Positions 1-63,145 of a stretch of 63,145 nt of DNA are shown here, piece by piece; within the stretch, counting starts at the first letter, position 1, and the number at the start of each line of letters is the position of its first letter. Below the pieces are notes generated by a model. That model made no database searches, was not told the origin of the DNA, and was given only the letters and a program-made list of their open reading frames with translations. Source of the stretch: a virus. The stretch is taken from positions 1 to 63,145 of the IMG/VR virus record IMGVR_UViG_3300039354_000525; one strand, 5' to 3'. The translations under genes were made by a program, and so were the position numbers.

Positions 1-58
1 CGTAAATAAAAATTTACATTGGTGTACAATTAGAATAACGTCTGAAACCATCCTATAA
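1..58 (+). CDS. possible C-terminal end of an upstream gene (partial)
   Basis: Reading from base 2 gives an open frame of 18 codons that ends at a TAA (56-58); the other two + frames stop immediately. A gene ending 51 bases before the tail tube gene would fit the compact layout, and in siphoviruses that position usually holds a tail completion or terminator protein. Too little is visible to assign a product, and it could be chance. Confidence 0.35.
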   Translation, partial: VNKNLHWCTIRITSETIL

Positions 59-109
59 AGGTAAGTATCCAATTGTTCCCACACAAACGTTTTTCGGAGA
101 TATATACTC

Positions 110-1264
110 ATGTCACAAAAAAATAACAGAATTTACTATGCATGTCAGTCAGTACAACTTGCAGGTCCTTCAGGTTCGGTAAATGATCCAGCTGGCCATG
201 CAAATGACAAGTACACTGTAATTCAAGGCTTACAGAGCGTAGGCATTAATACGAATTTTAATCTAGAACCTATCTATCAGATGGGTCAATTGGATCTTTA
301 TGATAACTTTGAAGATATTCCTGACGTAGAAGTTAGTTTAAGCAAGGTTCTTGATGGTATGCCTACTATCTATAGTCTGGCTATGGGTACAGGTACTCTA
401 TCAGAGGTTGCTGAAAATCGTTGTTCTGTAAGATTAACAATTCATAACGATACTGCTACAAATGCAGAAGGTGTTGCTATTGCTGCCTGTAAGATTGAAC
501 CAGCATATCTTAGTAGCGTAAGTTATAATTTTCCTTCAGATGGTAATTTTACTGAAGATGTTACTATTGTGGGTAATAACAAGATATGGTTAGATTTAGA
601 CACTAATCAAACCCTAGCGGAAGGTCATGATACTCAAGCATCACAAACCAAGAATAGACCTTTTGCTGATAATCCTAACACTGGTGCTGGTATTGTTCGT
701 AGAGCAATGTTCAAAGCCGGTACTGCTGCTGGTGATTCTATATTACCGAACCGTGCTGAGGCGAGTGCTGGTACAGCCGATGTAACATCATCAACCAAGG
801 GTGGTGTTCCGATACATAATCAAATTCAGAGTATCAGTATCAGTATGGACCTTGGTCGTGAAGAAATTTATTCATTAGGTTCGAGACTTCCTTATACTCG
901 TTTTGTTAACTTCCCTGTTGAAGTTACTTGTGATATTGAAACTATCGCAGCAACTGGAGATATGGTTGGTGCAAGTGAGACTGAAACATCTTGTTCTAAT
1001 CCTAAAGCTCTTGTTGACAAACAAATTAAGATTGTACTTTGCGATGGTAGTTACTATGATCTTGGTAGTAAGAATAAGCTACAGAGTGTTAGTTACGAAG
1101 GTGCAGATACCGGTGGTGGTAATGCAACTTCTACTTTTAGTTATTTGACATATAGTCATTTCACTCATGTTCCTGCTAATGATGCCTTAGCTGGTAGTAA
1201 TGTCTCTGCTAGCCAAGCAGATTACAGTCAATTTGTTGAAGATACTGACTTCGGTAGAGCATAG
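110..1264 (+). CDS. major tail tube protein (two tube domains)
   Basis: 384 aa, likely the subunit that polymerises into the tail tube. It lies first in the order tube - small assembly genes - tape measure, which is the standard siphovirus order. The protein appears duplicated: residues 40-83 (LQSVGIN, EPIYQMG, Y-x2-F, P-x-VEV) match residues 238-285 (IQSISIS, EEIYSLG, Y-x2-F, P-VEV) in both spacing and identity. Two tube domains per chain recall the T5 tail tube protein pb6, where trimers form a pseudo-hexameric ring. A GGAG Shine-Dalgarno lies about 12 bases before the ATG. No signal peptide or membrane segment is seen. A capsid or decoration protein is a less likely alternative given the neighbours. 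Confidence 0.75.
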   Translation: MSQKNNRIYYACQSVQLAGPSGSVNDPAGHANDKYTVIQGLQSVGINTNFNLEPIYQMGQLDLYDNFEDIPDVEVSLSKVLDGMPTIYSLAMGTGTLSEVAENRCSVRLTIHNDTATNAEGVAIAACKIEPAYLSSVSYNFPSDGNFTEDVTIVGNNKIWLDLDTNQTLAEGHDTQASQTKNRPFADNPNTGAGIVRRAMFKAGTAAGDSILPNRAEASAGTADVTSSTKGGVPIHNQIQSISISMDLGREEIYSLGSRLPYTRFVNFPVEVTCDIETIAATGDMVGASETETSCSNPKALVDKQIKIVLCDGSYYDLGSKNKLQSVSYEGADTGGGNATSTFSYLTYSHFTHVPANDALAGSNVSASQADYSQFVEDTDFGRA

Positions 1265-1327
1265 TAGAGCAGGTTGACGATAGGTGGTTTTGTAGGAAGA
1301 CAAAGGATGGATTGATGATAAGTGAGT

Positions 1328-2365
1328 ATGAAAAACATAGAACAATTAGTACATAGAATACTAAGTAAAAAGCAGGTCTTGTCTTATGGCAACGATCTGC
1401 TTGTTCTTTATAGTCCCTCTCTAGATCTACAAGTAGAGGCCGATATTGTTTATCAAGACACTTACGAGTCTAATCTTTATAATGATTTTATATTAGAAGA
1501 GGATTTAATACAGTACTTAATTAGTGGTCTAATACTTTTGCCTAACCATGAAAAAATTTTAAAGGATACAGATACTAAATTAGATAATGCTAAGGTATCT
1601 TTATATAAAGAATATATAGATATTAAAAAACGTAGAAAAAATAAAAATAAAATAGCTAGTTTTAAAAAACAATTAGACAAATTGCATAACCAAATACGTA
1701 CATTTGATTTTTTAGTATTAGAGCACTTGGCTAAAACAGTAAGACACGAATATATTTTAAAAAATAGTTTATTTAATAAGAAAGATAACACCCTATTCTT
1801 TTCTACAAAAGAAGATATTTCATATGTAATATTTACTAGTATTATAGATACAATATCTAAAAATATGTTAGGTATAGAAGATATTAAAAGGGTGGCTAGA
1901 AGCGAATATTGGAAAAGCTATTATACTAATAATAAACATAATTTGTTTCCATATAGTGCTTTAGAATATTCTGATGAACAAAAAACATTATTGAATGTTA
2001 GTTGTATGTATGAAAGAATACAAGAACATCCAGAAGCACCTACTGAAGAGATTATTAATGATGATGATGCTTTAGATGGGTGGATGATAGAAAAACAAAG
2101 AGAAAATAAGAGAGAAAAGAAAGAAAAGGGTGTAGATACTATGATGAACGATAAGATTAAGAATAGTAAAGAAATATTCTTAATGGCAGGAAACGATCAG
2201 CAGCAAAAAGAAGACATTTTGGATTTAAACTCTATAGCAGGAAAAAAGAAAATACAGAATAGATTTGACGCTCTTGCTTACAAAGACAGTGTACAAGAGT
2301 CAGAACTTCCGGATGTACAAGGAGAACTTACTCAACAATTAAGAGAATTAAACAGGAAAAAATAA
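1328..2365 (+). CDS. conserved tail-assembly-region protein, function unknown
   Basis: About 345 aa, hydrophilic, with a strongly basic helical stretch (residues ~85-120, KKRRKNKNK) and a lysine/glutamate-rich C-terminal third. An acidic DDDALDGWMI segment lies near residue 250; I recall similar acidic segments in phage proteins encoded just after the tail tube gene, but cannot name a family. By position it may be a tail assembly chaperone. The start is uncertain: GTG at 1322 and ATG at 1328 are both in frame with a TAA just before them, and neither has a well-spaced Shine-Dalgarno. The gene ends in an A6 run (AGG AAA AAA TAA) three bases before the next ATG, which lies in the -1 frame. Confidence 0.6.
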   Translation: MKNIEQLVHRILSKKQVLSYGNDLLVLYSPSLDLQVEADIVYQDTYESNLYNDFILEEDLIQYLISGLILLPNHEKILKDTDTKLDNAKVSLYKEYIDIKKRRKNKNKIASFKKQLDKLHNQIRTFDFLVLEHLAKTVRHEYILKNSLFNKKDNTLFFSTKEDISYVIFTSIIDTISKNMLGIEDIKRVARSEYWKSYYTNNKHNLFPYSALEYSDEQKTLLNVSCMYERIQEHPEAPTEEIINDDDALDGWMIEKQRENKREKKEKGVDTMMNDKIKNSKEIFLMAGNDQQQKEDILDLNSIAGKKKIQNRFDALAYKDSVQESELPDVQGELTQQLRELNRKK

Positions 2366-2367
2366 TT

Positions 2368-2661
2368 ATGGCTAATTTTAATAAATTAAGAATTAATATG
2401 GAGAAACGTATACAGACTACAATGATAGGTGCTCTAGACAAAGTAGAAAAAAACTTTGGTAATCTATGGGGACACTATAAAGATGGTCCACTTACTGAAC
2501 AAGAGGAGGAATTTGCAGAACTTTGGGATTTTACTAGAAATCAAATTTTAAATCAAGGCAATAATCAAATTAGAAATATTAAAGATGATTTTGAAAGACA
2601 TGGACAAAGTAATGCAAGATACTATTATAACTTAGGTAAACCTACAGACGAAAGGGAATAG
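2368..2661 (+). CDS. small tail-assembly-region protein, function unknown
   Basis: 97 aa, hydrophilic and helical, with no recognised enzymatic motif. It lies between two putative chaperone genes and ahead of the tape measure gene, so a role in tape measure folding or tail assembly is likely by context only. An AGGA inside the end of the preceding gene can serve as its Shine-Dalgarno. Because it is in the -1 frame relative to that gene and the junction has six A's, it might also be made as a C-terminal extension of the upstream protein by frameshifting. Confidence 0.55.
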   Translation: MANFNKLRINMEKRIQTTMIGALDKVEKNFGNLWGHYKDGPLTEQEEEFAELWDFTRNQILNQGNNQIRNIKDDFERHGQSNARYYYNLGKPTDERE

Positions 2662-2663
2662 AT

Positions 2664-3527
2664 ATGAAAACTGAGGATTTTAAGGTGGAAGTAGACGGAG
2701 AAGAAAAGTCTTTTACAGCTAGGTCTCCTTCTCTATCTGATCAAAGAGAAGCTCAAAAGGTATATAATACAGCATTTACGGATGCTATTAAAAGCAATAG
2801 TGTTGTAAGAGCCAAAATGGATGATGTATTAGAAGATCAAGGGCTATGGAACAAAGATAAACAGATTAAATATGAAAATTTACAGCAAGAACTAAATGAT
2901 GGAGAAAAACGACTTGCTAAAGGTGGATTTTCTTTAACAGACGCTAAGAAGTTAGCCTTGAAAATGAGAGATATTAGATTAGACATTAGAGAGCTAATTA
3001 GTGTTAGGACTAGTTTAGATAATCATAGTGCAGAAGGACAAGCCGATAATGCTAGATTTAATTATTTAGTTAGTGCTTGTGTGGTGTATAAAGACAATGA
3101 CAAGCCTTATTTTAAGGACTTGGCAGACTATATGGATAGGATGGATGATCCTGTCGCTTTGGAAGGTGCTAGTAAATTGGCAACTATGATTTATGGTTTA
3201 GACAATAATTTTGAGAAGAATTTACCAGAAAATAAATTTTTAAAGAAGTATAAATTTGTCAATAATGAATTAAGATTTATTAATAAAGAAGGTCATACTG
3301 TTGATTCAGAAGGACGCTTAATTAATGAAAATGGTAGATTTATTGATAAAGAAGGTAAGTTTGTTGATAAAGATGGTAGCAGGGTTGATGAAGAGGGAGA
3401 TTATGTTGTTGATAGTCAGCCGTTTTTAGATGATGACGGTAACCCAGTAGTACTTGAAGAAGAAAAGAAAAAAGAAGATGAAGCACCAAAAACAGACGAC
3501 GAGGATGCAAAAGCTAAATCAGATTAA
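2664..3527 (+). CDS. putative tail assembly chaperone with acidic EG repeats
   Basis: 287 aa. Residues 1-200 are helical and charged, like chaperones that coat the tape measure protein. From about residue 205 to 250 there is a run of short repeats of the type (R/K)F(I/V)(N/D)(K/E)(E/D)G, about 8 residues long. An extremely acidic tail rich in E, D and K follows. AAAGGG ahead of the ATG is a good Shine-Dalgarno. The gene is the last before an intrinsic terminator and immediately precedes the tape measure gene. The chaperone role is inferred from position; no sequence-specific family is claimed. Confidence 0.55.
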   Translation: MKTEDFKVEVDGEEKSFTARSPSLSDQREAQKVYNTAFTDAIKSNSVVRAKMDDVLEDQGLWNKDKQIKYENLQQELNDGEKRLAKGGFSLTDAKKLALKMRDIRLDIRELISVRTSLDNHSAEGQADNARFNYLVSACVVYKDNDKPYFKDLADYMDRMDDPVALEGASKLATMIYGLDNNFEKNLPENKFLKKYKFVNNELRFINKEGHTVDSEGRLINENGRFIDKEGKFVDKDGSRVDEEGDYVVDSQPFLDDDGNPVVLEEEKKKEDEAPKTDDEDAKAKSD

Positions 3528-3558
3528 CTTTCTTTTCGGGGTGGTTTTCATTTCTTTT

Positions 3559-3598
3559 AATAGCGCCGTGCTATCTACCAGCATGGCGTTATTTTTTT
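3559..3598 (+). terminator. intrinsic terminator between chaperone-region gene and tape measure gene
   Basis: A 14-bp stem (3559-3572 pairs with 3580-3593) contains two G-U wobbles and a 7-base loop (ATCTACC), and is followed by a T run to 3598. It is the clearest terminator in the window. It sits in the only gap of any size in the tail operon (3528-3611). Partial read-through could set the ratio of abundant tube and chaperone proteins to the few tape measure copies needed. Confidence 0.85.
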
Positions 3599-3611
3599 AA
3601 GGTAAACACAC

Positions 3612-6600
3612 ATGGCTAAAGGATTTAACCTTACAGCAGAGATTAATCTTAGAGGACCGTCTAACATAAGACAGGTTGTTGGTAATATACGTAAACAATT
3701 AGGTACTATAAATACTAATGTTAATGTAAAGATCGATAAGAATACAGCTAAACAAATTAGTGTAGCCAATAAAGCATTTATAAATTTTAATAAAACATTA
3801 AAACAAACACAAACATTATCAAATACCACCAGTGCATCATTATCTAAATTAGCTACTTCTGCCCAACAGTTATCTACGAGTCTTGCTAGTGCTCCACAAA
3901 AAATAAATCAGGTTGCTCAAAGTGCTAATAAAATTGCTAAAAGTAATCAACAAGCAGCACAACAAACACAAGTTTTAAGTAGTGAGTTTGCAGAATTTGG
4001 TCGACAATCAGCCTTAGCTGTTAGAAGATTTGCGGCATTTGCTACAGTAACAGGTGTTATTTATAAGGTGTCGAATGCTGTAACTTCTGCTACTAAAGAT
4101 TTTCTAGAATTTGAAAAAGAACTGATTAAAGTAGCACAGGTTAGTAAAATTTCTGTAGGTCAATTAGATTTTTTAACTAATAATATTACTAGATTATCTA
4201 GTGGATTAGGTGTTGCATCTAATGATTTAATTGGAGTGTCTAGGACTTTAGCACAGGCTGGTTTAAGTGCAACTGATACATCTAAGGCTCTGCAGGCTTT
4301 AGCTCGCAGTGCGTTGGCTCCGACATTTGATAATATGAACAGAACTGTTGAAGGTAGTATTGCACTTATGAAACAGTTTGGTATCAGTGCCAACCAATTA
4401 GAAGGAGCTTTAGGTAGTATCAATGCTGTTGCTGGTAGCTTTGCTGTTGAAGCTGGTGATATTATTACAGCTATCTCTCGTGCTGGTGGTGTGTTTGCAT
4501 CTGCGAGTAATGGAGTTAGCCAAGGTACAGATGCATTAAATGAATTCATTGCTGTATTTACTAGTGTTCGTTCTACAACTCGTGAAAGCGCAGAAACTAT
4601 TGCTACTGGTTTAAGAACCATTTTTACTAGAATTCAAAGATCTGATACTATTGATTCGTTAAAAGCTTTTGGTGTTACGTTAACAGATCTTGAAGGTAAA
4701 TTTGTAGGTCCTTACAAAGCTATAGAACTATTAAGTAAAGGCTTAAGAACATTAGATCCTAGAGATTTACGTTTTGGTAGAATTGTAGAAGAATTAGGTG
4801 GTTTCCGGCAAATTGGTAAAGTAATTCCCTTGATTCAGCAGTTTGGCACAGCACAAAAAGCTCTCAATGTTGCACAACAGGGTAGTGGTTCTTTAGCTAG
4901 AGATGCTGCTGTAGCACAACAAAGTTTAGCTAATCAGATTGCAAAGGTTCAAGAACAGTTTACTGCTTTGATTAGAAGCATAGCTGGTTCAGATGGCTTT
5001 AGAGATTTAACTAAAGGTGTGCTTGATATTGCTAGTGCTTTGATTAGTGTAGCAGATGCTGCAAAAAGTGCATTACCAGCTTTAACTGCTATTTTTGCTA
5101 TCAAAGGATTTCAAGCATTAACACAATTTGGCGGTGGTTTTTTAGGAGGCATTAAAAAAGGCGGAGGATCATTAAATTCTGGTGGTTATGTTCGTGGATA
5201 TGCTAAAGGTGGCGTTGTTCCTGGTACTGGTAATACAGATACTGTACCCGCTATGCTCACTCCTGGTGAGTTTGTTATTCGCAAAAAAGCTGTTGCCGAT
5301 ATAGGTAGTGAAAAATTACACAGTATGAACAGGTATGCTTCTGGCGGTGTGATTAAACCTAATGATTCTATAGGTTATGTAGTTGCACAGCAAGAAGTAA
5401 CACCAGACACTAAGAGTATAAATAAAGAGCTTACAGTTGGCCAATTACCTAAAGGTGTAAATTTTAAAGGTAAAAAATCTTTAGCTCCTGATGATACATT
5501 CACTATACAAGCAGATTATAGAAAGTTAGCGGTAAGCTCTCCTAAAGAAGCAGGTTTTGCCGGTGAACAAGCTACTAGTAAAGCTTTACAGAGCGTTGAT
5601 ACTTTTTTAAACTCTGGTAAAGGTAAAACAGGTTTTCCTAAAAATCCAGCATCTAATATATCAGGAAATAAAAGTGCTCAAGAAGCATTAAACGGGTATG
5701 TGTTTGAAGAAATTGTAGGTAAATATATAGGAGAAGCAGAACGAGGTAAGGCACCTTTTGATTTTATAAACAAAAGTTCATTGGCGGGTTCACTTAAAAA
5801 CGATCCTGTTCCAAATTATTTAGATGCTGCTAGATCGTATAAATCGCCCGAAGACATGACTACAAAAATACTTAACGCTAATGTTGAACAAGGCTTAGGT
5901 CTTACGGCTAGTGGTTTCCAGCAAACTAACGATCAAGCAAAGAAAAAGAAACAAGCAGAACGAGTTGTAAAGCAAAAAACAGTTGAGAAGGCTCGTGGTG
6001 GTAGTGTTCAAGATACTGTTCCTGCAATGCTTACACCCGGCGAATTTGTAATTAATAAAAAATCAGCACAGAAATTAGGTGCAGCAAAATTACATAGTTT
6101 AAACAAAGCAGATAAAGTTAAGGGATATAATAAGGGTGGGTTTGTACAATACTTTAAGAACGGTGGAAAAGTTGAAGGCTTAGATGATAGTGTTAATGCT
6201 GCATTAAGTAGAAAAGACATAGCATTAACTAATAGTGTGTTAGCTAAGCTTCCTGGTTCTATTATGTCATTAGTAAATGCAACAGATACTTTTGGTACGG
6301 CAATACTAAGTTCTGATCCAAAGACAGCAGCTGCACAGGTCAAAGCATATACTAGAGCTATGAGTAAGGGTAAAACACAATCAGAAGCTCTTACTGCAGC
6401 TATAAATTCTGGCATCGCTGAGACTCGTAAATATTCTAGTTCTACATCAAAAGTTCAAAAAGTATTAGACGCTCAAGCTGCTGGTATTAATTCTCGAAGC
6501 AAATCACAAGGATATTCAGCTGGTACTGCTGATACTAGAACTTCTGGTAGTATAGTCGCTGGCAGGGCTGCTGCTGGAGGTTTAAGTCGTTCTGGTGATG

Positions 6601-9600
6601 ATATGGCATTACTTGCCAGAGAATCGGATGCTGCTGCTAAAAAACTTCAAGCATACTTTAAACCACAAGCTGCTGGTCAAGCACTTACAGCATTCCAAGC
6701 AACATTAATTAAAACAGGTAGTACCAGTAGAGCTATGGCCTCTGCTATGGCTCAAGGCACAAAAGCTACTAAATTATTACCTCCAGCAACATTTAGCTTA
6801 ATAAATAGTTTTAAAAATTTAAATACAAGTATGCCTACATTTAACAAGGCTATTCAAGCAGCTACCGGTGCTTTCCAAAGAGCCAAAACATATATTGGTA
6901 AACTTAGTGCGAATCCTATGGTAAAGAATATGAGTAAGTTTGGTACAATATTAGCTTTTGCTGGACCTATGTTAGCTGATCGAGTAGGTGACATGATTGG
7001 AGGAGAAAAAGGTGCTGGCATAGCTGGTGGTGCAAGTGGTGCGACTTCAGCATTAGCTGTCGGTTCTATGCTTGGACCGGTTGGTGCTGTTGCTGGTGCT
7101 CTTGCTGCCATTCCTTTGGCTTTTGATGGATACAATAAAGGCGTAGCTAAGAAGAAAATAGAACTTGAAAATATCAAATTAGATAAGTTTGCTAAAGCTG
7201 TTGAATCAGCTATGAATGCTTTGAATAAAAATGCTAATGACGCAAGTGCTGGTAGAACTGTTTCACAAAATATTCAGAATACGCAAAAATCAGCAGACAA
7301 GAAAGCCGGTGCTGAGAGAGATAAGGCTGGCAGTGGTTTGTTTAGCGCAATAGGAGAATATTTCTCTTTAGGTATGATTGGTCAAGAATATAATACAGAT
7401 ACAAGAAGTGGTGATGAGCAAGCAGCGGCTAGATCCAATAGATTTGCTGGTGCAGCACAGCAATCTCAAGCATATATAGATCAGCAAATAGAAGCTACTG
7501 GTAGTTTGGCGAATGTAGAAAAATCTCAAAATGCTATTGGGAAAACTACGGATGATTTAGTCAGGACTATTACTAAGGCTAATCCCGCTTATCAAGCTGA
7601 AGTGCAAGCTATTTTAGAAGCAAACATGGCTGAGGAATTAAAAGCCAAAAAGATAGACAAGCTAACTGCAAAATATGATAAGGAAACTGTAGATAAGAAT
7701 AAACAAGCAGTTAGAGACAAGGCATTACAAGCTGCTAGTGCAAAACTTTCTAAGGGCATGACGGTAGTATCAAGTAGTTTACAAAGAACTATGAATAATT
7801 ATCAAGAATCCTTAGCCCGAGGTTCAGCTCAAATTGACAAAGCTAATGCTGCAATTCAAAAAATAGCAACTGGAGCCACAGGATATACTGTATCATTAAA
7901 ATCTAGTGAAGTACTAAAAAGTCCAAATCAATTTAGTAGAGAAGAACAGAATGCTGCAATAAAACAAACATCATCATTTGCTGGAGAAGATGCAGGATTT
8001 ATGCAACAGGCTGCTAGATTTTCTCTAGATGCGGATGATATTATTAGTAAAGCTGGAGTAGCAGCACAAAAAGACCCAAGCAAAAGAGGAACTGTTGCTC
8101 AAGACGCTATAAATCAATTAACAAAGCGACTTGAAGCTACTATGGGTCGAAACCAAATGACGGATGATATAAGAAAAGAATTACAAGAAGGTCTTAAAAG
8201 TCAACAAGGTAAGGATGGCCAAGGAGAGGTAGATTTACAAAAACTAATAGATGGTTCATCAATAGGAAAAGCTCTTGATTTTTCTAAATCATCTCTTGAT
8301 TCACTTATAGCAGGTGCGGAAGCACTTAGAAATGCTTTACAACTTGCTGCTAATGGAGCAGATCTATACGCGAAACAACAGCAAAAAATTGTTGCTAATC
8401 AAGCTAGATATCAGCAAACAATATTAAAAAGCGATATGGCTTTAAAACAAGCATTAGGAAAAGATGTTGGAGTTGGCGAAAAAATTAGTGCTAGAATGCA
8501 GGTGGCTAGTACAACAGCAGGAGTTGAGTCTCCTTCTCAATTAGGAGGAGATTTCTTACTAAAGAAAGAAGAATCTTTAAAATTAGAAGTAGCTCAAATA
8601 AATCAATCTTTAGATAATTTAGCAAATAATACAGACGCTACGAATACTAAAGCTAATAAAAGTTATATGTCTTTAGTAAAACGTTTAGGAGAAACAGAAA
8701 GTCAACTTGGTAGAACTAGTAGTGCTATTCAAAATTTGCCATCGATTATAGAAGGTAATATTAATGATGTTATTGGTGAAATTGGCAGAATATCTCAAAT
8801 TGAAGCACAGCAAAAGCAAGCTCAAGCAGACTTTGCTACTAAATTAGTGACTAGTACTCCTGAAGAGTTGGGAGAAATTAATAAAAGCTCTAAGATTTTA
8901 AATAATGCCCTTGCTGGTAATGTAAGAACAATACAACAGTCTAATGCTGCTCAAAAAGCATATCATCAAACAATCCGTAATGGAGGAACTGTACAAGAAG
9001 CTAATTCAAGTGCTCAAAAAGCATTTGCTCAAGAAACTGGTTCTGCTCTTGATATGTTTAATAATATGGTTAGTATGAGTGGAGCTAGTGGTGATGATAT
9101 TAATAGTACTAGAGCTGATCTATTAGAAACTTTTGCTAAAGGTCAAGGTCAAGGAGTAGAGAACACTCCAATGTTCAAACAAATTCTTAAAAATTTAAGA
9201 GAACCAAGTGGTGAAAGTAAACAATTAACAGTATTAAAAGACATCTATAATGAATTGAAAACTAAGTTAATATCGGCTACTGGAAATGCTAATCAAAGCA
9301 TTGAAAATAAACAAGACGATATACTCAATAAAAGCGAAACAGAGTTTTTAAGTGCATTAAACAATATTACTTTGAATTTCAATCAAAGTCAACTAGATCA
9401 AATGAAGAACTTGGGTATAGAACCTCCTCGTACATCAACAAAGACTACACAGTTAAAGAGTAAGGGTGGTCCTATCTATGCTAATAAAGGAACATATGTT
9501 GACTATCAACCAAGAGGTACAGACACAGTTCCAGCAATGCTTACTCCTGGTGAGTTTGTTGTAAATCGTCAAGCAACACAAAAGAATAGAGGCTTATTAG

Positions 9601-12600
9601 AAGCTATAAATAATTCAGGCAAAAAGTCTAGAGCATATAGTAGAGGCGGTGTGATTTATGCTGAGGGTGGAGTTGTATTAGATGACGCAATTCTAAACGG
9701 TAATGTAGACTTTAATAAGCCAATGATGGATTATAGTCAAATTGCTAATGATGGCAGTGTTAAACCTGCAAAGCCTAGAGCATTTGATATTAATGCTTAT
9801 GAAGCACCTGATGGTAGTCAAGCAGGTATAAAGGTAGGAAAAGGCGGTAAATCACTCACAACTAATGCACAAATAGAAAAAGAATTACAAAGTGAGTTTA
9901 CAGAAAAAAGTACAGGTGAAGCAGCTGAAGGTGCTGTTAAAAAGAATAAAGGTATAATCCAAAAGACAAAAGATTTCCTAAATCCTCGTAACAGTCCAAT
10001 AGTTCAGAGATCAAAGAAACCACTTGGTAAGTTTGTTAAAGAAAAAGTACTAAAAGATATTGATGGAGGAAGTCTAAAAAGCGTAAAGGGTGGCACTGGG
10101 CTTGTTGCTACAATAGCAGCTAATGTTGGTGGTCAGTATATTGCTAAGCATTTGGGTGCTGATCAAACAACAGCAGAAAATGTAGGTAATGCAACTGGCA
10201 TGGCAAGTGAAATTGCTCTGAATCATATCTCAGGAGCTAGTGCTAAGGCTAGGGCTCTTGGAACAACAGGTAACGTAGCTTCTGCTGCAAAAGGTTTAGC
10301 TATTAATGCTGGTATAGATATTGCACGAACAGGTTATGAATTGGTTAAAGATCCTGGTAAGTTTCATCAGAAAAAAATGCAGGATGCGACGTATGTTGAT
10401 GCTGATGGTGTAACTGTAGGTAATGTAGTGAAGGGTGGATTAGCAGGTTTGGCTCGTCCAGCAGATACAATAGCTCAATTTGGATATAGTACTGTTGGTA
10501 TGATATCGGATAGAGCTGCTGCTGCGCAAAACGAAGAAAAAACTGTCTCGATGCAACAAAAATCAGTTGCTAGTGCAGGTAGAAATCCATATTTAGCTGG
10601 TTTAGGACCAAGGGCAGCAACATATGTTAATATGGCTTCAGATCTTCAAATACGAAGAGAAAGAAAAGAAATAGATGAAGCCAATTATTTTGACCAAAAG
10701 AGTAAATTGCCTAAAATTACTGCAGATGATTTAGCAAAGACTGTTATTGATCCTAGCTGGTGGACGGGTAGCGGGAGTATACAGAAACAAGTTAATACAA
10801 TTCTAGCAGGTAGAGTAGAGATTGCTACAGACACAAAAAGAAGTCGTGCGAGAATACAAGATGAAAGGCGTGCTTCATTTGATGAGCAAATTAAAACAGA
10901 TCATGATAATCTAAGACGAGAAATCGGTATATACGATGATCCTGATTATTATGACTTAATAAAAATGGCTGCTAAAGAACCCGGTATTGGTTGGAATGAT
11001 CCACCAACTCGTGATCAATTGAATTGGATATCTGATACGCATTACCAAGCTGAAGGTATTCGGGAAGAAGACAAGCGTAAAAAGCATATAGAGACAACTA
11101 AAAGACTTGGCTTACCTATGGGTGCTGATCAAGACGATATTGCTAGAGCAGAATTCAGAGTACAACAAGGACAAGAAACAGAAGCTGCTAGAGGAGCAAG
11201 AAATAAAACAGGTTTCTATCCCTTAGAACAAGTTAATAGACATAAACGAGTAACAGGTTTTACAAATCCACAATTTTTACCTCCTGGAGCTTTAGAAGCT
11301 GAAGTTGGAACAGAATTAGGACAAAGACAAGGACTTACACGACAAATAGACAAAAAAATGGCCAGTAAACCTGGTATATTTGGTGATGGTGACGGCATGT
11401 CATCAAGTGATAAATTAGGGTTCGAAAACCAAAAGAATGCTGAATTAAGAAGTCTACATGCTAAAAGAGACGGAATCAATAAAAAAATTGAAAGTAAACT
11501 CACATCTTCTAAATTAGACGATAAAGAGACTAGAGACAGTATGTGGAAATCACATAATAGAGGAGAAGTCTTACAAGACAGAAGAGATCAAAGAAAAGCA
11601 GAACATGACGCTAAGAAAAAACGTGCAGAACAAGGTAAATCAAAAGCTGAAGCTACAATAGCAGCAGCTAAATGGACAGGTCTAATTAGTAGTGTTAATC
11701 CTGATAAGCTTAGATTTACAAGACCAGATCAATTAAAAGCTTTTAGACAAAATGTTATAAATAGAGTTAGAAATGAGTTTGGAATTGAAAGAGATAAACC
11801 AGATAGTGAAGTCAGTAGAATCTTAAAGAAAGTCGGAGTTAATGGCGATCTTGTAGATAAACTTATGAAACCATATAGTTCTACAGATATAGCTAATGTT
11901 TATGAGTCTATGGTTATGCAAGGAGGCTTTAGAAGTACTAAGGCTTCTCAATATGCTGCTGCTTTCGCCCGTGCTCAAAGAGCAGGAGGCATTGCAAACA
12001 CAAGTCCAGAAGATCAAGAAATCTTAAAAAACGCAGATCCAAAACTTAAGAAAGAAGTAGGAAAAAAATTCCAGGCTACAATAAGTAAAAATATGACCGT
12101 ACTTGAAAGGGTTAACAGAACTCTGATAAGTAAAGGGCTTATAAAAAATAAAACAGAATCAGACCCAGGTGGTACAAACGGTGCTCAAGGAGCATTAGAC
12201 GCGCCAGATATGAGTATGAGAGCTGCTGTAGAACGAGCTAAGATTGTACAGAACCTAGTTACATCAGGTGTTGTGGGTCCTAATGATAGTGCGTCTGCTA
12301 AAGCAATTAGAGGATATGGTTATGGTCCATTAGCGACATTCTTGTATCCGAATGTACAAGCAGAACCAACTAATAAAGCAATGGACATAAATACCGAAGG
12401 TAATAAAAATAAAGAAGAGAAAACAAAAACAACAGATCCCGTTACAACAGAAAAACTTTCTCCCAGTTTTATCAACTCCTCATACAACACCCCACCGCAC
12501 TCAGCCAAAAATATACAAGCCACCAAGCCTACGAGTTTAGATGACTACAGGAAAAATGGTCCAAATTTTGTTGGGCCATTGAATCGTCAAAAAGGAGGCC

Positions 12601-14150
12601 CAATTTACGCTAGTACAGGCATGATGGTACCTTACGAACCTCGTGGCACAGACACTGTGCCTGCTATGCTAACACCGGGTGAATTTGTTATTAATCGTAA
12701 AGCTACATCGCAAAATCGTAGCTTATTAGAATCTATTAATAGTGGTCGTGCATATAGTAAGGGTGGAGTTGTTTATGCTGCTGATGGTGGTGAAATGCCA
12801 GAGCAAGGAACATTAGCATTTCAAGGTGCTTTACAGGCAAAAGCAAAAATGGATCAAGTCCCTATTAGAACTGCTTTCGAAGCATTAAAGTATTATGGTG
12901 ACAAATATATGTCTTCACCATTAAAGGGTTTGATGGAAGTAGAAAGAGCAGAAGCAAGAGCAGAAGCGGAGACAGGCGTTGTCGGGAAGAGGAAACCGGG
13001 AGCTACACCAGATAATATTGAACGAGATGGGCCACCAAAGAGCGCAGGTGATGATAATACATATGATCTTACAAATCCAAGTGATAGACAAGCAGTTGGA
13101 GGTGATGCATACAAGACTTTAGAACCTCATGTGAGTAATAAAGAAAATTTAGCTAAATTAGTTTCAGTAGGTATGAGAAACACACATTTAGAACAGAATG
13201 CTGATAAACTAAAGCGAAAAGGACGCGCAGCTGAAGCAATGACTAATACATATACTGGCGCGACTAGGATTACTGTTCCTCAGGCCAAGGTGAGTAAAGC
13301 TACAATGTCTCATGAATTTGGTCATGCTTTACAAGGTCAAATACCAGGAGGCAATAAAAAAGTTGGTGGAGGGTCGGCAGTACAATCGTGGATGGATAGT
13401 TATACGGGTAAACTGAATGCTGGTGAATTAAAAGATGATCACATGACTCCCGGTGAGGGTGGTATTGGCTATTATAGCAAAGAGCAAATGTTGCGAATGC
13501 AACAGGAAATTTTTGCTACATTGGTTCAACTCAAAAATCAAGACCCGTCAAATTTTGGAAAGACAGGTGGTGGGGCTGCTCTTACTGAAGTTATGCGAGC
13601 ATATGGTTTTAATCGTGGTGGAGCTGTTCATTTTCGTCCACAAGGTACAGATACAGTACCCGCTATGTTAACTCCTGGTGAATTTGTGGTCAATAAAGAT
13701 GCAGCACAAAAGAATTTAACTTCATTACAAGCTATGAATCAGGGTGGTAGAGTATCATACTTAGCTGGAGGTACCCCCGGTGTTGGTGGCTTATTAGAAC
13801 TTGATAATGCTGTAAAACCTCTGATTTCAGCTTTCCAAATGTTAACTCAAAATATGGGTCAAAATGCTCCTGCAAATACTCCTGCTGGGGGTGTATCTAG
13901 TAATAGTTTAGATACTAGTGGATTACAATCATTTACTGATACTTTTGGAAATTTAATTAGTCAATTAAACAATATTGCATTACCTCAAATACCATCAGTT
14001 ATTAGTTTACAAATGGCTCCAGCCAGCCTACAGGTTGATATCACCGGAGCAGAAGCACTTGGAGCATTAACACCAGATTTAGAAAAATTAGCAGAACGAA
14101 TAGTTAGTAGAGAACTTAACAGGTTCCAACAAGACAATATAGAAAATTAA
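3612..14150 (+). CDS. tape measure protein, 3512 aa
   Basis: Sets tail length and is packed inside the tube. Residues ~125-480 resemble the TP901-type tape measure core: alanine/serine-rich helices with repeated 'aaxxG' turns. Five short motifs of the form (T/Q)DTVPAMLTPGEFV occur at about residues 543, 801, 1971, 3014 and 3347, usually followed by glycine-rich GGV turns. Gly/Ala-rich hydrophobic stretches lie at ~1110-1175 and ~2150-2280 and could contact or cross the host membrane on DNA entry. Long coiled-coil-like regions fill 1200-1900. Between the first two motifs is a separate globular region (~640-760). A HEFGH zincin-like motif is at 3234-3238 with a glutamate in QEIFA at 3299. By the usual ~1.5 A per residue rule the tail could be about half a micrometre long. 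Shine-Dalgarno AAGGT; the start is well placed after the terminator. Confidence 0.93.
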   Translation: MAKGFNLTAEINLRGPSNIRQVVGNIRKQLGTINTNVNVKIDKNTAKQISVANKAFINFNKTLKQTQTLSNTTSASLSKLATSAQQLSTSLASAPQKINQVAQSANKIAKSNQQAAQQTQVLSSEFAEFGRQSALAVRRFAAFATVTGVIYKVSNAVTSATKDFLEFEKELIKVAQVSKISVGQLDFLTNNITRLSSGLGVASNDLIGVSRTLAQAGLSATDTSKALQALARSALAPTFDNMNRTVEGSIALMKQFGISANQLEGALGSINAVAGSFAVEAGDIITAISRAGGVFASASNGVSQGTDALNEFIAVFTSVRSTTRESAETIATGLRTIFTRIQRSDTIDSLKAFGVTLTDLEGKFVGPYKAIELLSKGLRTLDPRDLRFGRIVEELGGFRQIGKVIPLIQQFGTAQKALNVAQQGSGSLARDAAVAQQSLANQIAKVQEQFTALIRSIAGSDGFRDLTKGVLDIASALISVADAAKSALPALTAIFAIKGFQALTQFGGGFLGGIKKGGGSLNSGGYVRGYAKGGVVPGTGNTDTVPAMLTPGEFVIRKKAVADIGSEKLHSMNRYASGGVIKPNDSIGYVVAQQEVTPDTKSINKELTVGQLPKGVNFKGKKSLAPDDTFTIQADYRKLAVSSPKEAGFAGEQATSKALQSVDTFLNSGKGKTGFPKNPASNISGNKSAQEALNGYVFEEIVGKYIGEAERGKAPFDFINKSSLAGSLKNDPVPNYLDAARSYKSPEDMTTKILNANVEQGLGLTASGFQQTNDQAKKKKQAERVVKQKTVEKARGGSVQDTVPAMLTPGEFVINKKSAQKLGAAKLHSLNKADKVKGYNKGGFVQYFKNGGKVEGLDDSVNAALSRKDIALTNSVLAKLPGSIMSLVNATDTFGTAILSSDPKTAAAQVKAYTRAMSKGKTQSEALTAAINSGIAETRKYSSSTSKVQKVLDAQAAGINSRSKSQGYSAGTADTRTSGSIVAGRAAAGGLSRSGDDMALLARESDAAAKKLQAYFKPQAAGQALTAFQATLIKTGSTSRAMASAMAQGTKATKLLPPATFSLINSFKNLNTSMPTFNKAIQAATGAFQRAKTYIGKLSANPMVKNMSKFGTILAFAGPMLADRVGDMIGGEKGAGIAGGASGATSALAVGSMLGPVGAVAGALAAIPLAFDGYNKGVAKKKIELENIKLDKFAKAVESAMNALNKNANDASAGRTVSQNIQNTQKSADKKAGAERDKAGSGLFSAIGEYFSLGMIGQEYNTDTRSGDEQAAARSNRFAGAAQQSQAYIDQQIEATGSLANVEKSQNAIGKTTDDLVRTITKANPAYQAEVQAILEANMAEELKAKKIDKLTAKYDKETVDKNKQAVRDKALQAASAKLSKGMTVVSSSLQRTMNNYQESLARGSAQIDKANAAIQKIATGATGYTVSLKSSEVLKSPNQFSREEQNAAIKQTSSFAGEDAGFMQQAARFSLDADDIISKAGVAAQKDPSKRGTVAQDAINQLTKRLEATMGRNQMTDDIRKELQEGLKSQQGKDGQGEVDLQKLIDGSSIGKALDFSKSSLDSLIAGAEALRNALQLAANGADLYAKQQQKIVANQARYQQTILKSDMALKQALGKDVGVGEKISARMQVASTTAGVESPSQLGGDFLLKKEESLKLEVAQINQSLDNLANNTDATNTKANKSYMSLVKRLGETESQLGRTSSAIQNLPSIIEGNINDVIGEIGRISQIEAQQKQAQADFATKLVTSTPEELGEINKSSKILNNALAGNVRTIQQSNAAQKAYHQTIRNGGTVQEANSSAQKAFAQETGSALDMFNNMVSMSGASGDDINSTRADLLETFAKGQGQGVENTPMFKQILKNLREPSGESKQLTVLKDIYNELKTKLISATGNANQSIENKQDDILNKSETEFLSALNNITLNFNQSQLDQMKNLGIEPPRTSTKTTQLKSKGGPIYANKGTYVDYQPRGTDTVPAMLTPGEFVVNRQATQKNRGLLEAINNSGKKSRAYSRGGVIYAEGGVVLDDAILNGNVDFNKPMMDYSQIANDGSVKPAKPRAFDINAYEAPDGSQAGIKVGKGGKSLTTNAQIEKELQSEFTEKSTGEAAEGAVKKNKGIIQKTKDFLNPRNSPIVQRSKKPLGKFVKEKVLKDIDGGSLKSVKGGTGLVATIAANVGGQYIAKHLGADQTTAENVGNATGMASEIALNHISGASAKARALGTTGNVASAAKGLAINAGIDIARTGYELVKDPGKFHQKKMQDATYVDADGVTVGNVVKGGLAGLARPADTIAQFGYSTVGMISDRAAAAQNEEKTVSMQQKSVASAGRNPYLAGLGPRAATYVNMASDLQIRRERKEIDEANYFDQKSKLPKITADDLAKTVIDPSWWTGSGSIQKQVNTILAGRVEIATDTKRSRARIQDERRASFDEQIKTDHDNLRREIGIYDDPDYYDLIKMAAKEPGIGWNDPPTRDQLNWISDTHYQAEGIREEDKRKKHIETTKRLGLPMGADQDDIARAEFRVQQGQETEAARGARNKTGFYPLEQVNRHKRVTGFTNPQFLPPGALEAEVGTELGQRQGLTRQIDKKMASKPGIFGDGDGMSSSDKLGFENQKNAELRSLHAKRDGINKKIESKLTSSKLDDKETRDSMWKSHNRGEVLQDRRDQRKAEHDAKKKRAEQGKSKAEATIAAAKWTGLISSVNPDKLRFTRPDQLKAFRQNVINRVRNEFGIERDKPDSEVSRILKKVGVNGDLVDKLMKPYSSTDIANVYESMVMQGGFRSTKASQYAAAFARAQRAGGIANTSPEDQEILKNADPKLKKEVGKKFQATISKNMTVLERVNRTLISKGLIKNKTESDPGGTNGAQGALDAPDMSMRAAVERAKIVQNLVTSGVVGPNDSASAKAIRGYGYGPLATFLYPNVQAEPTNKAMDINTEGNKNKEEKTKTTDPVTTEKLSPSFINSSYNTPPHSAKNIQATKPTSLDDYRKNGPNFVGPLNRQKGGPIYASTGMMVPYEPRGTDTVPAMLTPGEFVINRKATSQNRSLLESINSGRAYSKGGVVYAADGGEMPEQGTLAFQGALQAKAKMDQVPIRTAFEALKYYGDKYMSSPLKGLMEVERAEARAEAETGVVGKRKPGATPDNIERDGPPKSAGDDNTYDLTNPSDRQAVGGDAYKTLEPHVSNKENLAKLVSVGMRNTHLEQNADKLKRKGRAAEAMTNTYTGATRITVPQAKVSKATMSHEFGHALQGQIPGGNKKVGGGSAVQSWMDSYTGKLNAGELKDDHMTPGEGGIGYYSKEQMLRMQQEIFATLVQLKNQDPSNFGKTGGGAALTEVMRAYGFNRGGAVHFRPQGTDTVPAMLTPGEFVVNKDAAQKNLTSLQAMNQGGRVSYLAGGTPGVGGLLELDNAVKPLISAFQMLTQNMGQNAPANTPAGGVSSNSLDTSGLQSFTDTFGNLISQLNNIALPQIPSVISLQMAPASLQVDITGAEALGALTPDLEKLAERIVSRELNRFQQDNIEN
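5229..13695 (+). repeat. five dispersed TDTVPAMLTPGEF-type motifs in the tape measure gene
   Basis: Protein-level repeats start near bases 5238, 6012, 9522, 12651 and 13650. The core TDTVPAMLTPGEFV (DTVPAMLTPGEFV in the second copy) is almost invariant and is followed by a basic helix (K/R-rich) and, in the last three, by a shared N-(R/L)-(G/S/T)-x-L pattern. At DNA level the codons differ between copies, so the protein sequence is being conserved. The motif is familiar from tape measure proteins of environmental phages; its function is not known to me. Confidence 0.85.
13200..13620 (+). other. zincin-like metalloprotease domain within the tape measure protein
   Basis: Codons 13311-13325 encode HEFGH, an HExxH zinc-binding motif, preceded by the helical context KATMS. 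A candidate third ligand, glutamate 3299 in QEIFATL, lies 65 residues downstream. This fits zincins whose third ligand is distal. The domain sits between the fourth and fifth repeat motifs, near the end of the tape measure that would reach the cell first or last. Activity is inferred. It might process the tape measure protein or act on the host envelope. Confidence 0.6.
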
Positions 14151-14180
14151 TCATTTTGATACATACGGAGAAACATAAAC

Positions 14181-17100
14181 ATGTCAGCTTTATTTGATGA
14201 AAATAATAATATAGTATCTGGCACTCTAAATATAGGATCAGGGAATGTTTATGACATAATTTTATCAGACACTTCTGGTAATCCAACTATATTTAATAAT
14301 AATAATCTAGATATTGATTTCGCAGTATCTGGAACAGGTGTTGGAGATGTTTTATTCTATGATGTTTCTAAAGGTAGACTAGGCGTTAATGTTACTAGTC
14401 CCGATGCTGGTTTGCATGTTGTTACCGATTGTCCTTCTGATGGACTTAAAGTTGAGAATCTAACTAATTGTCCTACGGGCGTTAGAGTACTCTTCATACA
14501 TAATAGTCAGACTCCTCCAGAAAAAGATAGTTCACCAGTAACTATAGATTTAGCGGGTAGAGATAGTAACTATTCAACAATTAAATACGGACAGATTATT
14601 TCTAAAATTTTGGATCCGGTAACACATCAGACAAGTGGTGAACTGATATTTACAGTAGATCACACTGGAGTCAATCGTGAAATCTTTCGTTCTAGCTTAG
14701 TTAATACTGTATTGGGTGGTTTAAATAATGTTAGTGGTCATTTCTATGATGTTTTAGGATATTCTAATACAACTAGTGGTTTGTCTTATATAGTTGTTGG
14801 TAATAATAATAATTTTACTTCAAATACAGGTATTCTTGTTGGTAATAACATTGAAGCAGAAGGCGATAAATTGTTAGTATTTGCTAATTCTAGTAGCGTT
14901 TCTGGTAACGGTAATATTGTTGTGGGTGTCGATTCAACAGTTTCTGGTTTGTCTAATGTGGCGCTTGGTACTCAAGTTAGAACCACAGGAGATAATGGTA
15001 TTATTATAGGTAATAATAGTGTTGTAAACGGCGATAACTTTGTGGGTCTTGTTTCATCTGCTAATGTTTCTGGGCAATCAGGCATCGGCTTCGGTATCGG
15101 TGCTACTTCAATAGGAGATGGACATGTATTTTTAGGCAGCAATATTAAGGTAAGTGGTACAGAAAACATTGCGATAGGTTCAAATCTTAACTTATCTGGT
15201 AATAAAAATATTGTATATGGTAATTTATCAGATGTTAGTGGTCATAGTATTATTAGTATTGGTAGAAATAATAATCCACAAATTATAAATAGTGGTGTTT
15301 ACATTGGTAATGAAATTAGTATAACCGGTAGTCAAAAATCTATAATTATAGGTTTAGGTGTTAACACTACAAGTGGTCTTAATGATAGTGTTTTAATCGG
15401 TATTAATAATGATACATCTGCTGGTTCACCGGATAGTTTAGTATTAGTTGGACAAAATAATACTGTGTCTGAAATTACAGAATCTCTTGTAGTTGGTAAT
15501 GACAATAATCTTACAGGTACTATAGCTAATAATATTGTTGTAGGTCCGAGAAATAATGTTCCAAATAGTAGTAAAAATAATCTTGTAGTAGGTCTTCTGA
15601 ATAATACTAGTGGTATTACCATTAATACAGATGGTAGTATTGTTGGTACTGATACTAAAGCTGCTGGCGATAATATGGCTAACACCACAGTATTTGGTAT
15701 TAATAACTGGGTATCCGAAGCTAGTGGTTCGTTAATCTATGGTAACAAAACTAGAATGTCTGGTTTAAATATTAATAGTATTGGTTCTTATTCTAATCTT
15801 AACGGTGAAAATATACAAAACTTAGGTAATAGTAATTTTGTACTAGGTCAGAATAATACTACTTTGGGCAATAGTAATGACATAATAGGTGATAGTAGTA
15901 TCTCTTTAAATAATTCAGCAGATAGAAATCAAGTTTTCGGCAGCGGTAATATTGTTTTGGGTCACAACGAAGTAGTTGTAAGTGGTTTAAGCGTCGGTTT
16001 AGACAATGAAATATATGGACCATACAATACAGTTTTTGGTAAAAATAATACAATAGGTCATGCTCGTTATCCCTGCAGAGCTTCAGGAACAGATATCGTT
16101 ATCATCGGTGATGTAAGCGATTTTAATGGAGCAGATAATGTACTTTTAGGAATTTATTCACCTGCTTCACAAGACAATTCAGTATTTATGGCCACTATTT
16201 TAGATGGTACTGACGCTACTACTGGTCAATCTTTGGGTATCATAAAAGAAAATATAGGTTCTAACTATACTACTACTCTTAAACTTAGTGCAACTATAGA
16301 ATCTTTAAATACTATAGAATACTACATTAAAGAAACGTTTGATGATATTGTACATGGTCTGGATCCTTGTGCAGAATGTTTTGCTGATAAGTTTGCTGGA
16401 TATTCTTCAGGTTATGTTATAGCTTATCAAAACGGTAATGACGAAGATGATTTAATTACTAATCCAAAATATGGTAATACTAACATTGTTATAGGAAACA
16501 ATAACACTATTACTCATAGTAGTGGTATAGCCATAGGTTATTCTAATAATATATCTGGAGTTAATCACATAGCAATTGGTACTGAATTGAGTGGAAACTT
16601 TAATAATACTTTACAATTAGGAACTAATAGTAGTAATAGATTAGTCTTAGATAATACTAAAGTTATTTTTAATACAGGTGCTTTGCAGGCTGCCGTATTC
16701 TTTAATAGTGCTAATCCTGGTGTGGGCAGTAATGATGATAGGGTATTAAAGATTGATTTAAATACCAATAAAGTTGGTGTTAATGTTACTGATCCTAGAT
16801 CTACTTTAGATGTAAGTGGAGTATTGACCACAGATGAATTAAGAGTGGGATTATCTACTATACCTGGATACAGTTTACACGCTGATGCTAATGGTAATGC
16901 TACATGGCAATTACCTGTAAATCTGTCAGGACAAAATAGTGGTTTAATGTTTAAAGTCGATGATACAGTTGCTAGTGGTATGAATGAACTAATCTTTAAT
17001 ACTACTACAAGAGAGCTTGCATATTTAAGAGCAGATAAAGACATAGAGCCTAACGGTGATTTTCTCTTAGGTACTAATTCTGTAGAAGAAAGAATACTAT

Positions 17101-18797
17101 TAGTAAATAGATCTGGACTATATTTAAATAATCCTGGTAGCGATCATGGATATGATTTTATCTTAAAGGGTAGTGGAACACAAGATCCAGTTAACAACGA
17201 TAATTCTATCTATCTTATTAAATCGTTAGTAGAGGATAATAGTATTAGAATGCATAATATTACTGGTGTTTCTGGTATTTTTAAGCAGATAAACGTTTAT
17301 GATGGATTGAAAGTACCATTAAATTTAACAGGTACTTTACTAAAGGTAGAAAATGATGGAGATTTAACAAGTCAATCATTTAATAAACACAGCGTATTAT
17401 TTACAGATAAGACTTATGGTGCTTCTGGAAACAACACATTAAGATATTATGCTGATTCACAAGCCTTAACAATAGGAACAACAGGAGAACCTCCTTTAAC
17501 AGCAGATACCACTTTATTACAAGGTGCCTCTAATGTATTTAGTAATATTATTTTAGGTTCTACTACAAATGTAGACACCGTCTTTAATAACGCGGGTGCT
17601 GGTGGAAATAAAGTTATAATTGTTGCTAGTGGTAATGGTGGAAGCAAAAAAGGTTTCCAATACGACGCTAATACTGGCTCATTAGGTGTTAATGTTGATA
17701 CTGTAGATAATAATTGGAAGTTAGCTGGTGCTAGTGATACAAAGAATTGGTTTGATTGTGGTCAATTAGTTGTAGATGGAAAGTTGAGAGTTAATTCTAT
17801 TCAACTAACTGCTGATGGTAAAAATTTACCTGGTAGTACCTCTGTCAATAAATATCTTAAAGTAACAGATGCAGCAGGAAATGTTGGTTTAGACGTTTTA
17901 AATTTACAATATCAATTTAGTGGTTTATTCCCTCTTTATGTTCCACCACAGCTTAGTGATGATGCAGATATTGAAATTGGTATATCTCCTTTTGCAAATA
18001 AAGAAGGCACTGCTCAATTAGATGCTGGTAGCAATGGTATGATGTTAGTATGGGATGGTAACGCTTGGGTTCAAAACAGAGGATTTAGGAATATTCAACC
18101 TTCAGCCGGTGGTAGCACAGATAATACAATTGGTATGGAATTTGGTAATAGCATAGATATTAATGCTTGTAATAATACTCATAGTTTTGCTGCTGGTAGT
18201 TTTGCTAGTTCAAGTGCTGCTGGATTTGATAGAATGAGAGGTTCTAGTCAATTTAGTAAACATTATTTAAGAACTATAACAATTGGTAATCTTCTTGGAA
18301 ACGTGAGCAAAGAAATGTTCGCGGATTATCACAAAGATGTTACAACAACTGCTAATGCAAACAATACGATTAGTCTGCAATATTCACAATATCCAGACTC
18401 AGAAAATACTGAACATAATAGAAGTATGTCTTGGCACTATACAGTAGATTACAATGCACTGTTTAATGATGGCACAGTCAACGGTTTTGCTACTGTTGGT
18501 GGTAGAGCAGAAGGTGTGATATTATCATACAGAAATAGTGATGGTACGCGTAAAATATCACATCAACCGTTTGCACAAACTAGACAAACTACTACAGATG
18601 GTGCAGGGAGTGCATTTAGTATCGGTACAGATGCAATTATTGTAGATTATGTAGAGGACGGTGTTGATGCTAATGTAAAACGTCTTAGAGTACAAGCTAA
18701 AGGTGTTCCCGGATGGAATGGTGCTTGGCATGCTGTAGTAGATGTTAATCAGGTGCATATGCCGTCAGGAATGAATTTTATTAATTCGGACACATAA
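14181..18797 (+). CDS. tail fibre with YadA-head-like repeats
   Basis: 1538 aa, probably a trimeric fibre. Residues ~170-640 and ~757-820 are built of ~14-15 residue repeats of the form (I/V)xIGxxNxxSG, the left-handed beta-roll signature of trimeric autotransporter heads (Hep_Hag/YadA type). Three LGVNV/VGVNV segments (near residues 66, 864 and 1167), two of them followed by a D-P or P-D turn, look like recurring beta modules between shaft parts. The C-terminal 350 residues have no repeats, are richer in aromatic residues and may form the receptor-binding tip. GGAG precedes the ATG. It directly follows the tape measure gene. Receptor specificity cannot be read from sequence. Confidence 0.75.
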   Translation: MSALFDENNNIVSGTLNIGSGNVYDIILSDTSGNPTIFNNNNLDIDFAVSGTGVGDVLFYDVSKGRLGVNVTSPDAGLHVVTDCPSDGLKVENLTNCPTGVRVLFIHNSQTPPEKDSSPVTIDLAGRDSNYSTIKYGQIISKILDPVTHQTSGELIFTVDHTGVNREIFRSSLVNTVLGGLNNVSGHFYDVLGYSNTTSGLSYIVVGNNNNFTSNTGILVGNNIEAEGDKLLVFANSSSVSGNGNIVVGVDSTVSGLSNVALGTQVRTTGDNGIIIGNNSVVNGDNFVGLVSSANVSGQSGIGFGIGATSIGDGHVFLGSNIKVSGTENIAIGSNLNLSGNKNIVYGNLSDVSGHSIISIGRNNNPQIINSGVYIGNEISITGSQKSIIIGLGVNTTSGLNDSVLIGINNDTSAGSPDSLVLVGQNNTVSEITESLVVGNDNNLTGTIANNIVVGPRNNVPNSSKNNLVVGLLNNTSGITINTDGSIVGTDTKAAGDNMANTTVFGINNWVSEASGSLIYGNKTRMSGLNINSIGSYSNLNGENIQNLGNSNFVLGQNNTTLGNSNDIIGDSSISLNNSADRNQVFGSGNIVLGHNEVVVSGLSVGLDNEIYGPYNTVFGKNNTIGHARYPCRASGTDIVIIGDVSDFNGADNVLLGIYSPASQDNSVFMATILDGTDATTGQSLGIIKENIGSNYTTTLKLSATIESLNTIEYYIKETFDDIVHGLDPCAECFADKFAGYSSGYVIAYQNGNDEDDLITNPKYGNTNIVIGNNNTITHSSGIAIGYSNNISGVNHIAIGTELSGNFNNTLQLGTNSSNRLVLDNTKVIFNTGALQAAVFFNSANPGVGSNDDRVLKIDLNTNKVGVNVTDPRSTLDVSGVLTTDELRVGLSTIPGYSLHADANGNATWQLPVNLSGQNSGLMFKVDDTVASGMNELIFNTTTRELAYLRADKDIEPNGDFLLGTNSVEERILLVNRSGLYLNNPGSDHGYDFILKGSGTQDPVNNDNSIYLIKSLVEDNSIRMHNITGVSGIFKQINVYDGLKVPLNLTGTLLKVENDGDLTSQSFNKHSVLFTDKTYGASGNNTLRYYADSQALTIGTTGEPPLTADTTLLQGASNVFSNIILGSTTNVDTVFNNAGAGGNKVIIVASGNGGSKKGFQYDANTGSLGVNVDTVDNNWKLAGASDTKNWFDCGQLVVDGKLRVNSIQLTADGKNLPGSTSVNKYLKVTDAAGNVGLDVLNLQYQFSGLFPLYVPPQLSDDADIEIGISPFANKEGTAQLDAGSNGMMLVWDGNAWVQNRGFRNIQPSAGGSTDNTIGMEFGNSIDINACNNTHSFAAGSFASSSAAGFDRMRGSSQFSKHYLRTITIGNLLGNVSKEMFADYHKDVTTTANANNTISLQYSQYPDSENTEHNRSMSWHYTVDYNALFNDGTVNGFATVGGRAEGVILSYRNSDGTRKISHQPFAQTRQTTTDGAGSAFSIGTDAIIVDYVEDGVDANVKRLRVQAKGVPGWNGAWHAVVDVNQVHMPSGMNFINSDT

Positions 18798-18814
18798 GAT
18801 AAAAAGGAACTCGC

Positions 18815-20869
18815 ATGGCAATGGATATTGTATATGGCGGCTTCAGCTTTCGTGAGAAAGACTTGGCTGTACCACTGATATCTTTAGATACTCAATTGAG
18901 CACCACAGCAGCTGGATATTTAATTGGTGGTACTTTAGGAATTACTTTAGAAGGTAAAATAGTTGCTGATGCAACCAATAGTGCTGATAATTATGACCCA
19001 AATGCACCTGGCTCTAAAGCTGATGACCCCAAGTGGTCAAGTTTATTTTCTGACGTAGACACTATATCTAAGGGTTTTCAAGATGATTATCAAAAGTTAG
19101 CTATCATTTGTGGCGATGGGGCACCTAAAACCACTAGACCTAATACTGATATAATATGGGATTTATATCAAGCTGATCCTCTTTCTACAAAAATAATTAG
19201 TAAATCTTTTACTAACAATACAGATCCACAATGGATGAATGTAATTGATTATCAAATAAATTTAGAGGTAGAAATAACAGGATCAACAGAATATTTGCCC
19301 TCAGAAGGAGGACCGTATTTTGTAACAGATATTGAGAATAGTTTTAGTATTTCTCCTATTACAGATACTAAAGTTTATAAAGGTATTGGTAATGGTACAA
19401 ATATTATGGATAATAGTAATACTCGATCGAGCAGTAAATATGCTAGTGAAAGTGTTGGAAATATGTTTCCTTTTGCTACTGGAGATAGTTTTCCATTATA
19501 TAATATAAGTCGCACTATTTCTGCAAGAGGTAGAGCTACAAAACCTTCTCATGCGAATCACCCCAGTACAGCTGTGCAGAATGCTAAACATTTCGTAACA
19601 GGAATGCTATATTGGGACACTAATGTTTATGGTGCTTTTAATAATTTACGAATAGTTAATCGAAGTACTGTAGTAGAAAGTAGTGAAGCTGATGGAACAT
19701 ATAGTTTATCAGATACTTTTACAGCTTTTTCTGGCGAAAGTCCTACAAATTATACTGATACGTTTAATATTTCGTGTAGCACAGACAGAAATTTCTTACG
19801 TACTGTAACTATAGATGGAGAAATTAAAGGCTATGACACATTTGTTGAAGATAGCAATAAGCTATACTGGGATATGATGGAACCAGCAGATGATGGAGGA
19901 GATAGTCATGTAAGTAACGATGAATTCTTTTTCCCTTTGACTAAATCTCCAGCTGTAGATCAGACAACAACAAATATACCTAATGAAACCACATATCAAG
20001 GGCCATACGGACAAGCTCTTTATAGATTTAAAGAACTGTCAAAACAAGGAGTCTTTTTTGATAGATGTTTATCTATAGCTTTTCCTAGTGGTTTTCACAA
20101 TGAGCCACCCGGTAACTCTTCAGCTTCATCTACAGCTGGAAGAGAATTTAATGAAGCAGGAGTACGATTAATTGATCCTCCACCGCAAACAGGATATGCG
20201 AAAAAATTACCTCAAGCCAACAAAGAGACTTTTATTCATTGGACAGGACTTTTAAATTCTAATCCTAAAGAAAGTAGTTTTACTCATAATGAAAGATTAG
20301 GCACTATTGGATATAGTATTACATTTGATTCTAGACCTTTAGATTTAGTTCCTTTTTCTAGTAAAGAAAATATACAAGTAGAAGACAAGCATTCTCGTAG
20401 AGATTATGCTGCAACAAATATCTTAGGTGGTAATGCTATTATTCAGGACAGAGGTAGTTATACTTTACCTTCTAGAACAGTGAATTATAATGCTCAGTTT
20501 AGGCCACAAAGATCACAAGGTAGTAGATTCCCATACATACCAACTAAAACATATTCGTATATTTATACGGCGTTAGAACAATTTAATCCTAATAAATTAA
20601 ATCCAGAAAGTGTACCACCAGAACTTAGAGTAAATTACTATTATTATAGCTGGATCAGTGATGAAACAGAAAGTGTTGATCTTATTAAGGGAACTGTCAG
20701 TAAAAGTGTTACTTGGAATTATGAATTAAGATATACAAACTATAATTACACTAGTACAACTAAGAAAAGTTATTTTGCTGCTAATGCTATTGGTTATGCT
20801 GGTATGAGGATAGGTAATGCTCAGTATAATTATCCTACTATAACAAGTCAAGACAATCCTTACGGGTAA
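18815..20869 (+). CDS. tail/baseplate protein, paralogue A
   Basis: 684 aa, beta-rich. It shares its whole architecture with the next gene: an N-terminal segment with tyrosine-glycine and an antiparallel-strand pattern; a central 'W-x2-VIDYQI' segment; an 'R-T-I/L' strand followed by a helix and a 'G-T/S-Y-x-(L/I)-(S/T)-D-x-F' strand; and a C-terminal 'V-x-x-(S/T)-W-x-Y' strand. Such proteins near the fibre and hub genes are usually distal tail or adaptor components; this is inferred from place, not from a recognised family. AAGGA lies 8 bases before the start. Confidence 0.6.
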   Translation: MAMDIVYGGFSFREKDLAVPLISLDTQLSTTAAGYLIGGTLGITLEGKIVADATNSADNYDPNAPGSKADDPKWSSLFSDVDTISKGFQDDYQKLAIICGDGAPKTTRPNTDIIWDLYQADPLSTKIISKSFTNNTDPQWMNVIDYQINLEVEITGSTEYLPSEGGPYFVTDIENSFSISPITDTKVYKGIGNGTNIMDNSNTRSSSKYASESVGNMFPFATGDSFPLYNISRTISARGRATKPSHANHPSTAVQNAKHFVTGMLYWDTNVYGAFNNLRIVNRSTVVESSEADGTYSLSDTFTAFSGESPTNYTDTFNISCSTDRNFLRTVTIDGEIKGYDTFVEDSNKLYWDMMEPADDGGDSHVSNDEFFFPLTKSPAVDQTTTNIPNETTYQGPYGQALYRFKELSKQGVFFDRCLSIAFPSGFHNEPPGNSSASSTAGREFNEAGVRLIDPPPQTGYAKKLPQANKETFIHWTGLLNSNPKESSFTHNERLGTIGYSITFDSRPLDLVPFSSKENIQVEDKHSRRDYAATNILGGNAIIQDRGSYTLPSRTVNYNAQFRPQRSQGSRFPYIPTKTYSYIYTALEQFNPNKLNPESVPPELRVNYYYYSWISDETESVDLIKGTVSKSVTWNYELRYTNYNYTSTTKKSYFAANAIGYAGMRIGNAQYNYPTITSQDNPYG

Positions 20870-20873
20870 TAAT

Positions 20874-22595
20874 ATGGAAGTACAAATACAATATGGTGAT
20901 GATTCTAACGATCTTTTAAAGTTCTCCTCTAGATTTGGCTATCCTACTCCTACTGTTAGTATGAGTACAGAATCTATTCGTACTCCTGCTGGAGATTTTT
21001 TAAGCGAAGAAACATCTATCACATTAAATGGTTTAGTATATGCTCAAAGACAGGCCGATCATGATACTATAACAAATACTCATGATTTAGGAGCTTCACC
21101 AGGACCAAATAAAAATTTCGATGATGTTGAATATAAGGATTTTACTATCAAAGGATTGTTTGGAGCTGCTAGTGGCTTAAAAGAAGCTGTATTAAATAGA
21201 AACCATGGAAAACTTGCTATAAAAACAGCGGAAGATGTATATCTAACTAATAGTCCTGCCAGTGTAAACAGCATTAGTTTTAGTCCAACTTCTAATAATT
21301 GGAATCAAACCATAGACTATCAAATTATTTTTAAAGTTCATGCTACACACACAGGTAGTTATTTAATTAATGATTATCGTCCTAATAGCTCCCAACCAAA
21401 AACAAAAAATACTGGTGAGTATATAACAAGCATTACAGATAGCTACAAACTAGAACTTATGGATAATAATAGATATTTATATCAGGGTAATTATACTCCT
21501 ACTTATAAATTAACAAGAACATTAGGAGCAGTAGGTAAAGTTATTCATTTAGGCAGTGGAGCAATTTGGCACGCTCAGAATTGGGTCGCTCAAAGAGAAA
21601 AAATTGCACCGTTGACAGGTATGTTTAGACCAGAAAATTTTATTTTATATGATCAAGAAAGATCAATTGATGTAGATGAGGCTGCTGGTTCGTATACAAT
21701 TACAGACAATTTTATTGCTAAAAGTGGAGATCCTTTCATACATACTAGTGAAGTAGAAATCAGTACTGATGATATGTCAAATAGTATCTTTACCGTTAAA
21801 GGTACAATTCAAGGATTAGAACCTGCAACTGGTATTTATGATGTCCCTACAAAGGACCCAAGTACTGGTGGGCCTGTAGACAAGGGTTTAAAAAATAAGA
21901 TCTATCCTACTCATCCAACATTTTATGATCCAAAAACTGGTAGAGTTGGTACTGAATCGGAAGGGCCTACTTATTTTGAGCATCCACAAAAAACATATGA
22001 TGGTAGCTTACCTATGACTGCATATCACAATGCTGTGATAGGCTACAAAACTTCTGCTCCTTATATTTTTGGTAATGCTTTGTGGTATAATGATCAAGTA
22101 GTAAACGCAACCCCAGTGACAACAAGTGTCGATTATCCTAGTATTGGTAATCAAACTGTCAATCCTGTTCCATTAAGTAGTACAGAAGCTGGGTATCCTT
22201 ATGATGGTAAAATTACATATAGTAGACAGTTCGATAATAGAGATGTTCCTATATTGACAGGAGCCCTTACTGAATCATTAAAGGTTAGCCAAACCTACCC
22301 TACTGTAAGAAATAAAGAAATTAAAATTTTAGGAAGAAGGCTTGGCCCCCTAGTGTATGAATATTATAATAGCTTAAGACCAGGAAATTTAACTGTAACA
22401 TATGAAGGTATTTTCCCTAAACCAAACAAACTAAAACAATACGGTTTTCCACAAGGAATTTTAAACGATTTAAATCAATTTTTATTTGCGTATCAACCAC
22501 CAGGAACGTCTTATCTTACAGAAGATAAGGAATCATTGAATCTGCATGAAAATAAAATTACTAGAGTATTAACATGGACGTACAACATCAAATAA
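20874..22595 (+). CDS. tail/baseplate protein, paralogue B
   Basis: 573 aa. Tandem paralogue of the preceding gene, separated by only 4 bases. Matches include the 'ETSITLNG' N-terminal strand (compare 'LGITLEGK'), 'QTIDYQI' (compare 'NVIDYQI'), 'KLTRTLGA' (compare 'NISRTISA'), 'GSYTITDNF' (compare 'GTYSLSDTF') and the C-terminal 'VLTWTYN'. It is about 110 residues shorter, mostly through a missing segment in the middle. The pair could form a hetero-oligomeric ring at the tail tip. The specific function is unknown. Confidence 0.6.
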   Translation: MEVQIQYGDDSNDLLKFSSRFGYPTPTVSMSTESIRTPAGDFLSEETSITLNGLVYAQRQADHDTITNTHDLGASPGPNKNFDDVEYKDFTIKGLFGAASGLKEAVLNRNHGKLAIKTAEDVYLTNSPASVNSISFSPTSNNWNQTIDYQIIFKVHATHTGSYLINDYRPNSSQPKTKNTGEYITSITDSYKLELMDNNRYLYQGNYTPTYKLTRTLGAVGKVIHLGSGAIWHAQNWVAQREKIAPLTGMFRPENFILYDQERSIDVDEAAGSYTITDNFIAKSGDPFIHTSEVEISTDDMSNSIFTVKGTIQGLEPATGIYDVPTKDPSTGGPVDKGLKNKIYPTHPTFYDPKTGRVGTESEGPTYFEHPQKTYDGSLPMTAYHNAVIGYKTSAPYIFGNALWYNDQVVNATPVTTSVDYPSIGNQTVNPVPLSSTEAGYPYDGKITYSRQFDNRDVPILTGALTESLKVSQTYPTVRNKEIKILGRRLGPLVYEYYNSLRPGNLTVTYEGIFPKPNKLKQYGFPQGILNDLNQFLFAYQPPGTSYLTEDKESLNLHENKITRVLTWTYNIK

Positions 22596-22608
22596 GAAGG
22601 ATTAGCAA

Positions 22609-25600
22609 ATGAGTGACAAGGTAAAACCTTATGCACAGACACAATATTTAGGATGTAGTGTTGTTAACTTTACTATGAATTTAGGATGGGGATCATCTGC
22701 CAGTAACTGTAGCGTAAACCTAGCAGGAGATTATTCTAGTCATTGGAATAGTACTTCTATAAATCCAATGCATAATGAACTAGAGAATAAGAATCAACAA
22801 CCTGGTACTACAAATGATCCAGTTACAAGTCAATCTCAAGCTTTTAATGATGAGAAACTTGATAAAACTGATGCTTCTAAATCTCTTTTTAGAAATTTAA
22901 TTGACAAAGAACGAAATAAGTATGATGGTTTAAGACAAGAAAACGCTGCAGAAGGAGATGCAAAGAAGAGAGATACTGGTAAAAAGTGTTGGAATACTAT
23001 TTATGGAGCTGGATCAAGTGTGCCTGCAGATTGGATGGATCCTGATCCTGGATTTATAGGTAACAAAAATCATTATGCTGGTAAAGCAGATTTAGATATT
23101 ATTGGATGTCCTACTTTTTTTAGGTTTGATAATGTTTGGTTTGGAGGAATGATAAAAAGTTGGAAGTATAGTGATGGTACATATACTGTATCTTTATCAA
23201 GTTTTACTGAATTATTAAAAGGCTGCAAAATGATACTATCCAAGTATCGTGGTAGTGTTAGTACACTAATTGATAATACCGGGGGTGCTCAACAGGGCGG
23301 TCATTTATTAGCTGTTCCTTATAATGACACTTCTATTGCGGCTGATGATCCTTCAAAATATAAAGGTACTCCGTTAAATGGGAACATTCCTAATTTGTTT
23401 AATGTTTTTGGTTGGTTAGAAGCTTCAGGCTTTGGAAATAGTGGATACACAGAAGAAAAAGGTATGCCTGCGACCGTTATATACGATACTATACATACTT
23501 TTTTGTCAGGACAAGTGAATGATTTGTCAGGAGACGGGTCAACAATGAATTTTTGGCACCAACCAGGTTCCTTTAGTAATACTACTTTAGCGAACGGTAA
23601 TTCAGCCACAATATATGGGCCAAATCATGGTCAATGGAGTCCTTATGGCGCTATAGTTGCTAAAACTCCAGTACAAAGAGACAACGGTAGTTTTTTAAAT
23701 CCTTATACGACAAGCTTTGCCACAAACACGAATCGTAATGGTAGAGCAACAAGTAATTCTGCTGAAATATTTTTTACAGAGATGGGACTTGTTCGTACCG
23801 TTAAGAGTACAGACGGAATTGAACGGTCTTTATTGAGATTAGACATGAGTATGGTACCCAGACCTCCTGCGGGTGCCTATATTAATGATGACAGTATGGA
23901 TATACTTAGTTTTATAGAATACTGTTGCGACAATGCAGGTTGTGATTTTTACTTAGATTTCTATCCAGATAATACGTTTAGTAACTTTTCTGGTGTGATT
24001 CAAGTAAATACTGTTACTCGAAGAGTACAACCTTTACCCAACACTATTAAAAATTTTATTCTTAATTTAAATGCTACAGATCAAGTGGTGGAATATAATT
24101 TTGGAGAAGAATTTAACGATACCAAAAGTCGATCTGTATTAATAGGTGGTCCACAACAAAGATTATATCAAGCTAATTCTAATACTGTGGGACACATGAA
24201 ACAACGAAAAATTTGGGAACCAGCATTAGGTAAATGGGCTAATGCTAATTACATGGGACCTAACAGTTTAAATAATAGTTTTAGAAATACATATAGAGAA
24301 CCAGACACTACAATTCAACGTGCCTTTAGTGATTTAGGTGGACAAAATTATAAACAAAATGGTGGTGCTGTTGTAGCTCAAAAGCATAGTAAGTTTTTCT
24401 CAAATTCCGATACAGGGTTTAATTTTTCTAAATTTCCTAGAGGGTCTTATTTTGCTCCTACATTTCCCAATTTAGGTTCTCATACACAAGGTAGCTATCC
24501 ATTATTTAAAGATATAATTTCTCCGTATTTTGGTTACGGCTCAAATGGTGAACCTCGTAATACATACTATGATAGAAAAACTAGACAAATGCAAATTGTT
24601 ATAGATTTTCAAGATATAGCAGAAGTTTTTCCAACTCCTTATGCCCAATCTGTTAATGCTGATTGGTCTCCTATTGCATCAGTTCTTGCGTCTAGATTAG
24701 ATAAAGTTTCTAATGATTTAGTTGGAGGAGGCGCACTTCCTGGAACTTCTTTGAATGTAGGCTATGGTAAATTGGTTGTAGAAGAAAATGAAATTAGAGC
24801 TGCTATGACAACAGACGCTTCGCCAGATATGAAAAAAGCCTATGAAGATAAAGGAGCTTTGGCTACATGGTTAGGTTATACGGCAGATAAAGTTACTACT
24901 GGAGTAGGCACTGCATTTAGTAGATTGGTATATAGTTATGTATCAAGAAATTGGAGTCCTAATATTGCTTTTTGTCTTTTAAGCGGTTTGGGTAGTGAAA
25001 CTCTTGCTAATGCTTTAGTACTACATCAAGACTTTGTTCATTCTGCATTAAGAGCAGGAGCCATACCTGTTCCAAGATCAGCAAACAGAATAAGATCATT
25101 CAATTCTGTCAATCCAGCAATTCAAGCAGAAGGTCTATCTTCCATTTTAGATAAAATACATAGCTTTTTAGCTAATTTAGGAAACACATACTATGGTAAA
25201 ACTTATGGTGTCAGAATACCTAATGTCGGTTCTTATTTTGATGGAGGCAAAGTAAATTTTACACATGAGATTTGTGATTATGCTTGGGAAGAACCAGGAA
25301 ATGTAATTGATAATACCATGATGGTTGGGACAGATACTGCAGCTTTTTTTCAAGAAGGTGGTAAAATATCACCCATATTAGGTTTTGATAATACGGGAGA
25401 AAAAGCTTTTGCGCCGGGTTTACTTAATATGGGACCACAGCTACAATCACAGTCTATGACAGATACGGGATTTGGAACTCTAACATCATCTTCACATGGT
25501 GTTTACTCTCCTATTGCCACTGATGCTCCAGAAGATACATATATTAATGTTCCTAATCAACCGATTACTATTGGAAATATAAATCAAATTAACGGAATTT

Positions 25601-26631
25601 ATACTAATGGTGAAATAAATAGTTTAAAATCTTTATCAGTAGCCCCACAAAATTCTAAAAGTACACACGACGTAGTTATTCCGGACTTCGCTCAATATAA
25701 GATGTATGTCAAAGCTTCAGTTATGGCTGAAAACCCAGCTAATATATACAATCCAAAAATTATTTATGATAATGGACAACCTAAAGTCGTTATGCAAGCT
25801 CCCGGTGGCATGTTTATAGCAGGTACTAATACTAGTAATGATACTCAAGATGGAGCGATATCAGTAATTTTATCTAAAGCAAATCCTTTTTATGGTGGTG
25901 CTAATAATTTAGGTCAAGAAGCACCAGCAGAAGTTGGTGGTGGTCCTTTTGATTCAATTGTTATACCTGGTGTTAATAGAGCAGCTGCTGGACTTGCTCT
26001 TAAATATGCTTATGCTTCTATTATGGATGCTGCAGCTCCGTTTCAAGCTAGAGCAGCAGTACCCACGTTTGCTGCTATACCAATTAAATATAATTTAGCG
26101 ACATATGGTCCGTGGTCTTCTCATCCTGGAGTCATTAAGAACATAGTTTTTCCTAATATGACAATGAATAATTTGAATAACACTATGATTAATAATTTGG
26201 TTGGAGGTGTTAACGTTACTATGGATCAAGGTTTAGTACCTTGGGAGTTTGGTGGTATAGACGCATTAGACATTGCAGCCTTATTAAGAGTGTCTGAAAG
26301 CAATGAATTTCAACAAGTTTTAGAAGGTGGTAGTCTTACTTTAGCGGGAGTAATGTTAAATAACGCAAGAGTAGGTTCTACGTTATTGGGTGGTGGATCT
26401 CATGCTCCTATTGTCACTAGTGTAAGTGTTACTATAGGAGATACTATAACTACTAGATACGAACTTAGAACATTTAGTAGAAAGATAGGATTTTATAATA
26501 AAGAAGCAGCTGATAATATTAAATTTTTCAATCAAAAGTTTATTCAAGCTAATCAAAAAATTAAAAATGCTCAATCATCGGCTATACAAAAAGCTACGTT
26601 TGTAGGAAATCGTTTAGGAGGAGGATACTGA
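22609..26631 (+). CDS. large tail hub-like protein
   Basis: 1340 aa. Residues ~150-220 contain a beta-strand series (FDNVWFGGMIKSWKY, YTVSLSSFTELLKGCK) and ~430-520 a series resembling the nested beta domains of tail hub proteins (MDILSFIEYCC, GVIQVNTV, VVEYNFGEEFND). The C-terminal ~50 residues form a lysine-rich helix. No lysozyme or peptidase motif was seen. Its position after the two adaptor-like paralogues fits a hub or tail-tip protein. AAGGA precedes the ATG. The hub call rests on weak similarity plus context. Confidence 0.5.
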   Translation: MSDKVKPYAQTQYLGCSVVNFTMNLGWGSSASNCSVNLAGDYSSHWNSTSINPMHNELENKNQQPGTTNDPVTSQSQAFNDEKLDKTDASKSLFRNLIDKERNKYDGLRQENAAEGDAKKRDTGKKCWNTIYGAGSSVPADWMDPDPGFIGNKNHYAGKADLDIIGCPTFFRFDNVWFGGMIKSWKYSDGTYTVSLSSFTELLKGCKMILSKYRGSVSTLIDNTGGAQQGGHLLAVPYNDTSIAADDPSKYKGTPLNGNIPNLFNVFGWLEASGFGNSGYTEEKGMPATVIYDTIHTFLSGQVNDLSGDGSTMNFWHQPGSFSNTTLANGNSATIYGPNHGQWSPYGAIVAKTPVQRDNGSFLNPYTTSFATNTNRNGRATSNSAEIFFTEMGLVRTVKSTDGIERSLLRLDMSMVPRPPAGAYINDDSMDILSFIEYCCDNAGCDFYLDFYPDNTFSNFSGVIQVNTVTRRVQPLPNTIKNFILNLNATDQVVEYNFGEEFNDTKSRSVLIGGPQQRLYQANSNTVGHMKQRKIWEPALGKWANANYMGPNSLNNSFRNTYREPDTTIQRAFSDLGGQNYKQNGGAVVAQKHSKFFSNSDTGFNFSKFPRGSYFAPTFPNLGSHTQGSYPLFKDIISPYFGYGSNGEPRNTYYDRKTRQMQIVIDFQDIAEVFPTPYAQSVNADWSPIASVLASRLDKVSNDLVGGGALPGTSLNVGYGKLVVEENEIRAAMTTDASPDMKKAYEDKGALATWLGYTADKVTTGVGTAFSRLVYSYVSRNWSPNIAFCLLSGLGSETLANALVLHQDFVHSALRAGAIPVPRSANRIRSFNSVNPAIQAEGLSSILDKIHSFLANLGNTYYGKTYGVRIPNVGSYFDGGKVNFTHEICDYAWEEPGNVIDNTMMVGTDTAAFFQEGGKISPILGFDNTGEKAFAPGLLNMGPQLQSQSMTDTGFGTLTSSSHGVYSPIATDAPEDTYINVPNQPITIGNINQINGIYTNGEINSLKSLSVAPQNSKSTHDVVIPDFAQYKMYVKASVMAENPANIYNPKIIYDNGQPKVVMQAPGGMFIAGTNTSNDTQDGAISVILSKANPFYGGANNLGQEAPAEVGGGPFDSIVIPGVNRAAAGLALKYAYASIMDAAAPFQARAAVPTFAAIPIKYNLATYGPWSSHPGVIKNIVFPNMTMNNLNNTMINNLVGGVNVTMDQGLVPWEFGGIDALDIAALLRVSESNEFQQVLEGGSLTLAGVMLNNARVGSTLLGGGSHAPIVTSVSVTIGDTITTRYELRTFSRKIGFYNKEAADNIKFFNQKFIQANQKIKNAQSSAIQKATFVGNRLGGGY

Positions 26632-28193
26632 TGGCTCATAATTTATTTATAGGTAAAAATTCTAATACTATGCCTGTGTCAAGGAGACCCACTGCTATAT
26701 CACAGTTACCAGATATGTTAGTAGATCCTCAAGGTATGTTTAGACCAAACAATGGAGTTTCTTATGACTCTTCGGATGCTCGTTGTAATACTGAAATGAA
26801 TGCTTGTTCTAACGATGATAAATATGCTTCTGATACATTATCGTCAACTGAATATCTTCAAAGTTCTATTATGAGTCTTGATGGTTTATTTTCACCTGTT
26901 TCACATTATCCTACTCCCTATTCTAGTACTTTTAGTATGGCTAAATATACTAGAAGCAAATGCCCTATGTGTAAAGGTAAAGGTGTTCTTGAACTCGTTA
27001 TTAATGATGTAAGACAAATAGACGAAGGTATTCCCAACCAAGACATACAATCTATACAAAATAGTATGAAACGACCGTATAAGGAAGATTGTAAGTTTTG
27101 CTCTAAGGATCAAGATAAAGTAACGGAACAATCGTATTCTGCTTCGCAATCATATACTATGCCTCCATTCATTGTGTCAGAAGGTGACGATGTTCAAGTT
27201 CTAGATAGTAGATTTGAGGATTTAGCTGGTACAACTAATAAAATTAATAAATTTAATTTAACTCCTATTGTAACTGCTGGAGGAGAATTTGGAGTAATAA
27301 ATGCAAGACAACCAAGTGATGGTTGTGTTCATAGTATAGAAGCTGTAGCTTTTGGTGTTAGTCCACCTGGACCCAACGGAGATGTTAGAGGAGTATACAG
27401 TGGTGATACTGCTAACTATAGCGAACTAGATGCAAACTATTTGACAGGTAAGTACCAAAACAATCAAAGATTTATAGGACTACGTGGACCTGTTGTAGTT
27501 CATGGTTGGGGTTATGATCAAGAGGGTTATCCTGTTCCTAATGCTTCAGGCGAACCTCTGTTATTATCAAATGGCAAACAGGCAAGAGATCAGAGCAATA
27601 ATCCTTTGTATAGAAATCAAGTTCGTCAGTCTGATGGGTCTTATAGCGAACCCTATAAAGAAAAATCATTTTATAAAGGATGGGCTTCTCAACCTACCAC
27701 ATGGCCTGTTGGTCCTATAGATTTAAGATGGGATGATAAAGCTGGTGTTTGGACCATAGGAGGTAACTATAAGGATATATGGGTTACTTTGGAGTATGAT
27801 TTAGCTAGTAGTACACCCGTACGAGGAACAATAGAAGATGATATATCCAGTGCTGATCCATTACCAGAAGGTTTTCGTAAATTAGTATTTGTTAAAGATC
27901 CTACAGGGATGTTTAGAGCACCAAGAGGTGCAGCATTATATTGTTCTTATAATACAGATAATGGTTTTTATGAACCCAAATACAATCAACCATTTATCAC
28001 AACCGGTAAGATATCCAGTTCTTCTACTGCAGAGATTGATAATACATATACATTAAAATACAGTAAAGCTGGTGTGTTTGAAACTTATGAAGGACAGATA
28101 TTTAAAAATCCATTAAGTTTACCTGTGGTTGCAGGCAGAAGAGGTATGTTTACATTTATAGACGGGTCATGGAATTTAATGAATGTAGGTTAA
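26631..28193 (+). CDS. tail protein with a four-cysteine zinc motif
   Basis: 520 aa. Cys111-x2-Cys114 (CPMCKGKG, like one knuckle of a DnaJ zinc finger) pairs with Cys154-x2-Cys157 (CKFC) to give a likely zinc ribbon. The rest is beta-rich with GMF-R segments repeated three times (near residues 40, 425 and 505). Its ATG overlaps the stop of the preceding gene (TGATG) behind a very strong GGAGGAGG, so it should be translated well and coupled to the hub gene. It is probably a minor tail-tip structural component; the function is unknown. Confidence 0.6.
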   Translation: MAHNLFIGKNSNTMPVSRRPTAISQLPDMLVDPQGMFRPNNGVSYDSSDARCNTEMNACSNDDKYASDTLSSTEYLQSSIMSLDGLFSPVSHYPTPYSSTFSMAKYTRSKCPMCKGKGVLELVINDVRQIDEGIPNQDIQSIQNSMKRPYKEDCKFCSKDQDKVTEQSYSASQSYTMPPFIVSEGDDVQVLDSRFEDLAGTTNKINKFNLTPIVTAGGEFGVINARQPSDGCVHSIEAVAFGVSPPGPNGDVRGVYSGDTANYSELDANYLTGKYQNNQRFIGLRGPVVVHGWGYDQEGYPVPNASGEPLLLSNGKQARDQSNNPLYRNQVRQSDGSYSEPYKEKSFYKGWASQPTTWPVGPIDLRWDDKAGVWTIGGNYKDIWVTLEYDLASSTPVRGTIEDDISSADPLPEGFRKLVFVKDPTGMFRAPRGAALYCSYNTDNGFYEPKYNQPFITTGKISSSSTAEIDNTYTLKYSKAGVFETYEGQIFKNPLSLPVVAGRRGMFTFIDGSWNLMNVG

Positions 28194-28201
28194 TATAAAA
28201 A

Positions 28202-31200
28202 ATGTCTATTTGTACTATTTTTAATAAAAGTTTAAGACAGGACGCGGAAGGTACTCCTTCTATAGATTTACGTGGTCTAAAACAAATTATTCCACCATAT
28301 GCTCCACCATCAAATCCAGAAGATCCAGACACATTAGGACTTTGGCATCCGTTGGTTATAGATGGAGAACAAAACAATCGCACAGATTATTGTGACCCAT
28401 TAATACAAGCAGGATTAGATAATGTATCATCTTTTGATCCATGCAATTGTGCTGATAATCAAATAGCTAGTGTTGGTGGAGGTTTCTATCAGAACTACAA
28501 AGAATCAGATTTAGACACTGCTTATTGTGGGACATATTCAAAAGAGTGGAAGTTATATGATGCTAGTACTGGTGAAAGTTCTGCTGATGTTTTAACTAAT
28601 GGAACTTTTACCAATACTTGTACTGATGGAGCATGTGATGTTCGTTTTAAGGTTGATGATTTTATAGCTAAAGTACCGGTATTAAATCAATCTTATGTGT
28701 CAGGTTTTTATGACTTTAAACACTTAGAACAATTCCCAGCTTGCACAAATGCAGGGATAGGTTTTGAAAGATTTATTGAATATACTTCTATGGACACGAT
28801 AGATACCAATGTTAATTTTTGTATTGATTGGAAACTAAAAGAAACTTTATCTGAAATAGATTATGATCCTGTGTCCAGTTATCATCTTAACGAGTACACA
28901 CACAATAAGTCTTTACTTAAAGCTGAAAAAGTTAGTAGAACTTGTGGTAATTTTATATTGAAGGATGTTGTATCAAATTATAGTGGTCAGTATAGTATGT
29001 ATGACGATATGAATACTAGTGTTGAAATACCTAGTACTGGTGATTTTACTAAACCATATGGTTTTGAGGGTAAAAGTCATAATAATTTATTTATTGGAGG
29101 AAGTAAATTAGCATCTCATTGGAAATGGAATGTTACTAGCGGAATATTAGGATGGTACAGACACTATGATATTAACAGAGTTGATGATCAACGTCCTATC
29201 CCCGGTGTAGATCTATATATTTCTCAAGGTGATGTGTTTTGGGCTGAAACCGATGGTCCTGAACCCGACAATGCAGGATACGATTTTGCTGCTACATCGT
29301 CAGATAGCTTTATTAAAAATTGTCCTTCTGGATTAAAAGTTGTAGATGGCAATACTTTTAAAGGTATTGTACCTAATGGTTCTGAGGCTGTTTACATATC
29401 ACATAATATTTATCCTAAATTTTATCAATTTTATGAAAAGTATATTTTATTAGGTCAATCGCACACTAATGCATTTAGATTAGCTTCTATTATGGCTACC
29501 TCACCATTGTACGATGGTTATACAGTAGACCTATTGGCTACATCTGGACCTTCTTTGTATGACGATTTTAACGACTATGAACAAATTGCTAAATTAAGCA
29601 GTGACATGTTAAAAACTACTGATTATAAATCTGTTAATGGATTATATTATATTAGTAATACAAAAAATTTAGTAGATACTTTATTTCACAAGTACGGTGG
29701 ATATTTGTGGGTTCCACCAAACTCAAATGGACTTATTGAATTTAATTTAGATGTTTCTGCTAATTCTATATATTTTGATATGGATTTTGATATGGTAGTA
29801 GATAAAACTATTACAGAAAGAGCAGGAAGAAAAAAACATAGAAGACAACCAACACCTAGTTGTGATTTATCAGCTGATGTTCCATATAATATTTATTATG
29901 ATCAATCAATTACAGCTGGACAATCTACTGTTAGTAGCAATGTAGAGAGTTTTTATAGATATAGTGCTGGATGTAATGAAGGAACTTTTACTCCTAACGA
30001 TGCGGCAAGATATGCCAATATAGCATTGAATGGTAATGATTTTGTTAGTACTCCTGTTATGGCAAATGGAAGTTACACATTAAGTGGTGTTTATCCAAGA
30101 ATATCAGAAAGTTCTAGTGATGGAATTGGTTGTAGAGACTGCAATGCCAATAGTAGTTTTTATCTTGTACAAAATGCTGAAGCTGCACTATGTACTCCCC
30201 CCGCAGCTCAACAAGGCGAACAAAGACAAGATAGTAAAACTTTTTGTTACGATACGTTATCATTCTTTTTGAATAATAGTGAAGGTCCAGGCAAACCTAA
30301 TGGAGAAAGACCTCAAAGAACTATTATAGATTCAACAGAATATGACTATCGAAGATATAAAAGTCTGCCTTTTAATCCTCACATTGATTTAGTTGCTTTT
30401 CATGAACAGGGAGGAGTATACTTTAATTCTAGTGTATTTGGTCAAGATAGATCTTTAACTTTTGATCGTAATGCTACTAATAATAAACCAGAATCTGTTA
30501 AAATTAAATTCGATACCAAAGACGTCGGGATTAAAATATATAGCTTATATGTAGAAAGATTACAGTCTAGTGATAGTGATTCTCTTTATTGTAAAAGATT
30601 TCCAATAAACTATAATAATACCTGTAAATGTTATGGTTTAAATTTATCAAGACATAACTCTCATCCATATTCATGTCAAGATGGTGATGCAGTTCCTGCT
30701 AAAAGTTATTCTAATGTTAGTTATTATATACCAAATTTATCTACACAATATAGTCCTAAATTAAGACCCTATGGTGGTTATAGCCTATCTGAAGTTAAGG
30801 AATTATTTGGTTTAGATGTACCAGAAGCTGGTGCGTCAGTGTTGCCTATTATTTCTGATAAATTAGATCCTGAAAACCCATATTCTTGTGAACAATCTAA
30901 AAGCATAACTTTAGGTAATTATACAGTTACCAAACTTAATATTAATTTAGATAATTTTAGTACAGATCATGCGGATATTTATGCTTCAGTTTCTGAGACA
31001 GCTAATTACACTATTGCTCCAATAAGATATGTATTCACAATTGATGGCTATGAAGAGCACCACATAAATTCTGATTGGAAAAGATTTGTTAACAAGGTTA
31101 CACTAGGAGATACTACTCTTTATAATAATCAGAAAAAAGTACTTTACGGTCAAAGTCAATCCTTGCCTAAGGAAATACCTGTTAAAGTAGTTAATCCTTA

Positions 31201-34200
31201 TTTGGTTGCTATAATGGGAGGAGAAGAACAAGTTTTAAAACCTCCAATTGATATAGAATATGCTGGTGGTGGTGTTACTGGAATTTTTGGAGGAAGAGGA
31301 GATGAACTTAGCACAGTTAATATTACTATTGAACAGAAGCCTCGTAAACAATTATTGACATTTAAATTTAATCCACAGCAATCTAGCAATTTAGCAACTT
31401 TTACAAAAAAGAAATTTGATCCAGAATATGGATTATTGCAACCAAACAAAGATCTTGCAGCAGGTAGTTTCCTCTCTTTTCTTGATGATGGTTCTGTAAA
31501 TTATTCTGGTGTGTTACCTAGAAAACAAGCCTCAATTAATGCACTGGCATCGGCAGCCGAAGTTGTTAATGAAAATCTTGAAGAAGCAGAAACAATAATA
31601 GCCGAGGCACAAGAGGCAAATAAGTGCGTAAATACTAACACACTTTCAACTCCTTTGACTTCTAATATTAAAAATATTTTAAATTCAATAAGCTTTTTTG
31701 ATACACATAAAAAACCTAGACTATATTTAAATTATGGTGGCTGTTGGTATATTGCTAAATTAAGTAATCGAGGAGGCTTTGAAATAGCTGATAGACAATA
31801 TATTGGCAAACCAGCATTTTATGAATATATAAGAAATATAAATGATGCTACTTATACAGGATGTGTGATGCCTGTTATGCCTAAAAAACCAATTTATTTA
31901 AAAGGAAATAGTCGTACTGGAGGACATATTAATGATAGATCTTTACTTAAAGGAACTAGAATAGGTAAATATAAATTTAAATTACCTGGAGCAGCACCAT
32001 ATTTTAGAGCTAGAGAATCGAGAACTATACACGAGGTTTCTGCAAAAAACATAGAAACGTATGTAACTTCTCCTAAACCTGATGTGAAATTTAAAGAACT
32101 AATATCTTTAAAAGATAAAGATGGTTATTATATATACACAGGGCCTCAAGATACAGATTTTAAAAATTATGTTTTTATTGGTAATGATCCAAATGTCTTA
32201 GAAAATAATACAAATTTAGAGATAGATTATACTAATGCTTCTGTTAATGGTTTAGTTTATAATACTTCTGTTACATGTGATGAAAAGGTATTATTTCAGG
32301 CTAATGCTTTTGAAAGCAGAGATAATACTATAATTCGAAAATCTTTAGTTGTAGATCTATATGATCAGGATGGTAGCCCTGTAGATTCTAGTTATACTAA
32401 GAAAAAAAGCTTTAAAGTTTTTACACAATTTGAATTGGCCAACCCTCTTCCTCAAGGTTATGATTATTTAGACTTTATAGATAATAGCAGAGTATTACTA
32501 TATGATCCATCACCAGGAAGTACTGATAATAATTCGTTGCTTTCAAATGAACTATATCAAGTAAAATGGGGAGATCTTTTAAAATATGATGGATTCTTAT
32601 TGAACAACCCTTTCATGCAAAAATTATCTAGTGGTGGTTTACCCAAGACAGAGTATGAAAATTTATTATATAAACTTATAGTAAATGATAGAAGCTATAC
32701 ACATTTATTTGTAACCAGTAAAGGGGTAAAAGTTGAACAAAACAATCCATACTTTTTTATGAGACAAAAATATAATTTAGGCGAAGATGACAGTTACAGT
32801 GATGATGTGTCTATCTATCAAAATTTCCTACCTGTGTTAGAAGTTATTCTTGATAAGGATAACTCTTTAGTGGATATACCTCCTGAAGTGACTAAAGCAT
32901 TACAAGATTTAGCGAGAAATCCTAATAGTCAAAAATTGATAGAAGCAGCAAACAAAGCTAAAGAATTAATAGCTTTAGACTACAACGTGTATCATAGTGC
33001 CTTATTTAGTAATTATACAAAAGATGAGGATATTAGTGATGAAAGTATGAATCCTGATGGAAGCCTTTTCATTACAGATATACAAGATTTAGAAACGGCT
33101 TACATGCCTGATCCTAGCGAGAATTTTTATACTGAAACCTATAAAATAAGTGACCCATTGTTTTGGCTAGATAAAACTATTAAAGTAAAGCCAACCAATA
33201 GAGAAGGGAAATTGATTGAGCCTTCTAATATGAATACTGTCACTAATAATATGACATTAAGTTGTTTTAATACAGATACTATCACTAGAACAAGCGCATT
33301 TTATACTGAAAACCTTTTATCTGATATGGATAAACCCAATGGTTGTGGTCCACAAGACTCTATTTCAGACTATCGAACAGGCCAGGTAGCTACCTGTATT
33401 ATAAAAAATTTAGGTTCTATAGAATTAAGATCTAAATTCAAAATAGGAAAACCACGAAATTTAATTTTTAATGATCTACGCTCGTCAGAGATTAAGGGTT
33501 TTATATCATATGAGGGTGGTCTATATAATCCTATGGGTGATACTAGATTTACACAAATTGTTAGAACAGAATTACCATTAGATAATCCAATTGATTCAGA
33601 GCTTACTTGTTTATCAACTACTAAGATGCCTACATACAGCAAAACCATGACATCTATGTATCAAGATTATATAGAGAATAACAAAAATGATACTACACAT
33701 TCTAAAATTGTCAAAAATATGGACTTACATGCCAATGAAATGCTTTTTAGAATATTGTATGGTGAAAAAACTCCTATTAATAGAACACAGCTTTTTGTAG
33801 ATCAAAAACCATTAAGTAAAAATGACTTACTTGTTGGAGGAACCCCACAGATAAAAGCAAAGAATATTTATGATGAAATTTTATATAATTATGATAAGCA
33901 AGCTACCAGTGCAATTAACTCAACAGGTTCATATACGATAAATGGGAAAAGAGGCATTGGTGATAGTGTCAGCTTTACGATTGGTGATGTTAGTGTAAAT
34001 CTTACAATATCACAATCAGGAGAGGATGTGATAATCACTGGAAATATTGGTAGCGAAACAGTCAATACTGTTTTATATGCTTCTAAATATTTAGAAAAAT
34101 CTTTGATTAGACAAGTATATGGTTTTGGATCAGATCCTGGAGATATTCCTGCTCCACCTTCACCATCTAATGATAATGAAACTATCGAATTAGTGTCTAC

Positions 34201-36190
34201 AAAAGGCTATCAGACAGATGGTCGTATTGAGGGGACAGGCCCACCAGGTATTGTAGGTTTGGAGCGTTGTGGTGAAAGCTGTATTTACTATCCTACTGAT
34301 GGTTATGTGTGGGCTCTTACTGCTCCTGGTAGATATACTAGGGGTGTGGTAGAAGCCCCAACTCCTTGTCATCCAGGAACAAAACCGGGAGATCCATTTA
34401 GCTACGGATATTGTAGAGTAGATGAAGAGGCTGGTAATTGTACTAATTGCGAGCTTTTTGAAGAACTAGAACCTGGTGCTGCAGGTTCGATTAATGTAGA
34501 ATATAGTTTTGAAGATTGTTCTAAAAAGTTTAATTTATATGCACATTCTTATAGAGAAAGATATGCAGGATCTACAGCAGTAGATGAAGAGATACCAGAA
34601 GATACTGGTGGTGATTCTGGTGATTCTGGTAGTACTGAAGTGGATATGGAGACCTATGGACATAGTACTTCTGGTCATAATGCTTGGGGGTGTCATCCTG
34701 AAAGTATTAGAGGTTATCAAGACGTTAGAGGATGTGGTGAATACGGCGTTGTAGATGGTATAGAATTAACACAAAAAGTTTTTGTAAGAACCGAAACACA
34801 GGAAGCAGAACCATATAGTAGCAGTAAGTGTCCCGGTCATTTCTTTACTGTTAATTTTACTAATAAAACACTTACTGTAGTTTTACCTAATAATAAAGCG
34901 ACAAAGAGTCCCACTACTGGTGCAATATCTCAAGGAGGAGGAAGTAAAACCTATTGTGTTGATCTTAATATAAATGGTTGTCCTAATGTATCTGTTTCTT
35001 TACCTGCTGGATATACAGTTAGTGAAAACCTTAATAGTTCTTGTGAGACTGATTGTAGTAATGATGCGAATATTACAGTGCCGACTCAAGATAGACAATT
35101 TTCTACACAAACATATACTGCAGTATGTATACTTGGTAGTCGTGGTTATGGTGCTGTTAATGGTCTTGGTGTTGCATTAACAACGACAGGTATACGCCCA
35201 GACGATGGTCGTGGTGATTTTGGTAGACCATTGCCTCCTTGTTATGGTAATGCCGGATTCATACATGCTCTTTGTGATGGTAGTGGTGCTCCATGGTACG
35301 CTTGTCACGAACCAGTACTGGTTCATGCGGGATGGGGTTTACGTAATGGTTATTCGAAGTTAGTGAGATATACTGACGCAAACGGAACATCGAAATCCAG
35401 ATACGAAACCGTACCAGGTAGTGGAGGAGCAACCTTTTCATGTAGTAGTCAAGGTCATGGCTATCAGCAGCACGATATGTGGCATTCTGGTCACAACGCT
35501 TGGAACGGATGGCTTTCTCATCTGCAGTATAAAATATGGAAAGATTCTCTGATAAGATCGTTTAATAATAACCTTGCCACAAACCACGGCGGATATGGAT
35601 ATAGTGTAGGACCCTATACGGGAAGCAGCCAAGCTTGTCAGGTTATCACAAATATTCCAGAAGATGAAATTTTTGAAGGCGTTGTACCAGGTTCATGCGA
35701 GCTTAAATTTTACGAATATACTAAAACTTTTGGTAAAGTAAGACAGCAAGGAATTGGCAATACTGAGGTAGGATCTTGGACAATGTCATATAGTGTAGCA
35801 TATATTCAATATAAATATAAGTCAACTGCTACTATTAGTAGTACGCAAACTGTCGATGATAGTGAGGGTGAAGTTATATTTGATTCAAGCGGTATTTATC
35901 AGGCTGTAAAAACTAATAATCCACTAAGAAATTGTCATTTTAATTCATTCCCAGACTCTTTCGGATATGTAGATTTCCAGAACATAAACAGAGGAGTACC
36001 TGTTCAAAGTTATATAGATACTACTCCTATGTTTAGTAAAACTGCTTGCGATAATTCTGTTAGTTCATATAATAGTTATGATGAATTACAAACAATATGT
36101 GGTTATGACGATTGGCAGTGTTGGGCCGTTAATGGGCGACATGCTTCATCATTTTTACAGAGACAAAGACCGTATGAAACATGGAACTAA
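28202..36190 (+). CDS. giant cysteine-rich tail protein, 2662 aa
   Basis: Second largest protein in the window; no family recognised. Cysteines are frequent in residues ~60-260, 560-700 and ~2040-2660, often as CxxC or paired, pointing to metal sites or disulfides. Residues ~1130-1160 form a short alanine/glutamate helix. A proline/glycine-rich segment lies at ~1985-2080 and a low-complexity DTGGDSGDSG linker at ~2140. The hexapeptide SGHNAW occurs twice in His/Trp-rich surroundings (around residues 2159 and 2431). It lies 8 bases after the preceding gene, at the distal end of the tail operon, where receptor-binding or tip proteins are common. A host-contact role is inferred only. Confidence 0.6.
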   Translation: MSICTIFNKSLRQDAEGTPSIDLRGLKQIIPPYAPPSNPEDPDTLGLWHPLVIDGEQNNRTDYCDPLIQAGLDNVSSFDPCNCADNQIASVGGGFYQNYKESDLDTAYCGTYSKEWKLYDASTGESSADVLTNGTFTNTCTDGACDVRFKVDDFIAKVPVLNQSYVSGFYDFKHLEQFPACTNAGIGFERFIEYTSMDTIDTNVNFCIDWKLKETLSEIDYDPVSSYHLNEYTHNKSLLKAEKVSRTCGNFILKDVVSNYSGQYSMYDDMNTSVEIPSTGDFTKPYGFEGKSHNNLFIGGSKLASHWKWNVTSGILGWYRHYDINRVDDQRPIPGVDLYISQGDVFWAETDGPEPDNAGYDFAATSSDSFIKNCPSGLKVVDGNTFKGIVPNGSEAVYISHNIYPKFYQFYEKYILLGQSHTNAFRLASIMATSPLYDGYTVDLLATSGPSLYDDFNDYEQIAKLSSDMLKTTDYKSVNGLYYISNTKNLVDTLFHKYGGYLWVPPNSNGLIEFNLDVSANSIYFDMDFDMVVDKTITERAGRKKHRRQPTPSCDLSADVPYNIYYDQSITAGQSTVSSNVESFYRYSAGCNEGTFTPNDAARYANIALNGNDFVSTPVMANGSYTLSGVYPRISESSSDGIGCRDCNANSSFYLVQNAEAALCTPPAAQQGEQRQDSKTFCYDTLSFFLNNSEGPGKPNGERPQRTIIDSTEYDYRRYKSLPFNPHIDLVAFHEQGGVYFNSSVFGQDRSLTFDRNATNNKPESVKIKFDTKDVGIKIYSLYVERLQSSDSDSLYCKRFPINYNNTCKCYGLNLSRHNSHPYSCQDGDAVPAKSYSNVSYYIPNLSTQYSPKLRPYGGYSLSEVKELFGLDVPEAGASVLPIISDKLDPENPYSCEQSKSITLGNYTVTKLNINLDNFSTDHADIYASVSETANYTIAPIRYVFTIDGYEEHHINSDWKRFVNKVTLGDTTLYNNQKKVLYGQSQSLPKEIPVKVVNPYLVAIMGGEEQVLKPPIDIEYAGGGVTGIFGGRGDELSTVNITIEQKPRKQLLTFKFNPQQSSNLATFTKKKFDPEYGLLQPNKDLAAGSFLSFLDDGSVNYSGVLPRKQASINALASAAEVVNENLEEAETIIAEAQEANKCVNTNTLSTPLTSNIKNILNSISFFDTHKKPRLYLNYGGCWYIAKLSNRGGFEIADRQYIGKPAFYEYIRNINDATYTGCVMPVMPKKPIYLKGNSRTGGHINDRSLLKGTRIGKYKFKLPGAAPYFRARESRTIHEVSAKNIETYVTSPKPDVKFKELISLKDKDGYYIYTGPQDTDFKNYVFIGNDPNVLENNTNLEIDYTNASVNGLVYNTSVTCDEKVLFQANAFESRDNTIIRKSLVVDLYDQDGSPVDSSYTKKKSFKVFTQFELANPLPQGYDYLDFIDNSRVLLYDPSPGSTDNNSLLSNELYQVKWGDLLKYDGFLLNNPFMQKLSSGGLPKTEYENLLYKLIVNDRSYTHLFVTSKGVKVEQNNPYFFMRQKYNLGEDDSYSDDVSIYQNFLPVLEVILDKDNSLVDIPPEVTKALQDLARNPNSQKLIEAANKAKELIALDYNVYHSALFSNYTKDEDISDESMNPDGSLFITDIQDLETAYMPDPSENFYTETYKISDPLFWLDKTIKVKPTNREGKLIEPSNMNTVTNNMTLSCFNTDTITRTSAFYTENLLSDMDKPNGCGPQDSISDYRTGQVATCIIKNLGSIELRSKFKIGKPRNLIFNDLRSSEIKGFISYEGGLYNPMGDTRFTQIVRTELPLDNPIDSELTCLSTTKMPTYSKTMTSMYQDYIENNKNDTTHSKIVKNMDLHANEMLFRILYGEKTPINRTQLFVDQKPLSKNDLLVGGTPQIKAKNIYDEILYNYDKQATSAINSTGSYTINGKRGIGDSVSFTIGDVSVNLTISQSGEDVIITGNIGSETVNTVLYASKYLEKSLIRQVYGFGSDPGDIPAPPSPSNDNETIELVSTKGYQTDGRIEGTGPPGIVGLERCGESCIYYPTDGYVWALTAPGRYTRGVVEAPTPCHPGTKPGDPFSYGYCRVDEEAGNCTNCELFEELEPGAAGSINVEYSFEDCSKKFNLYAHSYRERYAGSTAVDEEIPEDTGGDSGDSGSTEVDMETYGHSTSGHNAWGCHPESIRGYQDVRGCGEYGVVDGIELTQKVFVRTETQEAEPYSSSKCPGHFFTVNFTNKTLTVVLPNNKATKSPTTGAISQGGGSKTYCVDLNINGCPNVSVSLPAGYTVSENLNSSCETDCSNDANITVPTQDRQFSTQTYTAVCILGSRGYGAVNGLGVALTTTGIRPDDGRGDFGRPLPPCYGNAGFIHALCDGSGAPWYACHEPVLVHAGWGLRNGYSKLVRYTDANGTSKSRYETVPGSGGATFSCSSQGHGYQQHDMWHSGHNAWNGWLSHLQYKIWKDSLIRSFNNNLATNHGGYGYSVGPYTGSSQACQVITNIPEDEIFEGVVPGSCELKFYEYTKTFGKVRQQGIGNTEVGSWTMSYSVAYIQYKYKSTATISSTQTVDDSEGEVIFDSSGIYQAVKTNNPLRNCHFNSFPDSFGYVDFQNINRGVPVQSYIDTTPMFSKTACDNSVSSYNSYDELQTICGYDDWQCWAVNGRHASSFLQRQRPYETWN

Positions 36191-36193
36191 ATA

Positions 36194-36661
36194 ATGTATT
36201 GTAAATTTGAAACAACTGGCGATGTATTTAAAAATAAAAAGATATATAAATGTGCAAATTGTAATCTAACGTTGGCACTAGAAGATCCAGATGCTAAAAT
36301 AACTTGTTTTTCTTATAATAAAACAGTATTTAATCAGGAATTAGAAGGTCACATTGCAAGCGGTAAACCTTTTAATATTAAAAGTCAAGATGAAATAGAT
36401 GCTATAGCTCAAAAAGTAATAGAAAATAATAATAACTTTACTGATTATTCTCCTCCTCCAAATGAAGCACCACCGGAAGAAACATTGTGTACAGACGAAC
36501 AGATTAGTGATAGACTAGCTGTTTGTAATAGATGTGAATATTATGAAAATGATGCTTGCACTCTTTGTGGTTGCCACATAGTTAGAGAGAAAAACTATAT
36601 GAATAAATTAGCTAAAAAAGAATCAGTGTGTCCTGATGGTAGATGGGGTCCAGTTAATTAG
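36194..36661 (+). CDS. small zinc-ribbon protein at the end of the tail operon
   Basis: 155 aa with two cysteine clusters. The N-terminal one has Cys3 plus a CANC pair and another Cys near residue 36. The C-terminal one contains CNRCEYY, CTLCGC and a final Cys before PDGRW. I recall the C-terminal pattern from many environmental phage proteins, but no function is known to me. It starts 4 bases after the giant gene and ends 8 bases inside the convergent - strand gene. A role in maturation or metal loading of the neighbouring cysteine-rich tail proteins is possible but speculative. Confidence 0.6.
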   Translation: MYCKFETTGDVFKNKKIYKCANCNLTLALEDPDAKITCFSYNKTVFNQELEGHIASGKPFNIKSQDEIDAIAQKVIENNNNFTDYSPPPNEAPPEETLCTDEQISDRLAVCNRCEYYENDACTLCGCHIVREKNYMNKLAKKESVCPDGRWGPVN

Positions 36662-37661
36662 AAAATTGTAGTACTACTTGTGGCATACCTTTTCTAACTA
36701 TTACATTATATAACTGAATACCTTTCAAGGTTTTAACCCTAACAGTTACAGGCACTTTTCTTAAACTTGTCCAAGCACGGAAAAAATGTACATATACAAC
36801 AAAATGTCCTCTTGGTAATGTATTATGTGCCCAAAAAATATTTTCAATAGGTCTTCTATTATTTGGACCCTTAGCATTCATGTCTATATCCAACATGCCT
36901 CCATAGAAACTCCGACGATTTTGCCACCAAATTCTATCACCATTATGTTCTACATGTAAATCAATATCATCTACGGTGTTCCACAATAAACTTATTTGTA
37001 CGTCACCAGTTCCTGCACCATATTCTTTCAATCTCATATCGGCTTCTATGTTATCTACATAGTTTTTAGAAAAATTAGCATATTTACCTGTGCCGTTTCG
37101 ATTACCCGATCCATACTGTGATAGTTCAACACCTTCACCTATAGCAGTAGCTTGTTTGATAAAGGTTTTTAACTTTTCCATACCCGTGGGAATAGATGAC
37201 TGTACTGAAACCGTTTGTTTTTTTGGAAACGGTTTGTGAGATATACGTTTATTTTTTGGGAACAGATCTATTTCTTGTACAAGCTCTTCTGGTTCTACAA
37301 GTTCTATCTTTATTTCTTCAGATTTAGGTTGTTCGGGTTTTACGTCTAGAGTTTCGATATCAGAGACAGCGACTTTAGGAGTTTCTGATTCAAATATTTC
37401 TGACGTACTTGATTCTTGAGGTTCTGCAGAAGCAGCCGAATCTTTAGTAAAATCTAATACTAATGGTTTTTCTATAGATAATACAGGCTCAGGCTGACTA
37501 AAGCTAAGAGTTATAACCCCAAGATTATCTTGTACTTGGGGATATTTTGCAATTGTACAGCACAGCGCTAATAATAGTACGATGTGCGTAAAAGTACTAT
37601 GCCATATACCAAGAACATAACCTTTATGTATTACTTTTTCGAACCTTGATCTTTGTTCCAT
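36654..37661 (-). CDS. membrane-anchored protein with DUF2135/YfaP-like domain
   Basis: 335 aa. One N-terminal transmembrane segment (residues ~17-38) follows a basic start, so the bulk would be periplasmic. Residues 50-180 are an acidic, low-complexity linker. Residues 217-333 match the DUF2135 (YfaP) pattern: GDVQISLLWN, DDIDLHV, GGMLDIDMNA, PIENIFWA and a closing V-x-V-Y-V-H-F-F strand. Domains of this kind after a 'W-x2-S-x3-H' membrane start are, as I recall, frequent in Planctomycetota, so the gene may be host-derived. It overlaps the zinc-ribbon gene upstream by 31 bases. Function unknown; possibilities are an envelope-modifying or superinfection-exclusion protein. Confidence 0.6.
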   Translation of the reverse strand: MEQRSRFEKVIHKGYVLGIWHSTFTHIVLLLALCCTIAKYPQVQDNLGVITLSFSQPEPVLSIEKPLVLDFTKDSAASAEPQESSTSEIFESETPKVAVSDIETLDVKPEQPKSEEIKIELVEPEELVQEIDLFPKNKRISHKPFPKKQTVSVQSSIPTGMEKLKTFIKQATAIGEGVELSQYGSGNRNGTGKYANFSKNYVDNIEADMRLKEYGAGTGDVQISLLWNTVDDIDLHVEHNGDRIWWQNRRSFYGGMLDIDMNAKGPNNRRPIENIFWAHNTLPRGHFVVYVHFFRAWTSLRKVPVTVRVKTLKGIQLYNVIVRKGMPQVVLQFSN

Positions 37662-37963
37662 TTATGCCAACCACCATTCTCTAACCAATTGTTATTTTCG
37701 TCTTTACGTTTAGGGAAGAGCGTATCACCCTTCTTATGCTGACCAAATGATAATGCAGCACCGCAATCCATGCAGCGTAATTCATAATAATCATTACCAT
37801 CTACATTTCTCACAACAAATTTAATATTTTCTGAACCACATACACCACACTTCTTTTCAGAAAAAACTTCTTGTACCATTGCTAGACCTTTAAAAATTTC
37901 TTTTTGTCCAGCACCTTCAATTTCAAAAGTTAGCTTGTCGCTAGGTTTAAATAGAACCTTCAT
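37631..37963 (-). CDS. zinc-ribbon protein beside Rad52-like gene
   Basis: 110 aa. After a short N-terminal beta region comes one zinc ribbon made of CGVC (near residue 40) and CMDCGAALSFGQ (near residue 70). The C-terminus is rich in W, K and N. It lies one base from the end of the annealing-protein gene, so the two are cotranscribed, and a DNA-binding accessory role in recombination is likely by context. No enzymatic motif is seen. Confidence 0.6.
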   Translation of the reverse strand: MKVLFKPSDKLTFEIEGAGQKEIFKGLAMVQEVFSEKKCGVCGSENIKFVVRNVDGNDYYELRCMDCGAALSFGQHKKGDTLFPKRKDENNNWLENGGWHKWNKDQGSKK

Positions 37964-37964
37964 G

Positions 37965-38666
37965 TTACTTCCATTCTTTATAGCCTATGATACCTTCAGG
38001 AATAGAAGATGTATCTTGTTGATAAGAGTTTAATTCTTGAATAATAGACACAGCTTCTCCGTGTTTTATATTATAAATTGTATCGTAGGATAAGTCAAGC
38101 TTATCTGTTAATCTTAATATATCAATATTAAGACGTTTGGCTAACACATCAATAAAATTAATTTGATTAGTACTCATTTTACCAACACTGTTACCATCAA
38201 TGTCATCCTCAATTTCACTAGCCAACTCTTCTGCAGCAACAACTTTGCGAAGTTTTAAGCCTCTACGTAAGGCTCTGCCTTCAGCTCTAGTCTCAGCCAC
38301 TGCGACAGGATGATTTCTAAAGATTTTATCACAATTACCCCAATATACGTCTGCTGCTCCGTTAACCGTCCTGGTTTTAATAGCTAGGTCTACTTTACTA
38401 TCGTTTAAAACGTATGTCAGAGAATGAGCCACAGTAGCCCTATTTGCGTTGTTTAAGTCGGGAGTTTGCTGTACTGTGGACTCTGAATTAATGACAGTAC
38501 ATTTCAGAGCAATTTCAAAAACTCTTCTTAAACCATCTGTGGTAGGATTACCTTTGATCTTCTCATCATCCGATAATAAATTCAAGACATATTCAGTCCA
38601 CCCTAAATCATTAGGTGTAACAATATCAAGAACCTCATCAATAGTTTCAGCTTTTTTCCTTGGCAT
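37965..38666 (-). CDS. putative Rad52-like single-strand annealing protein
   Basis: 233 aa. The segment VAETRAEGRALRRGLKL (residues ~120-140) matches the signature helix of phage Rad52-like annealing proteins. It is preceded by a GAADVYW strand and followed by an acidic linker. The C-terminal part (MSTNQINFIDVLAKRL and onward) resembles the helical C-terminal module of such proteins. It would anneal SSB-coated strands during recombination-dependent replication. RecA, SSB and two nucleases are encoded further upstream on the same strand. The family call rests on remembered motifs, so moderate confidence. Confidence 0.5.
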   Translation of the reverse strand: MPRKKAETIDEVLDIVTPNDLGWTEYVLNLLSDDEKIKGNPTTDGLRRVFEIALKCTVINSESTVQQTPDLNNANRATVAHSLTYVLNDSKVDLAIKTRTVNGAADVYWGNCDKIFRNHPVAVAETRAEGRALRRGLKLRKVVAAEELASEIEDDIDGNSVGKMSTNQINFIDVLAKRLNIDILRLTDKLDLSYDTIYNIKHGEAVSIIQELNSYQQDTSSIPEGIIGYKEWK

Positions 38667-38667
38667 T

Positions 38668-39456
38668 TTAGTCCTCTACTTCTATAGACTTACTTTTAGA
38701 ATTATCAATTTTATGAATAGCTTCAACTAATTTAGTATATAGAATAGAAGCTCTAGATTTTGAAAAGTCATGGGTTTGTTTGACTCTAATCAGCTTCAAT
38801 CCTTTTCCTATAATTAGTCCTGTTTTCTTCTTATCATACTTTTGGTTTCTGGCTAAAACATCATTTCCCCAAACTGGAAGAAAATGAGAAGGACCATCAA
38901 CCTCTAAAGCTATATTCATAGTAGGCAGGAACAGGTCTATTTGCAACTTTGTGTTCGATAAGATTTGCTCTTTATGAAAATCTACTTTGAAACCATCTTT
39001 AATAAGTTGTTCTAAAAGATAGTGTTCTAACTTAGATCCTACTTTACTACTATTTCTAACCGCTTGATTAGCTAAATTTAAACGATTTTGTTTTTCGTCA
39101 TTACTTAAACTATTCCATAGCTTTTTAGAATTGCGTTTTCTTCTTGCTAATTCTTTTTCGTCTATGTTATCCCAAGCAGCCATAACAGACTTACCAATTT
39201 TATTTTTAGTATTATCTGTACGTTTAGTTCCTTTGGTTGGGTGTTTGTGTGCTCCAGTAGCTAAAGCATTTGATTGTGCTTGACTCTTATCTCGAATTGG
39301 GACTTTGTACTTAATAGCATCACGCCTAATTTTGTTAGCATATGTGTTTAATTGTTCAGCCATTGTAGAAAAACTCAGTTTATCTTCTACATACATTTTT
39401 GTTATAATTTGTTGTTTGTCGTAATCTGAATAATTATTGTAATTTTTGTATGACAT
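38668..39456 (-). CDS. free-standing homing endonuclease, EDxHD (Vsr-like) type
   Basis: 262 aa. Modules in order: an N-terminal helix-turn-helix (~residues 10-50), a NUMOD3-like DNA-binding segment (TKNKIGKSVMAAW, ~83-95), and a Vsr-like nuclease domain (~140-250). Catalytic candidates are Glu144, Asp174 (QIDLFLP), His191 in EVDGPSH and Asp208, in the order known for EDxHD homing endonucleases such as I-Bth0305I. It sits between the annealing-protein gene and the glycosylation island, with no intron or intein in view. It overlaps the next gene by 23 bases. A small repair nuclease is the alternative. Confidence 0.65.
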   Translation of the reverse strand: MSYKNYNNYSDYDKQQIITKMYVEDKLSFSTMAEQLNTYANKIRRDAIKYKVPIRDKSQAQSNALATGAHKHPTKGTKRTDNTKNKIGKSVMAAWDNIDEKELARRKRNSKKLWNSLSNDEKQNRLNLANQAVRNSSKVGSKLEHYLLEQLIKDGFKVDFHKEQILSNTKLQIDLFLPTMNIALEVDGPSHFLPVWGNDVLARNQKYDKKKTGLIIGKGLKLIRVKQTHDFSKSRASILYTKLVEAIHKIDNSKSKSIEVED

Positions 39457-39904
39457 TTTCTATATCTTTAGGTTGAAAGTTCTGTATAGTGGCGAGAGGT
39501 GTTTTCCAACATATATCACAAAGTTCAAACATATCTTGATTATCTGCAATTAATTCGAATCTATCATTCATATATATACTTTCCCAAAATTTATAGGGGA
39601 TGTCTTTTTTCTCTGACCAAATATTTTCACTGATATGTAAAATTTGTTTTTTGGGAGCAGGAAAAGTTTTAGTTAGTAATGCGCTTTTAATATCAAATAC
39701 AAATAGGACACCCTTAAAAAATTTAGCTTCACTAATATGTAAAGTATAATATTTATGGCCTACATCAATAGTATTAAACCTATTATTAAATAATACTATA
39801 TTATCATAGGGTCTTGCTGTACACAAAGCGTTGATACTATTAAGTATCATTGTTTGTTTTTGATTTTGCACATCGACATCTAATAAGTAAAATCCTATAT
39901 TCAT
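39434..39904 (-). CDS. unknown protein at the end of the glycosylation island
   Basis: 156 aa. Alternating beta strands and helices (MNIGFYLLDVDV, GVLFVFDI, KQILHISENIW) suggest a Rossmann-like fold such as half of a GT-B enzyme. A CDIC pair lies near residue 128. It follows a glycosyltransferase-like gene with a 3-base gap. No catalytic motif was recognised. Confidence 0.5.
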   Translation of the reverse strand: MNIGFYLLDVDVQNQKQTMILNSINALCTARPYDNIVLFNNRFNTIDVGHKYYTLHISEAKFFKGVLFVFDIKSALLTKTFPAPKKQILHISENIWSEKKDIPYKFWESIYMNDRFELIADNQDMFELCDICWKTPLATIQNFQPKDIENVIQKLQ

Positions 39905-39907
39905 TAA

Positions 39908-40696
39908 TTATTTCCTAAGATATGGCAAAAAATGTTCTTTGACAAAATGATTGTATGTATGTTCTGATAGATTATCTGTATCCTGACTGTATTTGTTATT
40001 ATTTACAGCATCTAGAATATCTTCATTTTCAATATTTAAATATTTAATACCACAAGCCTGGCTTTCTAATTGAAAAATTTTGTCTATATCTATCACCTTA
40101 TCAAAAGTTTTTAGAATAAATGCAAGATCATAATAATTAAAGACGCCTACATTTACTGGCGAGTCATACTCAGGATTATTCACTACAACTACTTTATGAT
40201 CATGTTTATTATTAGGATATATAATCTCGTCAAGCATGCGGTGATTTTTATCGTTATCTGTAGAAAGCAATGTTACAATTTTATCATTGCGTTCTAAATC
40301 AGATGCGTGATAAATATCATCGTCGTACATACGACCATATTTAGTAATTGTGTTTTTATATTCTTTAGTAATAGTCTCGTCTACAATAAATGCCACGTTG
40401 TCTCTAGAATTGAAATATTCATTTAATTCTTGTTGTGGTATTTCTGTATCAATAATCAATATCACTTTTACGCCAACAGAATATTCTGCAATAAAATCTT
40501 GTACTTCTTGTGTGTATTCGGATACGGGCCATATTACGTAATTAGGTTTGTGTTCGTTATGCATAGCAAAGAGTTTACCATGTAGCGAAGCAAAAAGCAT
40601 TTGTATATCTTTTTCTTTCTTAATATTTTGTATCAGATATTTGTTGATGGCTTTCATAACATTGTTTTGTCCATCGTGCGATGCTATTGTTATCAT
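39908..40696 (-). CDS. putative glycosyltransferase-like protein
   Basis: 262 aa. It begins with MITIASHDGQNNVMKAIN, a typical GT-B first strand-loop-helix, and has several further strand-helix units (VKVILIIDTEIP, DKIVTLLSTDND, HKVVVVNNPEY). The second half resembles the acceptor/donor interface of GT-B folds (VGVFNYYDLAFI), but the classic E-x7-E donor motif is absent. It overlaps the upstream gene by four bases. It may be a divergent or inactive glycosyltransferase partner. Confidence 0.45.
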   Translation of the reverse strand: MITIASHDGQNNVMKAINKYLIQNIKKEKDIQMLFASLHGKLFAMHNEHKPNYVIWPVSEYTQEVQDFIAEYSVGVKVILIIDTEIPQQELNEYFNSRDNVAFIVDETITKEYKNTITKYGRMYDDDIYHASDLERNDKIVTLLSTDNDKNHRMLDEIIYPNNKHDHKVVVVNNPEYDSPVNVGVFNYYDLAFILKTFDKVIDIDKIFQLESQACGIKYLNIENEDILDAVNNNKYSQDTDNLSEHTYNHFVKEHFLPYLRK

Positions 40697-41391
40697 TTTA
40701 TTTTATTTTTATCCTTTATTCCGCGTATCTCAACATAGTCTTGATTAGAGAGTATTTGATTAATTCCAATCTTTACATTTATTTTTTCTACTGATTGATT
40801 TAAAACTTCAAACAAAAACATATTATCGTGATAATCGTAAATACAATCTATCATAGAGCGTATGTCTTGCTGGGTCAAATAAAAACTTTTACACCAGCTG
40901 ATATTACCTATATTATAGAATAAATATTTTAAGTCTGTGTTCTCAGTATTAATACCTAAAAAATCTATCTTATTATTTTTCTTAGTTTGTTTTAGTTTTT
41001 GAGAAACTAACCAAGATTCATTTCTTTTTTTATTTTTCAAAGTTCTAATCAAAACATTAGAATCTATAAAAAAAACACCATAATAATCATCAATCTTATC
41101 TTTAATATGTTCTAAAAATAATCTTAAAGCATATCCATAATTTTTTTGATTATATTCTGGATTTGAAATAATTTTAACGTATTTTTTATTCTGTATTTTC
41201 TTACATAATTTATCCTCACCAAATCCTGTGATAACATAAATATCAGTACTACCAAAAATTTTACGCAAGTTCTCTATCTGATGCAATATGAGTTCTTTGG
41301 TGTTTTTGTTTTTCTTTAACATACCTATAGGACCAAAAGATTTCATACCCTTGGTTATATTGTATGATAAAATGCAGCATGCTATTTTCAT
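40693..41391 (-). CDS. GT-A / nucleotidyltransferase-like protein
   Basis: 232 aa. The N-terminus (MKIACCILSYN; LKKNKNTKELILHQIENL; STDIYVITGFGEDK) resembles sugar-phosphate nucleotidyltransferases and GT-A enzymes: first strand, a helix that positions the ring, then a VITG strand. YGVFFIDSNVLI near residue 105 could be the metal-binding strand, but the usual DxD or DGD is replaced by DSN. It might make or transfer an activated sugar for the island. Lysine- and asparagine-rich, as expected in this AT-rich genome. Confidence 0.45.
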   Translation of the reverse strand: MKIACCILSYNITKGMKSFGPIGMLKKNKNTKELILHQIENLRKIFGSTDIYVITGFGEDKLCKKIQNKKYVKIISNPEYNQKNYGYALRLFLEHIKDKIDDYYGVFFIDSNVLIRTLKNKKRNESWLVSQKLKQTKKNNKIDFLGINTENTDLKYLFYNIGNISWCKSFYLTQQDIRSMIDCIYDYHDNMFLFEVLNQSVEKINVKIGINQILSNQDYVEIRGIKDKNKIK

Positions 41392-41392
41392 A

Positions 41393-41800
41393 TTACTTTT
41401 CTAGTTGATATATTGTATAGATATAATCATAATATCTGCCTTTGATTTTTAAATGAAGTTGACTCAAAACATCATCACATTCTTGATCAGACCAAACAGA
41501 TTGTATATCCGGTAAGATTGTAGAAAGCTTTTCTCCAGTAATTGAACATTTATTAATTTGATTTGATAATAGATTTAAATTTAGAACTTTAAGAGATATG
41601 TTTCCCTTTGCTGCTAATTTATGTGACATTGCGACCATTAAATTATTACGATCTTTTAAAGAAAATTCATCCAAACAGATACAGTCTATATTTTCAACGA
41701 ACCCATTCGTAACAGCATTAAGTTTTTCTGGATCTATGTTGTTTAAATTTTTAGGATTTTGATCGTTAATGCTCTTTACTATATTTAAATTCTTAATCAT
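41393..41800 (-). CDS. methyltransferase-like fragment
   Basis: 135 aa. The central part (DCICLDEFSLKD, then a helix, then a glycine and ISLKVLNL) resembles the second half of class I SAM-dependent methyltransferases that act on sugars or lipids. The N-terminal SAM-binding GxGxG strand is missing, so the protein is either truncated and inactive or a non-catalytic relative. It overlaps its upstream neighbour by four bases and is clearly part of the same operon. Confidence 0.35.
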   Translation of the reverse strand: MIKNLNIVKSINDQNPKNLNNIDPEKLNAVTNGFVENIDCICLDEFSLKDRNNLMVAMSHKLAAKGNISLKVLNLNLLSNQINKCSITGEKLSTILPDIQSVWSDQECDDVLSQLHLKIKGRYYDYIYTIYQLEK

Positions 41801-42693
41801 AAAATGAAAGCCTCTCTTTTTGCTGATGTTTGTATGATATCACAAAGTTTAATTTTAAAGTAATCAAAATCGTGATTAGTTGATATATAGTCTTGTATTA
41901 ATTGTAAGTCAGGTTTCTGTGTTATAATATCTGATATAGCATTAATTAAATCATTGATTTCAGTATATATATAATTATTAGGAATCTCTACAGGGTGTCC
42001 TGATATTTTTAAAACAAAACTACCACATGCAGCACCGACTAAATTAAGTAGATACTCGTCATCTAAATTGATAAGTATTTTGTAATTATTAATTTTTGTA
42101 TTAATTTGCTCAATATCTAATTCGCTATCATCATAAATAGCACATGTTAAACCCTGTGACTCAAGATGGGCTTTAATTTGATGGGATGCTGTAGTGTTCA
42201 TTTTAGTTGCTATCAATACATCTTTACGATCATTGTAATCTAAATCAGGTTTAAACAGACTAGGAACACCGTAAGGTACAGTAAAAGAATTTTGCAAGCC
42301 CCATGTTTTACTATAAAGATCATCAAAAAATATTTTTTTAGTAGAAGCAAGTCTTTGATTTAGTATCGCTAAGTCTTCTTTTTTTAAATTCTTTTGTCTA
42401 GGCTGATGTTCAAATATTAACATATTGGTATGCAATGTTAGTGGTAAAGTTGAACCATTAGAAGATGCTGTTCCACTATGAACATATAGATCATAGTTTC
42501 TCAAATCTATATAAGCATTAGAGTACGAGAGACAGTTTTCTGCCTTAGAAACATAGTCACTAAATACAAAAAAATTGTAATCTAAACAATATAATATTTT
42601 ATCAAATAAGGTATAAGATGGATTATATACTATATTGACTTCATCACTAAGTATTTGATGTAATAAATTTGATGTTGCAAAACTTAAGTGCAT
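41797..42693 (-). CDS. putative GT-B glycosyltransferase
   Basis: 298 aa with two Rossmann-like halves. The inter-domain segment contains SFTVPYGVPSLFKP, typical of the hinge in GT4-type enzymes. The C-terminal half has DVLIATKMNTTA, YKILINLDDEYLLNLVGAACGSFVL and an IPNNYIYT strand, matching the donor-binding half. The E-x7-E motif is degenerate (DEYLLNLVGAA), so donor binding may differ. It starts 10 bases inside the upstream glycosyltransferase gene. Confidence 0.5.
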   Translation of the reverse strand: MHLSFATSNLLHQILSDEVNIVYNPSYTLFDKILYCLDYNFFVFSDYVSKAENCLSYSNAYIDLRNYDLYVHSGTASSNGSTLPLTLHTNMLIFEHQPRQKNLKKEDLAILNQRLASTKKIFFDDLYSKTWGLQNSFTVPYGVPSLFKPDLDYNDRKDVLIATKMNTTASHQIKAHLESQGLTCAIYDDSELDIEQINTKINNYKILINLDDEYLLNLVGAACGSFVLKISGHPVEIPNNYIYTEINDLINAISDIITQKPDLQLIQDYISTNHDFDYFKIKLCDIIQTSAKREAFIL

Positions 42694-43805
42694 ATCTTTT
42701 TCCCTACAGTCTCATAAGTGAATTGTTCGTAAGATTCCATGCCTAGCTTTTGTTTATTGGCTAATTCTTTTTTATCTTTCTTAAATAGATTATAGGCATT
42801 TTGCATACATTCTATTAAGCTATATACGTTTGGTTTATACCAATATTCATGTGCATTATAAATATCAAAAGAATTAGATAGTGTTCGTTCATTTAAAACA
42901 ACAGGATGCTTTTTGCTATTGATTATATAACCGTTTTTATTGTTTACAAAGTCTACCATTCCAGTATGATCAGTCACAATAGGAGTCTTACCTAATATCA
43001 ATGCTTCTGCTGCTGGTCTACAAAATGATTCACCACAAGATGGCATTACAAAACAATCACAAGCATTGTGTAGGCCCACCATGTCTGTATCAGAAAGTCT
43101 ATCTGTAATCATTATCTCTGATTTATAATTATGTCTAATATTAAGTTTTCTTTTTATTTCTTGTACTTCTTTTTGTATATATGCTAAACTTTGTTTTGAG
43201 TCTAAACCCGGACGACTGCATTTTAATACTAATGAGACATCATCGGTATTTTGAAACGCTAAATGGAATGCTGTGATTAGATCTAAGAAATTTTTTCTTT
43301 CAACAAATTCGCCTATACTATAAAATTTAAATGTTTTTTGTTTTGTGTTACCAAAATCTAATTTATGATTAATATGCTTCTGGTGAAATTCTACATCAAT
43401 AGGTTCTGATACAACTTTAACAGGAGTGGTGACACCTGATAAAGAAAGACATTTGGCTTCTTGTCTAGAAGGTACACAAATTTCATCTATATTATTTAAG
43501 TTATTAATGCATGTAGATTTTGAAAGATCGTTGGTTTCTAATACAAATAGTCCAACATTTTTCTTGATTGTTTGGCTAGGAGCAATACAATGGGGTAATG
43601 TTTTTTGAAATACTATGTCATAATCTTTAGAAAGTATTGATTCGTGTTTAGATATTTCTTCTGGGATATCTATAGTATTATTACTAAAATAAATAGGTCG
43701 TGTAGTTAAATTAGATACCTGTGTTGAGATTGCTTTAATATAATCTCTAGATGCCATACCCCAGCCATCATTTTGTCGATAGGGTCCTATAAATAAACCA
43801 TTCAT
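42684..43805 (-). CDS. GT4-family glycosyltransferase
   Basis: 373 aa. Opens with GLFIGPYRQNDGWGMASRDY, the acceptor-side glycine loop of GT-B enzymes. The hinge segment VKVVSEPIDVEFH is followed by FYSIGEFVERKNFLDLITAF, the first donor-side strand and helix. ESFCRPAAEALILGKTPIV carries the E-x7-E nucleotide-sugar motif. It probably transfers an unidentified hexose to a phage or host target. It overlaps the next glycosyltransferase upstream by four bases (ATGA type). High confidence for the fold, none for the substrate. Confidence 0.8.
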   Translation of the reverse strand: MNGLFIGPYRQNDGWGMASRDYIKAISTQVSNLTTRPIYFSNNTIDIPEEISKHESILSKDYDIVFQKTLPHCIAPSQTIKKNVGLFVLETNDLSKSTCINNLNNIDEICVPSRQEAKCLSLSGVTTPVKVVSEPIDVEFHQKHINHKLDFGNTKQKTFKFYSIGEFVERKNFLDLITAFHLAFQNTDDVSLVLKCSRPGLDSKQSLAYIQKEVQEIKRKLNIRHNYKSEIMITDRLSDTDMVGLHNACDCFVMPSCGESFCRPAAEALILGKTPIVTDHTGMVDFVNNKNGYIINSKKHPVVLNERTLSNSFDIYNAHEYWYKPNVYSLIECMQNAYNLFKKDKKELANKQKLGMESYEQFTYETVGKKICT

Positions 43806-45466
43806 TTAGTTTGATCCTTCATATTAGCATATTGTATATAATCTTCTTCAGGCATCTTAGAGGGATCCTCTTTAGCAGCCATGGCCATATTATGGTTATT
43901 AATCATTACTTCTAAATTTTGTTTAACATTATTTATATCATAGTTCTGCGTTTGCATACCATTCAGAGCAAATTGATAATCTAAATTTCTAATCATATTT
44001 AATAGCGAACTTGATGTAGCTAGTTGGTGAGTAGGCATATTAGATGATACCCAATCTACCATAACATCATAAGGGTTACCATCTTTATTAAGAGTATCAA
44101 CTGGTCTAATATGAGGTAGCTGTTGGTCCCATTGACCTTGTAGCCCAGTAAGTTCTATATTATCTAAATAATTTTCCCACTTCTTACTAATGTCATCCCA
44201 ATTATAATGTTTTTCCACAAGCTGTCTAGTTTCATGTCTCTTCTGCTCTTTAAGTAGATTTGGCAATGCAATATAGTCTTTTATAATTTTGACAAGACTA
44301 TTGTTATCAGGATATACTCTAATAGCTTGAGTTTCCAATTCTTTAAAATATTGATTAACTCTGATAGGATAACCATTTAACTTATGCACTACATCGTTCA
44401 TAGCACTGTAATCTACTGAAGCAACAGGTACTCCAGCGGCAGCAGCTTCCACTTGAGGCATGCCAAATCCTTCGCAAATAGCATATTGTACATACATATC
44501 AAATGTATTAATAATAACATTGAGTTCTTCTTGAGATAAACCCAAAGAGACATTAGGCATAGACATACTTTTTTGGCCACACTTTGGACATAGAGAGACA
44601 GGATGCTCGAATCTGGTAGGTCGAAAAAAACCACAATCTTTGCACTGATATGTAAATAAGACTCTGTTGCCTACCTCATATTCTTTTAAGAGTTTAGGTA
44701 TTTCCCATCCCGCATCAGGATAACTAGTATGTAAATGCAGATGTAGTTTTTCACCAATAGGATTATTTTCAGTTTCCATTTCTGTTAAAAGCTGCTTAAA
44801 TGCAGCTAATAATTCTGGTATAAGTTTTCTTTTTTGATTTCTCATTATTCCACCAATAATAAACTTATCATCTACACCTAACTGTTCTCTAATTTCTTCT
44901 CTATTAGACAATGGCTTGAATGTATTGAGATTAATACCGGGAGAAGTGGTATCAATATAATTAATTTTGTTATTGCTCTGATCTGCTAAAGTGTCTCGAC
45001 CGAAATCAGAATATGTAAAAATAGCATCAGCATGCAGGAATGTATCAATCCAATCTTCTTGTTGGGGTGCAGAATCTACTGTTGGCATAAGTACCCAATG
45101 AAAAAATGGTCTAAGAGGAGAAAACTGTTGATAAGAGTTCATCCAGTAATCTCTAATGTCTATAACTACATCAGGTCTAAAATCTAGTAGTACTCTTTCA
45201 AATCTCCATCTACCAAATTGATTTTCCATACTAGAATTATATTCTTTAGATCTGGGATCATCACTGCCTACGGCATTAGCATAGTATCTCCAGTGTATGT
45301 CTTTATCTTTGGGATCATTGACTTTGCCATAGCAAGCAAATTCTGCTATTTCATATTTATCTGTAGCATATAGTCTACTTAGAATTTCTTTAGTATATGT
45401 ACCAAAACCAGAACTAAGAAAACTAGCTTCTGATACCATTAATATTTTAAGTTTTTTATTTTCCAT
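43802..45466 (-). CDS. GT4-family glycosyltransferase with zinc-ribbon insert
   Basis: 554 aa, first gene of the island. The N-terminal GT-B half (MVSEASFLSSGFGTYTKEIL) has the acceptor glycine loop. The donor half includes IIGGIMRNQKRK and a CEGFGMPQVEAAAAGVPVAS segment with the E-x7-E motif. Between them is an insert with Cys275-x2-Cys278 and Cys293-x2-Cys296, a probable zinc ribbon. A C-terminal ~110-residue extension follows, longer than most GT4 enzymes. The ribbon could bind nucleic acid or a protein acceptor. AGGA lies before the ATG. A terminator separates it from ssb. Confidence 0.8.
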   Translation of the reverse strand: MENKKLKILMVSEASFLSSGFGTYTKEILSRLYATDKYEIAEFACYGKVNDPKDKDIHWRYYANAVGSDDPRSKEYNSSMENQFGRWRFERVLLDFRPDVVIDIRDYWMNSYQQFSPLRPFFHWVLMPTVDSAPQQEDWIDTFLHADAIFTYSDFGRDTLADQSNNKINYIDTTSPGINLNTFKPLSNREEIREQLGVDDKFIIGGIMRNQKRKLIPELLAAFKQLLTEMETENNPIGEKLHLHLHTSYPDAGWEIPKLLKEYEVGNRVLFTYQCKDCGFFRPTRFEHPVSLCPKCGQKSMSMPNVSLGLSQEELNVIINTFDMYVQYAICEGFGMPQVEAAAAGVPVASVDYSAMNDVVHKLNGYPIRVNQYFKELETQAIRVYPDNNSLVKIIKDYIALPNLLKEQKRHETRQLVEKHYNWDDISKKWENYLDNIELTGLQGQWDQQLPHIRPVDTLNKDGNPYDVMVDWVSSNMPTHQLATSSSLLNMIRNLDYQFALNGMQTQNYDINNVKQNLEVMINNHNMAMAAKEDPSKMPEEDYIQYANMKDQTK

Positions 45467-45484
45467 GTAATCCTGCTTTTTAAA

Positions 45485-45514
45485 AATAATCTATCGGGTG
45501 TGCATAGCACACCC
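45485..45514 (-). terminator. hairpin terminator downstream of ssb
   Basis: A perfect 8-bp GC-rich inverted repeat (GGGTGTGC / GCACACCC, 45496-45503 and 45507-45514) with a 3-base loop. On the - strand it is followed, after GATAGATTA, by TTTTT. It lies in the 67-base gap between ssb and the first glycosyltransferase. It likely ends or attenuates ssb transcription. The T run is slightly distant, so efficiency may be partial. Confidence 0.65.
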
Positions 45515-45533
45515 AATAAATCATCACACAAAC

Positions 45534-45905
45534 TTAGAATGCCACCTTTTCTTGAGACTGATCTTTCTTCTGACGAGAAAGCTTAGTAATCTTAGAAAAA
45601 TTATTAACTCTTACTTTTAAAGAATTATGCTTAACGCCATCCTTTTCCCAAGAGTCATTTCTAAGAGATCCTTCGACCATTACTAAGTCACCCTTCCGGA
45701 AAGATTCTCCGATAATTTCTGCACCAGTATCCCATGCTTCGCACTGAACAAAAGTGGTAATCTTATCTCTTTCACCATTAGATTTGGTATATTCCCTAGA
45801 TACCGCAATAGTAAAATTAACAACTGAAGTTTGCTTGCCATTAGTATTGACACTTCGAACTTCAGGGTCACGAGCTAAATTGCCTCGAAGAAGATTAATA
45901 TTCAT
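45534..45905 (-). CDS. ssb: single-stranded DNA-binding protein
   Basis: 123 aa, bacterial-type SSB. The OB fold is evident from LRGNLARDPEVRSV, VVNFTIAVSREY, TTFVQCEAWDTGAEII, KGDLVMVEGSLRNDSW and LKVRVNNFSKI. The protein is short and ends in KVAF. The acidic C-terminal tip (DDDIPF type) that recruits partner proteins in cellular SSBs is absent, so phage replication proteins may contact it differently. AGGAGG lies before the ATG. The gene has its own candidate promoter and leader and a downstream hairpin, so it is likely expressed at high level independently of neighbours. Confidence 0.93.
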   Translation of the reverse strand: MNINLLRGNLARDPEVRSVNTNGKQTSVVNFTIAVSREYTKSNGERDKITTFVQCEAWDTGAEIIGESFRKGDLVMVEGSLRNDSWEKDGVKHNSLKVRVNNFSKITKLSRQKKDQSQEKVAF

Positions 45906-46017
45906 TCTTTTCCTCCTAAAAAATTAAAACCAATCGAACACAAATGAGATTTTTTATTACTTCGTTTTAAATATCAAGAAATCTCTTAAACTTTATCCTT
46001 AGCAACGAAGATATCAT

Positions 46018-46048
46018 ATAATACAACTTGACAGTATTATGTCAAGTT
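46018..46048 (-). promoter_or_regulatory. candidate ssb promoter overlapping an inverted repeat
   Basis: On the - strand TTGACA (46045-46040), a 16-base spacer and TATTAT (46023-46018) form a good sigma70-like promoter ahead of ssb. A 9-bp perfect inverted repeat (AACTTGACA / TGTCAAGTT, 46025-46033 and 46040-46048) covers the -35 element and spacer and overlaps the stop codon of the polymerase C-terminal gene. It could be an operator, or a weak terminator for the polymerase gene. The ~105-base leader that follows contains a possible 7-bp stem (GAGATTT / AAATCTC). Confidence 0.5.
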
Positions 46049-47655
46049 TTAGGTATATAAGCCTTTTGAACTATTAGAGAGTCTCCATTTCTATTTTTAT
46101 TACCTTTAATAATAATTACATTATTGTCAAATAGTATATTTCTATATTGTTTGTACGCTTCGGGGAAAAAGATCACACTATCAATCACACCGTAGCTATC
46201 TGCTAATGAAACGAAAGCCATCTCTGCTCCAGGATTCTTACCAGATTTTGTTTTAGTCACACTTAAACTAGATATTTCTCCACATAAGATAATCTCATTT
46301 AGCATGGTATTTTTGTATTCTTTACAATTACAATTGGTCATAGTGACATCATACATATCAACTTTAGAACAAGTAATACCACAACCTAAAGAATTTTCTT
46401 CTGCATCAGAAATCCATTCTGCACTATCTTCTAAAGAGTATGGTGGATTTTCTATAGTGTTAAGCAAGCCTAATACTTTGTCTTTTCTTCTAGATGTAAT
46501 TTTATGTTCATGATACAATTTATAAATACATTCATATAGGTTTTTACAAGATGACATATTATTAATTACAAATTCTGATTCTTTTTTCGTAAGTTCACTG
46601 GCTATACTATAATCAAAAAGCATAGATGTTCTAGTATTTTTAACAAAATCTATTCCACCACTACTAATCAAAGCCTTAGCTGCTGTAGAATTAATAACTA
46701 ACAAGACATGAAACAGTAGCTCACACCAAGTAATTTTATCAAAGTCTATTTGTTTTTCTTCTATAAGATTAGTCAATTTAGTAAAAACAGAATTACCAAA
46801 ACCTTTAATGTCTGTCAGACCAAAATAAATTTGTTGATTTCTCATGACAAAAAGAGAATTCATATTTCTAATGTCTGGTACAGCAACGCTGATATCCATC
46901 TCCATAGCGTTCTGAACTAATGCTTTTATCTCTGCTTTAGGATCTAACTTATCTTTTGCGAATCTTAAATAAGAAGCAAAAAAGATTTTAGGGAAATGCG
47001 CTTTTGTATAAGCAGATAAGTAGGCATTATAAGCATAGCTTACAGCATGACTTTTATTAAAGCTGTATCTTTGACTTTTCTCAATCCATCCAAAAATTTC
47101 TTCTGCTTCATCCTTATTAACAATCTTTAATTTTTTAGCTCCACTAATAAATTTCTTCTTTAGTTTCGCCATTTCTTCTGGTTTCTTTTTACCGATAGCT
47201 TTTCTAAGGTTATCTGCTTCCCGTAAATCAAATCCAGCAATGTGTTTAGCAATATTCATCGCCTGTTCTTGATATATCATTTCGCCATATGTAGTTTTTA
47301 ATACTCCTTCTAATGCTGGATGATAATAGTCAACAGACTCTTCTCCATTTTTTTTGTCTATATAGTGGTTAGAAACACTTTTGCCATCTCTAATAGCCTC
47401 CAGACATCCTGGTCTAAGGATACTAATTAAGGCAGAAAGCTGTTCTACATTTTCAGGCTTAAGTTTTTTAGACATCGATTTGCCAAGCCTAGACTCTAAT
47501 TGGAAACATCCTTTAGTATTACCCTCGGATAGTAATTCCCAAGTTTTACTACAATTAAAGTTTATATCATCATTAATCGGATCAAAATTTATGCTCAGGG
47601 GTTCCTTACTAAGAACATTAAATGAGCATCCGCAAGGGTATTTATACTTATCCAT
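46042..47655 (-). CDS. dnaE: DNA polymerase III alpha, C-terminal half (split dnaE)
   Basis: 537 aa. It carries the family C polymerase regions after the catalytic aspartates: CFQLESRLG (usual VFQLES), ALISILRPGCLEA, the fingers helix GEMIYQEQAMNIA, YSFNKSHAVSYAYNAY, helix-hairpin-helix-like segments, and a C-terminal OB domain (NEIILCGEISSL, FVSLADSYGVIDSVIFFP). The first ~35 residues, with Cys8, Cys10 and Cys34, have no counterpart in E. coli DnaE and may dock the N-terminal half. It overlaps the exonuclease gene by one base. Confidence 0.88.
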   Translation of the reverse strand: MDKYKYPCGCSFNVLSKEPLSINFDPINDDINFNCSKTWELLSEGNTKGCFQLESRLGKSMSKKLKPENVEQLSALISILRPGCLEAIRDGKSVSNHYIDKKNGEESVDYYHPALEGVLKTTYGEMIYQEQAMNIAKHIAGFDLREADNLRKAIGKKKPEEMAKLKKKFISGAKKLKIVNKDEAEEIFGWIEKSQRYSFNKSHAVSYAYNAYLSAYTKAHFPKIFFASYLRFAKDKLDPKAEIKALVQNAMEMDISVAVPDIRNMNSLFVMRNQQIYFGLTDIKGFGNSVFTKLTNLIEEKQIDFDKITWCELLFHVLLVINSTAAKALISSGGIDFVKNTRTSMLFDYSIASELTKKESEFVINNMSSCKNLYECIYKLYHEHKITSRRKDKVLGLLNTIENPPYSLEDSAEWISDAEENSLGCGITCSKVDMYDVTMTNCNCKEYKNTMLNEIILCGEISSLSVTKTKSGKNPGAEMAFVSLADSYGVIDSVIFFPEAYKQYRNILFDNNVIIIKGNKNRNGDSLIVQKAYIPKT

Positions 47656-48341
47656 TATTTAAAAGAATCCTTGAACTTAATGTTAGCTGCCAATTTCCTA
47701 TGTAATTTCATAAAACGAATCATAACTTCTGCACTATCACGAATATCTTTTAAAGCATCATGTGCTCCTTCTTTAGATATTCCAAAATAATCTCTAAGAG
47801 AATCTAAAGTATAGCTTTTTAAATCACGATTATATTCAAACCAATAAAAAACAATATTCATGATGTCTACAACATCTCTGGGGAAAAATATATCTGTTTT
47901 CTTCTCTTTGCTAATATTACCATACTTATTACTTAGTCTATCTATAATAGGCAAATCAAATCTATAGATATTGTAACCAGCAGGAATAGGAGCAGAAAAC
48001 TTACTTTTCTTAGTTGATCTGGTATGATACTTATCTAAGTAATCAACAAACATCTTCCAAGAATGTTCTTGAGAAGGATAAGATCTCCATTTATCCATAA
48101 TGTCTGCCTTAGAACAGCCTGCTACTTTTGCATGGAAATCTACGACATCTGTTGTATATTCGTAATCAGGGTCTTTAGCAATTGTTTCTGGTTTAAAATG
48201 AACATTAAATTCAGAATTGGGTATAACCTCTAATTTCATAGGGTCTACCATTACAGCGGCTAATTGTACCGGACTACAAACTTCTGGATTAACACCGTCT
48301 GTTTCAAAATCAAATACGCAAATTTTATTATAATTAATCAT
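47655..48341 (-). CDS. dnaQ: DnaQ-like 3'-5' proofreading exonuclease
   Basis: 228 aa, DEDDh family. Exo I is VFDFETDGVNPE (Asp and Glu), Exo II lies around GYNIYRFDLPII, and Exo III is GAHDALKDIRDS with the His and final Asp. It should proofread for the family C polymerase, as epsilon does for alpha. The gene sits exactly between the two polymerase halves and overlaps both neighbours, so the three are made together. No clamp-binding motif was identified. Confidence 0.9.
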   Translation of the reverse strand: MINYNKICVFDFETDGVNPEVCSPVQLAAVMVDPMKLEVIPNSEFNVHFKPETIAKDPDYEYTTDVVDFHAKVAGCSKADIMDKWRSYPSQEHSWKMFVDYLDKYHTRSTKKSKFSAPIPAGYNIYRFDLPIIDRLSNKYGNISKEKKTDIFFPRDVVDIMNIVFYWFEYNRDLKSYTLDSLRDYFGISKEGAHDALKDIRDSAEVMIRFMKLHRKLAANIKFKDSFK

Positions 48342-48519
48342 TATCTGCCACTTCTACTTCGTGTATAGGTACTACAAAATGTTTTTGATTGGGATCATTA
48401 TTTATGGTTGCATTATAAACTTTACAACAAGTTATTCTTATGTCATTAATTTTTATCATTTCTTGAGAGTTATAGGTAAATTCAGTACCTACATCAATAT
48501 CTTTAAACTTTTTTTGCAT
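48334..48519 (-). CDS. small protein between polymerase halves
   Basis: 61 aa, a small beta-barrel-like sequence (FKDIDVGTEFTYNSQEMIKI, then ITCCKVYN and HFVVPIHEVEV). It begins 3 bases after the polymerase N-terminal gene and overlaps the exonuclease gene by 8 bases. Similar 'VGTEF' beta proteins are common in phages, but I know no function. Its fixed place in the polymerase unit makes a polymerase or exonuclease accessory plausible. Confidence 0.65.
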   Translation of the reverse strand: MQKKFKDIDVGTEFTYNSQEMIKINDIRITCCKVYNATINNDPNQKHFVVPIHEVEVADND

Positions 48520-48521
48520 AG

Positions 48522-50399
48522 TTAAACAGTCTCCTCTTTGAGTAAATCTTGAATTGTCATAATCTTATCAAGCATAGCTACACCCAAAATATCAAACTTG
48601 ATAATACCGATAGATTCTAAATCTTGCATTTCCATACCAGCAATCATCTGTTTATTTTTTGAATCATATACCATAGGACAAACATCGCTAAGGGCTTGAG
48701 AACTAATAGCAATACCAGCAGCATGCTTGGACTGATTAGACTTAACTCCCTCTAATCTTATAGCCTGTTCAAAGCGTTTGGCAAGTGGTCCTTGTAATTC
48801 GCCTTTATCGTCTACAAAACACCATTGTTTAAGTTTCTCTCCGCTATTTTCTAAAGTCCATCTTATAATTGATGCTTCGCCAGTATCCTCTTTCATTTCC
48901 TGCAATTGATCAGCAATTCGTGCTTCATCAGGAATACTTTTGGTAATTTCATTCATTTCAGCAAAAGATACATTACCATAAACTCTTAAAACATCTTTTA
49001 ATGCTCCTCTACCCTTAATAGTATTAAAGGTAATCATTTGTGAAACTTTGTTTTCACCATATTTATCTTTGATATACTGAATAATTTTCTCTCTTTTATA
49101 GATAGGAACATCTACATCAATATCCGGCATAGATATATGTTCTGCAGTATTACGTCCAGCATTATAAAATCTATCAAACATAAGATTATATTTAATAGGA
49201 TCTATATCTGTAATACCAATCAGATAAGAAACCAAACATCCAGCAGCACTACCTCTACCCGGCCCTGGTAGCCAACTATTATCTCTAACATGATTGACTA
49301 TGTCCTGAACAATTAAGAAGTAGCTAGATAAATCTGCTCCCTGTAAAACATCCAGTTCATATTTAATTCTTTCTATATAAAGATGATGTTCTGATTCTGG
49401 AATTTCTGTAACTATCTTTTCTTTCCAGCCTTCTCTACATAATTGTCTAAGATATTCTGCATCAGTATATCCTTTGGGACATGAAAAAGGAGGAAGATTA
49501 GGCTTACTAAGAATATCATATTCTTCACACATAGAATCTATCAAATTAGTGTTTTCTATTTCTTCTTCAGTATGCAGTTCTTTAATTTCTTCTTGTGATA
49601 AAATGTGATAATTGTCAGATGTAAAAAAGCACTTCATAGGTACGTCTTCGTCTAAACTCAATTTACGATTGATGTCAGTAAATGTAGTTTTTAAATTATT
49701 ACACAATAGTATTCTCTGATCTACAGCATCGCTTTTCTTGCAGTAGTGTGCATCGGGAGTACATATGACTTTTGTGTTTGTTAATTTAGATAACTTTCTA
49801 ATACAATCTGTTAAGTGTATCTGTGGTTCATTATTATCTCTATCCATTAATTGGGCTTCTAGAAAAAAGTTTTCTTCGCCAAAGATATCTTTACATTGAC
49901 GAATATGTTCTTTACCTATATTTTCCCAATCAGAAATGACAGCATCGTTTTCCATGATCTTGTTGGCGATAGTGGAACCTAAATGACCGCAAAAACCAAT
50001 CATATTTCCATCCATCATTTTACCTAGTGTTTTTAAATCTAATCTAGGCTTAAAATAATAATGCTCTGGACGATTAGATTCCGATACTATTCGGATTAGA
50101 TTTCTCCAACCATCATAATTTTTAGCTAATATTAAAAAATGACTAAGTGTACGATTCTCTTTATTCTTAATGGTAACATCATCATCGCAAATATACAATT
50201 CGCAACCTAAGATGGGCTTGATCCCTCTCTTTTTCATGGCACCATAAAATTTAATTGCTCCAGCTATATTGCCATGATCTGTTAAAGCACAAGACTTAAC
50301 GCCTATTTCTTCACAACGATCAGCAATTTGTTCTGGTTTAGATAAACCATCCAATAAACTGTACATACTATGTACATGCAAAGGTATATATTTTTTCAT
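48522..50399 (-). CDS. dnaE: DNA polymerase III alpha, N-terminal half (split dnaE)
   Basis: 625 aa. The PHP domain comes first (HVHSMYSLLDG, ALTDHGN, ILGCELYI), then the palm: GPGRGSAAGCLVSYLIGITD, MPDIDVDVP with catalytic aspartates in 426-430, and MITFNTIKGRGALKDV. The third catalytic aspartate is Asp603 in IIKFDILG. The protein stops 22 residues later, before the VFQLES motif, which begins the separate C-terminal gene. All catalytic aspartates are thus in this half. A stretch between TDHGN and GPGRGSAAG fits the usual PHP-thumb spacing. Confidence 0.92.
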   Translation of the reverse strand: MKKYIPLHVHSMYSLLDGLSKPEQIADRCEEIGVKSCALTDHGNIAGAIKFYGAMKKRGIKPILGCELYICDDDVTIKNKENRTLSHFLILAKNYDGWRNLIRIVSESNRPEHYYFKPRLDLKTLGKMMDGNMIGFCGHLGSTIANKIMENDAVISDWENIGKEHIRQCKDIFGEENFFLEAQLMDRDNNEPQIHLTDCIRKLSKLTNTKVICTPDAHYCKKSDAVDQRILLCNNLKTTFTDINRKLSLDEDVPMKCFFTSDNYHILSQEEIKELHTEEEIENTNLIDSMCEEYDILSKPNLPPFSCPKGYTDAEYLRQLCREGWKEKIVTEIPESEHHLYIERIKYELDVLQGADLSSYFLIVQDIVNHVRDNSWLPGPGRGSAAGCLVSYLIGITDIDPIKYNLMFDRFYNAGRNTAEHISMPDIDVDVPIYKREKIIQYIKDKYGENKVSQMITFNTIKGRGALKDVLRVYGNVSFAEMNEITKSIPDEARIADQLQEMKEDTGEASIIRWTLENSGEKLKQWCFVDDKGELQGPLAKRFEQAIRLEGVKSNQSKHAAGIAISSQALSDVCPMVYDSKNKQMIAGMEMQDLESIGIIKFDILGVAMLDKIMTIQDLLKEETV

Positions 50400-50416
50400 A
50401 TTTTTAATTCCAAAAG

Positions 50417-51460
50417 TTAATCTGCACTTCCCGGAGCCTTGTAGTGTCCTATATTATAACCTTCAGCCTGATACTCGTCAATCACACTATCCATACCTTT
50501 GATGATTACGTCGTGTTTTATTTGTTCGCACTTAGTCATTGTGTCTCCAACGTTTATTAATTGACCTTGTCTATATTCAACAATTGGGAGATAAGGACTA
50601 TCCTCAAACGTACTTTTACCAAAATGACACAGTTTAGTACATTTCCAACTTTTATTAAGTGGAGGGTTTTTTGTGTCTCGAATAGTTTCAAATTTTCTTT
50701 TCAACATCATTTCTACTTGATATAAATTATCTTTACTAAAACAAACAGAAAACATTCCACCATCATTAATAAAGTCAATAGACACCATAATATTTTCAAT
50801 ATCAGGATAAAGATGATGTACTGCATAATAATACAACATTAATTGAGGATCATCATGTAGTTTCTTTAAGGTCTTTTCTTGACCAGTAGCCCAATCTAAT
50901 CGTCTACCTGTTTTCCAATCAATTACTTCATATGTATTATCATTTACTTTTGTAATTAAATCAATGGTACCTTTTATAGATAATTGTCCTTCTAAATGAC
51001 CTTCTTTAGTATCATAGCTATACTTAGCCCAAGGTTTATCAATAGTAATATCAAAATGTTGTTCAGGTTCAACTATCTCTCTGTTTCGAGGGTCAAACAT
51101 ACCATCGCCATATTCAATTGCTTTGTATACCCATTTATGACAATCTTTGTAGTCTCTAGCTGTCCATTCATGGGTTGTCCATTGAGAAGTATAATACTCA
51201 TATACTTGCTCTGTCATATGATCTAGATTATAATTTGTAATATCTACTGCACCTATGATATCATCTTCAAAATATCTATTATTATTTTGTATATTCAATT
51301 TGACAAAAGCTAAAATTTCTAAAACCTTATGAACAATAGTTCCTTTATCTGCTTTTTTATTAGACGGTGATCTATGACCTAAATTATATTCTATAAAGTA
51401 TTGCATAGGACACATGGAATGTGTACCATACGAACTACTTCTAATGTATGTTACTATAAT
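50417..51460 (-). CDS. Cas4/RecB-like PD-(D/E)XK nuclease (ATT start)
   Basis: About 347 aa. Core motifs are GTIVHKVLE (helix with His), EVIDWKTGRR (Asp and Lys of the active site) and PQLMLYYYAV (QxxxY helix), as in RecB/Cas4-type exonucleases. Four cysteines (in CPMQ, the CTKLCHFG pair and TKCEQ) could hold an iron-sulfur cluster or zinc. The first ATG (51415) would cut away TYIRSSSYGTHS just before the CPMQYF motif. The frame stays open to an ATT at 51460, 8 bases after AGGA, overlapping the stop of the kinase gene; no ATG, GTG or TTG lies upstream in frame. Likely DNA end-processing in recombination or host DNA breakdown. Confidence 0.7.
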   Translation of the reverse strand: MIVTYIRSSSYGTHSMCPMQYFIEYNLGHRSPSNKKADKGTIVHKVLEILAFVKLNIQNNNRYFEDDIIGAVDITNYNLDHMTEQVYEYYTSQWTTHEWTARDYKDCHKWVYKAIEYGDGMFDPRNREIVEPEQHFDITIDKPWAKYSYDTKEGHLEGQLSIKGTIDLITKVNDNTYEVIDWKTGRRLDWATGQEKTLKKLHDDPQLMLYYYAVHHLYPDIENIMVSIDFINDGGMFSVCFSKDNLYQVEMMLKRKFETIRDTKNPPLNKSWKCTKLCHFGKSTFEDSPYLPIVEYRQGQLINVGDTMTKCEQIKHDVIIKGMDSVIDEYQAEGYNIGHYKAPGSAD

Positions 51461-52044
51461 GGTAAAATTCCTTTATTTATTAGAAAGTCATGAATAATTT
51501 CGTTTTGCTTTCCAATAGTTAATTCATCATTATCAATAACCAAATTAAAGTTTGTAGCATCGTACCTGTTAGTATCTAATGACTCTTCGCTTGCGTGTGT
51601 TGAGTTGTATGGGTTTCTATTAAGTTTAATAACCAGACCATCACTATCTTTAATAGCCTCAACCTCATTAGGAAATCTGCAGTCTGCGATGATTGCCAAG
51701 TCTGGGTTTTCATGTTTAATCTTTTTAATTGTTGCACTAGCCCAAACATTGTGTTGTATTTTCCTAAATATATCTGTACCTACATATTGCATAACTTCCC
51801 TAGCTGTCATCTGATTATCCGTATCAGGCCAATAGCAATCTACTAATTCGTTTTTGGATTCATCAGAACCATAACACTGATGATATGTCAAGCCAAACAC
51901 ATTCATACAAACATCTGTTTTTAAAGGATCAGCAAAATTATATATTTTACCTATGCCTAATCCACGATTTTCAAAAATGTTTTTTACAAATTCAGCGGAT
52001 GTTGTTTTACCAGATTGTTTTCTACCAGCAAATGCTATAATCAT
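51454..52044 (-). CDS. deoxynucleoside monophosphate kinase
   Basis: 196 aa. The P-loop is GRKQSGKTTSAEF at residues 7-19. IYNFADPLK and REVMQYVGTD are typical of phage dNMP kinases, and AIIADCRFPNEVEAI supplies the Walker-B-like strand and the DxRF signature. It phosphorylates dNMPs to dNDPs for phage DNA synthesis, working with the reductase and deaminase encoded upstream. It overlaps the primase gene by 4 bases. Confidence 0.85.
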   Translation of the reverse strand: MIIAFAGRKQSGKTTSAEFVKNIFENRGLGIGKIYNFADPLKTDVCMNVFGLTYHQCYGSDESKNELVDCYWPDTDNQMTAREVMQYVGTDIFRKIQHNVWASATIKKIKHENPDLAIIADCRFPNEVEAIKDSDGLVIKLNRNPYNSTHASEESLDTNRYDATNFNLVIDNDELTIGKQNEIIHDFLINKGILPL

Positions 52045-53195
52045 ACTACACCTCTTATATAATCTTTGATTTCCATATCAATTTCTTCTGAAGTCATATC
52101 GGCAATATCTGCTTTAGTAATAGATGGAACAAATACCCTATATGTATTTTGACATTTTTCTTTAATTTGCTCTGCTGCTTTTCTACCAGCATCATCATTA
52201 TCTGTTAAAACTATAATAGTCATTGCTCCTGATGAGTCTAGAATAATCTTTTGACGATCACTTAATGCCGCACCAAAAATACCTAAACTATTATGTATGT
52301 CATTTTCTTCTAATTTCCAAACATTGCCAGGACTTTCTACTAAAATAGCAATACCTGTATCTTTTATATGTTTTTGAGCAAACCAAAAATTATACAAAGA
52401 ATTTTGACTTTTAAAGTTAGCACTATGTTTCCATTTAGAATATAAATATTTTTGATGATCTTGTGGACAATCATTATCAGGATCATGAAAACATCCACAT
52501 TTATCGCATTTCTCAAATATACTTCTACCTGAACAACCTATCATATATGTATAATCAGGATCATAAATAGGTGCAACAACTCTGTTAGACATTTCTCTAT
52601 TAGGATTATCACATAAACCTATATCATACTTATCTAATATCGCTGGAGTAAATCCTCTATTAATATAATACCCTGCTGGTATTTTCAGTAAGCCTCTAAT
52701 ACGATTTCTAGTCAAACAGTTGGTTGTATCAACCTTTGCTGTGTTTTTAATTTGATTCACAGCATTAGTAAATCTATTTTTATTTCTGGCTTCTGTAGAT
52801 ACCTTAATATCTTTTAAATCTTTTTTAAGAAACGAAGTGACAAAGTCAATAGTCTCTTTAAAAGTGCAGGTCTTATCACCCTCCTCACTCCACTGATGTT
52901 TTCTATTAGATAATAATCCTCTGACAAAGCCTATAATAGATCCTTTAAAACATTTTTCACATCCATGTGTTCTACATTTCCAATTTCCTCTATAGGAGTC
53001 TCCTTCAACATATAGATTCAAAGCACTCTCATTATCTCCTTCATGTATAGGACATGCCATACTGATCATTTTACCATGATCCTTATAGTCTAATTCAAAG
53101 TGTTCCAATAGATCTTCTATATTATCACAAAGGTCGTCGCACAAAACTTTTAGTTTTGCTTGATCATTCAAAGGGGATTTCTTGGTCATCAGCAT
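52041..53195 (-). CDS. dnaG: DnaG-type DNA primase
   Basis: 384 aa. The N-terminal CHC2-type zinc domain has CPIHEGDNESA and CRTHGCEKC. A second cysteine cluster (CDKCGCFHDPDNDC) is inserted in the middle. The C-terminal TOPRIM domain shows AILVESPGNVWKL (Glu) and IIVLTDNDDAGRKAA (DxD). It is shorter than bacterial DnaG and lacks the C-terminal helicase-binding domain. It starts 32 bases inside the helicase gene, with AGAGGA five bases before the first ATG. Confidence 0.88.
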   Translation of the reverse strand: MLMTKKSPLNDQAKLKVLCDDLCDNIEDLLEHFELDYKDHGKMISMACPIHEGDNESALNLYVEGDSYRGNWKCRTHGCEKCFKGSIIGFVRGLLSNRKHQWSEEGDKTCTFKETIDFVTSFLKKDLKDIKVSTEARNKNRFTNAVNQIKNTAKVDTTNCLTRNRIRGLLKIPAGYYINRGFTPAILDKYDIGLCDNPNREMSNRVVAPIYDPDYTYMIGCSGRSIFEKCDKCGCFHDPDNDCPQDHQKYLYSKWKHSANFKSQNSLYNFWFAQKHIKDTGIAILVESPGNVWKLEENDIHNSLGIFGAALSDRQKIILDSSGAMTIIVLTDNDDAGRKAAEQIKEKCQNTYRVFVPSITKADIADMTSEEIDMEIKDYIRGVV

Positions 53196-54627
53196 TGTCG
53201 TCCTCTACTATAAATCCATCGTTATTATTTTTATTATTACTCATTACTTCTAATTTAGTTTTACCCTCAGTAATCTTAGCACACCAGCCTTTCATATTAC
53301 AATTAATATAATCGTTATCGTCAAGACCTCCACCGTGCCTACTAATTAAAGGAACTAATTTTCTATTACCGTTATCTGCTCCATCTTCAGCAATTTCTTC
53401 AGATGTTTTGCGTTTAAATATACTGAAATTACTACACAACCAAACGATTCTATCTGAACCAGAAGCTGTGTCTGTGCTTTCTTTTGTAATACCATCTCTG
53501 TTTAATTGTATAAAAGCAACTACAGGCACTTTATATCTTGTAGCAAAATTATGTAAAGCCGTCATCATAAAACCAAGAACTTGGTATTCTTTCATGTCCT
53601 GACTCATTCCAGCACTATCCATTAGTTTTAAATAGTCATAAAATATAACACAGTCTTTAGCAGTACCATCCTCATTCAATCCGACTTCTTTGATTAACCA
53701 TCTTCTCATAATAGATAGTTGATCTTCAAATGGCTTACCAGCAATAGACTTATAGAATAATCGTGTGTTTTTTAAGTCTTTGACTGCTTCTTTTACCTTC
53801 ATATCTTTATTAGGTGTTTGAGCGAACCTACCTGTTTCAATGTCATTAATTTCAATCTCTGTCGTCATTGCCAGAACTCTATTGATATGGTCTTCTTTAG
53901 TCATTTCTGTGTCCATATTCAATACAGGAATCTGTAATTTGTTGGCGATATGGAAACCCATATTATCAGACAATAATGTTTTACCAGTTTTAGGTCTAGC
54001 AGCAATCACATTAACTGTGCTTCGTCGTAATCCTCCACCAATAGCCTGATCATATACTGGAAAGCCTGTAGGTATACCTACTTGATCTACTTTATTATCT
54101 ACCAGACCTTGAATATATTCATCTAAATCGTCACTAATAGATACAGGATTATTATCAACATCATTAAGCATATTTGTAAAATCAAATACAGTATCTTCTG
54201 CTATGCCCAAAATACTACCGATAGACTCAGTTCCTGTGACATCTAAAATTTTATCTTGAGCTTTATCTAATTGTTTTCTTAATAATCTTGCTATTTCTAG
54301 CTTACGAATTTTCGCAGCAAATTTACGAACATTATCTAAATTGACAGGAAAATCTAAGACAGCTTTAAGATGTTGTACTTCTTCCTTTTTATTAAACACA
54401 TTAGAAAGACCTAACTCTTCAGCAGTAGAGAAAATTAATGCAACATCAATAGAGACTTTGTGATCTCTTTCAAAGATGGTTTTTAAACACTGGAAAATAA
54501 TTTTATTACTGTCAACAGTAAAAGAAGTATCTTGCACTATATCTGCTATATCAAGATATGCATCATCTCCATATTGACAAACTCCAGCAAGTACTGCTCT
54601 TTCTGCTGCTGTATCCGAAAGAACCAT
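53164..54627 (-). CDS. dnaB: DnaB-like replicative helicase
   Basis: 487 aa from the ATG at 54627. The N-terminal helical domain (SDTAAERAVLAGV) is followed by a RecA-type motor: Walker A ARPKTGKT at about 210-217, a DTEMTKEDHINRVLAM segment (H1a), VIFYDYLKLMD (Walker B), FIQLNRD (H3) and PLISRHGG (arginine-finger region). It unwinds DNA at the fork and should pair with the adjacent primase. The chosen start forms TAATG with the upstream stop and has GGAG at good spacing. The longer open frame would add seven unlikely residues. Confidence 0.92.
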   Translation of the reverse strand: MVLSDTAAERAVLAGVCQYGDDAYLDIADIVQDTSFTVDSNKIIFQCLKTIFERDHKVSIDVALIFSTAEELGLSNVFNKKEEVQHLKAVLDFPVNLDNVRKFAAKIRKLEIARLLRKQLDKAQDKILDVTGTESIGSILGIAEDTVFDFTNMLNDVDNNPVSISDDLDEYIQGLVDNKVDQVGIPTGFPVYDQAIGGGLRRSTVNVIAARPKTGKTLLSDNMGFHIANKLQIPVLNMDTEMTKEDHINRVLAMTTEIEINDIETGRFAQTPNKDMKVKEAVKDLKNTRLFYKSIAGKPFEDQLSIMRRWLIKEVGLNEDGTAKDCVIFYDYLKLMDSAGMSQDMKEYQVLGFMMTALHNFATRYKVPVVAFIQLNRDGITKESTDTASGSDRIVWLCSNFSIFKRKTSEEIAEDGADNGNRKLVPLISRHGGGLDDNDYINCNMKGWCAKITEGKTKLEVMSNNKNNNDGFIVEDDNADDQEIPFE

Positions 54628-55004
54628 TATCCAGCACTCCTTGCACAAGCATTACATTTGTATCTATCTGCACTATCTGTTAATATGGCAGGATTAACCT
54701 CTTCTGTTTTGTGACACACTCTACATGTAACTTTGACAGTTTTAAATGTTCGAGTTCTTGGAGTAGGGCCATACTTATTTAATTTTTTATCAATCTCAAT
54801 GTCTGCTCTGTGTAAATTCTTTTCTGCCATACTATCAAATTTGTTTTCGATAAATTGTGGCTTTCTACTACCTCTGGTTCTAATAACACTTTCAGGTTCA
54901 GCTTCTTTTGCAGTCTCAGGTGGGCTATCAGATTCCTCTGGCAGCATGCCCTTTAGCATAATAATCATTTGCTTGATTTGATTTTCTGAAAGATTCTCAC
55001 CCAT
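54627..55004 (-). CDS. small zinc-ribbon protein upstream of helicase
   Basis: 125 aa. The N-terminal helix (ENQIKQMIIMLKGML) is followed by an acidic/proline linker and a basic central region. A C-terminal zinc ribbon uses CRVC and CNAC. It is coupled to the helicase gene through a TAATG overlap. It is probably a DNA-binding replication accessory such as a helicase loader, but no family supports this. Confidence 0.55.
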   Translation of the reverse strand: MGENLSENQIKQMIIMLKGMLPEESDSPPETAKEAEPESVIRTRGSRKPQFIENKFDSMAEKNLHRADIEIDKKLNKYGPTPRTRTFKTVKVTCRVCHKTEEVNPAILTDSADRYKCNACARSAG

Positions 55005-55497
55005 TTTTCACCATCCCTTTTGCTCTTTGTATTGAAATTAGAATATCTGAAAGATTTTTTAATGAACTAGATAAGTAAGTTAAACGATCCATACGCTGTT
55101 TAGCAAATGTCACAATCTTATTTAATTGGTTTGCTTTGTCATTGTGTTTAATAGCTTGAGAAGATTTTTCTATGTATCCATAACCTTTGTAATTATTAAT
55201 TTCATCTGCAATTGTAATCTTTATTTCATTTTCAGCCCAATTCATACGAGCTTGTTCACGATTTAAAGTTCTTTGAACATGGAAACCGTATTGGCCAATT
55301 CTATATGCAATTTCTGCACATTGTACTATATCTAATTTTTCAAGTACATTTCTATTCATTGTTAAATATTCTTGTAATTCTTGTTCTGGTAAACTATCAT
55401 TAGAATAGTTAGGAAGACCAATGCCTTTTTCATAATCATCTAAAACACTATCCCAAAATTCGACCTGCTCTTTAGAGGTCTTTGCTGTATTCATCAT
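54997..55497 (-). CDS. helical protein of unknown function
   Basis: 166 aa, almost wholly helical and charged, with coiled-coil-like heptads in the second half (LNKIVTFAKQRMDRLTYLSSSLKNL). No enzyme motif. It overlaps both neighbours in the recombination and replication operon. It might be a mediator or loader, by position only. Confidence 0.55.
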   Translation of the reverse strand: MMNTAKTSKEQVEFWDSVLDDYEKGIGLPNYSNDSLPEQELQEYLTMNRNVLEKLDIVQCAEIAYRIGQYGFHVQRTLNREQARMNWAENEIKITIADEINNYKGYGYIEKSSQAIKHNDKANQLNKIVTFAKQRMDRLTYLSSSLKNLSDILISIQRAKGMVKNG

Positions 55498-55906
55498 TTA
55501 GAATTCTCCGCTTCCACTGTTCAATGTCTTCGTTATATGGTAACTCAATATATTCAATACTATTTAAGTCACACCATTCTTGTTTTTCTCTATCTCTTTG
55601 TTTGTGTTTAGCAAAACCCATCATAGTCTGATGAAAATGAGGAATGAACTTGTAGTGTTGTTCTCCGTGAACTTCTATACATTTATTGTTCAAAGGTAGG
55701 AAAAAATCTAAATATACTGTGTGTCCTTTTTTTAGAGGTACTGTTATTTCTTCGCACACTTGTAAAGTAGGAAAACATTCTTTAATTAGTTGTCTTGCTG
55801 CAATATGGTATTTAGATCTAGTATTTCTTCCAGAAGCGCGAGTAATGCCTCTTGAAAGATTTAACTTTACAATACTTCCATCTAGGTCAACAACAGTCCT
55901 ACTCAT
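55472..55906 (-). CDS. Vsr/EDxHD-like nuclease next to recA
   Basis: 144 aa. The nuclease fold shows VCEEITVPL, VYLDFFLP with Asp67, CIEVHGEQHY with Glu78 and His84, and Asp105 in KQRDREKQEW, followed by IEYIELPYNE. The order matches the nuclease domain of the homing endonuclease candidate at 38668-39456, with His34 or Ser31 where a Glu is expected first. No HTH or NUMOD module is present. Its overlap with recA suggests a recombination or resolvase role rather than homing. Confidence 0.6.
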   Translation of the reverse strand: MSRTVVDLDGSIVKLNLSRGITRASGRNTRSKYHIAARQLIKECFPTLQVCEEITVPLKKGHTVYLDFFLPLNNKCIEVHGEQHYKFIPHFHQTMMGFAKHKQRDREKQEWCDLNSIEYIELPYNEDIEQWKRRILNDEYSKDL

Positions 55907-56916
55907 ATTGTGAGTCCCATCATTTCCTTTAACTCTTTGTGTAATTGGTCTGCAACTTTAGGATTAGCTGTTAAATAATCTCTAACTTTTGCTGCTCCCT
56001 GAAATTTAGGAGTGTCCTTAACAGATATTAAAGTATACCAAGCACCACCCTTTTTTATAATACCTAAATCTGCACACAATTCTGTTAACTCATGCACACC
56101 ATCTATACCATGACCATAACGTAAATAACTAACGCTCTTAGCTCCCGGAGGACCAAGTGCAGAAGTCACTATTTTCCATGTAACTTTTTGACCAATCTGT
56201 GGTCCTGTAGCTGGTTCATTCCATGCTTCTACCTGTTCAGCCCATAACTTTACATCTGTTTGATATGCTACGGCTTGACCTGACTTTTCTTTGAATGCTT
56301 TACCGTATCCTGTAGGATTACCCATCAAATGAGTAATGCCGATCACAATATTTTTATTCACAGGTATTACATTAGCTACCTTGCGACAAAATTTAGCTAA
56401 TAACTTAGCACCATCTGCTCTTTGCATTTTACTCATCTCTGATGTAATTTCTGCTTCTGTACATAATGCAGAATATGAGTCTATGACAATAATAGAACCA
56501 GGAATCTCATTAATGATACGTTCTGCAATTGCTAGATATTCTTCGCCATGTAAAATTTTACCTTGTTGAGAACCAATAATTTCAAAACGATCTAAGTCTA
56601 AGTTTATTATACCTTGTAAATCTCTTTTCTTTAACCTGCCTTCAATATTCAAGTAAAACGCTTGACGAGGTTTTTCTAGAGCACCCTGATATTTTTTATT
56701 CAGTGCTGTAGCAGTGAAATCCAAGGATGACGTTGTCTTGCCACATTTAGGCTGACCAGTAAAAATAACAAAGCTACCTTCTGGAATACCTCCACCTAGA
56801 CCTAAGTCTAATGCTGGACTAACTGGAATAATAATTTGATCCTTATCAACAATAGAATTACCAGACAGAACTACCTGATCACCAAACTGTTTTTTAATAT
56901 CTTCTTTAAGTGCCAT
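55903..56916 (-). CDS. recA: RecA/UvsX-type recombinase
   Basis: 337 aa. Walker A is GQPKCGKT at residues 54-61. SIIVIDSYSALCTE is the Walker B strand, and NIVIGITHLMGNP carries the motif after it. LGLGGGIPEGSFVIFTG opens the ATPase core. The protein lacks the long C-terminal domain of bacterial RecA and looks like phage UvsX-type recombinases. It would drive strand invasion for recombination-dependent replication, with SSB, the annealing protein and the adjacent nuclease. It overlaps genes on both sides. Confidence 0.9.
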   Translation of the reverse strand: MALKEDIKKQFGDQVVLSGNSIVDKDQIIIPVSPALDLGLGGGIPEGSFVIFTGQPKCGKTTSSLDFTATALNKKYQGALEKPRQAFYLNIEGRLKKRDLQGIINLDLDRFEIIGSQQGKILHGEEYLAIAERIINEIPGSIIVIDSYSALCTEAEITSEMSKMQRADGAKLLAKFCRKVANVIPVNKNIVIGITHLMGNPTGYGKAFKEKSGQAVAYQTDVKLWAEQVEAWNEPATGPQIGQKVTWKIVTSALGPPGAKSVSYLRYGHGIDGVHELTELCADLGIIKKGGAWYTLISVKDTPKFQGAAKVRDYLTANPKVADQLHKELKEMMGLTI

Positions 56917-57337
56917 TATCTAAATCCTCTAGCTTGGAAATTATACCTTTTTTGGTCTTTGATTTGCTGTATGAAACTTCTGATTTTCTGTCTACTTCTT
57001 TAGTGAATAATTTGTTTTCGACATCCAACTTCTTTTGTTCCTGTTCTATCATATCAGGAAGATGGGGTGCTCGCAACGAATAAATCTTCTTACCTTTTGC
57101 TGTTAACAGTGCTTTTACTATTGCCTTATCTGAATAGGTCTTAAGAAGCTTATGAGCAGAGCCTATTTGATTTTTAAAATACTTTTCCCATTCTTTAGAC
57201 AACCAGAATCTGTAGTGTAAATCTTTTTTGTCTTTCTGTGCTTTTCTTTCACAAACAAGCTCTGTAATATATTGAGCAGGAGAGACAGATTTACCATTGG
57301 AGTATTTTGAAATATAACTATTCTTTTTTGTCGTCAT
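56906..57337 (-). CDS. conserved unknown protein upstream of recA
   Basis: 143 aa, basic and helical. It contains ISKYSNGKSVSPAQYITEL, YRFWLSKEWEKYFKNQI and a C-terminal lysine-rich tail. There is no known motif. Its end overlaps the recA start by 11 bases, so it is likely cotranslated. A DNA-binding or recombination-mediator role is possible from charge and place. Confidence 0.55.
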   Translation of the reverse strand: MTTKKNSYISKYSNGKSVSPAQYITELVCERKAQKDKKDLHYRFWLSKEWEKYFKNQIGSAHKLLKTYSDKAIVKALLTAKGKKIYSLRAPHLPDMIEQEQKKLDVENKLFTKEVDRKSEVSYSKSKTKKGIISKLEDLDNGT

Positions 57338-57734
57338 CTTTACTAATGCTAATTTTTTCTGCGCAATCTCCTAGTTCCTTATCAAATTTATTTACAAACT
57401 TATCTACCTTTACCTGATAATCTACTCCAGAAGGTACAGGTATGTGATATGCATTATCAACGACTTGAGTAATTTCTTTAAAATTACAATTTTCATCTAA
57501 AGCTGTCATTTCTATTTTTAGAGAGATATATAGTTCTCTATTATAATCAGTGACATGTCTTGGCTCTAAAGGATGATCACCAAGAATATTCGGGTCATCT
57601 AAATACTTATCGGGATTTTCCTTTACGTCCTCTTTAGTTTTATTTAATTGTTCTTGAACTTTTATGTTTATAGATTCAAGAACTTCTAATTCTTCTGTAG
57701 ATAAGTCTAGTGAATCAAACGGATCATTAACCAT
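57318..57734 (-). CDS. acidic unknown protein
   Basis: About 138 aa from ATG 57734 (MVNDPFDSLDLSTEELEVLE). An upstream in-frame ATG at 57800 would give 160 aa but lies deep inside the preceding gene and has no Shine-Dalgarno. The protein is acidic throughout and contains a beta region near EITQVVDNAYHIPVPSG. No family recognised. It overlaps the next gene by 20 bases. Confidence 0.5.
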   Translation of the reverse strand: MVNDPFDSLDLSTEELEVLESINIKVQEQLNKTKEDVKENPDKYLDDPNILGDHPLEPRHVTDYNRELYISLKIEMTALDENCNFKEITQVVDNAYHIPVPSGVDYQVKVDKFVNKFDKELGDCAEKISISKDDDKKE

Positions 57735-58062
57735 ATGGTTTAAAAATATTTGGGTTATCTGGGGAAGGTTTATTCCTATGTGCTTTGCTAATAGCGTCAT
57801 TTTGTTCTGAAGCTGCCTTAGTCATTACAGAGACTTTATGAGATCCTGAATTGCTTTCTGTAATCATCAAATTAGACGATCTAGGATCTTTAGAAACTAC
57901 GCTAGACTTTGTCTTAATACCATTATCATTTGTAGTATTTTTAATAGCGTTTTTAATTTGAGCATCTGTTAACTCTAGTTCATTAGCAATTTTAGTTAAA
58001 TCCCAACCTTGACTATGTAGCCACATTGCTGCATATTTTTGTGTCCTATTAATTCTACCCAT
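57727..58062 (-). CDS. small helix-turn-helix protein
   Basis: 111 aa. Residues ~5-45 (MWLHSQGWDLTKIANELEL, DAQIKNAI) form a clear helix-turn-helix of the resolvase or sigma-like kind. The rest is a polar tail. It may be a transcription regulator or DNA-binding accessory of the replication operon. It touches its upstream neighbour at one base. Confidence 0.55.
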   Translation of the reverse strand: MGRINRTQKYAAMWLHSQGWDLTKIANELELTDAQIKNAIKNTTNDNGIKTKSSVVSKDPRSSNLMITESNSGSHKVSVMTKAASEQNDAISKAHRNKPSPDNPNIFKPYG

Positions 58063-58457
58063 TATTCAATCTCTCTTTCTGCATTATGGAACCAGCTTAG
58101 ATTTTTAGTACTTAAAAATTGCACATACCAGTTAAAAGCTTTTTCATTAACTGTTTTAAATTTGTCATTAGATCTGCATATTCTATCCAAAAAGCCATTG
58201 GTTTTTTCTTGACCATAAATTGACACTGGATTATATAGTTTGCCATCAGCAGATGTTCTGATCATATGTTTGTATGATCCATCTTTTTTCTGAAGTACTT
58301 TGGCATATACTTCTTCACTTTCCGTGGATTTGATAGGTTTATCATCTATGATTTCATCTTCTTGTCCTGACAATGTATAAAATGTCGATGTCAAATCTTC
58401 ATCATTTATATTCATTTCTCGTTTATAAATATTATCTTGTTGTTGAAAAAATGCCAT
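58062..58457 (-). CDS. unknown protein in the replication operon
   Basis: 131 aa. The N-terminal half is acidic (INDEDLTS, DEIIDDKP). The C-terminal half has mixed strands and helices (YGQEKTNGFLDRICRS, FNWYVQFLSTKNLSWF). No recognised motif. Upstream context is a zinc-ribbon gene two bases away. It ends in an acidic ERE tail. Confidence 0.5.
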   Translation of the reverse strand: MAFFQQQDNIYKREMNINDEDLTSTFYTLSGQEDEIIDDKPIKSTESEEVYAKVLQKKDGSYKHMIRTSADGKLYNPVSIYGQEKTNGFLDRICRSNDKFKTVNEKAFNWYVQFLSTKNLSWFHNAEREIE

Positions 58458-58458
58458 G

Positions 58459-58812
58459 TCATCTCCATTTAGGTTTATATTTAGGCTTTGCCATTCGTGA
58501 CATGCCCTTGGGTAATTCTTTAGTTAATTCATCTTTAAGTTTATTGTCTTGATATTGGGTATGCTTACGATCTAAGTCTGCTTTTTGGTCTATTGTTAAC
58601 TTATCTCTATTTCTATTTGCTAAATCCCCAATAGTACCAAGTTCCGAATCAGATTTTACTACAGAACTACTGAGTGTTAACATGTCATCATAATCTCTCG
58701 GACAAGTTCTTTTACAGCTTGGACATTTTTGTATATCTTTATAATCGTTCATAGTAGCAAACAAGTCGAAAGACTTCATGCACAATTCGCAAAAATATGT
58801 ATAAGTTGGCAT
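58459..58812 (-). CDS. FmdB-type zinc-ribbon protein
   Basis: 117 aa. Cys8-x2-Cys11 (FCELC) and Cys30-x2-Cys33 (CPSC) with the surrounding MPTYTYFCELC start are typical of the FmdB family of putative regulatory zinc ribbons. A polar, lysine-rich tail follows. It overlaps the HNH gene by TAATG. The target is unknown; a regulatory or nucleic-acid-binding role is usual for the family. Confidence 0.7.
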   Translation of the reverse strand: MPTYTYFCELCMKSFDLFATMNDYKDIQKCPSCKRTCPRDYDDMLTLSSSVVKSDSELGTIGDLANRNRDKLTIDQKADLDRKHTQYQDNKLKDELTKELPKGMSRMAKPKYKPKWR

Positions 58813-59387
58813 TATTTTATAAAATCTTTAACGTACAGTTTCCATTCGGTTGGAACATCTTTCCTTATAGTAAGCAACTGATGCATTACATGCAAGTATT
58901 TTCTTGTCTTTTGTGGAACTATAGGTTGGTTTTTGAGTGTCATACCTGCCTGTTGTATAGTTTTGTTACCCTTTCTACAATTACATTTAAAACAGGCCGT
59001 TACGATGTTAGTCCAAGACGTAGATGATGTTTTAGAGTGAGGCCATTTAGATTTTGGAATCACATGGTCATACGTTAATTGATTTATATTAGGTTTAGCA
59101 CCACAATATTGACATGTATAATCATCTCTTATAAACAAATTCTTACGAGAGAATATTACATTATGACTATGTACTTTAAAAAACTTAGCAGTTTTTACTA
59201 CAGCAGGAATTTTTAAATGTTTTCGAACACCAATTATATAGTCATCATTATAATAATCTATAATTTCTATGCCAGAGTATTGAAAGTTTGTATATCGAAA
59301 AGACCATATCATAGCTTTTCTCCAATCGATAATACCAATTGGAGAATAATCAGCATTTAGGACTAAACAATCTTTATGATTTGTCAT
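58812..59387 (-). CDS. HNH endonuclease
   Basis: 191 aa. The zinc-bound HNH core is TCQYCGAKPN (Cys92, Cys95), LTYDHVIPKS (Asp107-His108), TNIVTACFKCNCRKG (Asn127 and two further cysteines). The N-terminal part, VLNADYSPIGIIDWRKAM, is a known companion of this HNH group. The spread-out domain is typical of free-standing HNH proteins in phages and bacteria; it may be a homing-type gene or a packaging or repair nuclease. Its start overlaps the phoH stop (ATGA). Confidence 0.85.
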   Translation of the reverse strand: MTNHKDCLVLNADYSPIGIIDWRKAMIWSFRYTNFQYSGIEIIDYYNDDYIIGVRKHLKIPAVVKTAKFFKVHSHNVIFSRKNLFIRDDYTCQYCGAKPNINQLTYDHVIPKSKWPHSKTSSTSWTNIVTACFKCNCRKGNKTIQQAGMTLKNQPIVPQKTRKYLHVMHQLLTIRKDVPTEWKLYVKDFIK

Positions 59388-60103
59388 AGTCTGTGTACGA
59401 TATCAGCTATAATAGGATTACGAACAATATCAGATGTTTCTAGCTTAGAAAAACCTACGCCATTTACATCTTGTAGTCTTTCAATGATAGATTGCAAACC
59501 ACCCTGTCTAGGACTTTGTAGATCAGATTGATCTAAATCACCCGTCAAGACCATTTTACTATCTATGCCAATTCTTGTAAGCAACATTTTTAATTGATCA
59601 TACGAAGCATTCTGACACTCATCAGCAATAATGAATGATTCATGAAAACTTCGTCCTCTCATTAAACCCAAAGGCACTATCTCAATCTGCCTAAGAGATT
59701 TTAGTTTCTTAAAATGATGCATTTGTAAAAAATATTCTATTTCATCAAATAATGGTAAAAGATATGGGTGAAGTTTATCTTCTGCTGAACCGGGCAAAAA
59801 GCCTAATTTCTCACCAGCTTCAACAATAGGTCTGGTGATAACAATCTTTTTAACTTGTTCATCTAACAGATATTCTAATGCCATACCTACAGCAATATGT
59901 GTCTTACCACTACCCGGTACTCCTTGACAAAAAGAAATAGTATTTTCAGCAACCGTTCTTATATAATCTCTTTGGTTTAAACTTCTAGGTTTTAACTTAT
60001 TTTTAAATCCAATGACTATATCTTCTGGTTTTTCACTGCTTATTTTATTTCCCTGTATATGTATAGTACCCTTATTTGTATTGCTTTTTTTTCGTTTTCT
60101 CAA
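59384..60103 (-). CDS. phoH: PhoH-like ATPase (TTG start)
   Basis: 239 aa. Walker A is GVPGSGKT at residues 61-68 and Walker B is IIADECQN at 158-165. KIVITRPIVEAGEKLGFLPG and TGDLDQSDL are PhoH signatures. Such genes are common in phages of aquatic bacteria; the cellular role is probably RNA-related and is not settled. The start is TTG at 60103, seven bases after GAGG; the first ATG in frame is at residue 74, inside the ATPase core, so it cannot be the start. Confidence 0.88.
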   Translation of the reverse strand: MRKRKKSNTNKGTIHIQGNKISSEKPEDIVIGFKNKLKPRSLNQRDYIRTVAENTISFCQGVPGSGKTHIAVGMALEYLLDEQVKKIVITRPIVEAGEKLGFLPGSAEDKLHPYLLPLFDEIEYFLQMHHFKKLKSLRQIEIVPLGLMRGRSFHESFIIADECQNASYDQLKMLLTRIGIDSKMVLTGDLDQSDLQSPRQGGLQSIIERLQDVNGVGFSKLETSDIVRNPIIADIVHRL

Positions 60104-60128
60104 AATTTTACCTCACTAGGACAAAAGA

Positions 60129-62327
60129 TTAAATCAGACAGGCGCCGCCAGCACAACTAATTTCTTCTATTCCTACGGTATTGTCCTCAGTTTCTAATAG
60201 CTGTGTATAATCGACTTTTGTAAAGCTCTCATAGAGATCTTTATATCTTTTCCAGTTATATACATCTTTCATGCAGTAAGTGACACGTTTAAAGTCTCCA
60301 TCAAAATACTTAGTGGCAAATCTATGCATTTTTAATGCAAATAACTTTTTGTCCTCTGAGTCTTTTTCTCCTTCTTGTTTAAGAGTGATATAATCGCATG
60401 CTGACCATAGATTATTTTCAAAAGCATTTAAGCCTAATTCAATTAATCCAGAACACCATAACGCTGCATCGCCATATTCTTTAACTATCTCTCTACTTGT
60501 ATAAACTGTAGTAAAGGGAGCTTGCGGATAATCTTTATCACCACTTTGTGGAATAAGACTAATACCAGCAAAGAATTTTCTATTGTTGTAAATAAATTTA
60601 GTTACAGATTCCCATTCGTCGGGTTGTACAGTAACAGTGTTGCTCACATTGTGACTTAAAAAGTCTTGAGTACATAAAGATCTGTTCTTCCCAGAATGAA
60701 CCCAGTTTCTTTGAGCATCTTTTACAACACCCAACATTTCTACAGCAGGCAACTGGTTTTTTAGCTTGGAACCGTCAGGAACCTCTATAGGGAATTTAAC
60801 AACTTCATCAGTATCATTAGCTGACCAAGATGATTTTTCACATGCTTGTGGATTATAGCTTTTAAAATATAAATATGGAGGCTCTAAAATATTGGCTTGT
60901 ACATGTCTAATATATCTCTTTGCATGATGAGGATGAATACCTGAACTAGTACCTAACATACTACTACTAGTACCTTCGGGTTTTAAACACGTTACTCTTG
61001 CCGCTTGATTAATATTTATTTCATTGGCTAATTCCTTATTAGTATCAACAGCTATTTTAGCACCCTTCTTTAATACTTTTTCAGTCAGTACTAATTCATG
61101 TTTTTCCATGATACCAGTTAAGGACACTCCTAATAAAGCTTCTCTTTCAAAGATGGAATTAGTTGTATTTCCTAGATATTCTAAGTTTGTAAAACCAGCT
61201 TGTAATGTACCAATAATCGCAGCAGCCTTACATCTTTCATAAAAGTCTTCTTCATCGACAACAGAAGAACAATTAATAGTAGAGAGATTACAGCCTTGCC
61301 AACCAGATTTTCCTGTTTTTTCATCGACAGGCCACATACCAACCTCAACACAAGGATTAAATGTCATTTCGGTAGAATCGCTCCAGATAAAACCCGGTTC
61401 GCCAAATTCTTTAACCGATTCCATAAGTTCTGCGAACTGTTCGTATGTAGTATCGTCTTTTAATAATAAAGCAGAGTTATTACTTCTAGCTCTTTGTGGA
61501 TTATCTACATACCAGTTGCCTGTTTTGGCTTTAGCCATTTCTTCATCGTCTGCACTAAATAGCGCTAAAGACGCACTTCTACGAACACCACCAGATAGTA
61601 CAGCATCGCTGCTATGCATAATAATATCATAAGCATCGATTGGTCGTAATTTTTTTTGCTTGTTTTCAATACATGCCTCTAATAATTCTCTAATTTTTTC
61701 TAAACCATTTTGTAGTGGCTCAAAACCAGGAGCCTTACCTACGCCAGAAGATAATTGAGCACCCTTTTCTCTAATGTTACTGTAATCAAAAACTATATAC
61801 AAATCTTTATATTCTTTAAACTTTTCTTCAGCAGGCTTGTTGAAGTAGGAACTTAGCAAAACACCCAAAGCATCTGCCCAACCTTCAATACTATCTTCTA
61901 TTTTATATTTTACACCTTTACGTTTATCTTTTTTGTTCATAGAAAGATTAGGTAGTTTTGAAATATGGTGTTTTTGAACACTAAATCCTGTACCGCTACC
62001 ACACAACAATAACCAAAAACATTCTTGAAAAAATCTTAAACGATCACAGTATGAGCTGGTACAGTTATATATTTTTGCGTGACGCTTGAGAATCGGTTCT
62101 CCACCGAACTGTAGGGCTCTTTGGCTACCTAATATCTTCTTTTTCAGCATTAAGTCATAAGCCCAATCAATCTGTTCAGAAACGTCTTTATCAGCATATT
62201 GCTTATGCATCATTCCTTTAACACGATCTACTGCTTCTTTCCAGGTTTCTCTACGATTTTCGCTTTCTATCCAACGGGCATACTTACTAACAAAGGTATA
62301 ATTCTGTAATTCATTTAACGCCGACAT
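60129..62327 (-). CDS. nrdJ: class II (B12-dependent) ribonucleotide reductase, monomeric type
   Basis: 732 aa, close to the 739 aa of the Lactobacillus leichmannii enzyme. Cys109 in LLLCGSGTGFSVQ is the first redox cysteine. NPCVEVGMWPVDEKTG then GWQGCNLSTIN supplies the thiyl-radical and second redox cysteines. CLKPEGTSSSMLGTSSG is the conserved active-site region. The C-terminal CAGGAC holds the cysteines that re-reduce the site. It uses adenosylcobalamin and converts ribonucleoside triphosphates to dNTPs, so the host must supply or import B12. AAGGAG precedes the ATG, and a candidate promoter lies in the 124-base gap before it. Confidence 0.93.
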   Translation of the reverse strand: MSALNELQNYTFVSKYARWIESENRRETWKEAVDRVKGMMHKQYADKDVSEQIDWAYDLMLKKKILGSQRALQFGGEPILKRHAKIYNCTSSYCDRLRFFQECFWLLLCGSGTGFSVQKHHISKLPNLSMNKKDKRKGVKYKIEDSIEGWADALGVLLSSYFNKPAEEKFKEYKDLYIVFDYSNIREKGAQLSSGVGKAPGFEPLQNGLEKIRELLEACIENKQKKLRPIDAYDIIMHSSDAVLSGGVRRSASLALFSADDEEMAKAKTGNWYVDNPQRARSNNSALLLKDDTTYEQFAELMESVKEFGEPGFIWSDSTEMTFNPCVEVGMWPVDEKTGKSGWQGCNLSTINCSSVVDEEDFYERCKAAAIIGTLQAGFTNLEYLGNTTNSIFEREALLGVSLTGIMEKHELVLTEKVLKKGAKIAVDTNKELANEININQAARVTCLKPEGTSSSMLGTSSGIHPHHAKRYIRHVQANILEPPYLYFKSYNPQACEKSSWSANDTDEVVKFPIEVPDGSKLKNQLPAVEMLGVVKDAQRNWVHSGKNRSLCTQDFLSHNVSNTVTVQPDEWESVTKFIYNNRKFFAGISLIPQSGDKDYPQAPFTTVYTSREIVKEYGDAALWCSGLIELGLNAFENNLWSACDYITLKQEGEKDSEDKKLFALKMHRFATKYFDGDFKRVTYCMKDVYNWKRYKDLYESFTKVDYTQLLETEDNTVGIEEISCAGGACLI

Positions 62328-62387
62328 ATTCGCTCCTTAGAAATTCTATGATTTTGGCCTGTAGAGAATTGATTCTGTCATACACAT

Positions 62388-62416
62388 ATGATAAATCATT
62401 GGGTTAGAGTTTGCAA
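62388..62416 (-). promoter_or_regulatory. candidate promoter for the ribonucleotide reductase gene
   Basis: On the - strand TTGCAA (62416-62411), a 17-base spacer and TATCAT (62393-62388) match the sigma70 consensus in four and five of six positions. It lies about 60 bases before the reductase start, in one of the few real gaps in the - strand block. AT richness makes chance matches likely, so this is tentative. No cobalamin-riboswitch-like structure fits in the gap. Confidence 0.4.
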
Positions 62417-62423
62417 GGCCATG

Positions 62424-62452
62424 AAGAAAAAAATTACTTATCTTAACAAGAT
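62424..62452 (-). terminator. weak terminator after dCMP deaminase
   Basis: A short AT-rich hairpin (ATCTT / AAGAT, 62440-62444 and 62448-62452, 3-base loop) is followed on the - strand, after AAGTAA, by a run of seven T's. The stem has only one G-C pair, so termination would be partial at best. It overlaps the deaminase stop codon. Confidence 0.35.
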
Positions 62453-62919
62453 TATACACCGAAGGTTTTTGCTACCCAAGAAAAGTCTGGGTTAACTTTT
62501 TCTACCGTTATTTTTGTTTGGTGTACAAACATGTCAAATATTTTTTGTGCTTCCTCATCAAAAAGTTTAGTTCCATGACTATCCATCATGACAACTTTTG
62601 TAATTCCGTGTTGCCACAAGGCCATTATACAGTCATTGCAACACTGCCCTGTAACGTATGCTGTACCATTCTCTGGCCTAGTAAGACAATTAGCTAAAGC
62701 GTTGCGCTCTGCGTGAATCATCCAGTGATACTTATCTGGTCTAGATGTTGGGAATTTATTATCATCAACACCTCTAGGAAAACCATTATAGCCTGTTGAT
62801 AAAATATGATTGTCTTGATCTGTTATGACACAACCATGCTGTGTGTGTATATCATGACTTCTTTGAGAAACTACTTTTGCAATACCCATAAAATAAGTTA
62901 CCCAATCAATCCTATCCAT
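62452..62919 (-). CDS. dCMP deaminase
   Basis: 155 aa. Zinc-dependent cytidine deaminase fold: His69-Ala-Glu71 (IHAERNALANC) and QCCNDC, where Cys94 and Cys97 are the ligands. Usually a proline precedes the first cysteine; here it is Cys93. VITDQDNHILSTGYNGFPRG is typical of the family. It converts dCMP to dUMP, the precursor of dTMP. It starts at an ATG that forms TAATG with the gene upstream. Confidence 0.88.
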   Translation of the reverse strand: MDRIDWVTYFMGIAKVVSQRSHDIHTQHGCVITDQDNHILSTGYNGFPRGVDDNKFPTSRPDKYHWMIHAERNALANCLTRPENGTAYVTGQCCNDCIMALWQHGITKVVMMDSHGTKLFDEEAQKIFDMFVHQTKITVEKVNPDFSWVAKTFGV

Positions 62920-63145
62920 TAATATTCTCCTAATAGTTTTGAATAATGTACAATAGTATCTTGATCAAAATGCCAAGCATTAACACCTTCTGATAGTCCT
63001 ATGTCTGAATTATTAGCTACAGATTTATTAATATTAATTACCGGATATAAAAACAAATCTAGCAAATCGGTTTGACATGCATACCCTATAAACTTATCTA
63101 CAGGACAAGTAATAGCAGGCTGTTCCGACCACCTATAATTATTGC
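62919..63145 (-). CDS. unknown gene running off the right edge (C-terminal part)
   Basis: The last ~75 codons of a gene whose start lies outside the window. The frame is open across the whole segment and ends at TAA (62921-62919), overlapping the deaminase ATG. Visible residues include WSEQPAITCPVDKFIGYAC and a C-terminal EGVNAWHFDQDTIVHYSKLL. The WHFD segment recalls iron-oxygenase active sites, but one His-x-Asp is not enough to assign a family. Confidence 0.6.
   Translation of the reverse strand, partial: NNYRWSEQPAITCPVDKFIGYACQTDLLDLFLYPVININKSVANNSDIGLSEGVNAWHFDQDTIVHYSKLLGEY

What the first reader, a model, noticed from the sequence alone, without database searches (positions are those of the whole stretch)
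46042..50399. Family C DNA polymerase split in two, with exonuclease and a 61-aa gene lodged between the halves
The N-terminal gene keeps the PHP domain and all three catalytic aspartates (426-430 cluster and 603) and stops 22 residues after Asp603. The C-terminal gene begins with about 35 extra residues bearing three cysteines and then resumes at the region just before CFQLES. Neither fragment ends or begins with intein motifs, and the known cyanobacterial split-intein site (SFNKSHA) is intact in the C-terminal half, so a two-subunit enzyme assembled without splicing is more likely. The DnaQ-like exonuclease and a small beta protein are encoded in the break, which suggests a polymerase-exonuclease-accessory unit.
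Basis: partly seen in the sequence, partly recalled or inferred. Interest (0 to 1): 0.82.

Follow-up and report, generated by a model that had tools for sequence, protein, structure and literature searches.

The report
Phage replicative DNA polymerase in two pieces
A large, still uncultivated group of aquatic phages makes its only detectable DNA-copying enzyme as two separate proteins with a proofreading-nuclease gene lodged between them, and since a few close relatives carry the same halves fused into one protein, the two pieces very probably snap together into one working polymerase.

Summary
The DnaE-type (family C) polymerase is cut exactly at the palm/fingers boundary (E. coli DnaE ~578/579). 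N half = PHP + palm with all three catalytic Asp; C half = fingers + HhH + OB. Among 240 related IMG/VR loci, 127 distinct loci hold N, a DEDDh exonuclease and C, always in that order and never fused. All 45 contigs tested (51-231 kb) have one palm and one fingers domain; the 27 also searched for family A and B polymerases had neither. Both halves are under strong purifying selection and carry no intein motifs, although a few relatives have real split inteins inside the halves. A further search found two sister lineages in which N and C are one 1,139-aa protein with the exonuclease just upstream: a natural fusion arguing that the halves form one enzyme. I conclude a non-covalent two-subunit polymerase with a dedicated proofreader. 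The 61-aa protein is a fast-evolving small beta-barrel, absent from many members; its role is unproven. Split phage polymerases are known (Aeromonas phage gp43A/B; jumbo-phage minimal Pol III alpha), so this is a new, widespread variant of a known kind. Complex formation and activity were not tested.

The parts
48522..50399 (-). DnaE N half, 625 aa: PHP domain + palm/thumb; catalytic Asp 428, 430, 603; PHP metal-ligand positions retained
   Evidence: Pfam PF02811, PF07733; alignment to E. coli DnaE; conservation
48334..48519 (-). 61-aa small beta-barrel protein, invariant CC; role unknown
   Evidence: phrog_2183 E 2e-4; alignment; AF2 pLDDT 91.8; weak fold match to eIF5A/EF-P N-domain
47655..48341 (-). 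DEDDh (DnaQ-like) 3'-5' exonuclease, 228 aa, conserved C-terminal KFK.SF motif
   Evidence: PF00929, phrog_192 polymerase exonuclease subunit, invariant D11 E13 D129 H194 D199 F227
46042..47655 (-). DnaE C half, 537 aa: 35-aa extension with CGC...C, fingers, HhH, OB; no tau-binding domain
   Evidence: PF17657, PF14579; AF2 pLDDT 92.3, pTM 0.84; Foldseek to bacterial Pol III alpha E 1e-22
45534..45905 (-). SSB, conserved downstream neighbour
   Evidence: PF00436 E 3e-24; same place in relatives
50417..51415 (-). PD-(D/E)XK exonuclease, conserved upstream neighbour
   Evidence: PF12705; synteny
51454..52044 (-). deoxynucleoside monophosphate kinase, same operon
   Evidence: PF21448, phrog_139; synteny
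52041..53195 (-). DNA primase, same operon
   Evidence: Toprim, phrog_47; synteny
53164..54648 (-). DnaB-like replicative helicase, same operon
   Evidence: PF03796, phrog_19; synteny

Best explanation
The phage replicates its DNA with a family C (DnaE-type) polymerase made as two polypeptides that assemble without splicing. The N subunit (PHP + palm/thumb) carries the metal-binding aspartates; the C subunit supplies the fingers, the HhH and the OB domain. They dock along the palm/fingers interface that covalent DnaE already has. Translational coupling of the four overlapping genes keeps them stoichiometric, and the exonuclease encoded in the break is the proofreading partner (epsilon-like). 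Shown: gene order, separateness, conservation, catalytic residues, absence of inteins, existence of fused sisters, a confident fold for the C half. Inferred: physical complex, activity, proofreading by the exonuclease.
For: 127 distinct loci (109 clusters at 95%), all in the order N, exonuclease, C, none fused; 45/45 contigs have a single palm and a single fingers domain (one palm and one fingers interrupted by a further insert) and no spare DnaE; no family A or B polymerase in the 27 records tested, 26 of them relatives of 105-231 kb; dN/dS 0.03-0.09; catalytic Asp, fingers GKK motif and exonuclease DEDDh conserved; natural fusion protein of 1,138-1,139 aa in two sister lineages of the same clade with the same neighbours; the C half is predicted to fold confidently alone; a cultured phage, phiT1, is split at the same boundary. 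Established precedent: split gp43A/B of Aeromonas phage 25 co-purify and are active, split NrdA of Aeh1 is active (review PMC2988022).
Against: No biochemical data and no complex prediction (the folding tool takes single chains only). The contigs carry no completeness values and may be fragments, so a missed extra polymerase cannot be excluded absolutely. The exonuclease-polymerase link is by neighbourhood only.
Confidence: 0.85

Rival explanations
1. The halves are joined after translation (split-intein trans-splicing) or at the RNA level (trans-splicing intron halves).
For: Real split inteins with endonuclease genes occur inside the halves of relatives: L116/L127 at GRG|SAAG, L051/L066 at SFNK|SH; L030 has a contiguous intein.
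Against: No intein domain in the window halves or visible at the break in the aligned termini; junctions are 2-nt gaps or overlaps with own stop and start codons, leaving no room for intron halves; about 860 nt with two full genes lie between.
Confidence: 0.04
2. The split polymerase is a decaying or auxiliary enzyme and the host Pol III replicates the phage.
For: No beta clamp (PF02768) found in the same records, and the C half lacks the tau-binding C-terminal domain.
Against: Strong purifying selection, catalytic residues kept, same operon with helicase, primase, SSB and dNMP kinase in relatives. Decay would not be conserved across a clade whose members are only 40-50% identical.
Confidence: 0.07
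3. N and C bind different partners and are not one enzyme (for example N as a PHP nuclease or primer-terminus binder, C as a modifier of host Pol III).
For: Intact PHP metal positions would allow a nuclease role.
Against: Contigs have both, one each; fused sisters exist; neither half has a complete active site alone.
Confidence: 0.04

Closest known systems
Bacterial DNA polymerase III alpha (DnaE; E. coli, Taq, M. tuberculosis)
   Same: PHP, palm, fingers, HhH and OB order, catalytic Asp, fold
   Different: Two genes, cut at Ec 578/579; exonuclease between; no tau-binding domain
Split gp43A/gp43B (family B) of Aeromonas phages 25 and 44RR; split NrdA of Aeh1; T4 gp60/gp39 ('genes in pieces', review PMC2988022)
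   Same: Essential phage enzyme permanently in pieces; assembly into an active enzyme shown for phage 25 and Aeh1
   Different: Different enzyme families; described for single phages; break associated with a homing endonuclease or an untranslated insert; here a replication gene (exonuclease) occupies the break across a whole clade
Minimal split Pol III alpha of group 2.2 jumbo phages (PMC7824862)
   Same: Family C polymerase core in two proteins of a phage
   Different: Per that paper: only the core catalytic parts, distantly located genes, alongside a family B polymerase; here PHP, fingers, HhH and OB are all kept, genes are adjacent, no family B polymerase found
Rossellomorea phage phiT1 gp20/gp19/gp18 (PV767480)
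   Same: Same palm/fingers break, small ORF between
   Different: 34% identical, no exonuclease in the break; outside the clade; common or separate origin of the split unresolved
Other cultured DnaE splits: Cellulophaga phiST/phi13:1, Gordonia LittleFella, Microbacterium Crestdrop, Lactobacillus ATCC 8014-B2, Bacillus phage G
   Same: DnaE in two or more genes
   Different: Cut elsewhere (PHP/palm or inside palm), some with a homing endonuclease in the gap; some may be intron- or intein-related
Cyanobacterial split-intein DnaE
   Same: DnaE encoded by two genes
   Different: Joined by trans-splicing at another site; no intein here

Membership tests
DnaE-type family C DNA polymerase | PHP domain followed by Pol-beta-like palm with three catalytic Asp | tested here: met
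DnaE-type family C DNA polymerase | Fingers domain, HhH and OB | tested here: met
   (on the C protein)
DnaE-type family C DNA polymerase | All domains in one polypeptide | tested here: not met
   two ORFs, 127/127 loci; met in fused sisters L312/L316
DnaE-type family C DNA polymerase | Polymerase activity | not testable with these tools
   no bench data
Genes-in-pieces phage enzymes | Ancestrally single gene now in two ORFs | tested here: met
   one protein in outgroups and in fused sisters
Genes-in-pieces phage enzymes | Break caused by homing endonuclease insertion | tested here: inconclusive
   endonuclease-like ORFs in the break only in L165 and L077, judged by eye and not confirmed by Pfam
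Genes-in-pieces phage enzymes | Halves assemble into active enzyme | not testable with these tools
   indirect only: fusion sisters, selection
Split-intein DnaE | Intein N and C parts at the break | tested here: not met
DnaQ/epsilon-like DEDDh exonuclease | DEDDh residues | tested here: met
Group 2.2 jumbo-phage split Pol III alpha (PMC7824862) | Lacks other Pol III domains, co-occurs with family B polymerase | tested here: not met
   PHP and OB present; no PF00136 hit in 27 records

The most novel reading that the evidence does not exclude
An ancient, stable two-subunit replicative polymerase whose fission at the palm/fingers hinge was fixed in the ancestor of a large (probably Bacteroidota-infecting) phage lineage and later reversed by re-fusion in one branch, with the proofreading exonuclease gene moving between the inside and the upstream side of the gene; the split would then be a maintained design (regulable assembly of a holoenzyme) and not an accident.
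Probability: 0.35. Interest if true: 0.75.

Novelty: new variant of a known kind. Interest (0 to 1): 0.62.

Why it matters
A replicative polymerase that is naturally two-part and intein-free across more than 100 distinct phage loci is a ready-made split polymerase, and the fused sisters give a matched covalent control. It makes testable how much of family C chemistry depends on the palm-fingers tether, how a proofreader is recruited, and how essential genes are broken and re-joined. Gene callers will report these phages as having two partial or duplicated polymerases.

Tried and rejected
(1) Sequencing or assembly error: rejected, same break in 127 distinct loci. (2) Split intein or intron at the break: no domain hit, no room. 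(3) Hidden intact DnaE or another polymerase in the same contigs: not found. (4) Three cysteines as a universal zinc clamp joining the halves: conserved in 74 of 92 non-redundant C halves, but whole sublineages lack them. (5) 61-aa protein as a universal subunit: rejected, missing in distant members. (6) Cultured relatives via the exonuclease: none. (7) phiT1 relatives in IMG/VR: none found. (8) Bacillus phage G as the same break: no, its break lies ~26 residues upstream, before the third catalytic Asp. (9) Corynebacterium phage P1201 gp59/gp58: break in the same linker but in overlapping frames with intact 60%-identical relatives, so a frameshift or sequencing error cannot be excluded. (10) Whether the fused lineage is ancestral or re-fused: best trees nest it among split rows or leave the point open (0% of bootstrap trees have split as one clade), but the AU test does not reject split monophyly (p 0.069 and 0.063).

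Full report
OBSERVATION. The window is an IMG/VR virus record of 63,145 bp. On the - strand a replication operon runs helicase, primase, dNMP kinase, PD-(D/E)XK nuclease, N half, 61-aa ORF, exonuclease, C half, SSB. The N half ends 22 residues after Asp603; aligned to E. coli DnaE it ends at about residue 577-578 and contains the equivalents of D401, D403 and D555, while the fingers homology resumes at about 579 in the C half. The C half starts with a 35-residue extension (YxCGCxF...C) absent from ordinary DnaE. Junctions overlap or lie 2 nt apart.

GENERALITY. Searches of IMG/VR with each half, with a distant member and with an alignment gave loci L002-L240. After removal of duplicates 127 distinct loci hold N, exonuclease and C, and all 127 have the order N, exonuclease, C; no fused ORF occurs among them. 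The neighbours are also constant. In 45 contigs searched whole there is one palm and one fingers domain per contig; G038 (palm) and G024 (fingers) show two pieces because of a further insert. The 27 records searched further (the window and 26 relatives of 105-231 kb) have no family A polymerase, no family B polymerase and no beta-clamp third domain. The nearest cultured-phage matches are about 35% identical, and the exonuclease has no match there: this is an uncultivated lineage. Two MAG contigs carrying the locus are labelled Flavobacteriales and Chitinophagia, suggesting Bacteroidota hosts (weak, may be binning). The second of these MAGs also has an ordinary long dnaE frame.

FUNCTION. dN/dS against near relatives is 0.035-0.093 (N), 0.049-0.088 (C), 0.029-0.075 (exonuclease) but 0.13-0.50 for the 61-aa gene. 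DEDDh residues of the exonuclease are invariant even at 30% identity, as is a C-terminal Phe. PHP metal-ligand positions are retained, with the usual Cys replaced by His (assignment of ligands from my knowledge of the Taq and M. tuberculosis structures), so the N half may have its own nuclease site as well; inference only. The C half alone is predicted as a compact protein (pLDDT 92.3, pTM 0.84) and matches Pol III alpha structures (E 1e-22).

ROSETTA STONE. A search with a distant N half found L312, L315, L324 (99% alike) and L316 (88%), in which N and C form one open frame of 1,138-1,139 aa, with the exonuclease directly upstream and the same primase, kinase, PD-(D/E)XK, SSB and downstream neighbours (the kinase and glycosyltransferases judged by eye). 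They fall inside the clade with 100/100 support. This is comparative evidence that N and C are parts of one enzyme. Best trees do not have the split rows as one clade, which would mean re-fusion, but the alternative (split once, fused sister) is not rejected (AU p 0.069 and 0.063). Because the exonuclease changes place between upstream and inside, one possible route is tandem duplication of exo-dnaE with complementary loss; homing-endonuclease fracture is another, as the break or the halves of some relatives carry endonuclease-like ORFs. Neither is shown.

INTEINS. The window halves have no intein signal. Relatives do: split inteins with endonuclease ORFs between the pieces at GRG|SAAG of N (L116, L127) and SFNK|SH of C (L051, L066), and a contiguous intein with HNH in C (L030). 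The lineage is thus a frequent intein target, which makes their absence at the main break more telling.

61-AA PROTEIN. It lies between N and exonuclease in 155/155 loci where it was detected together with all three genes, is a confident small beta-barrel with weak fold similarity to the eIF5A/EF-P N-domain, but is absent in distant members, where other small genes occupy the place. I give no specific function with confidence; an RNA- or protein-binding accessory is a guess.

KNOWN COMPARISONS. Split phage enzymes are known: Aeh1 NrdA, T4 topoisomerase, Aeromonas phage 25 gp43A/B; the last two proteins co-purify and are active (PMC2988022). A minimal split Pol III alpha is described in group 2.2 jumbo phages (PMC7824862); it differs in domain content, gene distance and the accompanying family B enzyme. 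A survey of phage polymerases (PMC11348598) shows no mention of split PolC in the passages retrieved. Cultured phages with split DnaE annotated but, as far as I found, unremarked: phiT1 at the same site; phiST/phi13:1, LittleFella, Crestdrop, ATCC 8014-B2 and phage G at other sites. Literature coverage is limited to the open-access library.

VERDICT. Real, conserved, a new and widespread variant of a known kind; two-subunit polymerase at 0.85, exonuclease as proofreader about 0.7, 61-aa accessory about 0.3.

Noticed in passing
L116:4041-7117, L127:4035-7128: N half cut again at GRG|SAAG by a split intein with a free-standing nuclease ORF between the parts (fractured gene); phage G gp329 appears, by eye, to carry an intein at the same GRG|SAAG site.
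   Followed up: partly
L051:13967-16850, L066:10730-13677: C half cut at SFNK|SH by a split intein with an endonuclease ORF, a few residues from the cyanobacterial DnaE split-intein site.
   Followed up: partly
L030:10726-13092: Contiguous intein with HNH domain in the fingers (RPG|CLEA).
   Followed up: partly
window 46042-47655 (C8, C10, C35, C429, C444): CGC, C35 and C444 are all present in 74 of 92 non-redundant C halves; in 13 of the 18 that lack CGC, C35 and C429 are gone too (C444 in 7). Possible metal site in the C half; phylogeny confounds it.
   Followed up: partly
window 48522-50399, N-half residues 8-231: PHP metal-ligand positions intact although a DnaQ-like exonuclease is encoded next door: two potential proofreading sites.
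   Followed up: no
window 47655-48341, C-terminus: Conserved short KFK(D/G)SF tail with invariant Phe in the exonuclease; candidate docking motif.
   Followed up: no
L077:12671-14557: Extra ~70-residue insert in the fingers after RPGCLRAMS, absent in sister L165.
   Followed up: no
window 38668-39456, 55472-55906, 58812-59387: Three HNH/homing endonuclease-like genes elsewhere in the window.
   Followed up: no
window 3612-14150: 3,512-aa ORF in a block of long + strand ORFs; most flanking + strand proteins tested have no PHROGs match; this one was not searched.
   Followed up: no
L173:7914-8462, L162:6763-7347: Uracil-DNA-glycosylase-like gene occupies the N-exonuclease gap in place of the 61-aa gene (by eye).
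   Followed up: no
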